Assembly: GCA_009746045.1 (NCBI GenBank)
Contig: RPFO01000072.1
Location: 4,112,770 to 4,176,769, forward strand
Length of the DNA: 64,000 nt
Origin: Mesostigma viride
Taxonomy: Eukaryota > Streptophyta > Mesostigmatophyceae > Mesostigmatales > Mesostigmataceae
Reading direction: 5' to 3'
A program made the position numbers and the translations under genes. The notes beneath the pieces were generated by a model. That model did no database searches, was not told the origin of the DNA, and saw nothing but the letters and a program-made list of their open reading frames with translations. Shown one piece after another: positions 1 to 64,000 of this stretch. Every line of letters begins with the position of its first letter. Position 1 is the first letter of the stretch.

Positions 1-172
1 GCATCTCGTGACCGGACGACGTCGACTGTCCCCAACAGCGGCTTGCCCGTCGATCATCTAATTAATGAGACAACTAATCGATATCCTGGACGCGCGCACG
101 GTGTTCCAACGTGGACTAACGGTGTTCCAACAAGGCCGACTAAAGCCACGAGCCACGAGGCACTTAATTAAT

Positions 173-240
173 CACTTAATTAATTAGACTCGTGCTTCCG
201 TTGGGGAGTCACGGAGGCACATAGTCACGAGGCACAAAGT
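173..240 (-). repeat. SINE-like (R family) 3'-end fragment
   Basis: A TTAA-rich tail is followed by the R-family 3'-terminal hairpin (192-212, one stem mismatch). The same unit recurs at 10948, 18565, 50181, 51547, 51617 and 52516. Only the 3' end is present here; orientation is taken from the tail position. Confidence 0.6.
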
Positions 241-294
241 CACAAGGCACATAGCCATGGCCGGCTGACGGCGCCTGCAGCTAGTAGCTTAGCT

Positions 295-648
295 CGCATG
301 CACCAACCAGGTAGACACATCACGTGCCCCCCCCCCCAGGACTGCGACCAGCTCAGCCTGGCCGGCACCTCCCGTCCGTCCTCACGTGGCCGGGCCCGCA
401 GGCCCCGCCGGCAATGCTAGACGCCGCAAGGCCCGCACTTTCAAAGAACAGCCAGTAGTAGAGGACATGGGGGGGGGCTAGGCCTCTCCGTGATTTGGAA
501 CCAGATGATGGACAACTGACAAGGCCAAGTGGGCCGAGGTCATAGAGGACAACGAACCCCCAGGACCAGCCGTTGGATCCACTAATAACTGAATAACCCT
601 GTCGGTTCACCGGCGTGGGAATAAAACTCAACTCAACTCAACTCAACG
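295..648 (+). mobile_element. LINE 3' fragment (LINE family 1)
   Basis: This segment is homologous over about 250 bp to the LINE copies at 50747-51591 and 51602-51932. It includes the stretch coding for the C-terminal tail of the reverse-transcriptase ORF (a block resembling GLGLSVIWKKMMDKAKWAQV in the better copies). Frameshifts and a C-run have destroyed the reading frame. It ends in a (CAACT)n tail at 627-648, typical of non-LTR retrotransposons with short tandem 3' repeats. Only the 3' part is present. I could not fix the target-site duplication. Confidence 0.65.
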
Positions 649-649
649 C

Positions 650-1065
650 CGCACATGGGCAGCGATTCTGTGGATGGTGCTAGGGTACTGACAGATACGC
701 ACTAAAACGCAGGATAGAATCCCTGCTGCACATCAGCCGCGTGCAGGTGCGGCGTAAGGCGTGGGATCCAACTGACTGACTGACTGACTGACTGATTGAC
801 TGACGGACGGACTGACATCAGCGGCGTGGGAACCAACCCGTGACTGGTGAAGTTCAAACCTGTCAGTTACGTACTCGCACCACCCAGAAAATTTTTGGAA
901 AACCGCCTGGCCGAATCTCAGGGCTGATCTTTCATGAGCAACGGCCAGTGGACTTGACGACCTGACGTTCGCCACAATCTTACTGCGTGGCGCACAATCA
1001 GAACATCTCTGCCTCGCTGCTGAGTGCTGACTTGTACCGGCGCCGTTGGACTTCGAAGCTGTGAC
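650..1065 (-). repeat. Copy of the 5' flank of the TPR-gene repeat unit
   Basis: The reverse complement closely matches 43340-43700, the region upstream of the intact TPR gene, including the block around 'ggcgaacgtcaggtcgtca' and the adjacent tetranucleotide array. The TPR gene itself is absent here. This makes three partial copies of the unit in the window (here, 19736-20150/20173-22672, and 38366-43700). I see no coding function. Confidence 0.7.
771..816. repeat. (GACT)n microsatellite
   Basis: Repeats of actg/gact with a few substitutions. The homologous repeat unit near 43660-43690 carries the complementary (CAGT)n array at the equivalent place, so the array belongs to the duplicated unit. 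Confidence 0.9.
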
Positions 1066-1440
1066 AATATCCAACTATATTAAAAACCATCGGGCATCCT
1101 GTGGCAGATCTCCGTACTTTTCCGGTCTTTTTCAGGGCCGGGTCCTCGTGGTCGACGCCTGTCCTTAGCGCCGTTTCCCGTTGGGCGCAAGTCGACATAA
1201 TTTGGAGATCGTACAGGCTTCGGTGCGTGGTTGGAGCGAAGACGCCGTATCTCGGGCATCTGACGGAGTGCTTTGGTGCAGTGGGATACGATTGGCGTTC
1301 ACTCGCTGGCATCTTTAATGGCTTTAAAGTCGTCTCGCGACATTTTGACGTTAGCGACTTTCAAGATCCAGTTCGACTGGCGATTAGTTGGTCGAACTTT
1401 CGCGACTAGCCACCTGTCGGCTCACCGAAACTGGGTCGCC

Positions 1441-1915
1441 TACTAGAGTGACGGTCAGCTTGACGGCTTTCGCCTTTTCGTCGTTGCTCTCGCCGTGCTC
1501 GACTTATTAGTAGTGGTCTCGACCCAGTTTCGGTCAGCCAACCTACGACGATCGTCGTAGGTTGGTACATGGCTAGCGGCCATGTTCTGGTCTGAGCACG
1601 GTTGCGAAATCCTAAAACGCGACTTTCGACGACTTAGAAAGGTTGGTCAGTTTCAAACCGAACGTCTATTGGTGCCTCTACTAGAGTGACGGTCAGCTTG
1701 ACGGCTTTCGCCTTTTCGCCGTTGCTCTCGCCGTGCTCGACTTATTAGTAGTGGTCTCGACCCAGTTTCGGTCAGCCAACCTACGACGATCGTCGTAGGT
1801 TGGTATATGGCTAGCAGCCACGTTCTGGTCTGAGCACGGTTGCGAAATCCTAAACCGCGACTTTCGACGACTTAGAAAGGTTGGTCAGTTTCAAACCAAA
1901 CGTCTATTGGTGCAC
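1441..1915. repeat. Two tandem 238-bp units, each with a perfect 28-bp palindrome
   Basis: Unit 1 (1441-1678) and unit 2 (1679-1915) are almost identical. Each contains a perfect 28-bp palindrome (1538-1565 and 1776-1803) whose half-site is ccaacctacgacga. The start of the unit ('tactagagt.acggtc') also resembles 19706-19725, left of the other palindrome in this window. No ORF is supported. The repeat lies about 370 bp upstream of the Helitron coding region and may be Helitron 5' sequence or an unrelated satellite fragment. Confidence 0.85.
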
Positions 1916-2288
1916 CTGCACGGATTGAAGACGGAAAATTTGCGCGTAGTTGGTCGAACTTTTCGCTGTTACGTTTCGCGAAGCTTCTCGTGTCAGGCTA
2001 CCAGGTAACATAAATGATCGACTTTTCCCGGTGCAACTTAGCGATGCATGAGCGCATGAATTCGATGCAATGATGTGAATAATCTGATGCTTAGCTTGAC
2101 GAAATGGCCGATATGGACGAACTGGATTACTGAGATCGATGAAGCTGCGTGTAACGGATGAGGCTAGAGAAAATCATTACGTATGAATTGAGTATGAATT
2201 ACTGGGTTTACCAGGTATCGACGAACTAGTGAATTACTGGGATGAAGTACTTTTAGTTCCATAATGCGTGAAAACGTATGGGTACGCA

Positions 2289-3024
2289 ATGGATGAGGCT
2301 AGAGAAAACCGGAGATTCCGCCTGCAAGAAAGGAGGAATTCGAGACAACGGATCGAAACGGAATTGCTAGCAAGAGTAAGACGGAGACAGAGACAAAGCC
2401 GGGCAGAACAGCTTCGACAGCATCGTCACACTGCGATATTGAACGTGCAAGCAGGTGACAATCTTTTGAATAATCTTCTTTCCTCTACGTATACGTCCTC
2501 GATATTGCTTTCGACGCTCTTTATCACGTGACTTAAGTAGCCTGAACCAAAGTCAGAACCTCTTTATTTATTTTTGTTTCTTCTTGGAATGCAGAGAGGA
2601 AGCGGATCACATTATCGCGCAAGATCGAGAAGCAAAAGGAGCTATTAGGTAACGATACTCTTCTTTCTTCGTTGGGCTGTTCTGATGCGAAAACTATACA
2701 TGGCGAAATTTTCTTCCTATTCGGTTAGGCTGCGGAAGCTATGGCAAAATTTTCTTTGCCGCTACGTTATCATATCTGTTTCTTCTTCTCGGAATGATTC
2801 ATGACTGCTTTTGTTTTCGCAGAGATGTACATGAACGAGATGAAGCGAAATTTTCTTCCTATTCGGTTAGGCTGCGGAAGCTATGGCAAAATTTTCTTCG
2901 CTGCGTTATCATATCTGTTTCTTCTTCTCGGAATGATTCATGACTGCTTTTGTTTTCGCAGAGATGTATATGAACGACATGAAGCGAACCGACGACGTCA
3001 AAGACAAAGAAGAGTATCGAACAG
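2289..3024 (+). CDS. Helitron RepHel N-terminal exons (three small exons)
   Basis: The first in-frame ATG starts an Arg/Gln/Glu-rich segment typical of Helitron Rep N termini. A splice model keeps frame throughout. Exon A 2289-2454 ends in phase 1. Exon B 2597-2648 encodes a stretch around EEADHIIAQDREAKGAI. Exon C 2962-3024 encodes RDVYERHEANRRRQRQRRV. All junctions are GT-AG and the last joins in phase to the main exon at 3193. Basic coiled-coil-like N termini are common in this family, but their role is unclear. The exon choices are mine from phase and consensus only; transcripts would be needed to prove them. Confidence 0.5.
2703..2983 (+). repeat. Tandem duplication of intron 2 with a decoy exon C
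   Basis: An approximately 140-bp unit of intron sequence plus the start of exon C is present twice (2703-2844 and 2845-2983) with few differences. The first copy therefore holds a second acceptor and partial exon (2823-2843) that runs into intron sequence rather than the Arg-rich exon. Confidence 0.8.
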
Positions 3025-3192
3025 GTTAGTAAAAGCAAATTGCTTGGTTAGTAAAAGCTTATCCCTTTCTTGCAAAGAAAAGACGATAACCAATTGATAG
3101 AGAGTCGCCTGCTACATATTTTTTTCTATACGAGTCCACTGACAAACCTGATTGTATTGCGACGTTGGTGATCGTCTTAACGATGATTGCAG

Positions 3193-5505
3193 GCGCGGGA
3201 GGGTACAGGGGGCGGACGAAGAGATCGCCGATGTCATGCGGCAAGTCACGTCATTGGCCATCGCGCAGTGGAGATTGCGGCATGGCCAGATCGCGGTCCT
3301 CTGGCGACCGAATCCATGCACGCACTGCGGCATCCGACTGATGCACGAAGAGCCTGAGAGTCTCTGTTGCGGCCGAGGGAGACACGTGGTCCCCGCCGTC
3401 AGGTTGTCGCAGGACGCCGAGCGCGTCGTGTCGCGATTTTTCCCGAGCCTAGCGTCGGACGACGAGTCGCATGCAGGCGTGCATGGCGTCGCGTGTCCAA
3501 ATTATATCGCGAACAACTTGACCGCGGTGTCCTCGATGGCGCTGCATTGGAGCCATTGGGAACACGCGCGGAGTGCGACACATAATGTCGTGCTATTGGG
3601 TCGGGCGTACCACATCATCAGAGCTGCGTCCGAGCCGACCTCGGGACCGCACCGCTGGATCATGCACGACTCGGACCGAGACTCGGCACGCCAAGACCAA
3701 GCACTGGGCGGCGAAGCCCGCGGTGGCGAGTGGGAGCAGCTCATACGCAGGCACCCGGACGCGCTGCGCGACCTGAGGCGCGACCTGGCGCGTTCGAATC
3801 GCGTCGTGCAGACGTATCGACCAGCGCAAGGGGGCGAGCAGCTACGCGATCGCGTCAGCCAGGCTGTCCCTTTTCGCGTGCACGTCGTCGGAGAGCGCGA
3901 GCGGGTCGACGACGACGAGATCGGCGTCGTTCGACTACTGTACGACGTCACCACGGGGAGCGAGCGGCAAGAAGAGGTCAGGACATTCCTACTACAACAC
4001 GTCGCGGAAGACAGGCCGAGGCGCGTCAGCGTGTTGAGCCCACTGTACGAGCTCGCTCAGTACCCGATCCTCTTTCCGGACGGGTTGGAGGAACAGGCGT
4101 GGAGCCCGGAACGAGGAAGGACGCTGAGTCGATGGGCTCGCGGGGGCATCTTGCGAGCCGGATTTCAGACGCAGATGGGACGGCTGTCGCAGGCCTTCGC
4201 CTGCGAGAACTTTACCAGGGTGGACGATGCCAACATCGATTTCGAGAGACGGAGGACGCACGGTGCAGCTGGCGAGACGTATTTGTCGCATTCGTTCGTC
4301 GGCGGCCCGGCCTGGTATCGCGCGCATCTCGACGACGCGTTGGCCGTCTGCAGCGGTATAGCACCGGCGGCGGATGGCCGCACTTCTTTATCACGCTGAC
4401 CGCGAACCCAAACTGGCCGGAGATCAGGGCAGAACTGCTCGAGGGCATGACGGCCGCGGCAGACCGGTTCGACATCATTGGTGTGCCGAATCTTCAATGC
4501 CCGACTGCGACGAGTCAGGCCGATATTGCGACAGGTCTTCTGCGGGAACCAAGAGCCGGACACGTGGATCGAGGTAATCCAGTTCCAACACGGCGGGCTG
4601 CCGCACGTACACATCGTGTTCTCGCGCTCGAGCCACCCGACGACGACGCCGCTCACATACGCCGAGATCGACCGACTCATAACGGCCGAGGCGCCCGACG
4701 ATCCGGAACTGCGCGAACTGATGCGGCGCTACCAGGTGCACCACCACTCGGACCGATGCCTGGGCCAAACGGGGACGTGCGTGTGGGGGTACCCGATGCC
4801 GCTGGCGCCGCAGACGACGGTGAACGAGAACGGGCGAGTCGTGTACCGTCGTCGACGCCCCGAGTACGCCCTGCTCGTGCATATTGAGCTCGTCATATTG
4901 AGAGCCTGGGGCGGCCACGTCTGCGCCGAGGTGCTCGGGTCGATAGGCGTCTACGAGTACCTGCTCGAGTACCTGCTACCCTCGGGGCGCATCGACGACA
5001 CGGTCCTGATGAGTCTCGGCATCAACCCGAACGACCGCGGGCTCCTGTTCGCGATGAGCCGTCGCATCGGCAGCATGCATGCAGGGGTGCTGGCGGATCC
5101 TTGGAGGGCATACGTTCGCGCTCGTCACGATACAGCCGTCCGTCTTGCGACTGTCGTTCCTGGTCCCGATGGAGCAGGGCGAGGCGAGGCGCGTCGACGA
5201 CGACAAGTACTGGTCGACGCGAGGCGCGATCGAGCACGACGCCGAAGACGAGCACGACCGCGGACACGATGACGGGGACGAGGAGAGGGACGAAGGCACG
5301 GGGGTGAACGCGACGGGGGAATCCCGCGGCCCGACAGACATGGAGCGATGGCTGCACCGCCCAACGGGCGAACCGTACGACGCGCTCGCATGAGGGACTA
5401 CCACGAAACGTACCGGATCGTGAGAAGGCCGATGTCGCTCGCCGACGTGCCAGACGGGTTCACGGAGGCGAGCGCATCAAGTTTCGGTGGCCAGCCGGAG
5501 CGGCT
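3193..5505 (+). pseudogene. Helitron helicase-like N domain and HUH Rep endonuclease, frameshifted
   Basis: The main exon opens after an acceptor at 3191-3192 and reads to 4399. It covers the Helitron_like_N domain (CTHCG..L..E zinc-binding start, a VLSPLYELAQYPILFPDG-type block, then the region leading to the Rep core). The frame changes near 4350 (FFITLTANPNWPEI, Rep motif 1) and again near 4475. The third frame holds the HUH motif in HGGLPHVHIVF (about 4590-4622) and the Y-x3-Y catalytic pair in YLLEY (about 4957-4971). A final piece, CWRILGGHTFALVTIQPSV, begins about 5085 in another frame. HUH Rep nicks and joins DNA during rolling-circle transposition. At least four frame changes make this a relic. 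Confidence 0.85.
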
Positions 5506-6218
5506 GCTTAGGTTTTAGCGGGCAAGTGTTCGAAGCGCGTCATTGGCGAATTACTCGGGAACTTGGGTTTCCCCGCGAAACTCCAACCGCACGTTCAGAT
5601 TTCCAAATCTCAAGTAAAGTTCGGCGCAACTTTCTGAACGGGGGCAGTTGACGAGCAGCATTCCTCCGGACGAATGAATTGCGTTCCATACTTGCGCAAA
5701 ATTTTGAAAGGTAGCTTGCGTGCAGCCCTACTAAATTTTGCGCGGACGTTCAGATTTCCAAATCTCAAGTAAATTTCGGCGGAACTTTCTGAACGGGGGT
5801 AGTTGGCGGGCAGCGTTCCTCCAGACGAATGAAATGCGTTCCATACTAGCGCAAAATTTTGAAAGGTAGCTTGCGTGCAGCCCTACTAAAATTTGCGCGA
5901 AGTGTGGGACTGAAAGTTCGTAACGGAAACTTTTTGGTAGTTGCCGTCACTTCCTCTTGTGCAAACGTGTGGGAGTGAAAATTCGTAACAGAAACTTTTT
6001 GGTAGTTGCCGTCACTTCATTTTGCGCGAGTGTTGGGCTGAAAATTCGTAACGGAAACTTTTTGGTAGTTGCCGTCACTTCCTTTGGTTCGACTGGAAAT
6101 TCGCTGAAATTCGCTGAATTCGTACCGTAGCCTAATTTTTAGTACCTCGAAGTGACGGGGCACCTAAAAATTTGCCCACAAGTACACTTGGCAGCGCGCT
6201 CACTGGGAAAAATTGTAC
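5506..6218. repeat. Non-coding insertion with two tandem arrays between Rep and helicase
   Basis: Coding homology stops near 5505 and resumes near 6219. Between them lie two units of about 158 bp (5592-5750 and 5751-5905) and three units of about 63 bp (5899-6085, core 'gaaactttttggtagttgcc'). The edges carry an imperfect inverted repeat (5488-5507 and 6219-6238, core gccggagcggctg). This could be a nested TIR element or a large repeat-filled intron. I could not find a convincing target-site duplication. Confidence 0.7.
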
Positions 6219-8412
6219 AGCCGCTCCGGCGGGCCACTTGAACGAATTGTAATGGGCTTCAGGAGGTACGTGCGCCGACGCAGAGAACGGCGTGGCGGCG
6301 TCCGCGGCATCGTGAGCCGCATCCTGTCGGTGCGGCCGAGCGAGGTCGAGATGTGGTCGTTGCTCCTGATTCTGCGCCACGGCAACCCGCCCTTCGCCAC
6401 CGGGAGACACCGCGACAGCCGAGGACGATTCGCGAACTGCGCACCGTGAGAGGGCTCGAGTATGCGACTTTTCAGGAGGCGGCGGTCGCGCTGGGTTTCC
6501 TGTCGCTCGACGACGAGATCGAGGTCGCTATCCGCGAAGCGATCGACATGGGCGCGACGCCTCAAAACCTGAGAGTCATGGCGACGATCATGCTCGAGGA
6601 CGGCGCGCTCGGCATCGCGCGCGCCATCGAGGACGAGCAGCTGCTGCACGCACTGACTTCAGATTTCACGCATGCGACAGAGCGTGGTCGACAAGACCGG
6701 CAAGACGAGCTGATCGCGTGGTTCAACATTCGCGTCCGACAGTCCGGCCGCTCCTTCGCCGAGTTCGGCCTGACCGACTGGGACGACCGCGCGCAGCGAT
6801 GGCGAGAGCGACTGCAGTCCGGCCATCATCAGACCATGCCGACGGTCGTCCGCGACTGAGTCAGGCGATGGAGGAAAGGGATCGAACGAATGCGCGGGGA
6901 GTCGCGGGACTTTCTGCGAGATCACGAACGAAGGCTGGCCGACGAACAGCATCGCATCCTCGACGAGATCGTCGACGCGCTGACCGAGCATCGCGACGCC
7001 GACGAGCGCGGTGAGCCGCCTCCGCCGTCGCGGATCTTCTTCATCGAGGGCGGGCCCGGACGAGGCAAGACCTTCCTAATGCGAATGATCATCGCGAGGC
7101 TCATCGTGGACAGCAGACTGCTGCCCCCCGACCGTCTGATGACCGTCGTCGCATCCACGGGCATCGCAGCATCGCAGTATACGCCACTGCCACGACGGCG
7201 CACGCGCGATTCCACATCGCCGTGCATGCGGGCGACGAGCGATTGTCGATGGAGCCGATCCGATGCCAGTTCGAGAGCGCGTCGGGCATGGGCGAGTTCA
7301 TGAGGAGGCTGGACGTCATCCTTTGGGACGAGGCGGCGAGCACAAACGCCAGGGACATGGACGCCGTCTCCGAACGCGCCGCCGATTGCCGCGAGCGAGG
7401 GAGCGAGCGCCACGCATTCGGCGGCGTGCCGATCGTCATCCTGGCCGGCGACTTCCGCCATGCAGACGTACGCCCCCGGTGACGGTGGGCGTGACAGACC
7501 CGTTGCAGCGGGCCCAGACGATGATCCATATCACCTGCCGTGGTGGCGCGACCAGGTCGAAGTGCGCACTCTGATCACGAATCACCGCGCCAACGCGGAT
7601 CGCCGGATCCTGAGTTGGCAGCCTTGATCGACACGATCATTGACGGCACTCACCCGACCGACAACGACGGAAACGTGCTGTTGCCAGCATGGCTGCCGCG
7701 AACAAGCGAGCTCGCCGTCGCAGCGCAATTCGTTTTCCCGGACAACATACTAGACGGCGAGAACGCCCACGCCGCGCAAGTATGCGCGCACCAGTACATC
7801 CCGTCGGTGAACGCGGACGCGACAACGTTCAACGAGAATCTGCAGTCGCGCATCGCGGCGCGAGCGACCCAGACGACGAGGACGTCCATCCACAGGACGG
7901 CGTTGGCCCGACATCAGGTCATCGAAGAGCAGCGCGACCACGTCGTCCGCGACGCGGAGGCGACCATGGCGCACTTCCGCTCGCCGACGATACCAGACAG
8001 CGAGCTGGCGTTACGAGAAGGGGAGGTCTACTCGATCGCAAGGAACCTGCACGGAGCACGTCTGGCGCGCCGTCAGACGGTCATCCTCGACCGCATCGGT
8101 GCTCATGTCGTCGTCGTCAGGCACGTGACTCGACGCAGACGGCGTACAGGGGGAACAGATCACGCTGCCTACCATCACATTCCCCTTCCGCCTGGGCGAA
8201 TCAGCCGGTCGCGGTCGCGCAGGGACGATCTTGATCCATCGGCACCAATTCCCGTTGATGTACTACGGCGGCACGACGATGCACGGCGTGCAGTCGCGAT
8301 CACTCAGCCGGTACGTGGTCGTCGACCTTCGGAGACGGCTGTTTGACCACGGGCAACTCGGCGTAGCCATCAGCCGAGTCCTAGGCAGTCGTGACGGCCT
8401 CCTGCTTAACTC
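6219..8412 (+). pseudogene. Helitron Pif1-type helicase domain, frameshifted
   Basis: The piece after the insertion begins with the pre-helicase block (SVRPSEVEMWSL, then ELRTVRGLEYATFQEAAVAL). SF1B helicase motifs follow: Walker A GGPGRGKTFL (about 7048-7077), motif Ia ASTGIAAS (about 7150), AHARFHIAV (about 7200), Walker B LDVILWDEA (about 7310), motif III ILAGDFRH (about 7437-7460), and a C-terminal HGQLGVAISRV (about 8350-8382). The usual lysine-containing TINKAQGQT block is replaced by MYYGGTTMHGVQ, which should impair ATPase coupling. Several frame changes occur (near 7180, 7480, 7600, 8140). In the intact family this domain unwinds donor DNA after nicking. Confidence 0.85.
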
Positions 8413-8841
8413 GTGGACCCGTCTCAGATCGAGCCCGACGGCCGCGTGCGCACGCAGAACATCGTGTTCCAGGAGCCTCTACTCCCACGCACGCCGGTCG
8501 ACGAGCCCGACGTACCGCCACCCACAATCGCAACAGCCGGCGAGACCGTACCGCCGGCACCAGCTATACGTCAACCGACGCGACGACACCCAACCACGAC
8601 ACGACGCGCCCCGACGAAGAAACGAACTGCGTCATCTGTCTCACCCCCGTCGACGACGATGACGGCAGGGAGGTACTGGCCAGCGTGTGGCAGCTTTATG
8701 TGGCGGGATTGCGATCACTGGAAGAACGTCCACCTCATGTGCCTGCGCCGATGGGCCACGACATGCAGAATAGACGACGTGCATTGCATGCTCTGCCGGC
8801 GCCACATTGGCATGCATCGGCCGTCGACCCATGCGAGATGA
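8413..8841 (+). CDS. Helitron C-terminal extension with RING-H2-like zinc finger
   Basis: After the conserved terminal phrase RTQNIVFQEPLL come about 70 residues rich in Pro/Thr and then cysteine/histidine pairs: CVIC, CDH, HLMC and CMLC. The spacing fits RING-H2 (C-x2-C, C-x-H, H-x2-C, C-x2-C). The CVIC part is read in the overlapping frame around 8630, so one frameshift separates the first pair from the rest. RING domains usually recruit E2 enzymes for ubiquitin transfer; a role in this transposon is inference. It directly follows the helicase, so fusion to the same polyprotein is likely. The zinc ligands survive although the frame is broken. Confidence 0.55.
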   Translation: MDPSQIEPDGRVRTQNIVFQEPLLPRTPVDEPDVPPPTIATAGETVPPAPAIRQPTRRHPTTTRRAPTKKRTASSVSPPSTTMTAGRYWPACGSFMWRDCDHWKNVHLMCLRRWATTCRIDDVHCMLCRRHIGMHRPSTHAR

Positions 8842-8951
8842 TCACGAGCGTAATCGCGTCCTACTACCTCCACCAACACAAACGCATTCAGAAGTGTTCG
8901 TGGCGATGTTGCAGCACGTCGCGAACGCCGCGCACGTGCCCACGTTCCATT

Positions 8952-9032
8952 CATTAATTATCCATTAATTAATTAATTAATTAATTAATTAATTAATTAA
9001 TTAATTAATTAATTAATTAATTAATTAATTAA
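8952..9032. repeat. (TTAA)n microsatellite
   Basis: About 80 bp of nearly pure TTAA repeats directly after the Helitron coding remnant. Short AATT/TTAA tails elsewhere in this window mark 3' ends of retroposons, but here no retroposon body is recognisable on either side. Confidence 0.95.
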
Positions 9033-9278
9033 GGGGACTCGGCGCGGCGAATATTTTCCGCGCCAAAAAAATTCCGCGGTACCCTCCGTACCGTGAAAAG
9101 TGGGTGCACGGTGCGCGCACCCCTTGCGGAAGTGGCCATGGCGACTGCTTTTAGACGAAACGTGACAAATCTGGCTCGCGGAAAGCAGAAAAAATGATCG
9201 ATTGTTGGAGAAAATTAGTTACTGATTATACTTTATGGTGGGATGGTTGCGATCTATAATGTCGCGGGCTTTTTTTCT

Positions 9279-9653
9279 TTACCATCGGCAGGGGGGGTCC
9301 GGCCTGAATTTCTGTCGGGATGAATAAAGTATAATGGATGCCTGCCCGTGTGATTGTCGATTGTTGCCAGTTTTGATGGTCGTAAGGGAAGCTAGTTTAA
9401 TGATGTTTCTAAAGCCGTAAAGATTCCCGCTTGTATCGTTACCTTTCCCGTCATTTTGCGGTAAGATAACATTAGGCCTGCACGATGCGCGCCCGACCTC
9501 TCCTTGAAAGGGTGGCCTTTCTTGTGCGCCTGGGCACGAATAAATGCCCGTTATGGTACGTTCTTGTATTAAACGTCTTAAGCTAGCGTTTTCCTGGTTT
9601 CTTAGCTCGTTGAGCGTAAGCTTTTTGCCTCCTTTCCGGCCAGATGCAGCCAT
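9279..9653 (-). CDS. Hypothetical ORF, possible 5' exon
   Basis: An ORF of 124 codons opens with a lysine-rich, protein-like start (MAASGRKGGKKLTLNEL, then an NQENASLRRLIQE helix). After about 35 residues it becomes irregular in composition, so the real exon may end early at one of the GT dinucleotides. No domain is recognised. Upstream and downstream sequence to about 10900 has a moderate AT content unlike the TE coding regions and could be intron or intergenic host DNA. Confidence 0.25.
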   Translation of the reverse strand: MAASGRKGGKKLTLNELRNQENASLRRLIQERTITGIYSCPGAQERPPFQGEVGRASCRPNVILPQNDGKGNDTSGNLYGFRNIIKLASLTTIKTGNNRQSHGQASIILYSSRQKFRPDPPCRW

Positions 9654-10940
9654 GAAGTTGCGGGTCCTGGCGCTGCATCGCTAGATTCCTGGATGTTTTT
9701 TTGCAAGTTCGTCTGTGACGTGGCTGGCTTGCTGCAGCGCGTGGCCCACAACCTGTCGGGAAGGTGTAATGCTTTTATTTCCATGCTTCTCTGAAATTTC
9801 TTTTGCTTTATAGACAGTTGTGTTCGAGGAAATTCACGCGGTCTTCCTAAGCAGCGGCATCATTTTCCCCAGACACTGACGAGCTGGCACCTGTCTCCTA
9901 AAGAAAGTGGCTCGTGCTTGTTAGAAAGGAGGCAGTGTGCATTTTGCGGGACACAATGCTTTGGTGGCACATGCATCAGGTAGGTTGTTCCAATGGTCTC
10001 TTCACCTTTCCCACTGAGTAAATGATAGCCTTTGTCATGCTAACCAGAGCAGCTAGCCACAGGTTGGCTGGATAAAAAGTCAGCTTATTTTCTCTTTATA
10101 TACTGCGTGTGTGGTCCTCCACATGTCCGGCTTGTTGGGCATTTTGGAAGAGGGTTTTTAATGTGTTGTTGGGTGGAACAACTTGGTTGTTGGCACAAAA
10201 TCACACATTATTAGCCTGAGATAGGCATTGCATATGCTGCTCAGGCGTGTCGTCCTACCGGCCTTGTTGTCAAGGGTAGACTCACAAGGCTGGCTGTGCC
10301 GATGGAGGGGTGGGGCGTATGACGCTCCGGACATCGTCCTCACACTCCGTGATCAAAGTGGGCATGTTTTTGTGTGTCTAGGGTAGCAAAACAGATGTCA
10401 TTTTGGCTCAGCACTAGCTCAATTCTCTTTTAGCGTCTACCCAGGTGGCATCACGGGAAAGTCAATAACTTGAGCTAGGGGTGTCAGATTGAGCTCAAAT
10501 TTTGGCAGTGTGTTTCCCCCTACTCAGTGGAATTTTGTATGTATGGATGACCCAATCTGATGTGTTAATGATTTGATTTATTTTTTTTGGCTAGAAAAAG
10601 TACCCATTTTGCGGGAAAATTAATAACTCAAACAAATGTGACCATTTTGGCCATGTAAATAGCCCAGCTTTTAAAAAAGTGGAGGAACTTTGCAGGTATG
10701 TATGGGCAAGTCATTTAGACAAGTGGTTTGTCTTGGGCAAAATATCCCATAAATAGCGTCTTTTTCTATTTTTAGCTCGCCACCGGTGCGTGGTTGGGGG
10801 TAGTACCCCCAACAAGTGGTGGTATGAATGTCCAAACATCATATTTATGGTACCCAATCATTTCTAGATTTTTCCCATGTGCATTGGAACTGATACTCAC
10901 TTAAGTCTGTTTTTCAGGCTTTTGGACGTGCGAGTCCCCT
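9654..10940. other. Unassigned AT-moderate region
   Basis: I find no ORF with recognisable composition, no terminal repeats and no tandem array here. The stretch 10430-10900 resembles in style, though not in alignable sequence, the interiors of the TTAA-flanked elements further right. It may be intron or intergenic host sequence. Confidence 0.5.
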
Positions 10941-11031
10941 TAAACTCGTGCTCCCGTTGGGGAGTCACGGAGCACCGAAGTGCTTTTAATCCCTGTGTGT
11001 GCACTACAGGAGAAAGGGCAGAGACCCACGT
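10941..11031 (-). repeat. SINE-like (R family) fragment
   Basis: About 90 bp match the 3' part of the R copies at 18560 and 52512, including the terminal hairpin (10948-10968) and the following 'gagaaagggcagagaccc'. The match ends abruptly where the next ORF sequence starts. The AATT tail is missing. Confidence 0.75.
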
Positions 11032-11339
11032 TCCATACGCCACACAATTGGGACCGAATCGTCACACGATATCGCGACACATTCGAACAGGTGGGCATCG
11101 ACGTCGCCGACATCCTAAGACGCCGACAACAGCCGGCGACTCGCGCATTCCCTTACGGCTACGTCGACGCAGGGGTGCAGGAAGCCCTGTTAGAACAGCT
11201 GCCTGCGACGGCGAGCCTGCTGCAACATGCAGTGGGACGAGTCACATCGTCCTATAACCGCATTGAATTGCGCACAGACACAATCGAGCAGGAAAGGCAA
11301 GAATTCGCGGTGCGCATACCAGACATCTCACACCTGTGA
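11032..11339 (+). CDS. Hypothetical protein fragment
   Basis: About 100 codons of protein-like sequence start with HNWDRIVTRYRDTFEQVG and run to a TGA at 11337-11339. A TGTAA element follows four bases later. The composition (balanced charges, amphipathic helices around ALLEQLPATASLLQHAVG) is unlike shadow ORFs. The nominal ATG at 10980 lies inside the R-family fragment, so the true 5' end appears lost to that insertion or is in another exon. No family is recognised. Confidence 0.35.
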
Positions 11340-11551
11340 AAGCTGTAATAACATCTAGCAAAGCCGATTCTGTGGCTCTGCATGCTTCTGTTCAGCTACT
11401 GCATCTATCTTAGGAGTTGCATGATGGGATGGGACTTGGCGGAGCTGTATGATCAGATGCCCAGTATGTCTCACCTATGAATTATAGTTGTAATAGATCT
11501 ATCCTTCTATCGGATGCCCAGTATCAAGGAGACAACCATTACAATGCCCAG

Positions 11552-12038
11552 AGTTAGTCTCCATGCTTTGCTGCAGACTAAGTCTCAAAGGCATTGTGAA
11601 TACAACGTATGAATAAGCCTTGTAAACCTACGTTGGTATGTGAATATAAATACCACGTGGGCTATGCAGATAGGAATGCTAGCTAGTCGAGTCGCATACG
11701 TTTCCCTAGATAGGTACTTTGGGTACTGGGGTACGTGACAGATGTCAGTACCCAGTATACGTAGTGTCCTGTCATTGGACGGTACTAGAGTATCCTAGAT
11801 AGGGACCGTACTGCAGCGTGCATTGATCTGTGATCACACGATGCAGTGACTAGACTGCGACCTGTCATCGTGCGGCCTCGGGCCAACGGTCTGCACCCAA
11901 CGGTCACTGGCGGCGCAGCCAGTGAGAGGAACGTTGATAAAGGGTAAACCTATTTTCTAATGAACTGAAGCAATTCATTGCTCTCAGCACACAGTGTTCT
12001 CAAGCATCATACCAAGTCGCTCTTTCCATTTACTAACT
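11552..12038 (+). repeat. 5' LTR of element A
   Basis: 487 bp, agttag...ctaact, with TSD cccag immediately left. It matches the 3' LTR with roughly eight small differences (single bases and 2-8 bp indels). The element is therefore neither brand new nor ancient. The gag ATG lies only 20 bp downstream of the LTR end. Confidence 0.9.
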
Positions 12039-12057
12039 TGAATTTTATCTGCTACCA

Positions 12058-13860
12058 ATGGCTATCAACAACAAGAACGTGGCGAAGAAGTTGAACTTTA
12101 ACGATGGTGATGATGGGCAGGATAGGCGGATGACAACAACAAGAAGCCGGCTGGGGATGCGGCTATTTCTAAGAAAAAGAAGAAAAACAAAAAGAACAAC
12201 AATGTCTGCCAGGAGGAGGGGACGGCGGCCGCAAGGCCGACCGACCTACCCCCCTCCCCTGAGAAGCCGGAGGACGAGACGGCTCCCCCCCGGGGGACCG
12301 ACTTACCCTCGACTCCGGCGGCTGCAACAGCCGAAACCACGGCTGGAGCAGCCATGGCTGCGGAGCCCTCGGCGGTAAACCCCCCCGAGGCTCCCCAGTT
12401 CGGCCCTCAGCTGCCGACTCTTCGGGAGCTCCTGCCCCGCCAGACGGCTTCTGTGGGGCCGGACGGGGCGATCACGTTTCGCCCCGCCACGTCCGATCTT
12501 CGTGTCCCCTTTGCCCAGGGGCACAATCATATCGAGCTAACGTTTGGGCGGCCTTCTTCCGCCCTTCTTCGAAAGAAGAAGGAGATGGAAAGCGTAAAAC
12601 TCGCACGGGTGGTGCGTAGACCCGTTGAGCCCATCGGAGGACAACCAATGTCCGATGATGAGGTCTCGGATACTGCCAGTCTCCCCGACGGGGAGACTGA
12701 GATAACCCTCACCCCAGCGCTCCTGGCGGTGGAGCAGGCCGCGCTGGTGGCCAACGAAGAACGTCGCGCAAGGCAGCGCGACCGGGAGGTCCGTCGCGAG
12801 ACGGCCTTTCGGCTCGCCGCCAAGCGGCAGGAATACGAGGAGGAGGCTGCCCGTCGCCTGGCAACCCACCAGGCGATGGCGGCGGCGTACCGCAGGGCAA
12901 CTCAGCGGCTACGCGACCTTCTACAAAATGCTGACTATCCGATGGAATACTCGGATGGTCAAGACCTGGCCGCGCTTGCGCGGTCAGCCCATTTTAAGGC
13001 CATGGAGTCCATAACCCAATCAAGGGTAACGGAGGCCATATTGGCTATGCATGGGGTGGTGGCTGAAGCTGCCCCCCCGCTGGAGGCCCACCAAGGGACC
13101 CTCCCCTCCCCAACCCTGTCAGTCCAAGGTGGGCCTTCTGGTCCTGGACCAGGGGAAGGGAACGAGGAATGTCTTTGATGTCCGGGATGCTCTGGTCATG
13201 GGAAACCCCCTGCCTGACATCCCATCGGATGAGGCGGCCTAATTTCAGGCTGCCCTAAGAGAACATGAAATTCGCAAGGAGATGAAAAGGCTCCAAAAGG
13301 AGGAGGCAGCGAGGAGAGCGGCGGCAGACACCCCTGCCCGCCCCTCCTCCGCTGGGGATGGCCCTAGCGGGGTTCAACGGACCCCCCCGGCCTCCCCCCG
13401 GGCCCCCACGGCCCCCCCTCCCCCTCCCCCACCACCCCAGGTTCGCCCTGTGGGTTGGGGCCCCCTTCCCACCCAGGGGGGGGTGCCAGGACCCCAGGAG
13501 GCCCTGGGGGGAGGTCCAGAGGTGCCCAGGGCACCCACCCAACCTGCTGAGGCCCACCAAAGGCCAGGGGATATACAAGAACACAAACCAACCTGGAAAC
13601 CCTGGCATACGGTGCCTGAGGTGCTTCCAGAGGGGGCATGACAGGAACCACTGCCCCCACAACGACTCCCTGCACACCGACGTGGACATCTGCCCGGGTT
13701 GCTGACACGCACGTCATCCCCTGGGACCTCCAGCAGGCAGCCGGTGCAACAGGCCTCGCTACCCCAACAAATGTGAGTTCTCTCACCTTGCTTACTCTGA
13801 TGATGATCTCATTACCATTGGGGATGGCAGCCAGGGCATAATTGATTTTGAGGCAGCAAC
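12058..13860 (+). pseudogene. gag: Element A gag (nucleocapsid-type) region, frameshifted
   Basis: The ATG at 12058 opens MAINNKNVAKKLNFND, after which the frame is lost near 12110 and regained as a Lys-rich then Pro/Ala-rich stretch. The open part 12354-13178 (274 codons) holds a SDDEVSDTASLPDGE acidic block and a long Arg/Glu/Ala helix (about 12725-12925) likely to form a coiled coil. The same arrangement (SDDEVTLSPGVSDGE, then an Arg/Gln helix) is in element B gag. A CCHC zinc knuckle, CLRCFQRGHDRNHC, is at about 13616-13657 in another frame. Gag packages element RNA into particles in this class. Large Pro/Gly-rich indels are present between 13320 and 13560. Confidence 0.75.
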
Positions 13861-13899
13861 CTTACTGTCCTCCCAACACCCTGTACTGGAACCATACAT

Positions 13900-15050
13900 A
13901 AAAGCACTAACCCCTACTGTTGACAACTCCATAGATATCAAGGAGCTTGCTGCTCATCAGCTGCACCTAGCCATGTGTCATGAAACAGTGGCTGAGGAAC
14001 TGGCCAGAAGGCTGGGGGGTAGTAGCATGGGAAAACCACTCAGGAATGCAGTAAAACTGGCTAGACAACACTGTCAAGAATGTCAGTTTAACAGCCCCAA
14101 ACCTCAAAAATGGCATACTGCAACTCCTTCCACCACTAGAGGCATGATAGTGGGGGATGTGATGCACATCAACAAAGATGTCTAAGCCTACCTGATCCTA
14201 TAAAAGATTCATGGTCCAGGTTCACAGTAATGGAACCCCTACCTGGCATGTCTGCAGGGCAGCTACGTGTTGCACTCATGATTGCTTTACCCAGATTCTA
14301 CCCAGTTGACAGAATTTTGCTTGATCAACAATTTTCTTGTCTGACTGACCTGGAAGGGTGTGAAGCAATAGAGATTGCTGGGCTGGAAGATCATGAGGGT
14401 CAGGGGGTCATTGAAAGAACCATCAGATCTGTCAAAACCCTACTAGCCAAAAATCCCTCCAAGGATGCTACTTCAGGGGTCTATTGTGACACTGGCACTC
14501 TGGTGTCATGAAATGTGCACAACCCTAAACATGAGACCTGTCCTGCATGCCAAGTGGGGTGAGGTAATCCCAGCAGGACTGCAGGCAGGTGTATATCCCC
14601 CAGAGGTGATAGCACTGTACAACACTGCACGTGCACAAACCTCAGCAAAACTGGCAGAAAAAGATAAAACCCATCCCAGGCCAGTATTCCAAAAAGGTGA
14701 TCAAGTCCTCTATTACAAGGAAAACAGCTTTGGTAAGGTTGGAACTTGGCTAGGTCCAGTTACCATCCGTGGATTTACCAAAAAAGGCAAGACCGTGGAG
14801 GTCAAGCACAATACCAATGGGAAGCGTCACAGGGTGAGCTGTCATAGAATTAAGAAGTATTATTCTCCCATGGCAGACGTGCCTGGGGAAGAGTCTTTAA
14901 GCATGGACTCACTACTTCTATCTGGCAACTCCAGCATGCCCAGCAGTAGCCATGAGCCACCAATTACTGCTGTTGACAGCACCACAGCACCCTCTGTGAA
15001 CCCTTCCACCCTCAGTGAAGCCAGGCCCACTTCACAACCTCAGTGGGGAT
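13900..15050 (+). pseudogene. Element A integrase domain, broken by stops
   Basis: The region is homologous to the B integrase. The HHCC zinc site is partly visible (LAMCHE near 13975, where B has H-x4-H, then CQECQ near 14076). The D,D-E core residues lie in GDVMHI (about 14155), ILLDQQFS (about 14315) and GVIERTI (about 14405). An in-frame stop at about 14183 and a frameshift near 14500 split it. The C-terminal part runs to 15050 and includes a GPVTIRGFTKKGKTVEV block followed by a Ser/Thr-rich linker. The enzyme inserts element cDNA into the genome; here it is a relic. It sits upstream of the protease, as in B. Confidence 0.8.
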
Positions 15051-15224
15051 AGCTTAACCAGGCACGAGGTAGCTGGGTTGGAAGCATTAGCTCAGCCCCA
15101 AGGCACCAAATTGTCTGCCAACCCTCCCGCTCTGAGGTCAAGATTGGCAGTCGCCTTGCAAGCATTACACAGGTCACATAAGCAACAAGCTGCTGTGGCC
15201 GAAGGGCTGGCAAAAGTCTCAGCT

Positions 15225-16310
15225 GTGTGCACTAGTCAGGACCCCTGGACCCTGGCAATAGACACTCAGGCACAGGTCAGTGTGATCAGTGCACAAGCAG
15301 GAGGGGGGACATCCAGCCAAAACAGCACACTCACTCGTGTGTCCGGCGCGGCACCTCCAAACGTGGAGCTAACTCCAAAAACGTGTCCGGCGGCAGAATT
15401 TTTTGCGACGGAGTGTACTCCAGTCGAAAATTTTAGGGCGGCGCGAAGAAAAATTTTGTGGAGCGAACTCCTTTTGGCGGTCCGGCGCCTAGCTGGTTTT
15501 AGGAAAGGATCGAGTGCGCTAGTGCGCTCTCATGGTGATCCCGCTAGCTCGGTCAGGCGTTTGATTTTCCAGTGCAGGTGTCCGCTTCGGCCCTGCTGTA
15601 CTAACAACTTACGCTGAGAACTTACCAAGTATTGGTTGATTCTAGGAAGACGTATCGACTTTCAGGCAGGCGTCAGGTTGTTGTTGTTGATTCTGACACC
15701 GGACCTGGCGTCAGGCAATAGGCATCGAATTTCCGCCGGCTTGACGTCATTCTTCTACTTGGAGAATATGCTAATACTATCGCTTACTAAGAGCTTCTAC
15801 TAAGAGATTCTACAAAAAGTGCCACATGTCTTACAAGCCACGTAGCACGTAGCACACTCCCAAGTCGGTCCTGCGCAGCTTTTTGACAGACTGAGTGGCA
15901 GCACTCCAGCACTTTTCACTTTGGCTGGCGCCGGACGGCGCGGTAGGCCAAACTCTGGAGTACGCTCATGTACGATTTTAGGGGGGGATGTCCCCCCTCC
16001 TGCACAAGCCATCCCTGGTCTTGAGGTTGCACCTTCATTTTGGGCACGGGTGCAGGATTTCTCAGGCCAAAGCTCACTGGATGTAGTGGGACAAGTGATG
16101 CTCCCTATACTTGGTATTCAGACACCCTTCCAGGTGGTGGAGGGGTACTCTGGTAACACCTGGTTGGGGGAACCTTTTGTATCCTATCCTGGGGTGCTTA
16201 TCTCAGCTAATGAGCTCAGTATCACAGGGGTGGGTGCAGTTCCTCTGGACCACTTTAAAATCCCTCTCTCCAGTATTGTCCCTGGTATGGATGCTGTCAT
16301 CAAGGCAGTC
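15225..16310 (+). pseudogene. Element A retropepsin-like protease, split by a TIR insertion
   Basis: The active-site stretch LAIDTQAQVSVISAQA ends at the insertion (15299-16001) and the domain resumes with IPGLEVAPSFWARVQDFSG and PILGIQTPFQVVEG, then LGEPFVSY (flap and ILG-like elements). Removing the insertion and one copy of the 8-bp duplication restores colinearity with B. The family cleaves Gag-Pol. The motif reads DTQ instead of the usual DTG/DSG in both A and B. Identification as retropepsin rests on motif pattern and spacing only. Confidence 0.7.
15299..16001. mobile_element. 703-bp non-autonomous TIR transposon (8-bp TSD)
   Basis: Perfect 16-bp terminal inverted repeats (aggaggggggacatcc) are flanked by the duplication gcacaagc (15291-15298 and 16002-16009). 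Element B shows the unfilled site. The interior has short reiterated motifs around gtccggcg and aactcc and no transposase. The 8-bp duplication is compatible with the hAT superfamily, but the TIR start is not a classical CAGGG, so the superfamily is left open. A second element with nearly the same TIR is at 46685-47390. Confidence 0.9.
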
Positions 16311-18033
16311 AACACTCAGTATGCACCAGGGGAGATCCCTGATCTGGACAAGTTAGTGCACAGCCAGTTCCTCCATCCCTCAGCTTTTGGGCTGGGTAAG
16401 TGGGACATAGCCATGCACTCACCCCACCAAATCTCCCACGTCATACAAGAATGCAAAACACAAAAAGGGTTTACCAAGTGGCTGATGGCCATTGTCCACC
16501 AAGCCAGGCAGGAATGGGTCCTGCCCAACCCCCAAAACCCTCAATACAAACCTCCTGTCACCCCTTCATGGGACGTGCCAGAGGGAGCCAAAAAGCTCAG
16601 ATTAAAATTTGTTCTCAAACAAAAACCACAAAAAGTGGGCTCCCCAATCTTCCATGCCAGACCATGTGTCACAGAATTAGAGGGGACCTCCACACTGCCA
16701 AAAGGGGAAACTTACACACCTGGGCTGCAACAAACCTCACTCAGGATCATGCTCTCCCTCTTCCTCCACAACCTCAATGCAGGCCAAGACTTTGTCTGCA
16801 AGGCCACTGATATCAAAAGGGCCTTCCTTAGGGGGGACCCAGAAAAGGCTGAATCTGTGTGGAAAGGGAAGGTGTACGTGGTAGACACCCCAGCTGTGTG
16901 GAAACCTTACATTGATGAGCCCCACCTTATTATCAACATTGGGGTGGAAGGGCTTGTCAGTGCCCCCAAAATTTTCAGAGACTCAGCAGAGGAAGTATTC
17001 AAAAAGCTCAAGGCCACGTATGATGACTTGGACCCTTGCTTTTTTGTTGTACCCATGCACCCCCTCTGGACTGCTGTTCTTTGTGTGGCATGGAGATGAC
17101 CAACTCATTTGTGGGCCTAGAGCTGAAGTGGACAAATTTATTCAGCAGGTCCAGGAATCATATGAGATTGGCAAGCAGGTGGAATTGAGCACAACCCCCA
17201 TCCAGTTCTGTGGCATCATGTTGCAGCTGCATAGGCAGCCAGATCAGTGCATGGGTCTGCTCTCTCTCTCCTCCTGCAGAATATATCCAAGATTGTCTAG
17301 ATCTGCTGCAAGACAACTACCTCCCCTTACACATGTGTGCCACTGTTCAGGGCAAACTGGGGTGGTGGTCAGCCATCTGTGGGGCTCCCTTAGCTGTCAT
17401 CAGCAGGGTCACCCATGATGTTCTAGTCAAAATAAAATGCAGTCACATCAGGAAGTTGGTTAATGACTGCCCCCCCCTCATCCTCCATGGCCTGAATCTG
17501 ATGGAAGACATCCACATCCACAGTGTCATGGACAGCTCCATGGAGAGCAGAACAATCACTCAGATGGGGGCACGGGAATCAGGGCTGTTTTTTCTCACCA
17601 ACAGGTCAGATTACATGTCCCTCACTTCCTGGTACAGCAGGCTACACCGCAGAAAACCGGGCAGCAGCAACTCAGCTGAATGTCGTGCTGTGGTGTCTGC
17701 TGCATTGCATGCTCGTTCCCTGCAGCACATGCTCACCTGCATGGCTACAAACCCAGGCAGGCAGCACATGCAATGTCATCTCACATCTCTATACTGACAG
17801 CTACTCTGTGATCAGTTTTCTAACCAAGAAATCTGTTTCTGCTGCTGTCCACACTGACCTGGATTGGGTGATCCTCAAACAGGAGGCAACCTACTTCTCC
17901 AGCTGGCATCTGACATGTGGAAGATGAAGAAAACCCAGCAGATGCCTTAACCAAGCTGAGGGATGCAGCTGGTCCACAATACCAGCTACTATTTGAGAAT
18001 ATGAATCCCTATGGTATCCGTGTCAGTGTATGA
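16311..18033 (+). pseudogene. Element A reverse transcriptase and RNase H, frameshifted
   Basis: Colinear with B pol. The RT start AKKLRLKFVLKQKPQKVGSP (about 16590) is followed by the first catalytic Asp in ATDIKRAFLRGD (about 16800-16836) and the second catalytic site WHGDDQLICG (about 17089-17118), reached after a frameshift near 17060. RNase H blocks are VMDSSMES (about 17527), SNSAECRAV (about 17670), TDSYSVISF (about 17800) and ADALTKL (about 17940). At least four frame changes are visible. The RNase H region ends near 18033, leaving about 360 bp of untranslated sequence before the 3' LTR. Confidence 0.8.
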
Positions 18034-18390
18034 ATAAAATGTCTGGCTACAGCTCAGTACACAACCACCACACCCCCCTACCACAGCGATAGCTGCTGGG
18101 CGCCATAAAATTCAACACATTTGCTGTGGGGTGTGAGTGCTGACTAGGTCAGATTTCTATCCATTTGAAGCTTGAGGGCACAAGCCTTGTGTACACTTAC
18201 TTAATGTGTGCTCCAATAACTGGCCAAACCTCCAGCTGTGTGCAATTTAACACCTGGCCAGAACAGCCAGCTGTAACCAACCTGGCTCAACCAGCCATGT
18301 CTCTTTTGTACCCCTAATCAACTTAAAAACAATAACAATAATGTTGGGGGTGCAGACCTGCATAAGAAATAAATAATAAAACAATACTGG

Positions 18391-19308
18391 AGTTAGTCTC
18401 CATGCTTTGCTGCAGACTAAGTCTCAAAGGCATTGTGAATACAACGTATGAATAAGCCTTGTAAACCTACGTTGGTATGTGAATATAAATACCACGTGGG
18501 CTATGCAGATAGGAATGCTAGTCGAGTCGCATACGTTTCCCTAATTAATTAATGAATTAAACTCGTGCTCCCGTTGGGGAGTCACGGAGCACCGAAGTGC
18601 TTTTAATCCCTGTGTGTGCACAACAGGAGAAAGGGCAGAGACCCCCAGTCTCCTTCATGCCTAAGGCATGCCACAGCTGCATTCGGGCGCGCTAGCTAAA
18701 CGGACACGCTAACGATCCGGCAGCCTGTGGGTGCAATAAGACCCATGTGAGCATATCATAACAAGGAGCGTCACTGGGCAAGTAATCTGATCGAAGCCAG
18801 GACGTAGCATGGCTGTACAAGGACTAAGCTAAGGCTATGGCTGGTTGTGTACCGTGCGTTAGCGGTGCACGTGACTATGTAGGTAAGGTGGCACAACTCT
18901 AAGGCAAACATTCTAAGCATGGCTGCCATGGCGGCATGCAGTGACTACCATTGATTGACGTTTCCCTAGATAGGTACTTTGGGTACTGCGGTACGTGACA
19001 GATGTCAGTACCCAGTATACGTAGTGTCCTGTCATTGGACGGTACTAGAGTATCCTAGATAGGGACCGTACTGCAGCGTGCATTGATCTGTGATCACACG
19101 ATGCAGTGACTAGACTGCGACCTCAGTGTCATCACGAGTGCCGCCTCGGGCCAACGGTCTGCACCCATGAACGGTCACTGGCGGCGCAGCCAGTGAGAGG
19201 AACGTTGATAAAGGGTAAACCTATTTTCTAATGAACCAAGCAATTCATTGCTCTCAGCACACAGTGTTCTCAAGCATTATACCAAGTCGCTCTTTCCATT
19301 TACTAACT
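18391..19308 (+). repeat. 3' LTR of element A, carrying an SINE-like insertion
   Basis: Homologous to 11552-12038 but enlarged by the R-family insertion at 18543-18957. Without it the LTR is about 490 bp. It ends ctaact followed by TSD cccag. An A-rich tract precedes it, with no strong polypurine tract. Confidence 0.9.
18543..18957 (-). mobile_element. SINE-like R-family retroposon, full-looking copy
   Basis: About 415 bp inserted in the 3' LTR of element A with duplication acgtttccct (18533-18542 and 18958-18967). In minus orientation it ends in the conserved CAAC-loop hairpin (18585-18565) and an AATT-type tail. There is no ORF. No clear tRNA-like A/B boxes were found at its 5' end, so its promoter class is unknown. 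Other copies: 50164-52498 (interrupted), 52499-52885, and fragments at 173, 10941 and the LINE 3' ends. Confidence 0.75.
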
Positions 19309-19313
19309 CCCAG

Positions 19314-19735
19314 TATGTCTAATATTACTACTCAGCGTACACTAGAATTAGGATTAGTACCAACATTGGACATACATGATTTTAGCTTACATGCAAACTA
19401 TAAATTAATTGATTGACTAACTAGCTAACTCACCAACATACAAGCTAACTTGGACTACCGTACAAATCAACTATGAACCGAGACAACTATGCCTGGACGA
19501 CCTCGCCTCACTGGGGCGTCTCACTGAGGCGGCGAATGGCCTCCGGGTGGGTGGGAACTGGTGGGAAGGGCGGACCGACCGACTGCGGTGTTTCAGGCCC
19601 ATGCACACAGCATGTCGTTATTTGTCCTTTCTTCAGCCCCCTTCATAAGCTTCAGTTGACTCGAATCGAGTTGCCACCTGTCGGCGGACGAATCCAATCT
19701 CGACTACTAGAGTTACGGTCGGCTTTGCGCCTTCT
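19314..19735. other. Unassigned sequence between element A and the palindrome
   Basis: I see no gene. The stretch 19670-19730 resembles the start of the 238-bp repeat unit at 1410-1470 ('ccacctgtcggc', 'actagagt.acggtc'), linking the flank of this palindrome to the repeat region at the left edge. Confidence 0.5.
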
Positions 19736-20539
19736 TTTAATTTGCTCCTTTGAGAGAGTTACTGGGAAGGTAGTCGGCCGATATTCAGGGCGAGCCGGTA
19801 CAGCCTGCAGCTTTTTGACGACGACGTCGCAAATTCGAAACGGCAGTACTTATAGTCATGTGTGATAATTAATATTGCGCGCTGCATGAAAATGTCTGAG
19901 ACATCAAATGGAGAAATGGTAGGGTGGCAGAGGTGACCAGAAATGATAAATACCGCTACCTGGCTACGCCCGATCGAGAGTTTTCACTTTTGTTAGTTTT
20001 GTACAACAAATTAATCTGGGACGTGACATGCATGAGTTTCTTACCTCAGCCTAGTCAGACGTACGTTATATATCAGCTGCACGCCAGCACGCTGAATGCG
20101 CTTTCGATCGTGGGGGCTTCGGTTCAGATTTTGGACACGAACAAGCTGAAGGGGGGGGGGGGGTGCGAAGCTAGCGCATTCAGCGTGCTGGCGTGCAGCT
20201 GATATATAACGTACGTCTGACTAGGCTGAGGTAAGAAACTCATGCATGTCACGTCCCAGATTAATTTGTTGTACAAAACTAACAAAAGTGAAAACTCTCG
20301 ATCGGGCGTAGCCAGGTAGCGGTATTTATCATTTCTGGTCACCTCTGCCACCCTACCATTTCTCCATTTGATGTCTCAGACATTTTCATGCAGCGCGCAA
20401 TATTAATTATCACACATGACTATAAGTACTGCCGTTTCGAATTTGCGACGTCGTCGTCAAAAAGCTGCAGGCTGTACCGGCTCGCCCTGAATATCGGCCG
20501 ACTACCTTCCCAGTAACTCTCTCAAAGGAGCAAATTAAA
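19736..20539. repeat. Large palindrome: 367-bp arms, 70-bp spacer
   Basis: Left arm 19736-20102 and right arm 20173-20539 have equal length and appear identical where compared; both arms translate to the same 59-residue string on opposite strands. The spacer ends in a G-run of about 13. The arms are the 5' flank of the TPR unit (compare 43022-43290), so two units meet head to head. Confidence 0.9.
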
Positions 20540-22672
20540 GCTTTTCGGCGTTCAGCCTAAGTATATTGATCTGAGCATTAAGAAGTCCAAGGCACATATA
20601 TTTTAATTAATTTTACTGCCATGGGCAGCGGATCATCCTGCAGTGCGCGACCGGCAGCTGCAGCTCGTTCGACGACTTGGGACCGCTGCTGCAGTCGGCG
20701 GCTTCCTCCGCGAATTGGACGCCGTCCTGGCGCAGTTCTCTTCCCATCCGCAAAGGGCCGTGCACGGAATATCCACGCAGTGCCAGTTCGCGGCTGCAAA
20801 ATTGCCTGTATTTCGAAAACGGAGAATGGGCGCCGTCCAGCTGCTTTGCGGAGTACCGGAATCGTTTGGATGCCACCAAGCACTCCCTTCGCAGGTTGTC
20901 GTCCACGCCCCATATCATCCGAATGACGTCGTGTCCGCTGTTCAAGTTGATGTGAGCAACGTTGGGCATGCTTACTGCGACTATCCGAACAGCTTGTCAG
21001 AGATTTTCGACTCCCCCGATGCCGCAGTTGTGCCGTCCATAATCGGGATCCTCGACATGATCGAAGCCAGCGTGACTGCGGGCCGCTCAAAGCTGTCTTG
21101 GCACGCCTTGCCTTTACTTGTCAAGTGCCGCGAGTCGATTGCCTCCTGCCGGGACGATGTCCGCCAATGCGCGTCTGCACTGCACGCCCTTGCCGCGCAG
21201 CTTGAAAATTGCTGCAATGTTCCTCCAAGGAACGGTCATTCCTGTGTGCCCGAACTGGAACTAGTTTATCAGCTGTTCCTTCGCGTTCGGGAGGCATCTC
21301 CAGGTTCCGAGAAGGAAGCTGCCGAGGCCCTGCTCTTTCTCGGCAAGTATTACCGCTCCAATGACCGCTTTGAGGAAGCAGCCGCCTGCTTCCAGCGCCT
21401 AGCGCGGGCATTATCTCCAGCCAGGTGCATGGGCAACAGCCACCCGTCGGTGGCCTCCGCGTTCAACTTTCTTGCCGAGAGTCTTGTGCAAGCAAGCCGT
21501 TTCAGCGAGGCAGAGTATGCTTGCAAACGCGCCATCGCCATCGCGGTGGCCACCCTGGGGGCGGAACATCGCGACACGCAGGGCTACCGGCGCAACCTGG
21601 ACGCGTTGTGGGTGATGAAAGCGCACTATGAAAGTGAGGCTACCATGCAGCCGCACGGCCAGGACTGACACGTGGCATTCCACCGTTGGCATGGATGTGG
21701 CAGCGCCAGCCTATAAACTTGACGACCCTCCAATATGTGCCGCCCTGGCAGCAGCTCCCCCTTCAATATGCGACCAATGGTATCCTCGATCCCCCCTTTA
21801 TCCGAGCTAGGCCGGGAAATGGTGAGGATGGTGGTGATTACTAATTGGCCTGAGTGCCATTGCTGTCGACATTACAGCCTCCGGGATTCAAGGGCAGTAA
21901 AGGAACTTTTGCTCGCAGCATGCACGTTGCGACGATCTGTATATAAATATCGGATTCATGGTTGCCTACTACATCGTCTTGAGACGGTTGACAGGAGCAC
22001 GCTTACACATAATGGAGGGGCGAGGCTGCCTGCATTGGCATGCAGAGAGCAGCAAGATTTTGAGTTCTGGCTATAGTGTCTGGTGTACCATGTCCGCCCC
22101 AACTATAGTGGGGCAACATGCTACCTCGCTTTTTTTCCTGCGGGGCTATTGCGCTGCTTGTTAGACGGCCTGAAGGTTTGGCAGGACTAGCTAGTAGCTG
22201 TGGGTGTCGTCCTTCTGATATGGTCACCGCTGCATGCATGGTGGGGCCATGTGTATATTACTATCGCAAATCAGCTTGAGCTGTGAAACTGCTGGTGCAG
22301 CATAGCCATGATGCTGAATGCTGCCGGCAGTCAAATTTTCATAATTGTGTAAGTAAATTATGTGTACTACGGATGTGCTGGCATGAGCGCACCGGCCTGG
22401 GCGCTTTCCATTGAAGCGGCCGCCAGGGACCAGACCAATGCGTGTACATATTTATTCCTTGCCAAGCTGCCCAGTAGGTGAATCAATTGTAGAACCAAAG
22501 CATGGTTTGAAGTGCGTGCTTTTTACCGTGACTATCAGTTAGAAATCAAGCAGTAATTGTACCCAGGAAACATTAAATAATTTAGCCGATTGAATTTTAA
22601 AGTACATGCATGACCCGTGCATGCTTGGGGGATCACAATTACTGTAAGCATTGAACCCTGATTTTAGACAAG
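20173..22672 (+). repeat. Inverted segmental duplication, + copy (TPR unit)
   Basis: Matches the reverse complement of 43290-38366 from the TPR 5' flank to 'gaaccctgatttta'. This copy lacks the TTAA element and the ORF1 retroposon found in the other, so it shows the pre-insertion state at both sites. Confidence 0.85.
20621..21668 (+). pseudogene. TPR-repeat protein, copy 1 (5' end frameshifted)
   Basis: Colinear with the intact gene 42970-41942 (-). The ATG at 20621 (MGSGSS) is conserved, but indels between 20637 and 20880 shift the frame at least twice. From about 20870 (SFGCHQALPSQVVVHAPYHP) the frame is open to the stop. The C-terminal third has kinesin-light-chain-type tetratricopeptide repeats: one around ALLFLGKYYRSNDRFEEAA and one around FLAESLVQASRFSEAEYACK. 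TPRs form helical scaffolds for protein binding; the partner is unknown. Expression from a downstream ATG would still give a TPR protein, so loss of function is not certain. Confidence 0.7.
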
Positions 22673-23374
22673 AAATAATAAAGCTGCTGTGGCGATACAT
22701 CCTCTTCTGGTTGCAGGCCAAATTCAGCCCTTACCGCCTCACCCAGTGGTCCTTGTACAGCCGCCTTCCTCATGTGCTTCGACATGCGTCGCGGCTGCTT
22801 CAGCATGCGACGCTCCAGCCGATTCAGGCTAGCCTCCCAGGCTGCCCTCTTCTTGGAGTACCGCTTCTCGGCCTCCAGGCGGCCCGGCCCCTGCAACGCA
22901 GCCAACTCAGACACCTTCCGCATCGTCCACGACTTCATGTCGCGGGAATTAAGACAATCTCCGTCTGTGTGCCCTTCGTGTGCACCTTCGTGTGCGACAT
23001 TTTTACCCGGATGCGAGCAGCGATCTCCGCCGCCCGATCCCTCGCCATCTGCTCGCGCGCCCTCCGCTGCTCAATTAAGCTCATCCCTCCTCCTCTGCTT
23101 CTTCTCCTTGTCGGCCTTGAAGACCGCCATCCTGCGCTGCGCTTCCTTCTCGCGCGCCTGCATAGCCGGCGTCATCTCCACCAGCTGATCTGCCTCCGAG
23201 GCAGACGGCCCCGTGAGGGAGAACTCCGACTCCTGGAGAATCCCCAGCCTATCTCCTTGGGAACCGTCTCTGTTAAAGGCATGTGTGATTATTATGGGGA
23301 CTTAAATTAATAATTTGTAGGTGACGAATCATTGCCAACTTAAGCGTCAGGAGCCAGGAAAATTATTTATTACC
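22639..23374 (-). pseudogene. Decayed spliced gene for an Arg/Lys-rich helical protein
   Basis: On the minus strand three exon-like blocks join in phase. One ends at 23374 (…SYRDVVREVVRIPFMRRVRG…, donor GT at 23373-23372). The second is 23269-23007 (LGILQESEFSLTGPSASEA, then a basic helix EKEAQRRMAVFKADKEKK). The third is 22932-22639 (RKVSELAALQGPGRLEAEKR … LQPEEDVSPQQLYYFLSKI, TAG/TAA stop region). One extra base near 23075 breaks exon 2 (ELN-stop, then IEQRRAREQMARDRAAEIAAR in the next frame). An upstream Ser/Glu-rich ORF (23647-23420) is in a different frame. No family is recognised. It is possibly a retro-element gag, since the acidic-then-basic helix pattern resembles gag of A and B. Confidence 0.4.
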
Positions 23375-23699
23375 TCCATATGGTGTGGCTTTCCATGGCT
23401 ACCACCGGGGTCGAGCCCCTCACACGACGCATGAAAGGGATGCGCACGACTTCACGCACAACGTCCCGGTAAGACGGGTCATCCGCCGCAATGATCCTCG
23501 GCCGCCATCTCCTCCTGGCTCGCCCGATCCGATATCTCCTGGCGCATGCATACTCGCCAGAATCGAGTCGGAGGTCCCCGAGTCCGACGACAGGGGGGGC
23601 GAGGATGACTGATACTGCGTCTCCTCTTCTGAAGATGCTTGGCCCATGAGGGCCTTACCCTTGTTGTTCGGGTTGTTCTTGCATGGGAGCCATTTTTCG

Positions 23700-24540
23700 A
23701 AAATGAGGGTAAAAAATGGAGAGAGTGAAAAATGGGTTTCGTAATAAACGCTTCTGTTCGCTCGTCGTAAAACGCTTGTTTTTCACAGGTGTTTTTCTAA
23801 TGCAAGTTATGGAATACACAAAGCCAGAATGCTCCGGCAGTGCCAAATGGCGTGTGTGTGTGAACGACGAGACACCTTGGCATTAGGATAGAATGGCACA
23901 TATACTGCTGGCCAGCCGTCAAAGATGGCTGGCCAGACTTTGCGTAAACGTTAACCCTAACTTACTGATCATGGACGGACTAGCCTATCAGTTACAACCT
24001 GATCTAGTCAGTCCTAACATGACAACTACAGTTCCGGTACTGAGGTACCGGCTCATCACATACAGAGTATAGCCACGTGTCCATCACACGACTGCTCTAG
24101 TCCAGTACCGTCCCAGTACCCAATTGGGTGCTGGCGGTGCTGACACGTGTCCACTTAGGCTACAGGCGGGATCGAGACTTAGACTAACTATTCAGCCACA
24201 AGATAGTGACGTTTGCAAGCAGAAAAAAGGGTAAATTTCAGAGTGTTTACACATTATCATGCCATTTACTGCAGATTTCTAGTTTATGAACTGGGCTGCA
24301 AACATATGTGTGCAACCCAAATGCATCATGTTTATAGCATGTCCACCAACTTTGGATATGAGCCATGTCATTAAGCCATAAACACATCACCTTGTTCAAA
24401 TGACCGCTTTTTTTACATAAACTGCCGAGCGAACAACAAGGTGCAATGACACCAGTGCATGACAGGCTGGCACATGGCATCCATGTACGCTAACGCCATG
24501 ACATCGGCATATCCCAGTTCTACATCTTTTGTGTTTCCCA
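23700..24540. other. Unassigned region
   Basis: No convincing ORF. 23950-24200 has dense short inverted GTACC/GGTACC motifs reminiscent of the LTRs of A and B and ends in ctaact at 24184-24189, but no matching partner or duplication was found. Confidence 0.4.
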
Positions 24541-25449
24541 CCCATCCATGGAGTCACCCATGCACCCAATGATGCAGCCAAGAGCCATACACCTGAACAC
24601 CTACCCACCCACAAGACTAGTTAATACACTCACGCGCCTGGGCACCCAGCCACCCACTCGTCCACCCACCCACTGACCCACCCACCCAGCCAGCCATGCA
24701 TGCCCTTACTAACCCACCCTATCTAACCACTCGTGCACCCGGGCACGGAGCCACCTACCAACCCACTGGGACATCCACCCACCGAGCCAGCCACCTGCGC
24801 AAACCACCCAAACTAGTACTGGTAGGTAATAAGGTGGTAATCCGTTACCCCATGCATCCATCATAGCCAGCCACCCAACCACCTGACCGCCCAGCCAGCT
24901 GGCCCAATGTGAGCTACCTGGCCTCCCACTCTTGACCCACCCACTCACATTAACCCACTCAACCACTCCCTCCCCCCACACCAGGTTATACCCAAGTGCT
25001 GACGCACCCACTCACCCACCCACACATGCATTCTTTCAGCCAGCCATACACACACCTCACCCCCAACCTGCACAGCCCTTACATGCACTCGCGATACGTG
25101 AGTCAAGTCCAACCACAAGACCAATCCACGCATTCATATATGCGCGCCCACCCACCCATCTACCGCCACCGGCCGTTCGCCCACACACGAACTTCTAGTC
25201 ACCTACGCATCCACCACCACCGAGTCCACCGATGGCCCACCACCCACCCACCCGCCCGCATCCCTATAACCATCATATTAACCACTAACTAGCCCACCAC
25301 CCTCAAACCCATGCAAGTGTTTCAGTCACGCACTTCGAAGATCAACAAGTCAACCATTTAGAGAAGTCCCCAAAGCCTGTCAATCACCCAGCCACCTGGC
25401 CATCCACCTATACCAACCACCCTTAATTGCACTCATGCATCCACCCACC
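24541..25449. repeat. CCACC/CACCCA-rich degenerate repeat tract, left part
   Basis: Nearly 900 bp of degenerate ccaccca-type pentamer/hexamer repeats with strong strand bias (C over G). It continues at 27455-27850 after the ORF1 retroposon, so the tract was one before that insertion. ORFs in it (His/Pro/Thr-rich) are compositional. Confidence 0.85.
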
Positions 25450-25613
25450 CACTCACGAGCCACGAGCCACGAGCCACGAGGTAGCCATGGCTGACGGCGG
25501 CGCTCATAACTTTCACGTTTGAGCACCGAATTTAGTCGTGAATATCACAATCGCTTCGTCTTTCTAAGACGCACATGCTGATATAATTTTCCGACGCTAT
25601 TACGCAATATACG

Positions 25614-26999
25614 ATGAGCAAACGCCCATCGACGCAACGCAGCCTGACGGCTGCGCTCGGCAATGAAAATACGTCTGCAGCTTCGGCTGCAGCTTCGCCA
25701 TCAGGTCCGGCAGGCGGCAGTGACACTAGCCGCGCACTAGTAGTCGCCCCGCACCCTCCCGGGCTCCCCGCCTCGCCTTCAGCCTCGCCCGAGCCCAAAC
25801 GCAGCCGCCCAACCGAACCTAGCTGGTCTGAGTACGACTTTGACGTTGACGAGTTATTTTCCACCTTCGACGTCAACAGACACGGCTATTTCGACAGGCC
25901 ACCTATCCGGATCCTGGAGCTTTTGTTTTATGGGTCGTATGCCTCCATTTTCGACCTGTGCCAGCGCCTCCAACGCCATAAATGCTTCCGCAGCCAGTCT
26001 GACGGCCAGTTCCAGCCTCGTGCACCTGACCTGACTGGCTGGACGCGACCGCGCCTTCAGCTTGCCGCCCTCTTTTCCATCCTTCAGCGCTGTGCCATTG
26101 ACGTCTGGCGCCCCATCCCCCTGACCGAATCCGCCCTCCTCCTCCACCTCAACGAAGCCCTCTCACAGCACGTGACGCCCCTAGCTGCAGATGTGGCAGC
26201 TGTGCGTCACACGCTGGCTGCTGAGCTCCCCACCATCCCCACCGCCACCGCCACCCTCCTCACCTCCTCCACCGCCACCACCCCCACCTCCGACGCCATC
26301 ACCGCCCAGCTCCGTGAAATCGACCAGCGTCTTAAAGACAACGCAATCGCCATCGAGGTCCTGCAGAACACCGCCGGCCTCACCGCCCAGGCGGTGAAGG
26401 ACATTGCCGCCAAGCCAGCCCCTGCTGGCCTGGCCGGCGATGCTCCTCCCATCACGACCTGGGCGGACATGCTTAAGCAGCACACCACCTCCACCACCTC
26501 CGCCGTCGCAGCACAGCTCCAGCGGCAGACGCTTGACCTCCGCGAGGAGGCCGAGCTCGCCAAGCGCAGCCTTAACGTCATTGTCAAGAATCTCAAGATG
26601 GAGGAAGGTGAGAATTCCGAGAAGCTTGCACGTGCTTTTGAGAGAGAAATCCTTGATCGCATGGGCCTTACTGGTGAGATCGAGCTGGCCGCCCACCGCC
26701 TTCCCCGCGCGCGGGGTAAGGCAGGGCCGCCCCCGCTCCTTCTCACCTTTAAGACCCCGGCGGACAAGATTTCTTTTCTCAGACGCCGCAAGCGGCTCGA
26801 GAAGACTCTCTTCACCCTTGATGACGACCTGACCCTGGCGCAGCAACAACGGCGACGGGAGCTATGGCCGACCTACCTCCAGCTCCGGCAGACCAAGGCG
26901 GGCCAGCCGGTGTACTGGAAGGGGGCGGCCATCTACGACGGCCACAAGCCCTGGCAGGCGACCCCCGCGGCCCCAGCGACTCCAGACGCCCCAGCTTAG
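25614..26999 (+). CDS. LINE ORF1p-like RNA-binding protein (461 aa)
   Basis: The N-terminal region is Ser/Ala/Pro-rich. Around residue 60 an acidic/aromatic block (SWSEYDFDVDELFSTFD) follows. Residues of about 175-330 are Ala/Thr/Leu heptad-like and probably coiled coil. The C-terminal part, from LNVIVKNLKMEEGEN (about residue 325) through RLPRARGKAGPPPLLLTF, KISFLRRRKRLEKTLFTLDDDLT and QQQRRRELWPTYLQLRQ to YWKGAAIY, matches the RRM-plus-CTD pattern of L1 ORF1p (transposase_22). Such proteins trimerise, bind element RNA and act as chaperones. The frame is open and free of stops. It is the only gene of its element, whose 3' UTR ends in a LINE-like hairpin and tail. Confidence 0.75.
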   Translation: MSKRPSTQRSLTAALGNENTSAASAAASPSGPAGGSDTSRALVVAPHPPGLPASPSASPEPKRSRPTEPSWSEYDFDVDELFSTFDVNRHGYFDRPPIRILELLFYGSYASIFDLCQRLQRHKCFRSQSDGQFQPRAPDLTGWTRPRLQLAALFSILQRCAIDVWRPIPLTESALLLHLNEALSQHVTPLAADVAAVRHTLAAELPTIPTATATLLTSSTATTPTSDAITAQLREIDQRLKDNAIAIEVLQNTAGLTAQAVKDIAAKPAPAGLAGDAPPITTWADMLKQHTTSTTSAVAAQLQRQTLDLREEAELAKRSLNVIVKNLKMEEGENSEKLARAFEREILDRMGLTGEIELAAHRLPRARGKAGPPPLLLTFKTPADKISFLRRRKRLEKTLFTLDDDLTLAQQQRRRELWPTYLQLRQTKAGQPVYWKGAAIYDGHKPWQATPAAPATPDAPA

Positions 27000-27395
27000 G
27001 GGAATACCGCAGTAGTAGTGTAGAATAGATAGACCGTGGCCATGTACATGTACGCCTCCTAGAGGCACTATCCCAGCTAAGCCACGCGCTTTATTTAATC
27101 ATGTACCTGTGTGCCTATGATGAGCCACACTCCAGATGATGCCTAGCTTTATTTAGTTATGTTGTGCCCATGCAGGGAGTAACTCTCTGCTGAGAGCCCC
27201 GCTTTAGCCTTTGTATAGCTATGCTGATCTTCCCCCCCATGACAGGCTCCCCCTTCGCTGGGCATAGCTTGAAGATCATGGGGATGCACGTGCCCTGGTG
27301 CACCTAGAGCAAGGGTCCTTTACATCCCCACCCTTGCAGGAAGTAGCTTAGGATGTATGATAGGCCATATGCCCCCTCTCACGGGCTATGTGCTA

Positions 27396-27418
27396 CATAT
27401 ACTCCCAACGGAGTTATG
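27396..27418 (+). promoter_or_regulatory. 3'-terminal RNA hairpin of ORF1 retroposon copy 1
   Basis: CATA-(T)-ACTCC-CAAC-GGAGT-TATG: a 5-bp stem, CAAC loop, one bulged base and four more pairs, located just before the tail. Equivalents are at 34953-34975, 38446-38468 and 50707-50729, with compensating base changes. A likely role is template recognition by a LINE reverse transcriptase. Confidence 0.7.
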
Positions 27419-27454
27419 TTACAATTCAATTCAATTCAATTCAATCCACCCACC

Positions 27455-27850
27455 ATAACCAGCCACCCAAACACCCTGCACCCACCCACCCTCTCCAACT
27501 GCCTGAGCTCCTAGCTACTTGGCCAGCCACTTACCTAGGCATTCACCTTAAGCCAGCCACCTGCCCAACCCACGCACCTCTAGCCAGGCATTCATTGAAG
27601 CATCTAGCCTGAGCCACCCACTCAAGATTCCCTAGCTGGGCAACCAACTAAACAAGTAACCAACCACCCAGCTCCACACAACCACCTAACCTGCACCCAC
27701 CACCCAACCACTCAACCACCCAATCACCTAACCACCTAGCCACCCGGCAACACCCAAACCAACCAGGCATGTGCCCGCCCGTTCGCGCTTGCACGTCTGC
27801 ACCATACACGCACCCCCCATACACACTCCACTCACCTAGCCAGACAGTGC
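27455..27850. repeat. CCACC/CACCCA-rich degenerate repeat tract, right part
   Basis: Continuation of the tract at 24541-25449, same composition and strand bias. Confidence 0.85.
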
Positions 27851-27947
27851 ATGCCCAGCTAGCCAGCCACCTGGCTGCCCAACTCGCACATTGAAGGCAA
27901 TCCTAGCCATGAATGACCTCACCTTGCATCACTTGCATTGCCAGGGT

Positions 27948-29912
27948 ATTCGGGGTTCTTTGAACGGAGTTTCTTCTATACGTGAATGCGGGAACAAGAG
28001 GCCGCTGGATGAGCGGCTTATAGGTCGCAGTGTTTACTCGTAGCTGTTTGGCTAGAGCTTTTGTGATTAGTAGATGCAATATAGTGCATGGTTGAAAAAT
28101 GAATTAAATAAAATGTGCGTTCCGCGCTTGGGTTGATTATACCCGGGCGGAACGGGGCGTGAGGTGCAGTGCCCCTGAAAAGAACAACCTACGCATTATT
28201 TAATACTAGCCGTGCAGATTCGGGATATTCTACCCCCGGTCTGTACGGTTAGCGTCTTACTAGCATCCACTAAACATAAGGGTTTAATGACGTCAGTTAG
28301 CTAGGGATAAGGGAGGTTTTGCGACTAAAAGCCGCTCTGGCTGGTTTTGTCGGCCTCTTTCTTTGCTCGTTGTCGTTGCGGCGGCAGCCGCAGCTATGGG
28401 TGCTGCGGAGCAAAATCCCAAAAGCACTGGTTGCACTGGCCACTTGGCCAGTGGTGAGACTTCCAGTTGTTAACCGGCCAGGCGTAGTTCCTCGCCCGGT
28501 TAACTAAAAGAAAAGAAAAAGATTACCTCCGGTCCGCACCTTTTCCCCAGCTTGGGGTCTTTGGTGGGCCGGATGCCGTGACAGGTGCTCAACTGTCGCT
28601 TGGTCGGCCCAGTGCGCGAGCTGGTGCTCCGTACCTGGGGATGCTTGCACCCCGGGTTGGAGCCGGATGGCTGGCACTGGCGACCCGTGTCTCGGTCCGC
28701 GGCCTGCGGCTTTTTCTTCGGAAATTGCTGCTGGCCAGCAAACTTTGCAATTGCCTTCCGCCGAGGGGGGGGTGGTTGGGGCTGGGGACGGCGATGGGAA
28801 AAGCGTCTAAGCTAGAAATTTTTTCCCCACGCATAGAAACCTCGGGGGGAATGCGGTCTTGGCTGAACGGACTCTCGTTCAGCCAGGTGCCTGGGGCTGT
28901 GGCCTCGGGCATCCGGGCTGGCGGGGCCTGGGCTAGGTCCACGTTTTTTCTCGAAGCACCCCGGGTCTATGGGGAGACGGCCATAGCGGTACCGACTCGG
29001 GGCCCCGAGAGGGGTCATGATAGGCTGGCCGTGCGCAATCGCAGTGCAAATGCGCTGGGCCTTTTTGGGCCTGGCCATGCATCCACAGCCGCCGGGCACA
29101 CGCCTCCCGATGTGGGGGGGCTCCCGTTTTGCGGCAGGGCGGTCACTTGTGACAACGAGCAAGGTGGAGTGCGGCTTCAAGGGAAAGCCAGGGCGGGGGT
29201 GATTGGGCAACGTACTTCATGAAGGGCCTTGAACGGCGTGCCTCCGGGCATGTCAATTAGTGTCACATGTATGCTTCCACTTATTGTTTTAATGAAGATG
29301 CTGGTTTTTGTGGGAGCTACGTGGGACATGAATCGGGGTTCTTTGAACGGAGTTTCTTCTATACGTGAATGCGGGAACAAGAGGCCGCTGGATGAGCGGC
29401 TTATAGGTCGCAGTGTTTACTCGTAGCTGTTTGGCTAGAGCTTTTGTGATTAGTAGATGCAATATAGTGCATGGTTGAAAAATGAATTAAATAAAATGTG
29501 CGTTCCGCGCTTGGGTTGATTATACCCGGGCGGAACGGGGCGTGAGGTGCAGTGCCCCTGAAAAGAACAACCTACGCATTATTTAATACTAGCCGTGCAG
29601 ATTCGGGATATTCTACCCCCGGTCTGTACGGTTAGCGTCTTACTAGCATCCACTAAACATAAGGGTTTAATGACGTCAGTTAGCTAGGGATAAGGGAGGT
29701 TTTGCGACTAAAAGCCGCTCTGGCTGGTTTTGTCGGCCTCTTTCTTTGCTCCCCACCCACCCACCCTTGTCTTGGTTGCCTCTAGGGCAACGTACTTCAT
29801 GAAGGGCCTTGAACGGCGTGCCTCCGGGCATGTCAATTAGTGTCACATGTATGCTTCCACTTATTGTTTTAATGAAGATGCTGGTTTTTGTGGGAGCTAC
29901 GTGGGACATGAA
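27948..29912 (+). repeat. Permuted direct-repeat block (D-X-R-D-R), about 1.38-kb unit
   Basis: D (27948-28367) is repeated at 29333-29750. R (29206-29332) is repeated at 29786-29912. X (28368-29205) occurs once; between the second D and second R only 35 bp of filler (ccaccc-rich) remain. R and D are contiguous at 29206-29750. This is what a linear piece longer than one turn of a circular or tandem X-R-D unit would give after loss of the second X. X is GC-rich with many small hairpins, which suggests organelle or plasmid DNA, but I recognise no gene in it. Confidence 0.7.
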
Positions 29913-30327
29913 AAATTAATTTGCCTGACAGTGGCAGTTTCCATCTTGTTGTGAACAACTGAAAAGGCTCTTTCTTCGCAGAAATAAATGAGCCAACGTT
30001 CAAACAACGTTGATCTCCTATCCCTCTTTAAAGCAGTCTTGAAACTAGAAAGGCAAGGGTAAATGTCTGAACAAGGTGGCAATGATCACAGCACAATGCC
30101 CTTGAGAAAGTCTTAATAATCCAGTTCTCTACCCTTTCAGAAGCTGCCTTGCATTAGCAACGATTCTGGGCCCTCTAGCTCGCTCACCTCGCCTAATCTG
30201 CGCTTCTTTATTGGCGCCGGCAGATGCGAAGCTTGAGCGGCATCGTGTCGTGGGCGAGGTCGTCTGCCCGACCCATCACAACTCCAAACCGTTTGGCCGA
30301 CTAATTAAAAACGATGCCCCCCTTTTC
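29913..30327. other. Unassigned region
   Basis: No recognisable coding or repeat content. The short ORF that crosses 30340 is a chimera of this sequence and a LINE tail. Confidence 0.4.
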
Positions 30328-30339
30328 CTTTGTTGTTTG

Positions 30340-30598
30340 CGGCCCATTGCTAGCCAGGGTAGAGGTCCGCAGGTGGAGGTTATTGGTCATGAGGATTGCC
30401 GCTACACTACCGCCTCGTCTGCCATTACAGTAGAGGACAGCTCGGATGAGGATTACATCCCCATCTAGAGTGCTTAACGGTTGGGGGATGATGCAGACGA
30501 TATTTGTTTAAACTTTTGTGTAATTATTTTTCTAATGAGATTAGCATAGTACTCCGTGGCATGCCTTTGCGCATGACACGCAAGTACTTACTTACTTA
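30340..30598 (+). mobile_element. LINE family 2, short 5'-truncated copy
   Basis: Only the last about 50 codons of the LINE ORF (QVEVIGHEDCRYTTASSA … EDSSDEDYIPI) and the 3' UTR remain, ending in a (TTAC)n tail. A 12-bp duplication ctttgttgtttg flanks it (30328-30339 and 30599-30610). It matches 35789-36052. Confidence 0.9.
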
Positions 30599-30610
30599 CT
30601 TTGTTGTTTG

Positions 30611-31223
30611 GCGTCAATAGAAAATGAACTCGCACGGGAAAATTTGCTGCAAAGAGCTTTGTACAGGCATTATATATAAGCAGTTTTTCACAGCTTTTCC
30701 CACGCATACCGCACATCCAGAACACCATTATTAGCGACCTTTGTGCGATATCTGGGGCACGCCATGTGTCCTGCTGGCTCATTGCCGCAGGCTGGACAGC
30801 ATAGGAAGGTCGGGCAAAGTCTAATTAGCCATTTATCTGCCGACAAAGATATGCAGGGCGTGACGCAAGAACCAAACGGATTTCGCACCCCTTTTCACAT
30901 ATTCAGGGTGATATTCAATGCTACACAAAATTTCGCAAAAGTAGACGGTAGCTATCCTCAAATCTACTAATACCAGCTATGCGAGGAAGTGACAACTTAT
31001 GCATCCTACAGAGTTTCCCTTGACAGTGACGAAATATTGCATTTGCAAGTCCGAAATCTGCATTTGGCCGCACGTGCCCTGAAAATCTTTTTACTAATTG
31101 TCATGGCAAATCAAGCCCACTAATTTGCACGACCCAAAAATCATGGGATATGTCGACCAAGATGTGAGGAATAACTTACCCAAGCGCCCCTCCAATCCAT
31201 CTGAGGCATTTTCTCAACACTGC
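30611..31223. other. Unassigned region with a weak minus-strand ORF
   Basis: A minus-strand reading (30888-30688) has a protein-like cysteine-rich patch (LCCPACGNEPAGHMACPRYR) but only 66 codons. A stretch near 30640-30690 weakly resembles 40290-40360 inside a TTAA element. I do not assign it. Confidence 0.25.
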
Positions 31224-31420
31224 ATGCCACATGGCTATTGGTATGCAAAGGACGAGCCACGAGCCACGAGGTAGCCATGGCTGACGGCGGAGCCACGAGG
31301 TAGCCATGGCTCATAACTTTCACGTTTGAGCACCGAATTTAGCCGCGAATATCACAATTGACGCGTCTTTCTACGACGCACATGCTGATATAATTTTCCG
31401 AAGCTATTACGCAATATACG

Positions 31421-32819
31421 ATGAGCAAACGCCTCTCGACGCAATGCAGCCCGGGCGGCTGCGCTCGGCAATGAAAATACGCCTGCAGCTTCGGCTGCAG
31501 CTTCGCCCACCGGCCCAGACGGCAACGGTGACACTAGTCGTGCACTGGTGCTCGCCCATGCAGCCCCCCGGGCTTGCCTCGCCATCTGCATCGCCTGATC
31601 GAACCTAAGCGCAGTCGCTCTGCTGAGCCGCACTGGGACAAGATCACCTTCGACATCAACGAGCCAGGCTACTGGACTCGCCGCCCATCCGCCTTCATGG
31701 AAGACGTGTTTTTCGGCACGCACGCCTCGCTTGTAGCCCTGTGCGCGCACCTCACGTCGCACAACCGCGGCCGCTGGCCTGGTGGTGGCCAGCTTGCCGA
31801 CCCCGATCACGCTCTCCCAATCGTTCACCGCATGATTGAGTCGCCCCAGGCTCCAACGCTACGCCCTCAGCTCCCTCCTTGGGGCGCTCCGAAGCCGCGA
31901 TCTGGGCTTCCCCACCGCCCCCCCCACCTTCCCCACCGAAGCCACCATCCGCACCCTCCTCAAGGAAGCTTTCGAGCAGCACGTGACTCCCCTTGCCGCA
32001 GATGTGGCGGCAATTGGAGGCACGCTGGCTGCTGAGCTTCCCACCATGCATCCCCACCGCGCCACCGCCACCCTCCTCGCCCCCCCCCCCCCCCCCTCCG
32101 CCTCCACCGACTCCATCACCGCCCAGCTCCGCGACATCGACCAGCGCCTCAAGGATAATGCAATCGCTATCGAGGTCTTGCAAAACACAGCAGGCCTCAC
32201 CGCCCAGGCAGTGAAGGACATTGCCGCCAAGCCAGCCCCGGCTGGCCTGGCCGGCGATGCTCCTCCCATCACGACCTGGGCGGACAATACCCGACCTCCA
32301 CCACCTCCGCCGTCGCAGCCCAGCTCCAGCGGCAGACGCTTGACCTCCGCGAGGAGGCCGAGCTCGCCAAGCGCAGCCTCAATGCCATACTCAAGAACTT
32401 CGACATGGAAGAAGGTGAGAATTCCGAGAAGCTTGCACGTGCATTTTAGAGCAAAATCCTTGCACGCATGGGCCTCCTTGGTGAGATCAAGCTGACCGCC
32501 CACCGCCTCCCCCGCGCGCGGGGTAAGGCATGCAGGGGTGCCTCCGCTTCTTCTCATCTTTGAGAGCCCAGCGGACAAGATTTCGTTTCTCAGACGCCGC
32601 AAGCGGCTCGAGAAGACTCACTTCATTCACCGTGGAGGACGACTTGACCCTGGCACAGCAACAACGGCGACGGGAGCTATGGCCGACCTACCTCCAGCTC
32701 CGGCAGACCAAGGCGGGCCAGCCGGTGTACTAAAAGGGGGCGGCCATCTACGTCGGCCACAAGCCCTGGCACACGACCCCCTCGACCACCGCGGCCCCAG
32801 CAACTCCAGCCCCAGCCTA
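31421..32819 (+). pseudogene. ORF1p-like gene, copy 2, frameshifted
   Basis: Homologous to 25614-26999 over its whole length, but the frame is lost after about 15 codons, near 31800, near 32290 and near 32440 (GCATTTTAG stop in place of a phenylalanine codon context). The recognisable blocks are SAEPHWDKITFDINEPG, DAVKDIAAKPAPAG-type and QQQRRRELWPTYLQLRQ. A C-run at 32080-32095 is a likely slippage site. Confidence 0.75.
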
Positions 32820-33189
32820 GGGGAATACAGCAGCAGTAGTGTAGTAGAATAGTTAGACAGTGGCCTTGTACATGCCCGCCTACTATACAGGCACTATACC
32901 ACTCTTAGGCCTAGCCTTTTTAGTCATGTACAGGTGTGCCTATGATGAGCCACCCCCCAGATGATGCCTAGCTTTATTTAATTATGCAGTGCCCATGCAG
33001 GGAGTCCCTCCCTGCTGAGAAGCCATGCCCTAGCTCTTGTATAGCCATGATGATCTTCCCCCACATGACATATACTCCCCCTTAGCTGGGCATAGTGTGA
33101 AGATCATGAGGTTGCAGGTGCCCCTGGTGCACCTAGAGCAAGGGTAGCTTATTACATTCCCACCCGTGCATGAGGTAGCCTAGAATGTA

Positions 33190-34919
33190 TTAATGGTACT
33201 GAGTCCGTTTTCGTGGCTCCAGTTGAAGTCCTACCACTCTAACGGACTGAGTTTGTGGCAGAACCAGGCGCCGCGCCAAAAATAATAAAAGCGCCGCGCC
33301 AAACGGTCAAACCTGGGGGGATCGATATCTAGATCTAGACGTACTCTATGCCTGGCACTATTCAGACCGTACTTTGGACAACTGGCCAGGGAGATATACT
33401 CAATCAAAGTTGGGGGGGTACCATGGTCAAACGGGACCGACGTGAGTGAAAATAATTTACGTCCGCGGCTATGGCGGTGCAGGCAAATGACTGGTACGAG
33501 AGCATGGCTTGGAATTTCGAACTCAAAATTTGTAGTCATTATCCTTGATTGTTAGAAAGGTTATATGTCTGGCCGTGAAGCGTCTGGATGTGCGCAAGTA
33601 TGTCTCTAGGTTCTAATCGGTGCAGCAGATCCTGTCAGCGGCCAGGCGGTGACAGTGCGTATGCTACCTGTTGTTCGGAAGCAAACGTCCATATATTTGC
33701 GCGTGGATAAACTTGTTACGTTATTCTTGACATGTTTTATTAGCGATGATGGCCAGGAAAGGTTCGAGGCTGTGTCCGTGAGGTGGGAGTGATGGCTCCC
33801 GCACAGCAGGTAATCTGCAGTTTCGACCTGGTACGTATTAACATGTTAGCGTTTATACATTACAGTACCAAGTCGTCCTATCGTTTATAAACTAGTTGTA
33901 GACATGTAATCGATGGTTTTTGCTTGTCGTTTTGTTGCTTTAGTGCTTGTACGCTTTCGCTTGTGATGGTTGGGGAATACCACTATGTCACGCAGATTTT
34001 GGACCAGATTTGATTGCTATTAGCTGAGGCTTCAACGAAACCAGTGAAGTAGCGTTTGTTATTGTCTCAAAACATGGTGGGCTTGATAACGGGATGCTTT
34101 TCCCTGCACAGACATAGCGAGACAAGTGGTTTTCTGGCCAGCTCTAGGCATTGCTTCTTGGTTTGCTGGCCCAAGTTATCCTTCTGCTTGTGCGTCCATA
34201 GTGCATGCAAGAAACATGAATGGCCGGGGCCTGCTTGCATGGAAGCATAACCAGGTTAGTTCTTTTGTTTTTTCTATCATTGCCAATCATTGGAATAGTG
34301 TGTTGGATGCATTGATAATGTAGCTCCTTGTGAACCCCTTCTACGCTTGGTTTTGGGCCTTGGCACAAGCTTTATACTTGTTGTATAGCATGATGTTGTG
34401 ATTTTTAAGCTGGAAATGTGTTTGGGAATCCATGTGTGGCCATCTATGATGTTTTGTACCACGTTGGAATTGAATGCCCATACGGTAGTGCTAGCAAAAT
34501 GTTCACCCCAAAATAACTGCACCCGTTAGAACGGTCTGAGCTATTTTGGGCTGTATGCTAGCTAGCCTGTGCAGTTCTATGGCATGTCATGTTGTGAATG
34601 CATCTATGGCATGCCTGTGATTATCTTTAACTCCCCTCAAAGGGCCAGGGTCATCAGATTTTGAGAAATGGTCCATATTGCATTATATATCTCTTGAACC
34701 CCATCTGCACCGTACCCCCTTGGGGGGGGTGCTATTTATAGCAGCTGTGGGGCATAGATATGTGACCAATGACATGACCCCAAAGTTATTTGATATAAAA
34801 GCATCCTTGGTTCCAAGGGTGGGCCAGAAAATGTTATTTGGCTAGATACTCTCATACTTACTAAGATACCCATACTCAGTCCGTTCTGGTGGTTCCAGTT
34901 GACACCATTTAAGGGTTAA
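33190..34919 (+). mobile_element. TTAA-flanked piggyBac-like element (family 3)
   Basis: Inserted in the 3' UTR of the ORF1 copy 2 with TTAA at both ends. The right end reads ...TTTAAGGG-TTAA, i.e. CCCTTAAA inward. The left end has lost a few bases (TTAATGGT). The interior is homologous in reverse orientation to 63029-64000. No transposase ORF is recognised. The TTAA target and CCC-starting termini are typical of piggyBac. Confidence 0.75.
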
Positions 34920-35169
34920 AAGCCATATGCCCCTTCTCAGGGATATGTGCTACATTTACTCCCAACGGAGTGATGTTGATAGATAATTAATTAATGCCAC
35001 ATTGAACCCGACCGCCATTGTTGGCCGCCGACGTGGTCCCAAATGTGAAAAAAAGCCGCGACGGTGCGAGATCTCGCGCCAAAAAGAGCTCTTCACGAGT
35101 TTCCGAACACGACTGGCACAGCGCCGCTCCATGTGCCAAGCCGCTAAAACAGATATGCATGTCTAGATA

Positions 35170-36052
35170 GACCCGCATTGGCCAGGCCTGGGCGGCCCTC
35201 CGCCGCCTCGCCAGGTTCTGGACCTGTCGCTACCTGAGTGAGCGACGCAAGCGCATTCTGTTCAAGGCCCTTCGGTCCTCAGCATCCTCCTTTATGGCTG
35301 CGAGGCGTGGACCCTGGACCAGGCGCTGAGCCAGCAGCTTGACGGCACCGTCACTCGAATGCTCCGTCATATCCTCGGCGTCCGCTACCAAGAACGCCGC
35401 ACCCGGGCCGAGCTCTACTGCGAGCTCCCTCTTGTCACCCATACCATCCGACACCGCCGCCTCCTCTTTGCCGGCCATCTTGCCCGCACAGACCAGGTGA
35501 ATACCGATGTGGGCCCTGCCGGGGGGCTTAAGACGGGCCAACCAGGTAGACACCTCCTCCTATGGCAGGGTCCCCTTGTCCCATCGCAACGTACCACTGG
35601 CAAACTTGCGCGCGCCGGGCACCGGCGCGGCGCGACCCGGACCTATGTGACACAACTGCTTGAAGATGCAGGGCTTCTGGGACTATCCGTACTCCGCGCC
35701 CGCATGATTGACAAGGAGAAATGGGCTGCCATCTGCGATAAGCACCTTCCCGAGGGGTATGCTCCTGTTTTCTCCCCACGGGCCCCGCGGCCCGTTGCTA
35801 GCCAGGGCCGGTAGAAGTCCGCAGGTGGAGGTTATTGGTCCTGAGGATAGCCGCTACACTACCGCCTCGTCTGCCATTACAGTAGAGGACAGCTCGGATG
35901 AGGATTACATCCCCATCTAGGGCTTAACGGTTGGGGGATGATGCAGACGATATTTGTTCAAACTTTTGTGTAATTATTTTTCTAATGAGATTAGCATAGT
36001 ACTCCGTGGCATGCCTTTGCGCATGACACGCAAGTACTTACTTACTTACTTA
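35170..36052 (+). mobile_element. LINE family 2, 5'-truncated copy
   Basis: 883 bp flanked by a 12-bp duplication catgtctagata (35158-35169 and 36053-36064). It carries the C-terminal part of the LINE ORF and a 3' UTR that can fold (GTGgCATGC / GCATGaCAC inside an AGTACT pair) before a (TTAC)n tail. Frameshifts near 35275 and 35810. Confidence 0.9.
35178..35920 (+). pseudogene. LINE reverse-transcriptase ORF, C-terminal fragment
   Basis: The reading begins AWAALRRLARFW, goes through SILLYGCEAWTL and LDGTVTRMLRHILGVR (the thumb-like block seen after the RT core in many LINEs) to HRRLLFAGHLAR. It ends in an acidic DSSDEDYIPI tail. Two frame changes are needed. The RT catalytic core and endonuclease are missing through 5' truncation. 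Confidence 0.8.
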
Positions 36053-36143
36053 CATGTCTAGATATGGTGTGTTTTGATGAGACATACGCCTTCAGCACGA
36101 AAGCTTTACCTGGGTGACTTAAAATGGCTGTGTAACTTATTTT

Positions 36144-37850
36144 TTAACCCCTAAATGGTCTGGCTGCCGATTTTCCGCCTAAAACTGAGTTACAGCCGAC
36201 ACGTCGGCCCCTTCTCGGGGGACCAAATGCCGCGAAAACTATTGAGAATTAGGAAAAGTTTAGCTGAGAAGATCGAAAGTTTATAATTTTCCTCACAGCA
36301 TGGTACTAGGGTTTGCATACTTCTGACAAAGTTATAGAGGTGTTCTGGTCGGTCAAAGTACAAGGGGTCAGGGTACTTTTTCGCGTACAACGTGCATTCC
36401 GGAAAACGACGACCTGGCCATGGCGGCTTGCGCCCACGCATGGCATTTACGTTTTCGTTCGAATTTTCTGACCAAACTCAGGAAATTGATTTTATACGTC
36501 CTAAAGATGATACAGGCCAATTTTTGGTTCGCGGGAATGCCATTTGATAGGTGTCGGCAGCGTTCTTGCTGGAAAAAACTGCGATCAGGCCGGACGATAG
36601 AAACGTTGACAGCAATACCTTTCCGGCGTATTTTAAAGGATATATTGGTTTCTTTGTACTTTTTATGATACATAGTAGTCGTAAACGTGCAAGGGTGGCC
36701 AGAAATCGCCGAATCCAGCGACCATGCTGCACAACTTTGGCGTGCCGAAATGCGCCATTTTGCGGCCACCGCCTGGGCCAAGGTAACGCCATCCATGCCT
36801 GGTAAAGCTTAAGCATCGTTTTCCTATCGATGTTTGACGTTCATATATACGTTCTAGCTTGTGTAGCACATTCTTTTTGCATTATTCATGCTCTTTCTTG
36901 ACCCTGGCCTGGCCCCTTTCTAAAACACCCTTCTTAGATGCTTCCATCAGTCAGTTGACCTGCCACAGGGTGATGGTGATAAGTTTTAGAGTCTGTATGG
37001 GTTTGAATACCTCCATATATGTTTGTTATACATTTCCCACACACATATTGCATGAGTGTGAGGCAGTTGGCTGGTCTCTGTGGCATCATCAAGCATGTAA
37101 CCGGTGAGTAGAAGCTTCCCATTGTCAGCATGTGCCACCAGGTGTGCTGACCATCACCTGTCAAGCTATAGCAGCTTAGGCCTAGTTTATCCTTGCTAGG
37201 GCAGGCTGAAATAGGCTTAAAATCACTAGTTTGTTGGTGGCTGCCTCCTAGAATGCATGCCTTGCGTAGGGTATCCGTACCACGTTACCTACGTGCATGG
37301 ACAAGGTGGCACCTGCACATAGGTGCCATGTAAGGGCAGTGTGATGATGCAGTTATGTTTCCCCATCATTGTGGAAGGGAAATGTATTGTGTGGCATGGT
37401 TGGGGGCCATATTAGTAGGTATTAGTAGGTAGTATGCCCACCCCTACCCCCTTGGTTGCTTTTTACCACCGGTACCCCTATGGGCTGTACTGGGTGTAAC
37501 TGCTGGTATACCCACCCAAATGATGACCCCAATGGCTCAAACTGTTCAGCAACTAATTGTTTATCATCCCTGAAGTGGTAGGTGCCTAGCTCTTATAACA
37601 TAATTCACAATGCACATTCTACCAAAAATGAAAACGCTCGTCTTGACCCCCCTGACTTTGACGGCAGTTATACATGGCCTACCCTGCATATATGTAAGGT
37701 TGTGATATACCAACCCGAAGGGCAACTCATGGACATGCTTGGCCCCCAAGGACAGCCATTGGATATGGGTGGGTTGGATGGCATCTGGTTTGCAAAATTG
37801 TGAAGTTACAGCCGATGCATCGGCAGTATTTCTGCCCATTTAGGGGTTAA
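36144..37850. mobile_element. TTAA-flanked piggyBac-like element (family 2)
   Basis: TTAA at both ends with inverted termini CCCCTAAATGG (36148 on; complement ends at 37846). About 1.7 kb, no transposase ORF recognised. Subterminal hairpins around 'gttacagccga' occur near both ends, in inverted orientation (36190-36200 and 37805-37815). Confidence 0.8.
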
Positions 37851-38150
37851 TGAAAAACCACTTTTTTGATTTAATCCTGAAAACGAGAAACGAGAAAAAT
37901 ACGCCTCGAGCCAACAGTAGAAAATCTGAACTCCGCCGTCAGCCATACCGCCGTCAGCCATTTTCGTGATTTCTCCCCCCCTCGTCATAATATTGCGTTT
38001 TAGCTTCGGGGAAATATATAAGTGTGTGCATATTAGATTTAGACGAATTGCGATTGTGATATTCACGGCCGTATTCGGTGCCCAAACGTGAAAGTTATGA
38101 GCGCCACCGTCAGCCATGGCTACCTCGTGGCTCGTGGCTCTCGGTGGATG
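37851..38150 (-). repeat. 5' leader of an ORF1-type retroposon
   Basis: The reverse complement contains the leader shared with 25460-25600 and 31250-31400: GCCACGAGGTAGCCATGG, then ATGGCTGACGGnGGCGCTCA and 'cataactttcacgtttg'. The body diverges after about 150 bp and is cut by the TTAA element. It has a doubled ATGGCTGACGGCGG motif like the leader at 62030-62060. Confidence 0.65.
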
Positions 38151-38422
38151 CAGTATACATGCGTGCATATTATGGGCGCAAGCTTGCATGCAGGCACCAT
38201 GCATGGCTGGAATCGACACCAACTCCCGGGCCCTAGCTTCAGGCATGCCGGCCCCACCGGCCGGCCGGGCCGGTCAATTGAACATTTCGTTGGCTCACTT
38301 AGTAAATGTTGTCTCACTTAATTTCGCTGGCAGTCGAACCGGTACACTTCTAGTAAAGATGGGTTGTATGGTAAAATCAGGGTTCGAGGCTTAATTGTGA
38401 TCCCGCAAGTACGGGTCATGCA

Positions 38423-39634
38423 TTAATTAATTAATTAATTAAAATCATAGCTCCGTTGGGAGCATATGTAACACATAGCCCTGAGAAAGGGGCATCTATG
38501 GGTTTGTAATACAATCAGGGCTACAACCTGCAGGTGGAGGATGTACAACTGTCACCTGCTCTGGGTGCACAAGGTGCACCTGCACCGCCATGATGGTTCA
38601 TGCCTCCTTATCAAGCACAGGCACCCAGGGGGGGCTTGAGGAGAGGGCCTAGAAGGCCTGCATGACATATGGGGTGGAGGGTATGTGGCTAGGCTATAGC
38701 TGGTGTACACATGGCATCTCAGCAGAGAGTAACTCCCTGCATAGGCATCGCATGGCTAAATTCTTAATGCATCATCCATGGGAGGTCCCATTGTAGGCTG
38801 GGCGCGGCTAAATACTGAAAGCAACATCCATGGGGGCCATTATGGGCGCACATGCGCGTGGGCCACTTGCAAAGGCTAAGCCTATCTAATCTACACTACT
38901 GGTATATTCCCTAGTCTGGGGTGGCAGGAGGGGCCTGCCAGGGCTTGTGGTCAACGTGGATGACCGCCCCCCTCCAGTATACCGGCTTCCCCCCTGCACG
39001 CTGCCGGAGCTGAAGGTAGGTCGGCCATAGCTCGCGTCGCCGCTGTTGCTGGGCCAGGGTCAAGTCGTCGTCCAGCGTGAAGCGAGTCTCCGCGAGCTTC
39101 TTGCGGCATTTAAGGAACGCCAGCTTGTCCGTCATGTACTTAAAGGTGAGGAGCACGGGTGCCGGGCCAGCCTTCCCCCGCGCGCGGGGGAGGCGGACAG
39201 CCGACATGTCCAGCTCACCAGTGAGTAACATGGGGGCAAGAATGGCGCGCTTAACTGCCTCAAGGAGACTCGTGGAGGTCTCACCTGCCGGCTGGTCGAA
39301 GTGCTTGACGATGACATTGTGGCTGCGCTTGTCGAGCTCGGCCGCCTCGCGAAGGTCGAGGGCTTGTGCCGCGATGGTGGAGGTGGTGGAGGTGGTATGA
39401 TGCTTAAGCAAGTCCGCCCAGGTGGAGGGAACATCACTGGCCGGGCCAGCAGGTGCCGGCTGGGCAGCGATTTCCTGCACCGCTTGGGCGGTGAGGCCGG
39501 CGGTGTCATGCAAGCTCTCAAGGGCGGTGGCGGTGGCTTGAAGGCGTTGGTCGAGGTCGAGGAGCTGGGCTTTGATGTCGGCAGTGAAGGCGGAAACGGC
39601 GGTGGAGGTGGAGGCGGCGGCGGTGGAAATGTGA
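38423..39634 (-). mobile_element. ORF1-only retroposon, copy 3 (5'-truncated)
   Basis: Flanked by a 10-bp duplication gggtcatgca (38413-38422 and 39635-39644). The + copy of the segmental duplication has the empty site. The minus-strand 3' end carries the hairpin (38468-38446) and a (TTAA)n tail. 5' truncation plus target-site duplication indicates target-primed reverse transcription. Confidence 0.9.
38911..39634 (-). CDS. ORF1p-like protein, C-terminal two thirds (truncated)
   Basis: The open minus frame begins inside the coiled-coil-like region (FTADIKAQLLDLDQRL) because of the 5' truncation. It continues through LREAAELDKRSHNVIVKHF, RLPRARGKAGPAPVLLTF, FLKCRKKLAETRFTLDDDLT and QQQRRRELWPTYLQLRQ to the stop. 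The RRM/CTD blocks are conserved with copy 1, with many substitutions that keep charge. This suggests divergence under constraint before this insertion. The ATG upstream of the junction belongs to flanking DNA. Confidence 0.7.
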
Positions 39635-39712
39635 GGGTCATGCATACACATGTACTTAAGTAAAGATTCAATGAGCCCTATATTATTTAATGTTTCCTGG
39701 GTATACACATGC

Positions 39713-41062
39713 TTAACCCTTAGTCCGCTGACCCATTTTTGGCACTTTCATACCCCTGAAAATGAAAAAAATCATAACTCACAGGCCACTACTCCAAATA
39801 CCCCCAACCAAGATGCTAGGAGTATCTACACTTCAAGGGCTTTCAGAATATGCAATAATACCACGGGTTTATCAAAGCATTTGGATGATAGCTCTACTCA
39901 AAGTTGGACAAAAGACGATCTTTTTTTCCCAAGGAAAAGTCTACCCCCCCCTAACTTCCCAGGAAGGGTAGGGAATCTCAATACCAACATTGGACAACTT
40001 AGTTGGATAGTCCAATGGTGGTTTCCTTGGGTCAGACCACCCGGATAACCCATTACCCCTATATAACGTGCTCATACATGTGTGTGGATTACGCGCGTGT
40101 AAACAGCTATCTATGACATGCAACACAGTAATGCATTATAACAAGCCATCAAAGGCTGCCAAAAGTGCTGGAATACAAACACGTTGCCTACCTGCACTGA
40201 CGGAGTGATAAACTCCAAAGAAATGCCATAAACTGGGCACTTCAGGGCTAATACCACTCTTTACAACAGGCATGGAAGCTTGCTGAAATATGCATGCATA
40301 AAATCGTCATTTATAATGCATGGGATACGTATTCCGCTGCAAACAACACGCAAATACGCTGTCGTACCTGGCTCGTTCATGCCCTACCCGGACTCCGCTG
40401 GCCGGGACCCTCATATCTCACACATACTGATGCTCTACAGGCAAAGGCCGCCATAGCCGCATACTGCATGATCCTCCATGACTACCAGGTTGATGTTCTG
40501 TGCAAAGATGGCCACTAAACTAGTCCGCATTCTCAGCAATCGCTGCAGCTGACGTCCCTTACCCAAACTGGATGCCCGGGCTGGCGCAGATTGCCCGGCA
40601 ATGGGGAGAAAATCGACCTATGATAAGCTATGAATCGTCTGGAACTGACGACCAGGAAAGTTCTATTTTCCTACCTGTATTTTCCCAACCCTATAAATCT
40701 GGCCGTGCCTGACCTACGAAAATCATGCATCGTCATTCTGAGCAACATTCTGAACCGTTTCGAGCCGCGAGACGCAAAAATTTCGTGACAGCGGCACGTT
40801 GGCAGCCATATCTCATTACGCGCGCGCGCGAGCGAAAATTTCCCGCCAAAGTCACGTGATACATTCTCAATACACGTTGTAATTACCAGGCTATGGCGAA
40901 TATTACCCCCAAACCTATGCATCACCTTCGTCCCTAAGTGTTCCCGGACCCACCGGACAACTGTCCTCCGTCACAAGTGGCGCGGCGCTTGCGGCGCGGC
41001 GCGAAATTCGACCGTTAGTCAAACCCCCCGACAGGTCGGGGGGTTAGCGGACTAAGGGTTAA
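39713..41062. mobile_element. TTAA-flanked piggyBac-like element (family 1)
   Basis: TTAA at both ends and 13-bp inverted termini CCCTTAGTCCGCT. The homologous site in the other TPR unit (near 22550) lacks the insertion. About 1.34 kb between TTAAs. It holds no transposase; a 74-codon ORF (40294-40518) is unassigned. A strong C/G hairpin (cccccgacaggtcggggg) lies at 41026-41043 beside the right end. Confidence 0.85.
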
Positions 41063-41941
41063 ATTCTAAATGATAGTCACGGTAACAAGCAAGCACTTCA
41101 AACCATGCATCTTTGGTTCGATTCACCTACTGGACAGCTGGGCAAGGAATAAATAATTAAATATACACATTGGTCCGGTCCCTGGTCATTGGCCGCTTCA
41201 ATTGTAAGCGCCCAGGGGCGCTCGTGCTAGCACATCCGTCGTACACATTACACAGGGGGGCTCATGCCAGCACATCCGTCGTACACATAATTTACACAAT
41301 TATGAAAATTTGACTCCCGGCAGCATTCAGCATCATGGCTATGCTGCACAGTTTCACAGCTCAAGCTGATTTGCGATATATACACATGGCCCCACCATGC
41401 AGCGGTGACCATATCAGAAGGACGACACCCACAGCTACTAGTCCTGCCAAACCTTCAGGCCGTCTAACAAGCAGCGCAATAGCCCCGCAGGAAAAAAAGC
41501 GAGGGAGCATGTTGCCCCACTTGGGGCAGACATGGTACACCGGACACTAGCCAGAACTCAAAATCTTGCTGCTCTCTGCATGCCAATGCAGGCAGCCTCG
41601 CCCCTCCATTATGTGCAAGCGTGCTCCTGTTGACCGTCTCAGGACGATGTAGTAGGCAACCATAAATACGATATTTATATACAGATCGAGGAAACGTGCA
41701 TGCTGCGAGCAAAAGTTCCTTTACTGCCCTTCCCGGAGGCTGTAATGTCGACAGCAATGGCACTTTTAGTAATCACCACCATCCTCACCATTTCCCGGCC
41801 TAGCTCGGATAAAGGGGGGATCGAGGATACCATTGGTCGCATATTGAAGGGGGAGCTGCTGCCTGGGCGGCACATATTGGAGGGTCGTCAAGTTTATAGG
41901 CTGGCGCTGCCACATCCATGTTAACGGCGGAATGCCACGTG

Positions 41942-42970
41942 TCAGTCCTGGCCGTGCGGCTGCATGGTAGCCTCACTTTCATAGTGCGCTTTCATCACCC
42001 ACAACGCGTCCAGGTTGCGCCGGTAGCCCTGCGTGTCGCGATGTCCCACCCCCAGGGTGGCCACCGCGATGGCAATGGCGCGTTTGCAAGCATACTCTGC
42101 CTCGCTGAAACGGCTTGCTTGGGCAAGACTTTCAGCAAGAAAGCTGAACGCGGCGGCCACCGAGGGGTGGCTGTTGCCCACCTGGCTGGAGATAATGCCC
42201 ACGAGCCGCTGGAAGCAGGTGGCTGCTTCCTCAAAGCGGTCATTGGAGCGGTAATACTTGCCGAGAAAGAGCAGGGCCTCGGCAGCTTCCTTCTCGGAAC
42301 CTGGAGATGCCTCCCGAACGCGAAGGAACAGCTGATAAACTAGTTCCAGTTCGGGCACACAGGAATGACCGTTCCCTGGAGGAACATTGCAGCTTTCAAG
42401 CTGCGCGGCAAGGGCGTGCAGTGCAGACGCGCATTGGCGGACATCGTCCCGGCAGGAGGCAATCGACTCGCGGCACTTGACAAGTAAAGGCAAGGCGTGC
42501 CAAGACAGCTTTGAGCGGCCCGCAGTCACGCTGGCTTCGATCATGTCCAGGATCCCGATTATAGACGGCACAACTGCGGCATCGGGGGAGTCGAAAATCT
42601 CTGACAAGCTGTTCGGATAGTCGCAGTAAGCATGCCCAACGTTGCTCACATCAACTTGAACAGCGGACACGACGTCATTCGGATGATATGGGGCGTGGAC
42701 GACAACCTGCGAAGGGAGTGCTTGGTGGCATGCGCATCCAAACGATTCGTACTCCGCAAAGCAGCTGGACGGCGCCCATTCTCCGTTTTCGAAAAGCAGG
42801 CAGTTTTGCCGAGAGTTGCTTGGATATTCCGTGCACGGCCCTTTGCGGCTGGGACGAGAACTGCGCCAGGACGGCGTCCTATTCGCGGAGGAAGCTGCCG
42901 ACTGCAGCGGTCCCAAGTCGTCGAACGAGCTGCTGCTGGGCGATCGCGCACTGGATGATCCGCTGCCCAT
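41942..42970 (-). CDS. TPR-repeat protein, copy 2 (intact, 342 aa)
   Basis: The ATG at 42970 opens MGSGSSSARSPSSSSFDD. The N-terminal 90 residues are Ser/Pro-rich. Residues of about 95-200 form a mainly helical region (PNSLSEIFDSPDAAVVPSI). Residues of about 205-330 carry kinesin-light-chain-type TPRs (ALLFLGKYYRSNDRFEEAA; FLAESLAQASRFSEAEYACK; GHRDTQGYRRNLDALW). The start is chosen because both copies conserve it and the leader. A TGTAA element lies downstream (minus strand, near 41296). No signal peptide. The role is likely protein-protein scaffolding; the partner is unknown. It lies in a repeat unit found three times in the window, so it could be a gene carried by a repeat rather than a single-copy host gene. 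Confidence 0.7.
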   Translation of the reverse strand: MGSGSSSARSPSSSSFDDLGPLQSAASSANRTPSWRSSRPSRKGPCTEYPSNSRQNCLLFENGEWAPSSCFAEYESFGCACHQALPSQVVVHAPYHPNDVVSAVQVDVSNVGHAYCDYPNSLSEIFDSPDAAVVPSIIGILDMIEASVTAGRSKLSWHALPLLVKCRESIASCRDDVRQCASALHALAAQLESCNVPPGNGHSCVPELELVYQLFLRVREASPGSEKEAAEALLFLGKYYRSNDRFEEAATCFQRLVGIISSQVGNSHPSVAAAFSFLAESLAQASRFSEAEYACKRAIAIAVATLGVGHRDTQGYRRNLDALWVMKAHYESEATMQPHGQD

Positions 42971-43700
42971 GGCAGTAAAAAGATATGCCTTGGACTTAAT
43001 GCTCAGATTAATATACTTAGGCTGAACGCCGAAAAGCTTTAACTTGCTCCTTTGAGAGTGTTACTGGGTAGTCGGCCGATGGCGAGAAATGTGGTATACG
43101 TACAACCAGCAAAAAACTTTGACGACGTCGCCAATTCCGCGAAAGGGCAGTGTGGGATTGCGCGCTGCATGAGAATATCTGGGACGTCAAATGGAGAAAT
43201 GGAAGGGTGGTTAAGGTGACCAGAAATGACAAATACCGCTGACTGGAAACGCCCGATCGAGAGTAATGATTTCACAAATCTGGTACGTGACATCTTGCAT
43301 GGTGACAGTTTCTTTCAGCCGAGTCGTGGGGGCTTCGGTTCAGATTTCGGACAAATTGCCACAGCTTCGTAGTCCAACCGCGCCGATACAAGTCAGCAGC
43401 GAGCAGAGATGTTCTGTCTTTAAAGATTGTGGCGAACGTCAGGTCGTCAGCCCACTGGCCGTTGCTCATGAAAGATCAGCCCTGCGATTCGGCGAGGCGC
43501 TTTTCCAAAACTTCTGGGTGGTGCGGGTACGTAACTGACAGGTTTGAATTTCACGGGTGGCTCACCACGCCTGACGCATGGGCAGCAGATTCTGTAGCGG
43601 CTGATGCGCAGCAGGGATTCTATCCTGCGTATTCGTGCGGATCTGTCAGTTAGTCAGCCAGTAAGTCAGTCAGTCAGTCAGTCAGTCAGAACAACGAGGG

Positions 43701-44858
43701 CCGGAATCAATATAGGGCCCAACCAATTCCTCAGGATAGGATGGTACTAGAGTACTGTGACGCGGAGTGCATATCTACATCAAGGACGGCGTCATCTATA
43801 CGCGGCCGATGCATCTGCCATCAGGGCCCAGAGCAGCCGGGCTTTGAACCACGTGACAGCCAGAGCAGGGCGATAGTGACATGGCAAAATCGATGCCCTG
43901 ATTCCTGACACCACCATGACGACAGGAGATGGCACAGGACTTTGCTAACTTTTCGGAATCGCTTTCTTTCCCGTAAATTGGTCGTCTTCCCGGCTGTCAT
44001 GCCCGGCTTTCATCGTATTTCCGTTTTCCTAGACGGAAGATTTTGTGGTCCAGATTTTCTTCCAGCTATTTTCCCATCCCCACATCGTAAAACATGGCCT
44101 TGCCAGTGCGAAGGTGGATCCGCGGGGTCACGAATCGTTTACGCGCTGGTTCTGCCCGTATTGTTGCGCCGGTGAAGCGGGTGGTTAGGCGCGTGTCCGG
44201 GGGTAGGCGAGTGTAGGCGGCCGGGCCCTCTTGACCGCCGCTGACTGACCAGGCGTCAAGGGGGAGAATTGCGTGGGGTCAGGCGAGGCCTTGAGGTGGT
44301 ATCGAGGGGATCTCCGCGACACACAGCTTGGTCTGTTGACTGGCAGAAGAGAAGTTTGCCTCAGGTAAGCGTGGCGATATGTTCTCCATTTGTTGAATCG
44401 TTGGTTACTGGGGTTGCATTGATGCGTCCCAGTTTATCTTCTTCCCTGATGTTTGCCTGCCATCACTGGAAGTCGCAATTGTTAAACGAGGTAGCAGTGG
44501 GTGGCTGTGTTTCGTACTTGCTTCACCATCTTGCCTGGGCCACTCCGTAATGCTTCTCCGTTGCAGTAGTGAAGAAGTGAGGTGAATGGTTGTAAAGAGC
44601 AAACCTTGATTTTACGTTGTTTTGGGCTGACTACTGGTGGGTTTTGTGGGGGGGGGGCGGCCTTTTTTTCTTATTTTCTAAATCCCAGAATTCGCACATC
44701 CCACCCCCGTCCATTGCTGCTGCAGGAAGTGTCATCGGTCAAGCAGAGTGCCATCCTGATTTGCTCGTTCAAGGACTTCTCCAGTTAAAAGTAAACGACT
44801 CATGCTGTTCATACACCAATCTCAAGTCACCGCAACAACAACAGAAATCAAGAAAACA
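43701..44858. other. Upstream region of the cupin gene
   Basis: No ORF of merit. The last about 250 bp before the cupin ATG hold a pyrimidine-rich stretch and CAA-rich leader (caacaacaacag) suitable for a 5' UTR. I see no clear TATA box. An upstream 5' UTR intron is possible but not shown. Confidence 0.4.
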
Positions 44859-47800
44859 ATGGCACAGCCTGTGTTTTCCCAGCGCGCCCAGCTCCTGTCC
44901 TGCGTTTTCCTGCTCCTCCTATGCCTGCTGTCGCCCGCTCTGTGCCAGCGCAACCGCGGCGGCGCGGTGAACGATGCCCCCATAAACCGGGGCGAGCTGT
45001 ACATATCCAAGTGGTCCGACCCCCCGCTGCTCTGCAACGGCACCCCCCCCGAGGTGTACCCTGTCAAGTACGTCGGCTACGGCTACAGCGAGCCGTGCGA
45101 ATACCTGGGCGAGCCGCGCGTGCCTGCCGTGTACGCGTCGGGGGACATGTACTCCTTCATGGTCCAGAATAAGTACGTGGACGGCCGGTTCGACGCGATC
45201 GACTTCCAGTCGCCGGTGGGGTCAAGCGGGCCCCCGCTGCACATCCACTGCGAGGCCGACGAGTTCTGGTGGGTGGGTTGCTTTCTGCCATGTGCTTTTT
45301 TTTGGGGGGGTTAGAACCTTGTTTGTTGGGTTGAAAGAGATTTCAGGCAAGGGAGCAGTTTGGTCACCGTTTTTGTTTTGGGATGGAAAGCGTCCACTTC
45401 TACTAAAAGACGGCGTAGAAAAATCAGGAAGCAGTAGTTTTTTTTCTTAGATGTCGACATCTCTAGATGCATGCAGTCAACGTGACTCTTCCCTCACCTT
45501 CCCTTTATATTGCATGAGCACCAAGTTGTTGCGGGTACTGGCACCCATGCCAGCCATGCCCTTATAATGCGTACGTCTAATATTCACCGTTTCCATCCAG
45601 CGGCAGGGTGCGTGGTGCATGTGCACCAAGCTAGAGGTGAGTTCTCTCGAGTTTTCCATTTTGTATCTTTCCAGCGTGTGTTCTTCATCTTCCGCTTGCT
45701 GGCCTCTTAAGTAGTGCCGATAGGACAGCTGGGATGAAGCTATACTAGTATATCCACTATCCACTATAGTACATTGCTGCCTTGTTTTCATTTGTTTCGG
45801 CAATGTAAAACAAACGTCAGTCCTTTCCTGTTTCCGTTCTAAGGTAGCAATGCGCCCCGCCTTGGCTTTTATTCTGCTTAAGGTGGCGCATGAGGCTGAA
45901 CCCGTGGCTCAGTAGTAGTAGCTCACTTGGCGGTGTGCGTCGTCACATCCATGGCAGTTTCTTGGGTCTGTTGGATCTCTGGGGTGTCCTATGCAGGTAT
46001 GTGTTCGAAGGCGAGATAACCTTCTTCGGCTACTGGGGCCCCCAGATGTCGTACGCCAACGTGACGCTCGGGCCAGGGGGGTGGCTCTACGGCCCGATGG
46101 GCCGCCCCCACCGTTTCCAGAACGTGGGCAACACGTTCGCGCGCATGCTCTCCTTCAACATCCCCGCGGGTCTGTCGGAGTTGCAGCTGGCGGCGGGCGA
46201 CATGGTCCGCGACAAGCTGGCCCCAATCCCATTCACGCAGTCGGCTGCGGGCGCGATCGCGTACATCGACTATCTGGAGAACGACCCTGGGGAGAACCTG
46301 ATCATTCCGGACGACGGCACGTTCACGGTGAAAGATCCGCCGCGCGCTGCGGACTACGCTTTCAAGTCCAAGGGGGAGATTGACCAGCTTCCCGACATGG
46401 ATGGCCCCTTTGGGTCGATGCTCAAGGAGATCGCGGCCAAGAGCCAGATCGGCAGCAGCACAGGGGGCGCGGCGGCGGTGTACCGGGTGGTGCTGCCCGT
46501 GTCGTCGCAGCAGTTTGATTACATCAGCGCAGACGAGTACTGGACGTACGTCTACGTGGGCGCAGGGGAGGTCGACGTGGAGGTGGGTGAAGTGCGGCTA
46601 GAGACTTGGAGGGTGGGTGAAGTGCGGCTAGAGAATGGGAAGGTGGGTCATGTGTGGGTAGAGAACGGGAAGGTGGGTGGAGAGAGGAGGGGTGGCATGC
46701 CCGGGCAAAATTTCCTGGAACCGCGGTACCAGAGAGGGTTGTCCCAGGGGCTGACGGTGGTGGACTTTCGCGGGGCCCATGGTTAACCGCGGGGTTTGAG
46801 GGTCAAAAACTTGCCGGTGGCGGTTCGTGGGCCCTGGCTGATCAGAACCGTGGTTTACTACAGCCCAGTAGAAATCTGCCACGTGTAATATGTTTGACCA
46901 GGGCACGTCACGCCGGGTTGGCTCAGGACCGTGGTAACCTATGGACCAGTAGAAGTATGCCACGTGGATAATGTTGTAGGTACTGTACCTGTGCCTGCCA
47001 CGTGGCTTTTCCTGGCCGCCACGTGCAAAGTCACTTGAACCATCAGGCGCATGCCACGTGTGCATGTGGGTTTGTTTTGAGGGTTGTTGCCACGTGGCAG
47101 AATACTGGAGTACGGAGAGAGCAGAATAGTAGTAGAAAGTTCAGTTTAGTGGTTAGTAGGGATAGTTACCGCAAATAGGAGTCCGAGGGGGTCGGGCTTG
47201 CCGGCGGCGGCCGGCGGGTACCACGGTCCCAGGGACGGCCGGCGGGTACCAAGGGACGCTACCGTGGTACCAGCAGCGTTGGGTGCCGGTTGCGGTCCAC
47301 GCGTCATGGTTGGACCGCGGGCCCGGCCTTTTTTGTCCGGCGGTGGTGGTTTTTGTGACCGCGGACCCTTGGCTGGATGCCACCCCTCCTGTGAAGTGCG
47401 GCTAGAGAACGGGAAGGTGGGTGAAGTGTGGCTAGAGAACGGGAGGGTGGGTGAAGTGTGGCTAGAGAACGGGAGGGTGGGTAAAGTGCGGCTAGAGGAC
47501 GGGAAGGTGGGTGAAGTGTGGCTAGAGAACGGGAGGGTGGGTGAAGTGCGGGGGAAGGTGGGTGAAGCGCGGCTAGAGAATGGGAAGGTGGGTCATGTGT
47601 GGAGCCTAGGGAATCGGAATATAAAACTAAGAGGACTTGCTAAATGGGCGTTGCCTAGCATGGGGGTTGCCTAGCTGGCTGAGCGGCACTAGGAATGATG
47701 GCGGCAACGGCTGGAGTTGTTTCGCCGGCCGCGTGAGCCATGAGTGGAGGTGGGCCGTGTCGGGAACTGCAGTGTGCGAGTCGTCATGTTGCGGGTGATG

Positions 47801-48966
47801 GTGCGCTGAAGTGAAAGGGTGTCGCTTGCACGCATCCAAGTTCGGGTTGACGCCACTCGCCGTGTGTTCCCATGATGGTGATGGAGGGTGACCTACCGGT
47901 ACGAGTGGATCAGGGGGGTATGTGGCCACAAGAAGTATAAACTGCACATGTTTCATATTTACACAGCGTTATGAGTACCTTATGTTCTGTTTATTCGTTA
48001 TCTTAGTCATGACCTATGATGCAGGTACCAAGATATTCGCAGGAAGTTTATTCCCTGTTTCAAACATGCTTCATGAAACTTCCGAATCATTATCGCTTTA
48101 CTTTCTTACTTCCCCCCCCCCCCCCCCACGCCCCTGCTCTCCCTTGTCCGTGGCAGGTGCTGCAAGTGGATGGCATCCCCCAAACCACGCGCGCCACGCT
48201 GGACGACAACTTCACCGTGCGACCAGGGACCCAGTTCCGGCTCCGCGCTGTCGGCGGCGAGGCCACGCTGCTGTGGATCAACGTCTTCACCGACTTCTCT
48301 TACACCGCACTCCCCTTCTTTGGCCCCAAGGAAGGCACGTTTGTGACCGACAGCTTCTTTGGCTTCCCCGTGGACCCCCCCCTGCCTGAAGAGTGCAACG
48401 ACAATAAGTATGATGGGTTTCGCTGCCCGGCCCGCCGGCGCAACGCGGGGCAGTGCTTCCGCGCGACCCCCACCGACACGAGCCTCCAGAGCACGCTCAC
48501 GGTGAACGACAACGACTGGAGCATGAAGCTCCGCAATTTCGACCGCCGCGTCCCAGATTCCGCCCTGGGCGACCCCACGGACAACACCACGGAGACGCTG
48601 TACGGTGTGTGCCTGTACGTGGACGACCAGCTGCTGATGGAGTTTGTTGCAGACGCCAGCAAGCCGTGGGAGCGCGTCGTGGACCGTCGCGGCGGGGGCA
48701 TGGGATTTGGCTACGAGGTCAACTTCCTGCCCCGGTTCAGTATTGTCTCGGGGGATGGTCGCGACGCTGGAGTGGAGGTGGACCACCAGATGGCGATGAT
48801 GTTCCCTAGCCTGGCATCACAGCTGCAACGGAGCTGCGGGTTGGAGGGCCCCGCACGCAGCGCCCAGGTGCAGGTGATCGTGCCGACCACAGACGCGTGC
48901 TTTGACAGCGGCGACATGCGCTTCATCGTGAACTCGGGGTCCAAGTTCCGCGCCACCAACATGTGA
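44859..48966 (+). CDS. Secreted cupin-domain protein, three exons (601 aa)
   Basis: Exons 44859-45268, 45997-46582 and 48157-48966 have GT-AG borders and sum to 1806 nt, exactly 602 codons. Residues 1-30 are a signal peptide (hydrophobic LLSCVFLLLLCLLSPALC). The cupin motifs span the first junction: LHIHCEADEFWYVFEG (motif 1, His-x-His and Glu metal ligands) and GPMGRPHRFQN (motif 2, His). A second cupin-like half (SADEYWTYVYVGAGEVDVE … VRPGTQFRL) lacks the histidines. The C-terminal 260 residues, with several Cys, match nothing I know. The layout resembles bicupins such as quercetin-dioxygenase-like enzymes, so a metal-dependent extracellular oxygenase is plausible, but the substrate is unknown. 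Intron 2 contains a minisatellite and a transposon. Confidence 0.85.
46583..47600 (+). repeat. Intronic minisatellite of about 30-bp units, interrupted
   Basis: Units like gggtgaagtgcggctagaga and 'acgggaaggt' repeat about three times before (46583-46684) and about seven times after (47391-47600) the TIR element at 46685-47390. The first unit overlaps the 5' splice site of intron 2, so the donor lies at the array edge. Confidence 0.85.
46685..47390. mobile_element. 706-bp TIR element in cupin intron 2
   Basis: Termini aggaggggtggcat / atgccacccctcct resemble the TIR of the 15299-16001 element. The flanks gtggagag and gtgaagtg match at 6 of 8 positions, compatible with an aged 8-bp duplication within the minisatellite. 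No transposase. The interior contains a cluster of CACGTG palindromes and GGTACC-rich motifs. Confidence 0.65.
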
Positions 48967-49205
48967 TGGGATTGAGTGTTGAGGCGATGACGAATGCACG
49001 GGAAGGGCTCCCTGTGGGATGGTCATGACATCATCGACGCGGGGTCCCAAGTCCGTGGGCACCATGTGCACCAAAATGCCATCCGGGAAGGTGTGACGTG
49101 TAGGAGCAGACTTTTGACAGTTTTGAGTACAGCAAAAGTGGGAGGGATGCACGCACGGGCAGGGTATAGATATAGGCGGTTTTAATCCCATACTATGCAG
49201 TATGT

Positions 49206-49210
49206 TGTAA
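49206..49210 (+). terminator. Poly(A) signal TGTAA of the cupin gene
   Basis: TGTAA, the usual green-algal polyadenylation element, lies 240 bp after the stop codon. It is the best candidate in the 3' UTR. Confidence 0.5.
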
Positions 49211-49828
49211 GAAGTGCAGTGGAGCTAGTTGTGCATGGTTGGGTAGGGACGGATAGCTTTTTTTTTTTTTTTTCTCCAACATTTGCATGGTGATGTTCAT
49301 ATAATCTAGGCGCGGCAATCATGGAGGGCAGCTTAGCCTGCATTCGAAGGCTGTTTGGAATGAAGGATTGGTTTCCTCTGGGATGATGAATTTCCCAGCC
49401 CTAGCTTGTGTTTAACTTGTTCAAACTTGTACAAAGCCAAAATGTAGTGAAGTCCTTTGTATGAAGTGCAGTACGGCCAACAGGTGGAATGTGTGACTCT
49501 CTTCTGGTTAACATTCTCTCATCAACTATACCCTTGTGCAGTTTCAAATATTTACCTTTTCTGTGGAGTTACGCATCCGTACATGAGCAGGCATGGATGC
49601 TTCTTTATCCCAAGCAAAAAAGGATAATTGCCCGCGCAGGGTAGTCCTAGTTGGGATTCAGTAAGTTTCTGTAAGGAATTCGGCGGCCTTCTCAGCGCCT
49701 GGCCGGCACCCGTCCTTAACCTGGCGGGGAGGCCTGAAGACTGGCACGCCGAGCGCATGCCAGCGGGATCAACGCACATGCATTTCGTGAGCAGTGCTAG
49801 ACGCAGACCTACTGGCACTCTTAATTAA
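49211..49828. other. Unassigned region after the cupin gene
   Basis: A T-run (49258-49274) and nothing else recognisable. Confidence 0.4.
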
Positions 49829-49990
49829 GGACCTGGGCGAGGGCCGTCAGCGCGTGCTCTTCAAGGTCCTGGTCCTCACGGTGCTCACCTACGGCACCAA
49901 GGCATGGCGATCACGGACAAGCTAGCTGGTCACCCGGCTGAACGGCACGTTTTACAGGATGCTCCTACAGGTCCTGAATGTAGCGTTTCC
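49829..49990 (+). pseudogene. LINE reverse-transcriptase fragment
   Basis: The translation contains RVLFKVLVLTVLTYGTKAW and LNGTFYRMLLQVLN, matching the post-RT block of the LINE at 50747. Frameshifted, with neither end nor tail. Confidence 0.6.
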
Positions 49991-50034
49991 CACGCATAGG
50001 TCTTTGTATAAGCCGGGTATATATTCTGATTTGG

Positions 50035-50098
50035 CACGCCGCAAAGGTGAAAACCATTTGCGTTCAGTGCCGGTCCGCGGAAAACGCGGAAAAACGCG
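50035..50098 (-). repeat. Fragment of the repeat inserted in the B 3' LTR
   Basis: The reverse complement matches 60005-60070 ('ccgcgttttccgcg', then 'cactgaacgcaaa'), indicating a dispersed repeat family. Confidence 0.7.
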
Positions 50099-50746
50099 GT
50101 ATATATGCCCTGTATCCAGCAAGGAGTACGGCATCCGTCCAGCAAGGAATATGTGCTACATTGATTAATTAATTAAACTCGTGCTCCCGTTGGGGAGTCA
50201 CGGAGCACCGAAGTGCTCCCTATGTGTGCACAACAGGAAGAAAAGGCAGAGACCCCCTTTCTCCTTCATGCCAGAGGCATGCATGCCACAGGAGCAATCG
50301 CACACGATTGACGATCCGGCAAGTTCTGTCCACGGGTGCAATAAGACCCATGTGAGCATATCATTGTCACAGGATATCATTGTGCTCACCACTAGACACT
50401 CCCGGCCAGTTAGGCTCGAAACACACGCCCTGAGGCAAGCATGCTGTTTCCGTCCCAACGGCTAGGTCGATCATCTAGTCGCTCTACACGTAAGCCAGCC
50501 ATAATTTCAATGCACACGGATACACATTTCCATCACCATTCATCTTTATCATCCTGAACGACTCAAACACGCAGACAAGATAACGGCAGGCTCGAGCTAC
50601 CATGGTCCGGATCCTCCCGATTTCTGGCCTGCGCTGGTTGTCTCCTTGATATCATAACACGGAGCCTGGGCAAGTAATCTGATCATAGCCAGGACGTAAT
50701 TAAAATCATAGCTCCGTTGGGAGCATATGTAACACATAGCCCTGAG

Positions 50747-51591
50747 CTCTCAAGTCCTGTATCGGGACCGCGTTAAGCTGCTGGGCAGCCTGCTCCCCAG
50801 CTGCGAGGTTGATGTGGACCATCGCATCTCCCTCGCCTGGCACGCTTTACGTCAGTACCGGGCCCTGTGGCGCAAGCCCCTGGGCAAGATCGAGAAACAG
50901 GACCTGTTCAAGGTCCTCGTCCTTCCTGTTCTCACCTATGGCGCCGAGACGTGGACCCTCACCGCCGACCTGGCCCGCAAGCTGGACGGCGCGGTCACCA
51001 GCATGCTGCGTTCCATTTTCAGAGTAGGATATGCTGCTCATGTCCGCAATGAGGACCTGTACCAGGGCATGCCCTATATCACCAGCACCGCCGCCTGCAG
51101 CTTGTAGGGCACCTAGCTCGCACCAACCAGGTAGACACCTCACGTGGCCCCCCCGCAGGACTGCGACCAGCCCAGCCTGGCCGGCACCTCCTGACGTGGG
51201 CTGGGCCTAGTGATGTTAGACGCCGCAAGGCCCGCACCTTCAAGGAACAGCTAGTAGCGGACATGGGGGGCCTCGGCCTCTCCGTGATTTGGAAGAAGAT
51301 GATGGACAAGGCCAAGTGGGCCCAGGTCATAGAGGACAATGAGCCCCCCCCAGTGGGGAAGCGCCCGCGTGTGCAGTCCCGCGGGAGGCACGCCAGATAG
51401 CTCCGGCCCTCGGGCAGCGTGCGGCTGCCTAGATAGATGTTGTAGTTAGAATGCTGTTAGGTAGATGTAGTATGTAGCCAATGTAGATAGATTAGACCGG
51501 TAGGAATGTTTGCACCCATCCATCCATCCATCGGGGTTAATGCTCCGTGACTCCCCAACGGGAGCACGAGTCTAATTAATTAATTAATTAA
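50747..51591 (+). mobile_element. LINE family 1, 5'-truncated copy (+)
   Basis: Inserted after tagccctgag (50737-50746), which recurs at 51592-51601. It contains a LINE RT-ORF fragment, a (CATC)n segment and then the R-type 3' hairpin (51547-51567) and AATT tail. Confidence 0.85.
50769..51400 (+). pseudogene. LINE family 1 reverse-transcriptase ORF, C-terminal fragment
   Basis: The frame reads through VDHRISLAWHALRQYRALW, DLFKVLVLPVLTYGAETWTL and LDGAVTSMLRSIFRV, the post-RT block of endonuclease/reverse-transcriptase LINEs. It shifts near 51090 and 51220, then continues as the GLGLSVIWKKMMDKAKW tail to a stop near 51400. The RT catalytic core lies in the missing 5' part. Confidence 0.75.
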
Positions 51592-51601
51592 TAGCCCTGA
51601 G

Positions 51602-51932
51602 AAATTAATTAGACTCGTGCTCCCGTTGGGGAGTCACGGAGCATTAACCCCGATGGATGGATGGATGGATGGGTGCAAACATTCCTACCGGTCTAATCTA
51701 TCTACATTGGCTACATACTACATCTATCTAACAGCATTCTAACTACAACATCTATCTAGGCAGCCGCACGCTGCCCGAGGGGGAGCTATCTGGCGTGCCT
51801 CCCGCGGGATTGCACACGCGGGCGCTTCCCCACTGGGGGGGGCTCATTGTCCTCTATGACCTGGGCCCACTTGGCCTTGTCCATCATCTTCTTCCAAATC
51901 ACGGAGAGGCCGAGGCCCCCCATGTCCTCTAC
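51602..51932 (-). mobile_element. LINE family 1, second copy (-), same target site
   Basis: Inverted copy of the last about 330 bp of the preceding LINE, tail to tail with it and followed by a third tagccctgag (51933-51942). The two form a palindrome with arms of about 335 bp (51251-51590 and 51605-51937). Confidence 0.85.
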
Positions 51933-52498
51933 TAGCCCTGAGAAAGGGGCATCTATGGGTTTGTAATACAATCAGGGCTACAACCTGCAGGTGGAGGATG
52001 TACAACTATCACCTGCTCTGGGTGCACTGAGGTGCACCTGCACCGCCATGATGGTTCATGCCTCCTTAACAAGCACAGGCACCCATGAGGGGGGGCTTGA
52101 GGAGAGGGCCTAGAAGGCCTGCATGACATATGGGTTGGAGGGTATGTGGCTAGGCTATAGCTGGTGTACACATGGCATCTCAGCAGAGAGTAACTCCCTG
52201 CATAGGCATAGCATGGCTAAATTCTTAACCCATGGGTTAATGCATCATCCATGGGAGGTCCCATTGTAGGCTGGGCGCGGCTAAATACTGAAAGCATCAT
52301 CCATGGGGGCCATTATGGGCGCACATGCGCGTGGGCCACTTGCAAAGGCTAAGCCTATCTAGCCTCATAGCCAGGACGTAGCATGGCTGTACAAAGGCTA
52401 AGCTAAGACTATGGCTGGTTGTGTACCGTGCGTTAGCGGGGCACGTGACTGAGGTATGATGAGTGATGACTAGCTAGGCTAGGCAAGCATTCTACAGC

Positions 52499-52885
52499 AT
52501 TGATTAATTAAACACGTGCTCCCGTTGGGGAGTCACGGAGCACCGAAGTGCTTTTAATCCCTGTGTGTGCACAACAGGAGAAAGGGCAGAGACCCCCAGT
52601 CCCCTTCATGCCAAAGGCATGCCACAGCTGCATGCGGGCACGCTAGCTAAACGGACACGCCAACGATCCGGCAGTCTGTGGGTGCAATAAGACCCATGTA
52701 AGCATGCCATAACAAGGAGCGTGGGCAAGTAAACTGATCGAAGCCAGGACTGTAGCATGGCTGTACAAGGACTAAGCTAAGGCTATGGCTGGTTGTGTAC
52801 CGTGCGTTAGCGGTGCACGTGACTAGGTATGGTGGCACAGCTAGGCAAGGCATTCTAAGCATGGCTGCCATGGCGGCAGTGACAG
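52499..52885 (-). mobile_element. SINE-like R-family copy upstream of element B
   Basis: About 390 bp matching 18543-18957, with the AATT tail and hairpin (52516-52536) on its left. Element B is inserted at its right (5') end. Confidence 0.75.
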
Positions 52886-52890
52886 TCTAC

Positions 52891-53139
52891 AGTTAGCCTC
52901 TAGTCGTGGACATAGGCTAAGTACCAGATAGCAATGTGCTATCTGGGGTTTCGCACGTGTAGGCTCGGTCAGAAGTCCCGGCTATATGTGATTCGGCAGG
53001 CTAGACTATTCGATAGCCGAGTCCTGGTGACGGACGCCAGTACCCAAGTAGGATTGGCGGTACGGCGTCGCCAGTACCCACTCGGGACTGACATTGAGGT
53101 GTCGGATGTTGGACTAAGGTCCTGAGAGTCTAGCAGTGG
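52891..53139 (+). repeat. Truncated 5' LTR of element B
   Basis: 249 bp matching the 3' LTR from its start to 60238 (minus the insertion there). The last 194 bp of the LTR are missing at this end. Confidence 0.9.
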
Positions 53140-53625
53140 TTTCCAACCCCAAAGGACTGCGGGTGTGGCCTTTGATTGTGCACCTTTTTCTCTAGGTCAG
53201 GGATTTCACCTGGCCCATATTTGATGTTAATGGCCTTGATATAGGCATCTAATCCATGAACCAGTTGGGACAATGGAATCTTGTAGTGATCCAAGGGAAT
53301 GGCTCCTACCCCAGTCACACGCAGCTGGCTAGCAGTGATGGTGACACCTGGGTAAGAGATAAAGGGTTCTCCCAACAAAGCATTGCCCATGTACCCTTCC
53401 ACTACCTGGAAAGGTGTCTGGATGCCAAGTATGGGGATCATTACTTGACTCAACACATCTAAGGTTGTTTTGCCTGAAAAATCTTGCACCTGTGTCCATG
53501 GTGAGGGTGCAAGTTGCAGACCAGGAATGGCTTGTGCACTGATCACACTGACCTGTGCCTGAGTGTCCACAGCTAGGATGCAGGATTCCTGGCTATAATC
53601 GGAGCACACAGCAGAGACCTTGGCC
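53140..53625 (-). repeat. Inverted 486-bp copy of the element B protease region
   Basis: Gap-free reverse-complement copy of 57293-57778, encoding the DTQAQVSVIS protease segment on the minus strand. One visible change is Gly to Ser in the DVLGQ motif. Its near identity implies a recent origin, in or just before this insertion event. No microhomology is evident at the junctions. Confidence 0.9.
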
Positions 53626-55809
53626 GAACAGGCCGAAAAATCTGTTTTTTCTAGCCCAGCTAGCTCGCAAAAATCCGTAAGCAGTATGCGGTCCCCCAGC
53701 CCTCAGGCAAGCCCCGCTGACCTCCCCGCTAAGGCACCGTCCCAACCTCCTCAGGAGGAGGGCGGAATAGCCAAAAGCGGTGGAGAACAAGCGGGGGTGC
53801 CGATCGTCCCCTCATCCGCTCAGAAAGCGGGGGGGTACGAGAGGAAGCTGAAGAGGGACGCATACATGTTCAAAATGCGGACCAAGAAGGTCCCAGGACC
53901 CGTCATCGGCAGCATTCAGCTGTCTGATGACGAGGTCACCCTCTCCCCAGGGGTTTCTGATGGGGAGATTGAGATGAATCCACTCAATCAGGCGGTCGAA
54001 CAGGCCGCCGCCCAGTTTGTAGAGGCACGCCGTCTTGCACAGCAAGAGCGGGACCGCAAAAAGACAGCGGCCCGCAACATGACTGCTGAAAAGCAGCTGG
54101 CTGCCATGCAAGCTGGAGAGGTGCTCCATGAGCGCCTCTTCAATGAGCTGGTTGTTGCACAGGGGGACGAGGGGGTCACGCTAACAGCGGACCAACTCAA
54201 TTCCCTCCTGTTGCAGCTGACCAAGCTGCAGGAGAAGATGCAGGCAACAGAAACGCCTGCACTCCCTGCACATACCCTCCCCACCCCTGGCACTGATTTG
54301 AGCCAAAGGGTGGTTGGAGGGGCCGTGTCACCAAGGGTGCTGCAGGGCAAGAGCCAGGGCACTGTCCCCAGCTCCCCCAGCAAACCCCCAAGTGACCCGG
54401 ATGCCCAGGAGCTCCACCGCCGCAAGGTGGTGGAGAATAAACTCCTAGAGGCCATGATAGCCCGTGAGGGCGGCCTGGCAGCCCAAGCAGCAGCGCTGCA
54501 GCAGCTTGGCCAGGCCAAGGGTTTTCCTACCAGCAGTGGAGTAAGGCAAGGGGAACAAGACCCTGCGCCTGCAGCTGGAACACCACCAGCCACTGCACTA
54601 GCACAGCAAGCTGGAACACAACCACCTTCTGCGGAGGCCCAGCAGACTGCACCCACACCAGGGCAGTCAGATAAGAGCAAGGCGGTGGCAAAAGGGACCC
54701 CAGTGGACCCAACCCCACCCACCCTTAAGGGGGACGTCCAAGAGCTGCTTGCCATACTCACGGCACAGCTCAAGACCATGGCCACCAACCCCATGGACGA
54801 CCTGTCGCGCACCCAGCTGGATGGCCTCCTGGCCAGTATCTCCCAGCTGGAAAGGGGCAGGGCGAACATGGAGGAGGCTGATCTTCAACAAGCAGTCAAG
54901 ACTTTCTTGGCTGAAAAGAAGGACCCGGTCAAAGGTACGTTTAACCCAAAACAAAAAGAATCTAAAATAGAAATCCCTGGCTTACCTGAGGGTTACACCC
55001 AGGAACAGGCCAAGGAATTTTTGTTTAGCCTGAACTACTGTTTTGAGTCTCTGAATGTCCAGAACTGGTTCAGTGCCTTGCGTGCATCCACCACCATCCA
55101 TAGGTCAGCCCCAGCCATTAAAACCTTGGTCCAGATTTACCAAGAAAAGGCTGGGACACCTAACCTAGCAATTGCATTGTGGCCAGCCTTCATGGATGAG
55201 CTTAAGCACTTGCTGGTGGATAGGACACAGTTTGAATCCATCCGTGGTTTCAACTGGCTTAATGCTTACCAGGTCAACAAGCAAGACTATGCCACTGATT
55301 GCAAGAATTATAGGTTGGCTGTAGAAAAGGACCCTGATCTCAGGGGTCTGCCTGCTAGCTACCTGCTGTATTCATGGTTGTCAAATGCTAACCTGGACAA
55401 AGCTGTGTACGCCACTGTGGTTGCAGGTCTCAAACCTCTGTGGAACGATTTCCGGGCGGGGATGAACCATATCCAAGACTGCCTGACTCCCCTGGCTATA
55501 GGTGCTCCGTCTGCAACCCCAACCCCCAAGGTCCAACAGACCCAAGGGAAGGGGCAAGGAAAAAAGCGCCAGCTAGGGGGGCAGCAGGGCGGCCAGTCCA
55601 AGAAGGCCAAGGGCAACCAGCCCCAAGGCCAGCCGGGACAGCCTGCTCAGCTCAAGCCAAACCAGTGGAGGCGGCCCACCCCCCCACACCTGCCCCACCC
55701 ACCCCTGCACCCACTGCTCAGCCCCCCCATGCAGGTCCCAAGAACAAGTGCACCCGGTGTGGCACCAAGGGACACCAGCGGGCGGACTGCAAGTGGAACC
55801 CCGCAGTAG
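53626..55809 (+). CDS. gag: Element B Gag
   Basis: Open from the junction to a TAG at 55807-55809. The natural start is lost; the first ATG is at 53686 (MRSPSPQASPADLP). Domains: Pro/Ser-rich N terminus; KLKRDAYMFKMRTKKVPGP basic block; SDDEVTLSPGVSDGE acidic block; Gln/Arg coiled-coil helices (about 54000-54130 and 54185-54245); a long Pro/Ala/Gln linker. A compact helical domain follows (about 54970-55500; EGYTQEQAKEFLFSLNYCFE … WLNAYQVNKQDYATDCKNYR), plausibly the capsid. The C terminus is Lys/Gln-rich. The zinc knuckle is in the overlapping pol frame. Gag forms the particle in this class. Assignment is by position and composition. Confidence 0.8.
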   Translation, partial: EQAEKSVFSSPASSQKSVSSMRSPSPQASPADLPAKAPSQPPQEEGGIAKSGGEQAGVPIVPSSAQKAGGYERKLKRDAYMFKMRTKKVPGPVIGSIQLSDDEVTLSPGVSDGEIEMNPLNQAVEQAAAQFVEARRLAQQERDRKKTAARNMTAEKQLAAMQAGEVLHERLFNELVVAQGDEGVTLTADQLNSLLLQLTKLQEKMQATETPALPAHTLPTPGTDLSQRVVGGAVSPRVLQGKSQGTVPSSPSKPPSDPDAQELHRRKVVENKLLEAMIAREGGLAAQAAALQQLGQAKGFPTSSGVRQGEQDPAPAAGTPPATALAQQAGTQPPSAEAQQTAPTPGQSDKSKAVAKGTPVDPTPPTLKGDVQELLAILTAQLKTMATNPMDDLSRTQLDGLLASISQLERGRANMEEADLQQAVKTFLAEKKDPVKGTFNPKQKESKIEIPGLPEGYTQEQAKEFLFSLNYCFESLNVQNWFSALRASTTIHRSAPAIKTLVQIYQEKAGTPNLAIALWPAFMDELKHLLVDRTQFESIRGFNWLNAYQVNKQDYATDCKNYRLAVEKDPDLRGLPASYLLYSWLSNANLDKAVYATVVAGLKPLWNDFRAGMNHIQDCLTPLAIGAPSATPTPKVQQTQGKGQGKKRQLGGQQGGQSKKAKGNQPQGQPGQPAQLKPNQWRRPTPPHLPHPPLHPLLSPPMQVPRTSAPGVAPRDTSGRTASGTPQ
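55680..55686 (+). promoter_or_regulatory. Possible -1 frameshift site between gag and pol
   Basis: The heptamer C CCC CCA lies in the gag zero frame exactly where protein-like sequence passes from gag to the pol frame (gag ...NQWRRPTPP, pol AHPPTPAPPTPAP...). It fits X XXY YYZ. A simple indel in the C7 run is the alternative. Confidence 0.35.
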
Positions 55810-58800
55810 GCGACGTGGACCTCTGCTTCGGTTGCAAGCACCCCCGCCATCTGCCCCCCGGCACGTGGTGCGACCGGCAGGACAAGGCTCCAAAAGGATG
55901 TACGTCCTCACAGCACGCCTATGTGGATTTATATGATCTCATTATCATTGGGGATAAAGACAAGGGACTGCTAGATTTTGAGGCAGCTCAGAAAATCTCC
56001 TCCACGTATAATGTGATACTGCCCTACCTCAAAGCTCTTACCCCAGCTGCTGTTGACACAGTAGACTTAAGGGAACTAGCAACCCAGCTCCACATAGCCA
56101 TGGGTCATGAGGTGGTGGCAGAAAAGATTGCCAGAAGAGCAGGAGGTTCACGACTCAGGAATGCTGTCAGGTTGGCTAGAAAACACTGCCAGCAATGTCA
56201 GTTCCATGGCCCAAAACCTCCCAAATGGCATGTCGCAACACCACCCACCCAAAGGGGAATAATTGTGGGTGATGTCGTGCATATCGATGGTGAACAATAT
56301 CTGATCCTAAAAGACACATGGTCCAGATTCACTGTCATGGAACCCCTACCTGGCATGGCTAAAGAGCAACTGCGTGCAGCACTTGTGATAGCATTGCCCA
56401 GATTCTACCCAGTTGACACTATACTGCTTGATCAACAGTTTAGCTGTCTGGCTGAGTGTGAAGGATGGGATGCTAATATTGAGATTGCTGGATTGCAAGA
56501 TCATGAAGGGCAGGGTGTCATTGAAAGAACCATCAGGTCAGTCAAAACTTTAGTGGCGAAATCCACTGACCTGAAAGCCACATCTGGAAGCTATGCTGAC
56601 AGAGCACTGTGGTGCAGTGAAATCTGTGCTACACTTAACCTTAGACCTGTGTTGCATGCACCATGGGGGGAAATCCTTCCCATTGGCTTACAGGCAGGTG
56701 TGTACCCTCCAGAGGTATTAGCTCTGTATAACACAGTAAGAGCTAAAGTGGCTGATAAGCTAGCTGAAAAGGACATAACACACCCCAGAACAGTATTCCA
56801 ACTGGGTGAACAAGTCCTATATTTCAAAGAAACCAAACATGGCAAGACAGGCATGTGGTATGGTCCGTGCACTGTTCTAAGAATGACCAAAAAAGGAAAA
56901 AATATGGATATTCGAAGTTTGGAAACAGGGAGAAAACACAGGGTGAGCAGTCATAGAGTTAAGAAGTATTTCCCTCCTTTGGCAGACGTGCCAGGGGAAG
57001 AGTCCTTGAACATGGATTCCCTCCTTAACTCTGGTGAGCAAGCAGAACCACCCAGCATTCCAACACCAGGAGCTGATGATGGCACTACCACACCCTCTGT
57101 CATTCCTCCACCCCTCAGTGAGGTACGTGTCACCCCACAACCTGGTGTAAGTCCCTCTGGGCAGAGTTCAACCAGGCATGAGGTACCAGAGCAAAACAAA
57201 GGCAATCCAGCTGAGTTCAAATCCAAGCTAGAAAAAGCCCTGGCAGCTCTGCATAAGGCTCACAAGAGCAAGGCTAAACAAGCCTCAGGTTTGGCCAAGG
57301 TCTCTGCTGTGTGCTCCGATTATAGCCAGGAATCCTGCATCCTAGCTGTGGACACTCAGGCACAGGTCAGTGTGATCAGTGCACAAGCCATTCCTGGTCT
57401 GCAACTTGCACCCTCACCATGGACACAGGTGCAAGATTTTTCAGGCAAAACAACCTTAGATGTGTTGGGTCAAGTAATGATCCCCATACTTGGCATCCAG
57501 ACACCTTTCCAGGTAGTGGAAGGGTACATGGGCAATGCTTTGTTGGGAGAACCCTTTATCTCTTACCCAGGTGTCACCATCACTGCTAGCCAGCTGCGTG
57601 TGACTGGGGTAGGAGCCATTCCCTTGGATCACTACAAGATTCCATTGTCCCAACTGGTTCATGGATTAGATGCCTATATCAAGGCCATTAACATCAAATA
57701 TGGGCCAGGTGAAATCCCTGACCTAGAGAAAAAGGTGCACAATCAAAGGCCACACCCGCAGTCCTTTGGGGTTGGAAAGTGGGACTTAGCCATGCACTCT
57801 CCTCACAACTATGATGCTCTAATCCAACAATGCAAAACACAAAAAGGGTTTCAAAAATGGATCCAAGCCATTAGGCACCAAGCCCGCGAAGAGTGGGTGC
57901 TGCCAAACCCTAAGCATCCTGACTATAAGCCACCTGTCACTCCTGTCTGGGAAATTCCAGAAGGTGCCAAAAAGTTGAGACTCAAGTTTGTGCTAAAACA
58001 CAAGGCACAGCCAGTAGGCTCACCTATATATCATGCTAGGCCATGTGTGACAGAATTAAAAGGCATGTCAAAACTGTCCAAGGGTGAACTCTACACTCCT
58101 GGGCTGCAGCAAACATCCCTCAGGATACTGCTCTCTGTCTTCCTCCACCATCTCAATGCTGGCCAAGATTATGCCTGCAAAGCTACTGATATCAAAAGGG
58201 CTTTCCTTAGAGGGGACCCTGATAAAGCGCAAGATGTGTGGAAGGGTCAGGTCTATGTGGTTCCCACCCCTGCTGCATGGGCACATGATATTGATGAGCC
58301 ATATCTACTCCTAAATCTAGGGGTGGAAGGTTTGCAAAGTGCTCCCACTATCTTCAGAAAATCAGCAGAAGAGGTGTTCAAGAAACTTAATGCCACTTAT
58401 GATGATCTGGACCCTTGTCTCTTTGCTGTGCCCACACCCTCTGGCTTGCTCCTGTTTGTGTGGCATGGTGATGACCAACTGATTTGTGGACCAAGAGCTG
58501 AAGTTGACAAGTTCATTCAGCAGGTTCAGCAGTCATATGAGATTGGAAAGCAGACAGAGCTGGGGCCAGAACCCCTACAGTTCTGTGGCATAATGCTAGC
58601 ACTGGAAGAGCAACAGGAACAGTGGGTGTGTACTCTATCCCCGCCTGCCCAGTACTTAGAAGAATGCCTAGAGCTGCTTGATATTCCGTGCATTCCTGCT
58701 CACATGTGTGCTACTGTCAAAGGAAAATTAGGGTGGCTGAGTGCTATCTGTGCACCTCATCTGGCAGTGGTCAGCAGGATTGATGACACAGTATTACAAA

Positions 58801-59399
58801 CCATGAAACCTAAGGATCTCCAGAAGCTACTAAAGGCTGGACCTTCCCTTGTCATTCATCCACTCAACCTCATGGAAGATATTCACATTAACTGTCTGAT
58901 GGACAGCTCCATGGAGAGTAGGGTAATAACAAAAATGGATGCCAGGGAGGCTGGGGTGTTCTTCCTTACCAACAAGGGAGACTATATGTCCATGGTGTCG
59001 TGGTACAGCAGATTGCATCGCAGAAAAGCTGTTGGCAGTAACTCTGCTGAGTGCCGTGCTGTGGTGTCTGCTGTGCAGCATGCTCGATCCCTTCAGCACA
59101 TACTAACCTGGTTGCAAACTCAGGCTGGCAGCAAGGCTGATGTGCATGCTCACTTACACACTGACAGTCAGTCAGTCATTAGTTTCCTTAACAAGAAATC
59201 TGTGACTGCTGCTGTGCATACTGATCTGGACTGGGTGATTTTGAAACAGGAAACAAGCTATTTTTCCAGCTGGCAGCATCTGCCAGACGAGGAGAACCTG
59301 GCTGACGCATTGACCAAGATTCCGTCATTAGCAGCAACCCAGTACCAGCTTCTGTGTGATGCAATGAATCCCTATCTGTCTAGTCAGACAAATGGATGA
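55686..59399 (+). CDS. pol: Element B Pol: CCHC - integrase - protease - RT - RNase H
   Basis: One open frame, -1 relative to gag. CCHC knuckle CTRCGTKGHQRADC (55749-55790) and a second Cys/His cluster (55822-55869). Integrase: HIAMGH (56091) and CQQC (56187) zinc ligands; D,D,E in GDVVHID (about 56266), ILLDQQF (about 56424) and GVIERTI (about 56515). Protease: VDTQAQVSVIS (about 57348), PILGIQTPFQVVEG, LLGEPFISY. RT: ATDIKRAFLRGD (about 58183) and HGDDQLICG (58464-58490). RNase H: CLMDSS, SAECRAVV, HTDSQSVISF, LADALTK (to about 59320). RT and RNase H blocks are Copia-type. The usual Copia order is protease-integrase-RT-RNase H; here the protease is third. No stops or frameshifts. Confidence 0.85.
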   Translation, partial: TPAPPTPAPTAQPPHAGPKNKCTRCGTKGHQRADCKWNPAVGDVDLCFGCKHPRHLPPGTWCDRQDKAPKGCTSSQHAYVDLYDLIIIGDKDKGLLDFEAAQKISSTYNVILPYLKALTPAAVDTVDLRELATQLHIAMGHEVVAEKIARRAGGSRLRNAVRLARKHCQQCQFHGPKPPKWHVATPPTQRGIIVGDVVHIDGEQYLILKDTWSRFTVMEPLPGMAKEQLRAALVIALPRFYPVDTILLDQQFSCLAECEGWDANIEIAGLQDHEGQGVIERTIRSVKTLVAKSTDLKATSGSYADRALWCSEICATLNLRPVLHAPWGEILPIGLQAGVYPPEVLALYNTVRAKVADKLAEKDITHPRTVFQLGEQVLYFKETKHGKTGMWYGPCTVLRMTKKGKNMDIRSLETGRKHRVSSHRVKKYFPPLADVPGEESLNMDSLLNSGEQAEPPSIPTPGADDGTTTPSVIPPPLSEVRVTPQPGVSPSGQSSTRHEVPEQNKGNPAEFKSKLEKALAALHKAHKSKAKQASGLAKVSAVCSDYSQESCILAVDTQAQVSVISAQAIPGLQLAPSPWTQVQDFSGKTTLDVLGQVMIPILGIQTPFQVVEGYMGNALLGEPFISYPGVTITASQLRVTGVGAIPLDHYKIPLSQLVHGLDAYIKAINIKYGPGEIPDLEKKVHNQRPHPQSFGVGKWDLAMHSPHNYDALIQQCKTQKGFQKWIQAIRHQAREEWVLPNPKHPDYKPPVTPVWEIPEGAKKLRLKFVLKHKAQPVGSPIYHARPCVTELKGMSKLSKGELYTPGLQQTSLRILLSVFLHHLNAGQDYACKATDIKRAFLRGDPDKAQDVWKGQVYVVPTPAAWAHDIDEPYLLLNLGVEGLQSAPTIFRKSAEEVFKKLNATYDDLDPCLFAVPTPSGLLLFVWHGDDQLICGPRAEVDKFIQQVQQSYEIGKQTELGPEPLQFCGIMLALEEQQEQWVCTLSPPAQYLEECLELLDIPCIPAHMCATVKGKLGWLSAICAPHLAVVSRIDDTVLQTMKPKDLQKLLKAGPSLVIHPLNLMEDIHINCLMDSSMESRVITKMDAREAGVFFLTNKGDYMSMVSWYSRLHRRKAVGSNSAECRAVVSAVQHARSLQHILTWLQTQAGSKADVHAHLHTDSQSVISFLNKKSVTAAVHTDLDWVILKQETSYFSSWQHLPDEENLADALTKIPSLAATQYQLLCDAMNPYLSSQTNG

Positions 59400-59767
59400 T
59401 GAAATAGGGCACTCCAGACTAATGGTGCAGACTATGGTCTTTCCCAGCTGGTGGCAACTTGGCAACAAACATAATAATTTCTTGATGTGCCCCCTGGTTT
59501 TTCCATAGCCACTCATCACTCCACTGACTTGTACAAACAGGGGATCCTAGGTTCAGAAACCTCAAAGACACTGTCAGATTTAAAGGCAATGGGGTCTGTG
59601 GGCGCTTTAATTCACAACGTCCATTGTGGTCTGATATGAGTTTTCCTGTACCAATGTCTTATTCATGATATTGCCAAGTACCTGAAAAAAAACAAAAAGG
59701 AATAAAAACTGGAGGTGCAGCACTGATGCCTTAAAAAAAAAAAAAAAAAAAAAAAGAATAAAACTGG

Positions 59768-60432
59768 AGTTAGCCTCTAGTCGTGGACATAGGCTAAGTA
59801 CCAGATAGCAATGTGCTATCTGGGGTTTCGCACGTGTAGGCTCGGTCAGAAGTCCCGGCTATATGCATCACTCCCCGGAAAGGAGAACTTTTGCGGATGA
59901 CTGTAGGTGTAAGTTGGCGATGCCATGGTAACCGGAGACGTCCGTCCTATAGTCAGCAAAATTGGTGCGAGAGGTCCCCAGTTCGATTCCGGTCGGATTC
60001 ATTTGCAGATCGCGTTTTCCGCGTTTTCCGCGGCCCGGCACTGAACGCAAAGGTTTTCACCTTTGCGGAGTGTCTGATCAGAATATGTGATTCGGCAGGC
60101 TAGACTATTCGATAGCCGAGTCCTGGTGACGGACGCCAGTACCCAAGTAGGATTGGCGGTACGGCGTCGCCAGTACCCACTCGGGACTGACATTGAGGTG
60201 TCGGATGTTGGACTAAGGTCCTGAGAGTCTAGCAGTGGCGTCGCGCCACTCAGGCTGCACCACAGAGCCCAACGGCCACTGTCGGCTGCTCCAGACGTGG
60301 CAGCCAGGCAGAGCGTTGCTTGTCGACAATGCTAAATGCCCTTGTGCACGTTGGGTGCGGGGCTTGTGATTTATTGTAATAAACACATGCGTTAGGCCAT
60401 TGAGCATTGAGAGGTCCACTCGTTTATTAACT
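59768..60432 (+). repeat. 3' LTR of element B, with a 217-bp insertion
   Basis: 665 bp including an insert; about 440-450 bp without it. Ends ttaact, followed by TSD tctac. Preceded by an A-run of about 22 bases and 'actgg'. Confidence 0.9.
59866..60082. mobile_element. 217-bp insertion in the B 3' LTR
   Basis: Absent from the 5' LTR and flanked by atatg (59861-59865 and 60083-60087). Ends resemble each other inverted (cactcc..cggaaagg / cactccgcaaagg). It contains agttcgattcc, like a tRNA B box, after a tagtcag..ttgg A-box-like stretch, but no anticodon arm. A related fragment is at 50035-50098. It could be a tRNA-derived SINE or a foldback MITE. Confidence 0.6.
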
Positions 60433-60472
60433 TCTACCAATGAAGTCAAGCTAGGGCTCAGTACAAGCTATT

Positions 60473-61893
60473 CTAGCCCGCTGGGGGCGTCCACATCGAT
60501 CTTGCATGTGGTTGATCATCAGGTCCGGCCGCCCCTCCAGTACACCAGCTTGGGCTTCTGGGGGTCCTGCTTGTGGCGGAGGTATTCAGGCCACAGGTCA
60601 CGTCGCTGCTGCGCTGCTGAGCGGGGGTCAGGTCGTCGTCCAGCGTCCAGGTGAGGTCGTGCAACCGCTTGCGACGAGAGAGGAACCGCTGCTTGTCCTC
60701 ACAGGAGGGGAAGGTGAGCAGGACTGGTGGGGGAGCCGCCTTGTCCCGTGAGTGGGGAAGGCGGTGGCCGACCCACGGAGTTCTACCTCACCTACCAGGC
60801 CCATGAGGGTAAGGAGCTGGTCCTTAAGCTCGTTGGCAAGGGAGGTTGACGTCTCACCTGGCTTCTGGGGGAAGCGACGTAGCACCACTCGGCACTCGCG
60901 GCGAGCGCGGTCGGTGACCTCCCGTTGCTGGGCTTGGCGGTGGTCTTCCAGCTCCTGGAGCTTCGTGGCGATATGGCGTCAGTGGTGGAGGCGGTCGCTG
61001 ATCGCAGCAGGTCCGCGTAGGAGAGCGGCGGGAGGTCACCAGCATCCAGCCGGGGTGGCTGGGATGCGATGGTGGCCGTCTTCTCCGCTATCTTTGGGAC
61101 CTGTGAGGCCAGGGCCTTGCGGTGTGGGCGGTGATGGCTTCAAGCTTCTCAGTCTTCATGAGCACGCCGCACTTGCCCTGGCACCTGGTTTCGGGCGAGA
61201 GACAAGTGCAGCGCATGCGTCTCAGATGCCTGCGCCGCGGTGTGCAGCGTCGTGAACTGGGGCTGGAGCTTGTGGACGACCTTGGTTTCCACGTGGGGAC
61301 CCGGGCCATCTGACCGTGTTGAGCGTCGTGTTCAGCGAGGTCAGCTTCTCGGCCAACGGCCAGGTCACGTGCTCCTCCAGCACTGCTCGGATGTCATCCT
61401 TGCAGAGGGAAGGAGCCGATGGGGCTGTCGGCCGCGCAGGCTGGGCTGGGGCGCGGATCTTGGCGGCGATTTTCTGATTTTGTCCATGCCGGGTAGCTGG
61501 AAGAAGCTGCACAAGATAGCGAGGCGGTGGTTGAGCTCTCCCCTGGTAAAGAACCTCTCCAGGTTCTCGTCGGGGATGGGCCCTGTGGCCCCATGTAGCT
61601 TGCGTTCCTGTGCTAAGAAACGCACTATATATCGGCGCATGCTTCTGACAGTGGTCAGCTGCAGCCAGTGCTGAAAAGAAAAGCGGTCGTAATCTGGTAG
61701 GTACTTTCGCTGCATTTGTGTTCGTGGCAGGGTTTCTTGGGCTCGGGCGATGCGCTTGGCGATGGGTTTGCTGGCGATGTTGCGAGCCCAGGCGGCTGGG
61801 CAAGAACGATGGCGAGTGGGTTGGGCTGGGAGCCGGAAAGCTCCTTTTCCAAGGCCCCGTTTTGCTTTTGGGGTCGTCATAGCTGCTTGTCAC
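60473..61893 (-). pseudogene. ORF1p-like gene of a second subfamily, decayed
   Basis: The minus-strand start MTTPKAKRGLGKGAFRLP (61880) is followed by a helical block (YDRFSFQHWLQLTTVRSMRRYIV … NHRLAILCSFFQLPGM) to 61365. After frame changes come a coiled-coil region and a C-terminal part with FPQKPGETSTSLANELKDQLL and LTWTLDDDLTPAQQ, equivalent to the RRM/CTD blocks of copy 1. The leader upstream (to about 62060) has the ATGGCTGACGGCGG motif. Sequence is far from copies 1-3, so this is a separate subfamily. The 3' end lies near 60440, where no hairpin or tail was found. Confidence 0.65.
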
Positions 61894-62109
61894 GTCCGTA
61901 ACTTTGGCAATACTGCGTTTCAGCCGTAACCGGCGATTATACTGGCATGCATGCGCGTCTCAAAAAAGCGCATCGAATGCAAGTGGTCTGACCGAATTTG
62001 GGGCTCAGACGCACAAGATCTGAGCTCCGCCGTCAGCCATACCGCCGTCAGCCATTCTCGTCTCTACTGGCATGGCTCAGTGCCATCAGTGGCAGCAGTG
62101 ACTACCAAT

Positions 62110-62200
62110 GATTCAAGCTAGCTACTACTAAGGGCTATTCTAGGCCGCAGGGGGCGACCACAACTTGTGGTTGATCATCAGGTCCCCGCCCCTCCAGTAC
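62110..62200 (-). repeat. Fragment related to the ORF1 subfamily 2 3' end
   Basis: About 90 bp similar to 60470-60545 (ctattctag.ccgc..ggggcg … gtggttgatcatcaggtcc). Only a fragment remains. Confidence 0.6.
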
Positions 62201-62204
62201 GTAC

Positions 62205-62328
62205 AGTCATTCCCGCGTTAAGTTGCGTTTCTTAAGGTTGCGTTCCCGCGTTAAGTTGCGGCGCCGAAGTTTGGGGGGCGACCGCAACTTAAGCACGGAG
62301 GCCATCGCAACTTAACGCGGTAATGACT
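62205..62328. repeat. 124-bp foldback element
   Basis: Terminal inverted repeats of 23 bp with one mismatch (agtcattcccgcgtt at the left end) and an inner gttaagttgcgg / ccgcaacttaa pair, so most of the element folds into a hairpin. No target-site duplication found. Confidence 0.75.
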
Positions 62329-62329
62329 C

Positions 62330-63028
62330 AATTTGTAGGTGTCAGGCCATTTTTGGCCGCGCAGGAGGCCATTTTTTGCCAAGTCCGGACCCGCTACGCG
62401 GGGATTTCAGGCGGCAAAATACGCAAGCCCCACTGGCGCGCAAATTTACCCGCCTGCTGGCTTAGGTGAAAAGCGCGAATGCAACCTTACAAAATCAGTT
62501 TTGCAGTCTGCGGGCTGCGGTACATAAGAATCCACGACCGCCATGTAGGGTCTGTTACGGTAATTGAGACATCTTGCCGGACATTACCACCATCATGCCG
62601 AATGCACCACTGAAGGGCAAAGACAAGGTCGTTGAGGCAGTCTCGCTCACTGCCTGCACTATGACTGTGGCCTCCATGCTGTTATTATCATTGTTTACAT
62701 GCAGGCCGTTGACAGTAAATGAAGCTCAGTTCCCTCACGACTGTTCCTATGTTTTCAATTGTCACAATCAAACATGAAGCCGGCTGGCAACTGATTAAGT
62801 AACCTGCCAAAAAGAGAGCCGAAGTAGGAGGGTTAAACCACACATTTGTAGTATAAAACGCAGGCACCGCGTGTTTTGCAGCCCGCCTTTGTCCAAAATA
62901 TCTGGCCTGGAAAATGGACTTTGGCCGGCTTTGACGCTGCAGCTGGATCGGGCTTGACGAGAGCTGTCGAATGCCGTATAGAAGTCCGTCAGAGGAGGAG
63001 GTGGTGGGCTGCTAGCCTAATTCTACCG
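62330..63028. other. Unassigned region
   Basis: No ORF or repeat recognised. A 67-codon ORF at 62574-62777 has no supporting feature. Confidence 0.4.
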
Positions 63029-64000
63029 TTAACCCTTAAACCGTAGCAACTCAGTCCTAAAAATCGGACTGAGTTGCACATCTTCGCACATATGTTTCTC
63101 TATGGCCTAAAAACAATTTCTGGCTACCCCTTGGTACCAAGCATGCATTTATGTTGAATTTCTTTGGGGACATGCCACTGGTCCCATATCTTTGACTTTT
63201 GGGTGCTATAAATAGCGCCAACCCCAGGGGGGTACGGAAAAATGGGATTTGAGACATACATCATGCAATATGGACCACTTATACAAATATATAGGCCCTG
63301 GAATTTCAAAGGCAGTTAGTTTATATCACAGGCATGCCATCAATGCATTCACAACATGACATGCTACAGAACTGCACAAGCTAGCTAGCAAAAATCCCAA
63401 AATAGCTCAGTCCTAAAAATAGGACCAAGTTTTTGGGGGGTGGTTGGCTAGCACTACCGTTTTGGTTTCCTTTCCCAAGGTGGCACAAAACATCATAGCT
63501 GGCCACACTTGCATCCTCCAACACATTTCCAGCATATAAAACAGCAGCTCATGCTATATAATATTGCAAATCTAGTGCCATTGGGCATAAAGCACGTGTA
63601 GAAGGCACATGCAAGGAGCTTACTACCAATGTACCCTACACGCTACAAACAACTTCAAAATACAAGGAAAAAGGAAAGAAACCAAATAAGCAACTTGCTG
63701 ATGCTTCAATGCAAGCAGATCCCAGGCATCTCTATGTCTCTAACACACAGCAAACTCACAAAAAGAAAGCGGACTTGGCCAGCATGCATGCCTAGAACTG
63801 GGCAGAAAAACACTCGCCCTGAGTTGTTTAAGCAACGGAAAGCATCGTATCATCAAACTGAACATTATGACAAACGATATCTGTCGTTATACCGACATTA
63901 ATGTTGTAGCATACGCTAAAAGCAATCAAAACTCGTCCAAAACCTGGCCGAGGTAACATTACTACCCAACCATCACAAGCCTATGCACAGAAGCAATAAA
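63029..64000 (-). mobile_element. TTAA-flanked piggyBac-like element (family 3), partial
   Basis: Begins TTAA-CCCTTAAA and is homologous in reverse orientation to 33190-34919 (e.g. 63190-63300 with 34680-34760, and 63340-63420 with 34540-34620). The other end lies outside the window. No transposase seen. Confidence 0.7.

Follow-up and report, generated by a model that had tools for sequence, protein, structure and literature searches.

Elements A and B, two LTR retrotransposons in a 64,000-nucleotide stretch of the Mesostigma viride genome (contig RPFO01000072.1, positions 4,112,770 to 4,176,769, forward strand; hereafter the window), probably represent a large lineage in this alga with a Copia-related reverse transcriptase (RT) and an unusual Pol, in which a zinc knuckle is followed by integrase, a retropepsin-like protease, RT, and RNase H, and which would be processed as proposed below. 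Pol domain order is one basis for separating the superfamilies of LTR retrotransposons, and from the sequences we read this arrangement as a new layout of a Copia-related element with a putative protease. The unusual order belongs to a family and not to one copy.

Organization of element B

Element B has a full span of 52891-60432 and is flanked by the 5-bp target-site duplication (TSD) TCTAC. Its pol is one open frame (55392-59399, 1335 aa, from the open reading frames and their translation) that runs from zinc knuckle through integrase (HHCC, D-D-E), retropepsin-like domain, and Copia-type RT to RNase H. The original prediction had placed all five of these in a single frame, and this is confirmed by the frame itself, the motifs, and a Pfam RVT_2 match. 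The features of B are as follows.

52886..52890: left TSD, TCTAC
52891..53139, + strand: 5' LTR, 249 nt, 3' end cut short; 99.6% identical to the LTR of copy L062
53140..53629, - strand: inverted segment, exact inverted duplicate of 57289-57778, the protease segment
53599..55809, + strand: open frame of gag, 736 aa between stops, out of frame with pol
55392..59399, + strand: pol open frame, 1335 aa
55749..55790, + strand: CCHC zinc knuckle (Pfam zf-CCHC E 0.029, below cut-off)
55824..55871, + strand: second Cys/His cluster, C-x2-C-x4-H-x6-C in B
56091..56978 (3' bound approximate), + strand: integrase; HHCC 56091-56198; D 56271, D 56430, E 56523, by motif
56979..57281 (bounds approximate), + strand: Pro/Ser/Thr-rich linker, integrase to protease-like domain
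57282..57640 (bounds approximate), + strand: retropepsin-like domain; DTQA with Asp at 57351, LLGEPF at 57540
57948..58550, + strand: Copia-type RT; RVT_2 match, Asp 58188, DD at 58470
58893..59351, + strand: RNase H region; MDSSMES, AECRAV, TDSQSV, ADALTK
59768..60432, + strand: 3' LTR, containing a 217-nt insert at 59866-60082
60433..60437: right TSD, TCTAC

The inverted segment (53140-53629) occupies the place of the LTR end, leader, and gag start of L062, and the 5' end of B is rearranged. When the B frame was compared with Pfam, RVT_2 scored over the cut-off (E 7.7e-9, frame residues 853-1053) and gag-asp_proteas below it (E 0.094); two unrelated families also appeared, at E 0.05 and 0.18. 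The integrase has the HHCC zinc domain and D-D-E triad of DDE integrases, with the catalytic roles of D 56271, D 56430, and E 56523 assigned by motif, and a C-terminal W-x-GP segment that reaches to about 56978. Pfam gave no integrase match in B or in L061, a member of a second subfamily, and rve matched only the integrase of L065, from a third (E 1.1e-4; 22.8 bits, below the cut-off of 32.6). These three subfamilies conserve DTQA and the RT Asp residues at 58188 and 58470 (B numbering), and in all of them HxxxxH...CxxC, Asp 56271, Asp 56430, and Glu 56523 are invariant, as are the Cys and His of the second Cys/His cluster. The RNase H region, which by its motifs we take to be a Copia-type RNase H, has no Pfam match in B; a metallo-beta-lactamase match in this region (NCBIfam, E 7e-4) lies far under the cut-offs and was taken as chance. 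Rfam and ARAGORN searches over the window found nothing.

Copies across the genome

Integrase core, protease-like domain, RT, and RNase H follow one another in this order in 27 of the 30 B-type loci fetched (B included), with a partial integrase core match in one of the 27 (L012); the stretches fetched for the other three showed no integrase core. AVDTQAQVSVI is present in all 30 loci, the integrase region is split over two frames in nine, and no two of the 30 have the last 350 nt in register in common, such that their 3' flanks differ. The B-type copy L062 carries gag and pol in one 2018-aa frame with the same Pol order; its LTRs match each other exactly over 411 nt, an indel lying close to the U5 end, and its TSD is GTATA. 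The order is also the same in L061, which belongs to the subfamily of element A (68% pol identity with B; TSD GTTAT; LTRs matching exactly over 473 nt), and in L065 (pol 54% identical to B), chosen to represent the third subfamily in place of the 5'-truncated L064. RVT_2 matches are over the cut-off in L065 (E 2.8e-8) and below it in L061 (3e-5). A fourth lineage (P0001 and L069), read from the protease-like domain on, has the DTQA domain directly before RT. The exact RT motif FVWHGDDQ occurs at 1147 sites in the assembly, and the reversed pattern at none. The family is large and has been recently mobile in this green alga. Viral and genome contig collections gave pattern matches but no relative outside the host by tblastn; in a protein database, the B frame found no match, and alignments A6 and A7 found one Mesostigma protein each among the best 7999 candidates by shared words.

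Element A lies in the same window.

11552..19308, + strand: element A, decayed member of the L061 subfamily, with 85-98% nucleotide identity to L061 by piece
11547..11551 and 19309..19313: TSD of element A, CCCAG

Its pieces stand in the same order as in B, but the frame is broken by stops and shifts. About 660 nt lying between 15341 and 16002 split the protease segment, and Pfam searches with three A pieces returned RVT_2 alone (E 0.0058, below cut-off). Element A had been described as an independent, diverged insertion with its own TSD and the same order, which holds; it has a TSD, falls in a second subfamily, and has a decayed frame. The argument built on A, that the order is not a chimera of one copy, also stands and is strengthened by the copies elsewhere in the genome.

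The domain between integrase and RT

The least secure part of our interpretation is the protease assignment; sequence support for a retropepsin is modest. The domain resembles retropepsins (clan AA, gag-asp_proteas, DDI1-like) in its hydrophobic-Asp-Thr-x-Ala...Ser-Val/Ile-Ile pattern and in a Leu-Leu-Gly about 60 residues later, but differs from them in the residue at the Gly position and in scoring below the curated cut-off. In place of D[ST]G, the active-site motif reads DTQA in B, L061, L065, and the P0001 lineage and DTNA in L030, with Asp and Thr unchanged throughout the five. Matches to gag-asp_proteas (PF13975) have E values of 0.0082 for the inverted copy, 0.094 and 0.02 for B, and 0.017 for L065, all below the curated cut-off, and cover model positions 12-90 of 92 in B (E 0.008-0.09) and 6-56 in L065 (0.017). 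L061, L030, P0001, and P0002 gave no Pfam protease match at E up to 10. A profile comparison with five retropepsins gave E 0.0064, a value equalled by 2 of 300 column shuffles and from a match spanning only 29 columns around DTQA; an earlier, smaller comparison was weaker (E 0.069, 8 of 200 shuffles). No retropepsin was found in a PDB profile search, and PDB searches with the B frame and alignments A4 and A5 gave nothing useful.

The protease-like domain is under purifying selection, as judged from dN/dS between B and L061, which is 0.11-0.13 for this domain, 0.15-0.18 for integrase, and 0.08-0.09 for RT, at dS values that are high (1.2-1.9) across the three; a second dN/dS method gave no value for three further segments. 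Pfam found no protease upstream of the integrase, a point that the original prediction had named for checking, either in gag and pol of B or in the stretch from knuckle to integrase of L061 and L065. A motif scan of L062, L061 gag, and L061 pol gave no D[ST]G with hydrophobic surroundings ahead of the integrase. Of the D[ST]x[AS] sites in the scanned sequences of L062 (the gag-pol frame), L061 (gag and pol), and L065 (pol), two are common to all three, DTQA and the TDSQS of RNase H; the others occur once in the integrase of L062 with a counterpart in L061, twice in L061 gag, and once each in the Cys-rich part and RT of L061. With no Pfam match and no shared motif in the frames examined, we rejected the idea that a protease is hidden upstream of the integrase.

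Relationship to known elements and processing of Pol

The family is like Copia elements in its RVT_2-family RT (over the cut-off in B and L065, below it in L061), in having integrase upstream of RT, in the single gag-pol frame of L062, and in its 5-bp TSD, but unlike them in the DTQA motif and in the protease-like domain, which sits at the position of the integrase-RT linker of ordinary Copia elements; integrase precedes this domain in three subfamilies. Thirty canonical Copia loci from this genome, near-identical copies of essentially one Copia family, served for comparison; 21 have both anchor motifs in one frame, and in none of the 21 does a D[ST]G-like motif lie after integrase and before RT. 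The family RT matches a canonical Copia RT of this genome with 22% identity over 221 residues (E 4.8e-7). Ty1/Copia LTRs end in TG...CA; the ends here are AGTTA...TAACT in A, B, L061, and L062 (the B 5' LTR being without its end), and the sequence after the 5' LTR, where Ty1/Copia elements have a tRNA primer-binding site, is TGAATT... in L061, L062, and A, not TGG. The target duplication of about 5 bp in B, A, L061, and L062 is not diagnostic, as it occurs in Gypsy too. Compared with Ty3/Gypsy (GAG-PROT-RT-RH-INT), the family is alike in having a protease directly before RT and unlike in that its integrase comes first, not last; RVT_1, the RT type of Ty3/Gypsy, was not matched by B (E up to 1) or by L065 and L061 (E up to 10). 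Gmr1 integrase occupies the Copia position, behind the protease, whereas that of the Mesostigma family stands ahead of the protease-like domain. As presented in one report, the Gmr1 group consists of Gypsy elements with a Copia-like integrase position, and is a precedent for another place of the integrase (PMC2774666). A search of an open-access paper library found no published element with the order seen here.

The order could have arisen not by moving a Copia protease but by placing the integrase ahead of a PR-RT-RH unit like that of Gypsy, or by recombination among elements of different types. We regard this as possible, if doubtful. The Gypsy order, shifted cyclically, gives IN-PR-RT-RH, the W-x-GP segment resembles the Gypsy/retroviral GPY/F module, and DTQAQVSVIS looks closer to Gypsy, BEL, or DDI1 than to the Copia DSGA-x-HM; the RT, however, matches both RVT_2, which is the Copia model, and a canonical Copia RT of the same genome. 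That an assembly or nested-insertion artifact placed the protease segment behind the integrase is extremely improbable: although B carries one rearrangement, and of this very segment, the order recurs with different flanks in B-type loci and in open frames of two further subfamilies. Because the copies are many and their flanks differ, an assembly artifact was rejected as the source of the order.

Rather unlikely, in our judgment, is a middle domain that is retropepsin-derived but catalytically dead, retained for dimerization or spacing, with the polyprotein cut by a host enzyme or by the protease of another element. Such a domain would be consistent with the replacement of the Gly of D[ST]G (by Gln, or by Asn in L030), with Pfam protease scores that are below the cut-off or absent, and with the abundance in the assembly of ordinary retropepsins able to act in trans; all 150 scored PF13975 matches are over the cut-off, and the three that were read, one of them probably bacterial, have DTG. 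Nonetheless, the invariance of Asp and Thr, the purifying selection on the domain, and the lack of any other protease candidate in the frames examined argue against this reading.

In our reading the element works as an ordinary LTR retrotransposon, with LTRs, a 5-bp TSD, and gag-pol. The protease would fold between integrase and RT, dimerize in assembled particles, and cut Gag-Pol on both its sides, releasing RT-RNase H and an integrase that carries a long C-terminal tail; the Pro/Ser/Thr-rich segment ahead of the protease may be a hinge or a cleavage site. The order, its recurrence, the selection, and the recent insertion are observed; protease activity, cleavage sites, the origin of the order, and the change in Pol processing are inferred. 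Tentatively, and with somewhat less than even confidence, we suggest that this is a superfamily-level IN-PR-RT-RH lineage with an active DTQA retropepsin, its layout and catalytic loop being unlike those of all described LTR elements.

The order adds a further arrangement for testing how and why Pol is processed, and the DTQA family offers a direct test of the need for the Gly of the D[ST]G loop in a retropepsin. A large plant survey discarded every element of unexpected order as a likely misprediction (PMC6317226); an abundant, recently mobile family with a protease-like domain behind integrase indicates that such filters can hide real lineages. Mesostigma viride is placed at the base of the streptophytes in another report (PMC6947507), and the family therefore bears on the early evolution of LTR elements in plants.

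Organization of elements A and B

Two LTR elements of a single lineage, A and B, both lie inside the 64-kb window, with the following features:

Element B, 52891-60432: LTR element with the 5-bp target site duplication (TSD) TCTAC on both sides
B pol frame, 55392-59399: open, 1335 residues
B integrase: HxxxxH, CxxC, Asp 56271, Asp 56430 and Glu 56523, with roles assigned from the motif
B retropepsin-like domain: DTQA with Asp 57351, plus LLGEPF, as read from the motifs
Element A, 11552-19308: decayed copy from a second subfamily, with TSD CCCAG on both sides

Along the B pol frame run a CCHC knuckle, a second Cys/His cluster, integrase (IN), a Pro/Ser/Thr-rich linker, the retropepsin-like domain (PR), RT and an RNase H (RH) region; Pfam matches to the entire frame are RVT_2 (E 7.7e-9), zf-CCHC (E 0.029) and gag-asp_proteas (E 0.094). 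The original prediction of an integrase, protease-like, RT, RNase H order in one uninterrupted frame is confirmed for B, where all 1335 residues are open. The same order had been claimed for A, in which the pieces do follow in that sequence, but the frame is broken by stop codons and frameshifts, and an insertion divides the protease segment. A better-preserved member of A's subfamily, locus L061 from the same assembly, is flanked by GTTAT duplications, and its two LTRs do not differ across 473 nt. It has a gag frame and, in a separate frame of 1381 residues, a pol that is ordered as in B and 68% identical to B pol. The overlapping gag and pol of L061 (875-7206) do not share a frame, pol lying at -1; open frames of 1267-1381 residues surround the pol match in 14 of the 21 listed copies at 73% identity, suggesting frameshifting rather than decay.

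Two features set B apart from the B-type copy L062. Positions 53140-53629 repeat the protease segment 57289-57778 exactly, in inverted orientation, over 490 nt. This repeat is placed between a shortened 5' LTR and gag, where L062 has its LTR end, leader and gag start; it is missing from L061 and L062, the only other copies with the 5' part read whole, and may have arisen by rearrangement during reverse transcription or in the assembly. The B 3' LTR contains a 217-nt insert (59866-60082) bordered by the 5-nt repeat ATATG, with the B 5' LTR and L062 lacking it. We take the GTTCGATTCC box in this insert to resemble a tRNA-derived SINE; ARAGORN found no tRNA there.

Pol order across the assembly

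The assembly (439,911,974 bases, 2243 contigs) was searched with the B protease-RT-RNase H region, and the 64 matches listed, from 63 scored of 8473 candidates, comprise 43 at 91-100% identity to B and 21 at 73%. Thirty B-type loci (B included) were fetched, and 27 have the order integrase core, protease, RT, RNase H, counting L012 with only a partial integrase core match; for the other three, the retrieved stretch showed no integrase core. All 30 carry AVDTQAQVSVI, and they are separate insertions, since no pair matches in register over the final 350 nt. The integrase region is divided over two frames in 9/30, so not every B-type copy is open throughout. L062 holds gag and pol together in a single 2018-residue frame; it has the TSD GTATA, and its two LTRs are the same over 411 nt, with an indel close to the end of U5. 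The order is also kept, in an open frame, in L065 of a third subfamily (54% identity to B). The argument that the order is not a chimera of one copy therefore holds, with the 27 loci, L061 and L065 in agreement: IN-PR-RT-RH is a family trait.

The fourth lineage, represented by P0001 and L069 and read at its DTQA-RT side, has the DTQA domain directly before RT. P0001, a EukProt protein (jgi/Mesvir1), has a 100% match in the assembly over 629 residues, and a short stretch of a second Mesvir1 protein (5% of the query) is 100% identical to B pol. We regard the streptophyte alga Mesostigma viride as the likely host. In L030 (4427-4945, minus strand), a domain with DTNA that is more distantly related to the protease-like one lies beside a B-type copy. 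The exact RT motif FVWHGDDQ occurs at 1147 sites, including 5'-truncated copies such as L064, and the reversed pattern at none. In the published 441,847,188-bp Mesostigma viride assembly, LTR elements are the largest repeat class, at 27.9% (PMC6947507).

In published descriptions, Copia is GAG-PROT-INT-RT-RH and Gypsy GAG-PROT-RT-RH-INT, and elements of unexpected order were discarded in every case as likely mispredicted (PMC6317226); Gmr1 is a Gypsy element with integrase in a Copia-like position (PMC2774666); and domain order differs among families, with the protease more variable than other domains (PMC3248453). The layout had been proposed as new, and no IN-PR-RT-RH element was seen in these three papers or in searches of an open-access library.

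The retropepsin-like domain as a candidate protease

The gag-asp_proteas match strengthens to E 0.02 for the B segment alone and 0.0082 for its inverted copy (model positions 12-90 of 92), and the matches in B and L065 are below the 28.2-bit cut-off. DTQA and the RNase H TDSQS are the only D[ST]x[AS] sites common to three subfamilies, and a motif scan of the L062 frame, L061 gag and pol, and L065 pol saw no D[ST]G in a hydrophobic context. A profile of five lineages matches five retropepsins at E 0.0064 over just 29 columns around DTQA, a score reached by 2/300 column shuffles; in a smaller comparison before it, E was 0.069 and 8/200 shuffles reached the score. Between B and L061, dN/dS is 0.11-0.13 in the protease-like domain, 0.15-0.18 in integrase and 0.08-0.09 in RT (dS 1.2-1.9 in all three), and 0.25-0.53 in the knuckle-spacer part; the linker, protease-RT link and RNase H have values from one of two methods only.

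The main rival is that the protease domain is dead and the polyprotein is processed in trans. Glutamine at the glycine position of the retropepsin motif in four lineages counts against a protease. Pfam gives no protease match in L061, L030, P0001 or P0002 at E up to 10, nor in two A pieces containing the domain at E up to 1, and a PDB profile search found no retropepsin; three retropepsins of the same assembly serve as positive controls for this Pfam model, giving 5e-13 to 5e-20. The likeliest mechanism is that of a conventional LTR retrotransposon, in which a protease embedded between integrase and RT would free both neighbours; its position in the long integrase-RT linker would allow folding and dimerisation with neither neighbour disturbed.

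One control, near ApRick, is probably bacterial. On G000 contig C2011 (1,488,356 bases), 489701-489949 (L066) encodes a retropepsin whose closest PDB match, at E 1e-24, is the Rickettsia protease ApRick, and this 1.49-Mb contig is perhaps a Rickettsiales symbiont within the algal assembly.

Relation to Copia and other features of the window

The RT matches RVT_2 with no RVT_1 match in Pfam, and a canonical Copia RT from this genome aligns to it with 21.7% identity (221 residues, E 4.8e-7). A D[ST]G-like motif between integrase and RT is present in 0/21 scorable canonical Copia loci (30 fetched, essentially one family). Unlike Copia, the Mesostigma elements have the altered Pol order, LTR ends AGTTA...TAACT, and TGAATT with no TGG after the LTR. 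We call the lineage Copia-related and keep it out of Ty1/Copia.

Elsewhere in the window, an inverted duplication (20506-22190 and 41438-43071, 95-99% identical in pieces) covers a tetratricopeptide-repeat frame in each arm, and an inverted repeat at 19736-20539 is listed as 100% complementary (arms 367 nt, gap 70 nt). At 51250-51936, three inverted repeats (155, 126 and 69 nt) are nested one in another with 99% complementarity, and the motif around their GTGCTCCCGTTGGGGAGTCACGGAGCA reappears near 10.9, 18.6, 50.2 and 52.5 kb. A Helitron-like N-terminal domain is spread over two adjacent frames at 3586-5269, with Pfam matches below cut-off at E 2.1e-6 and 0.0082.
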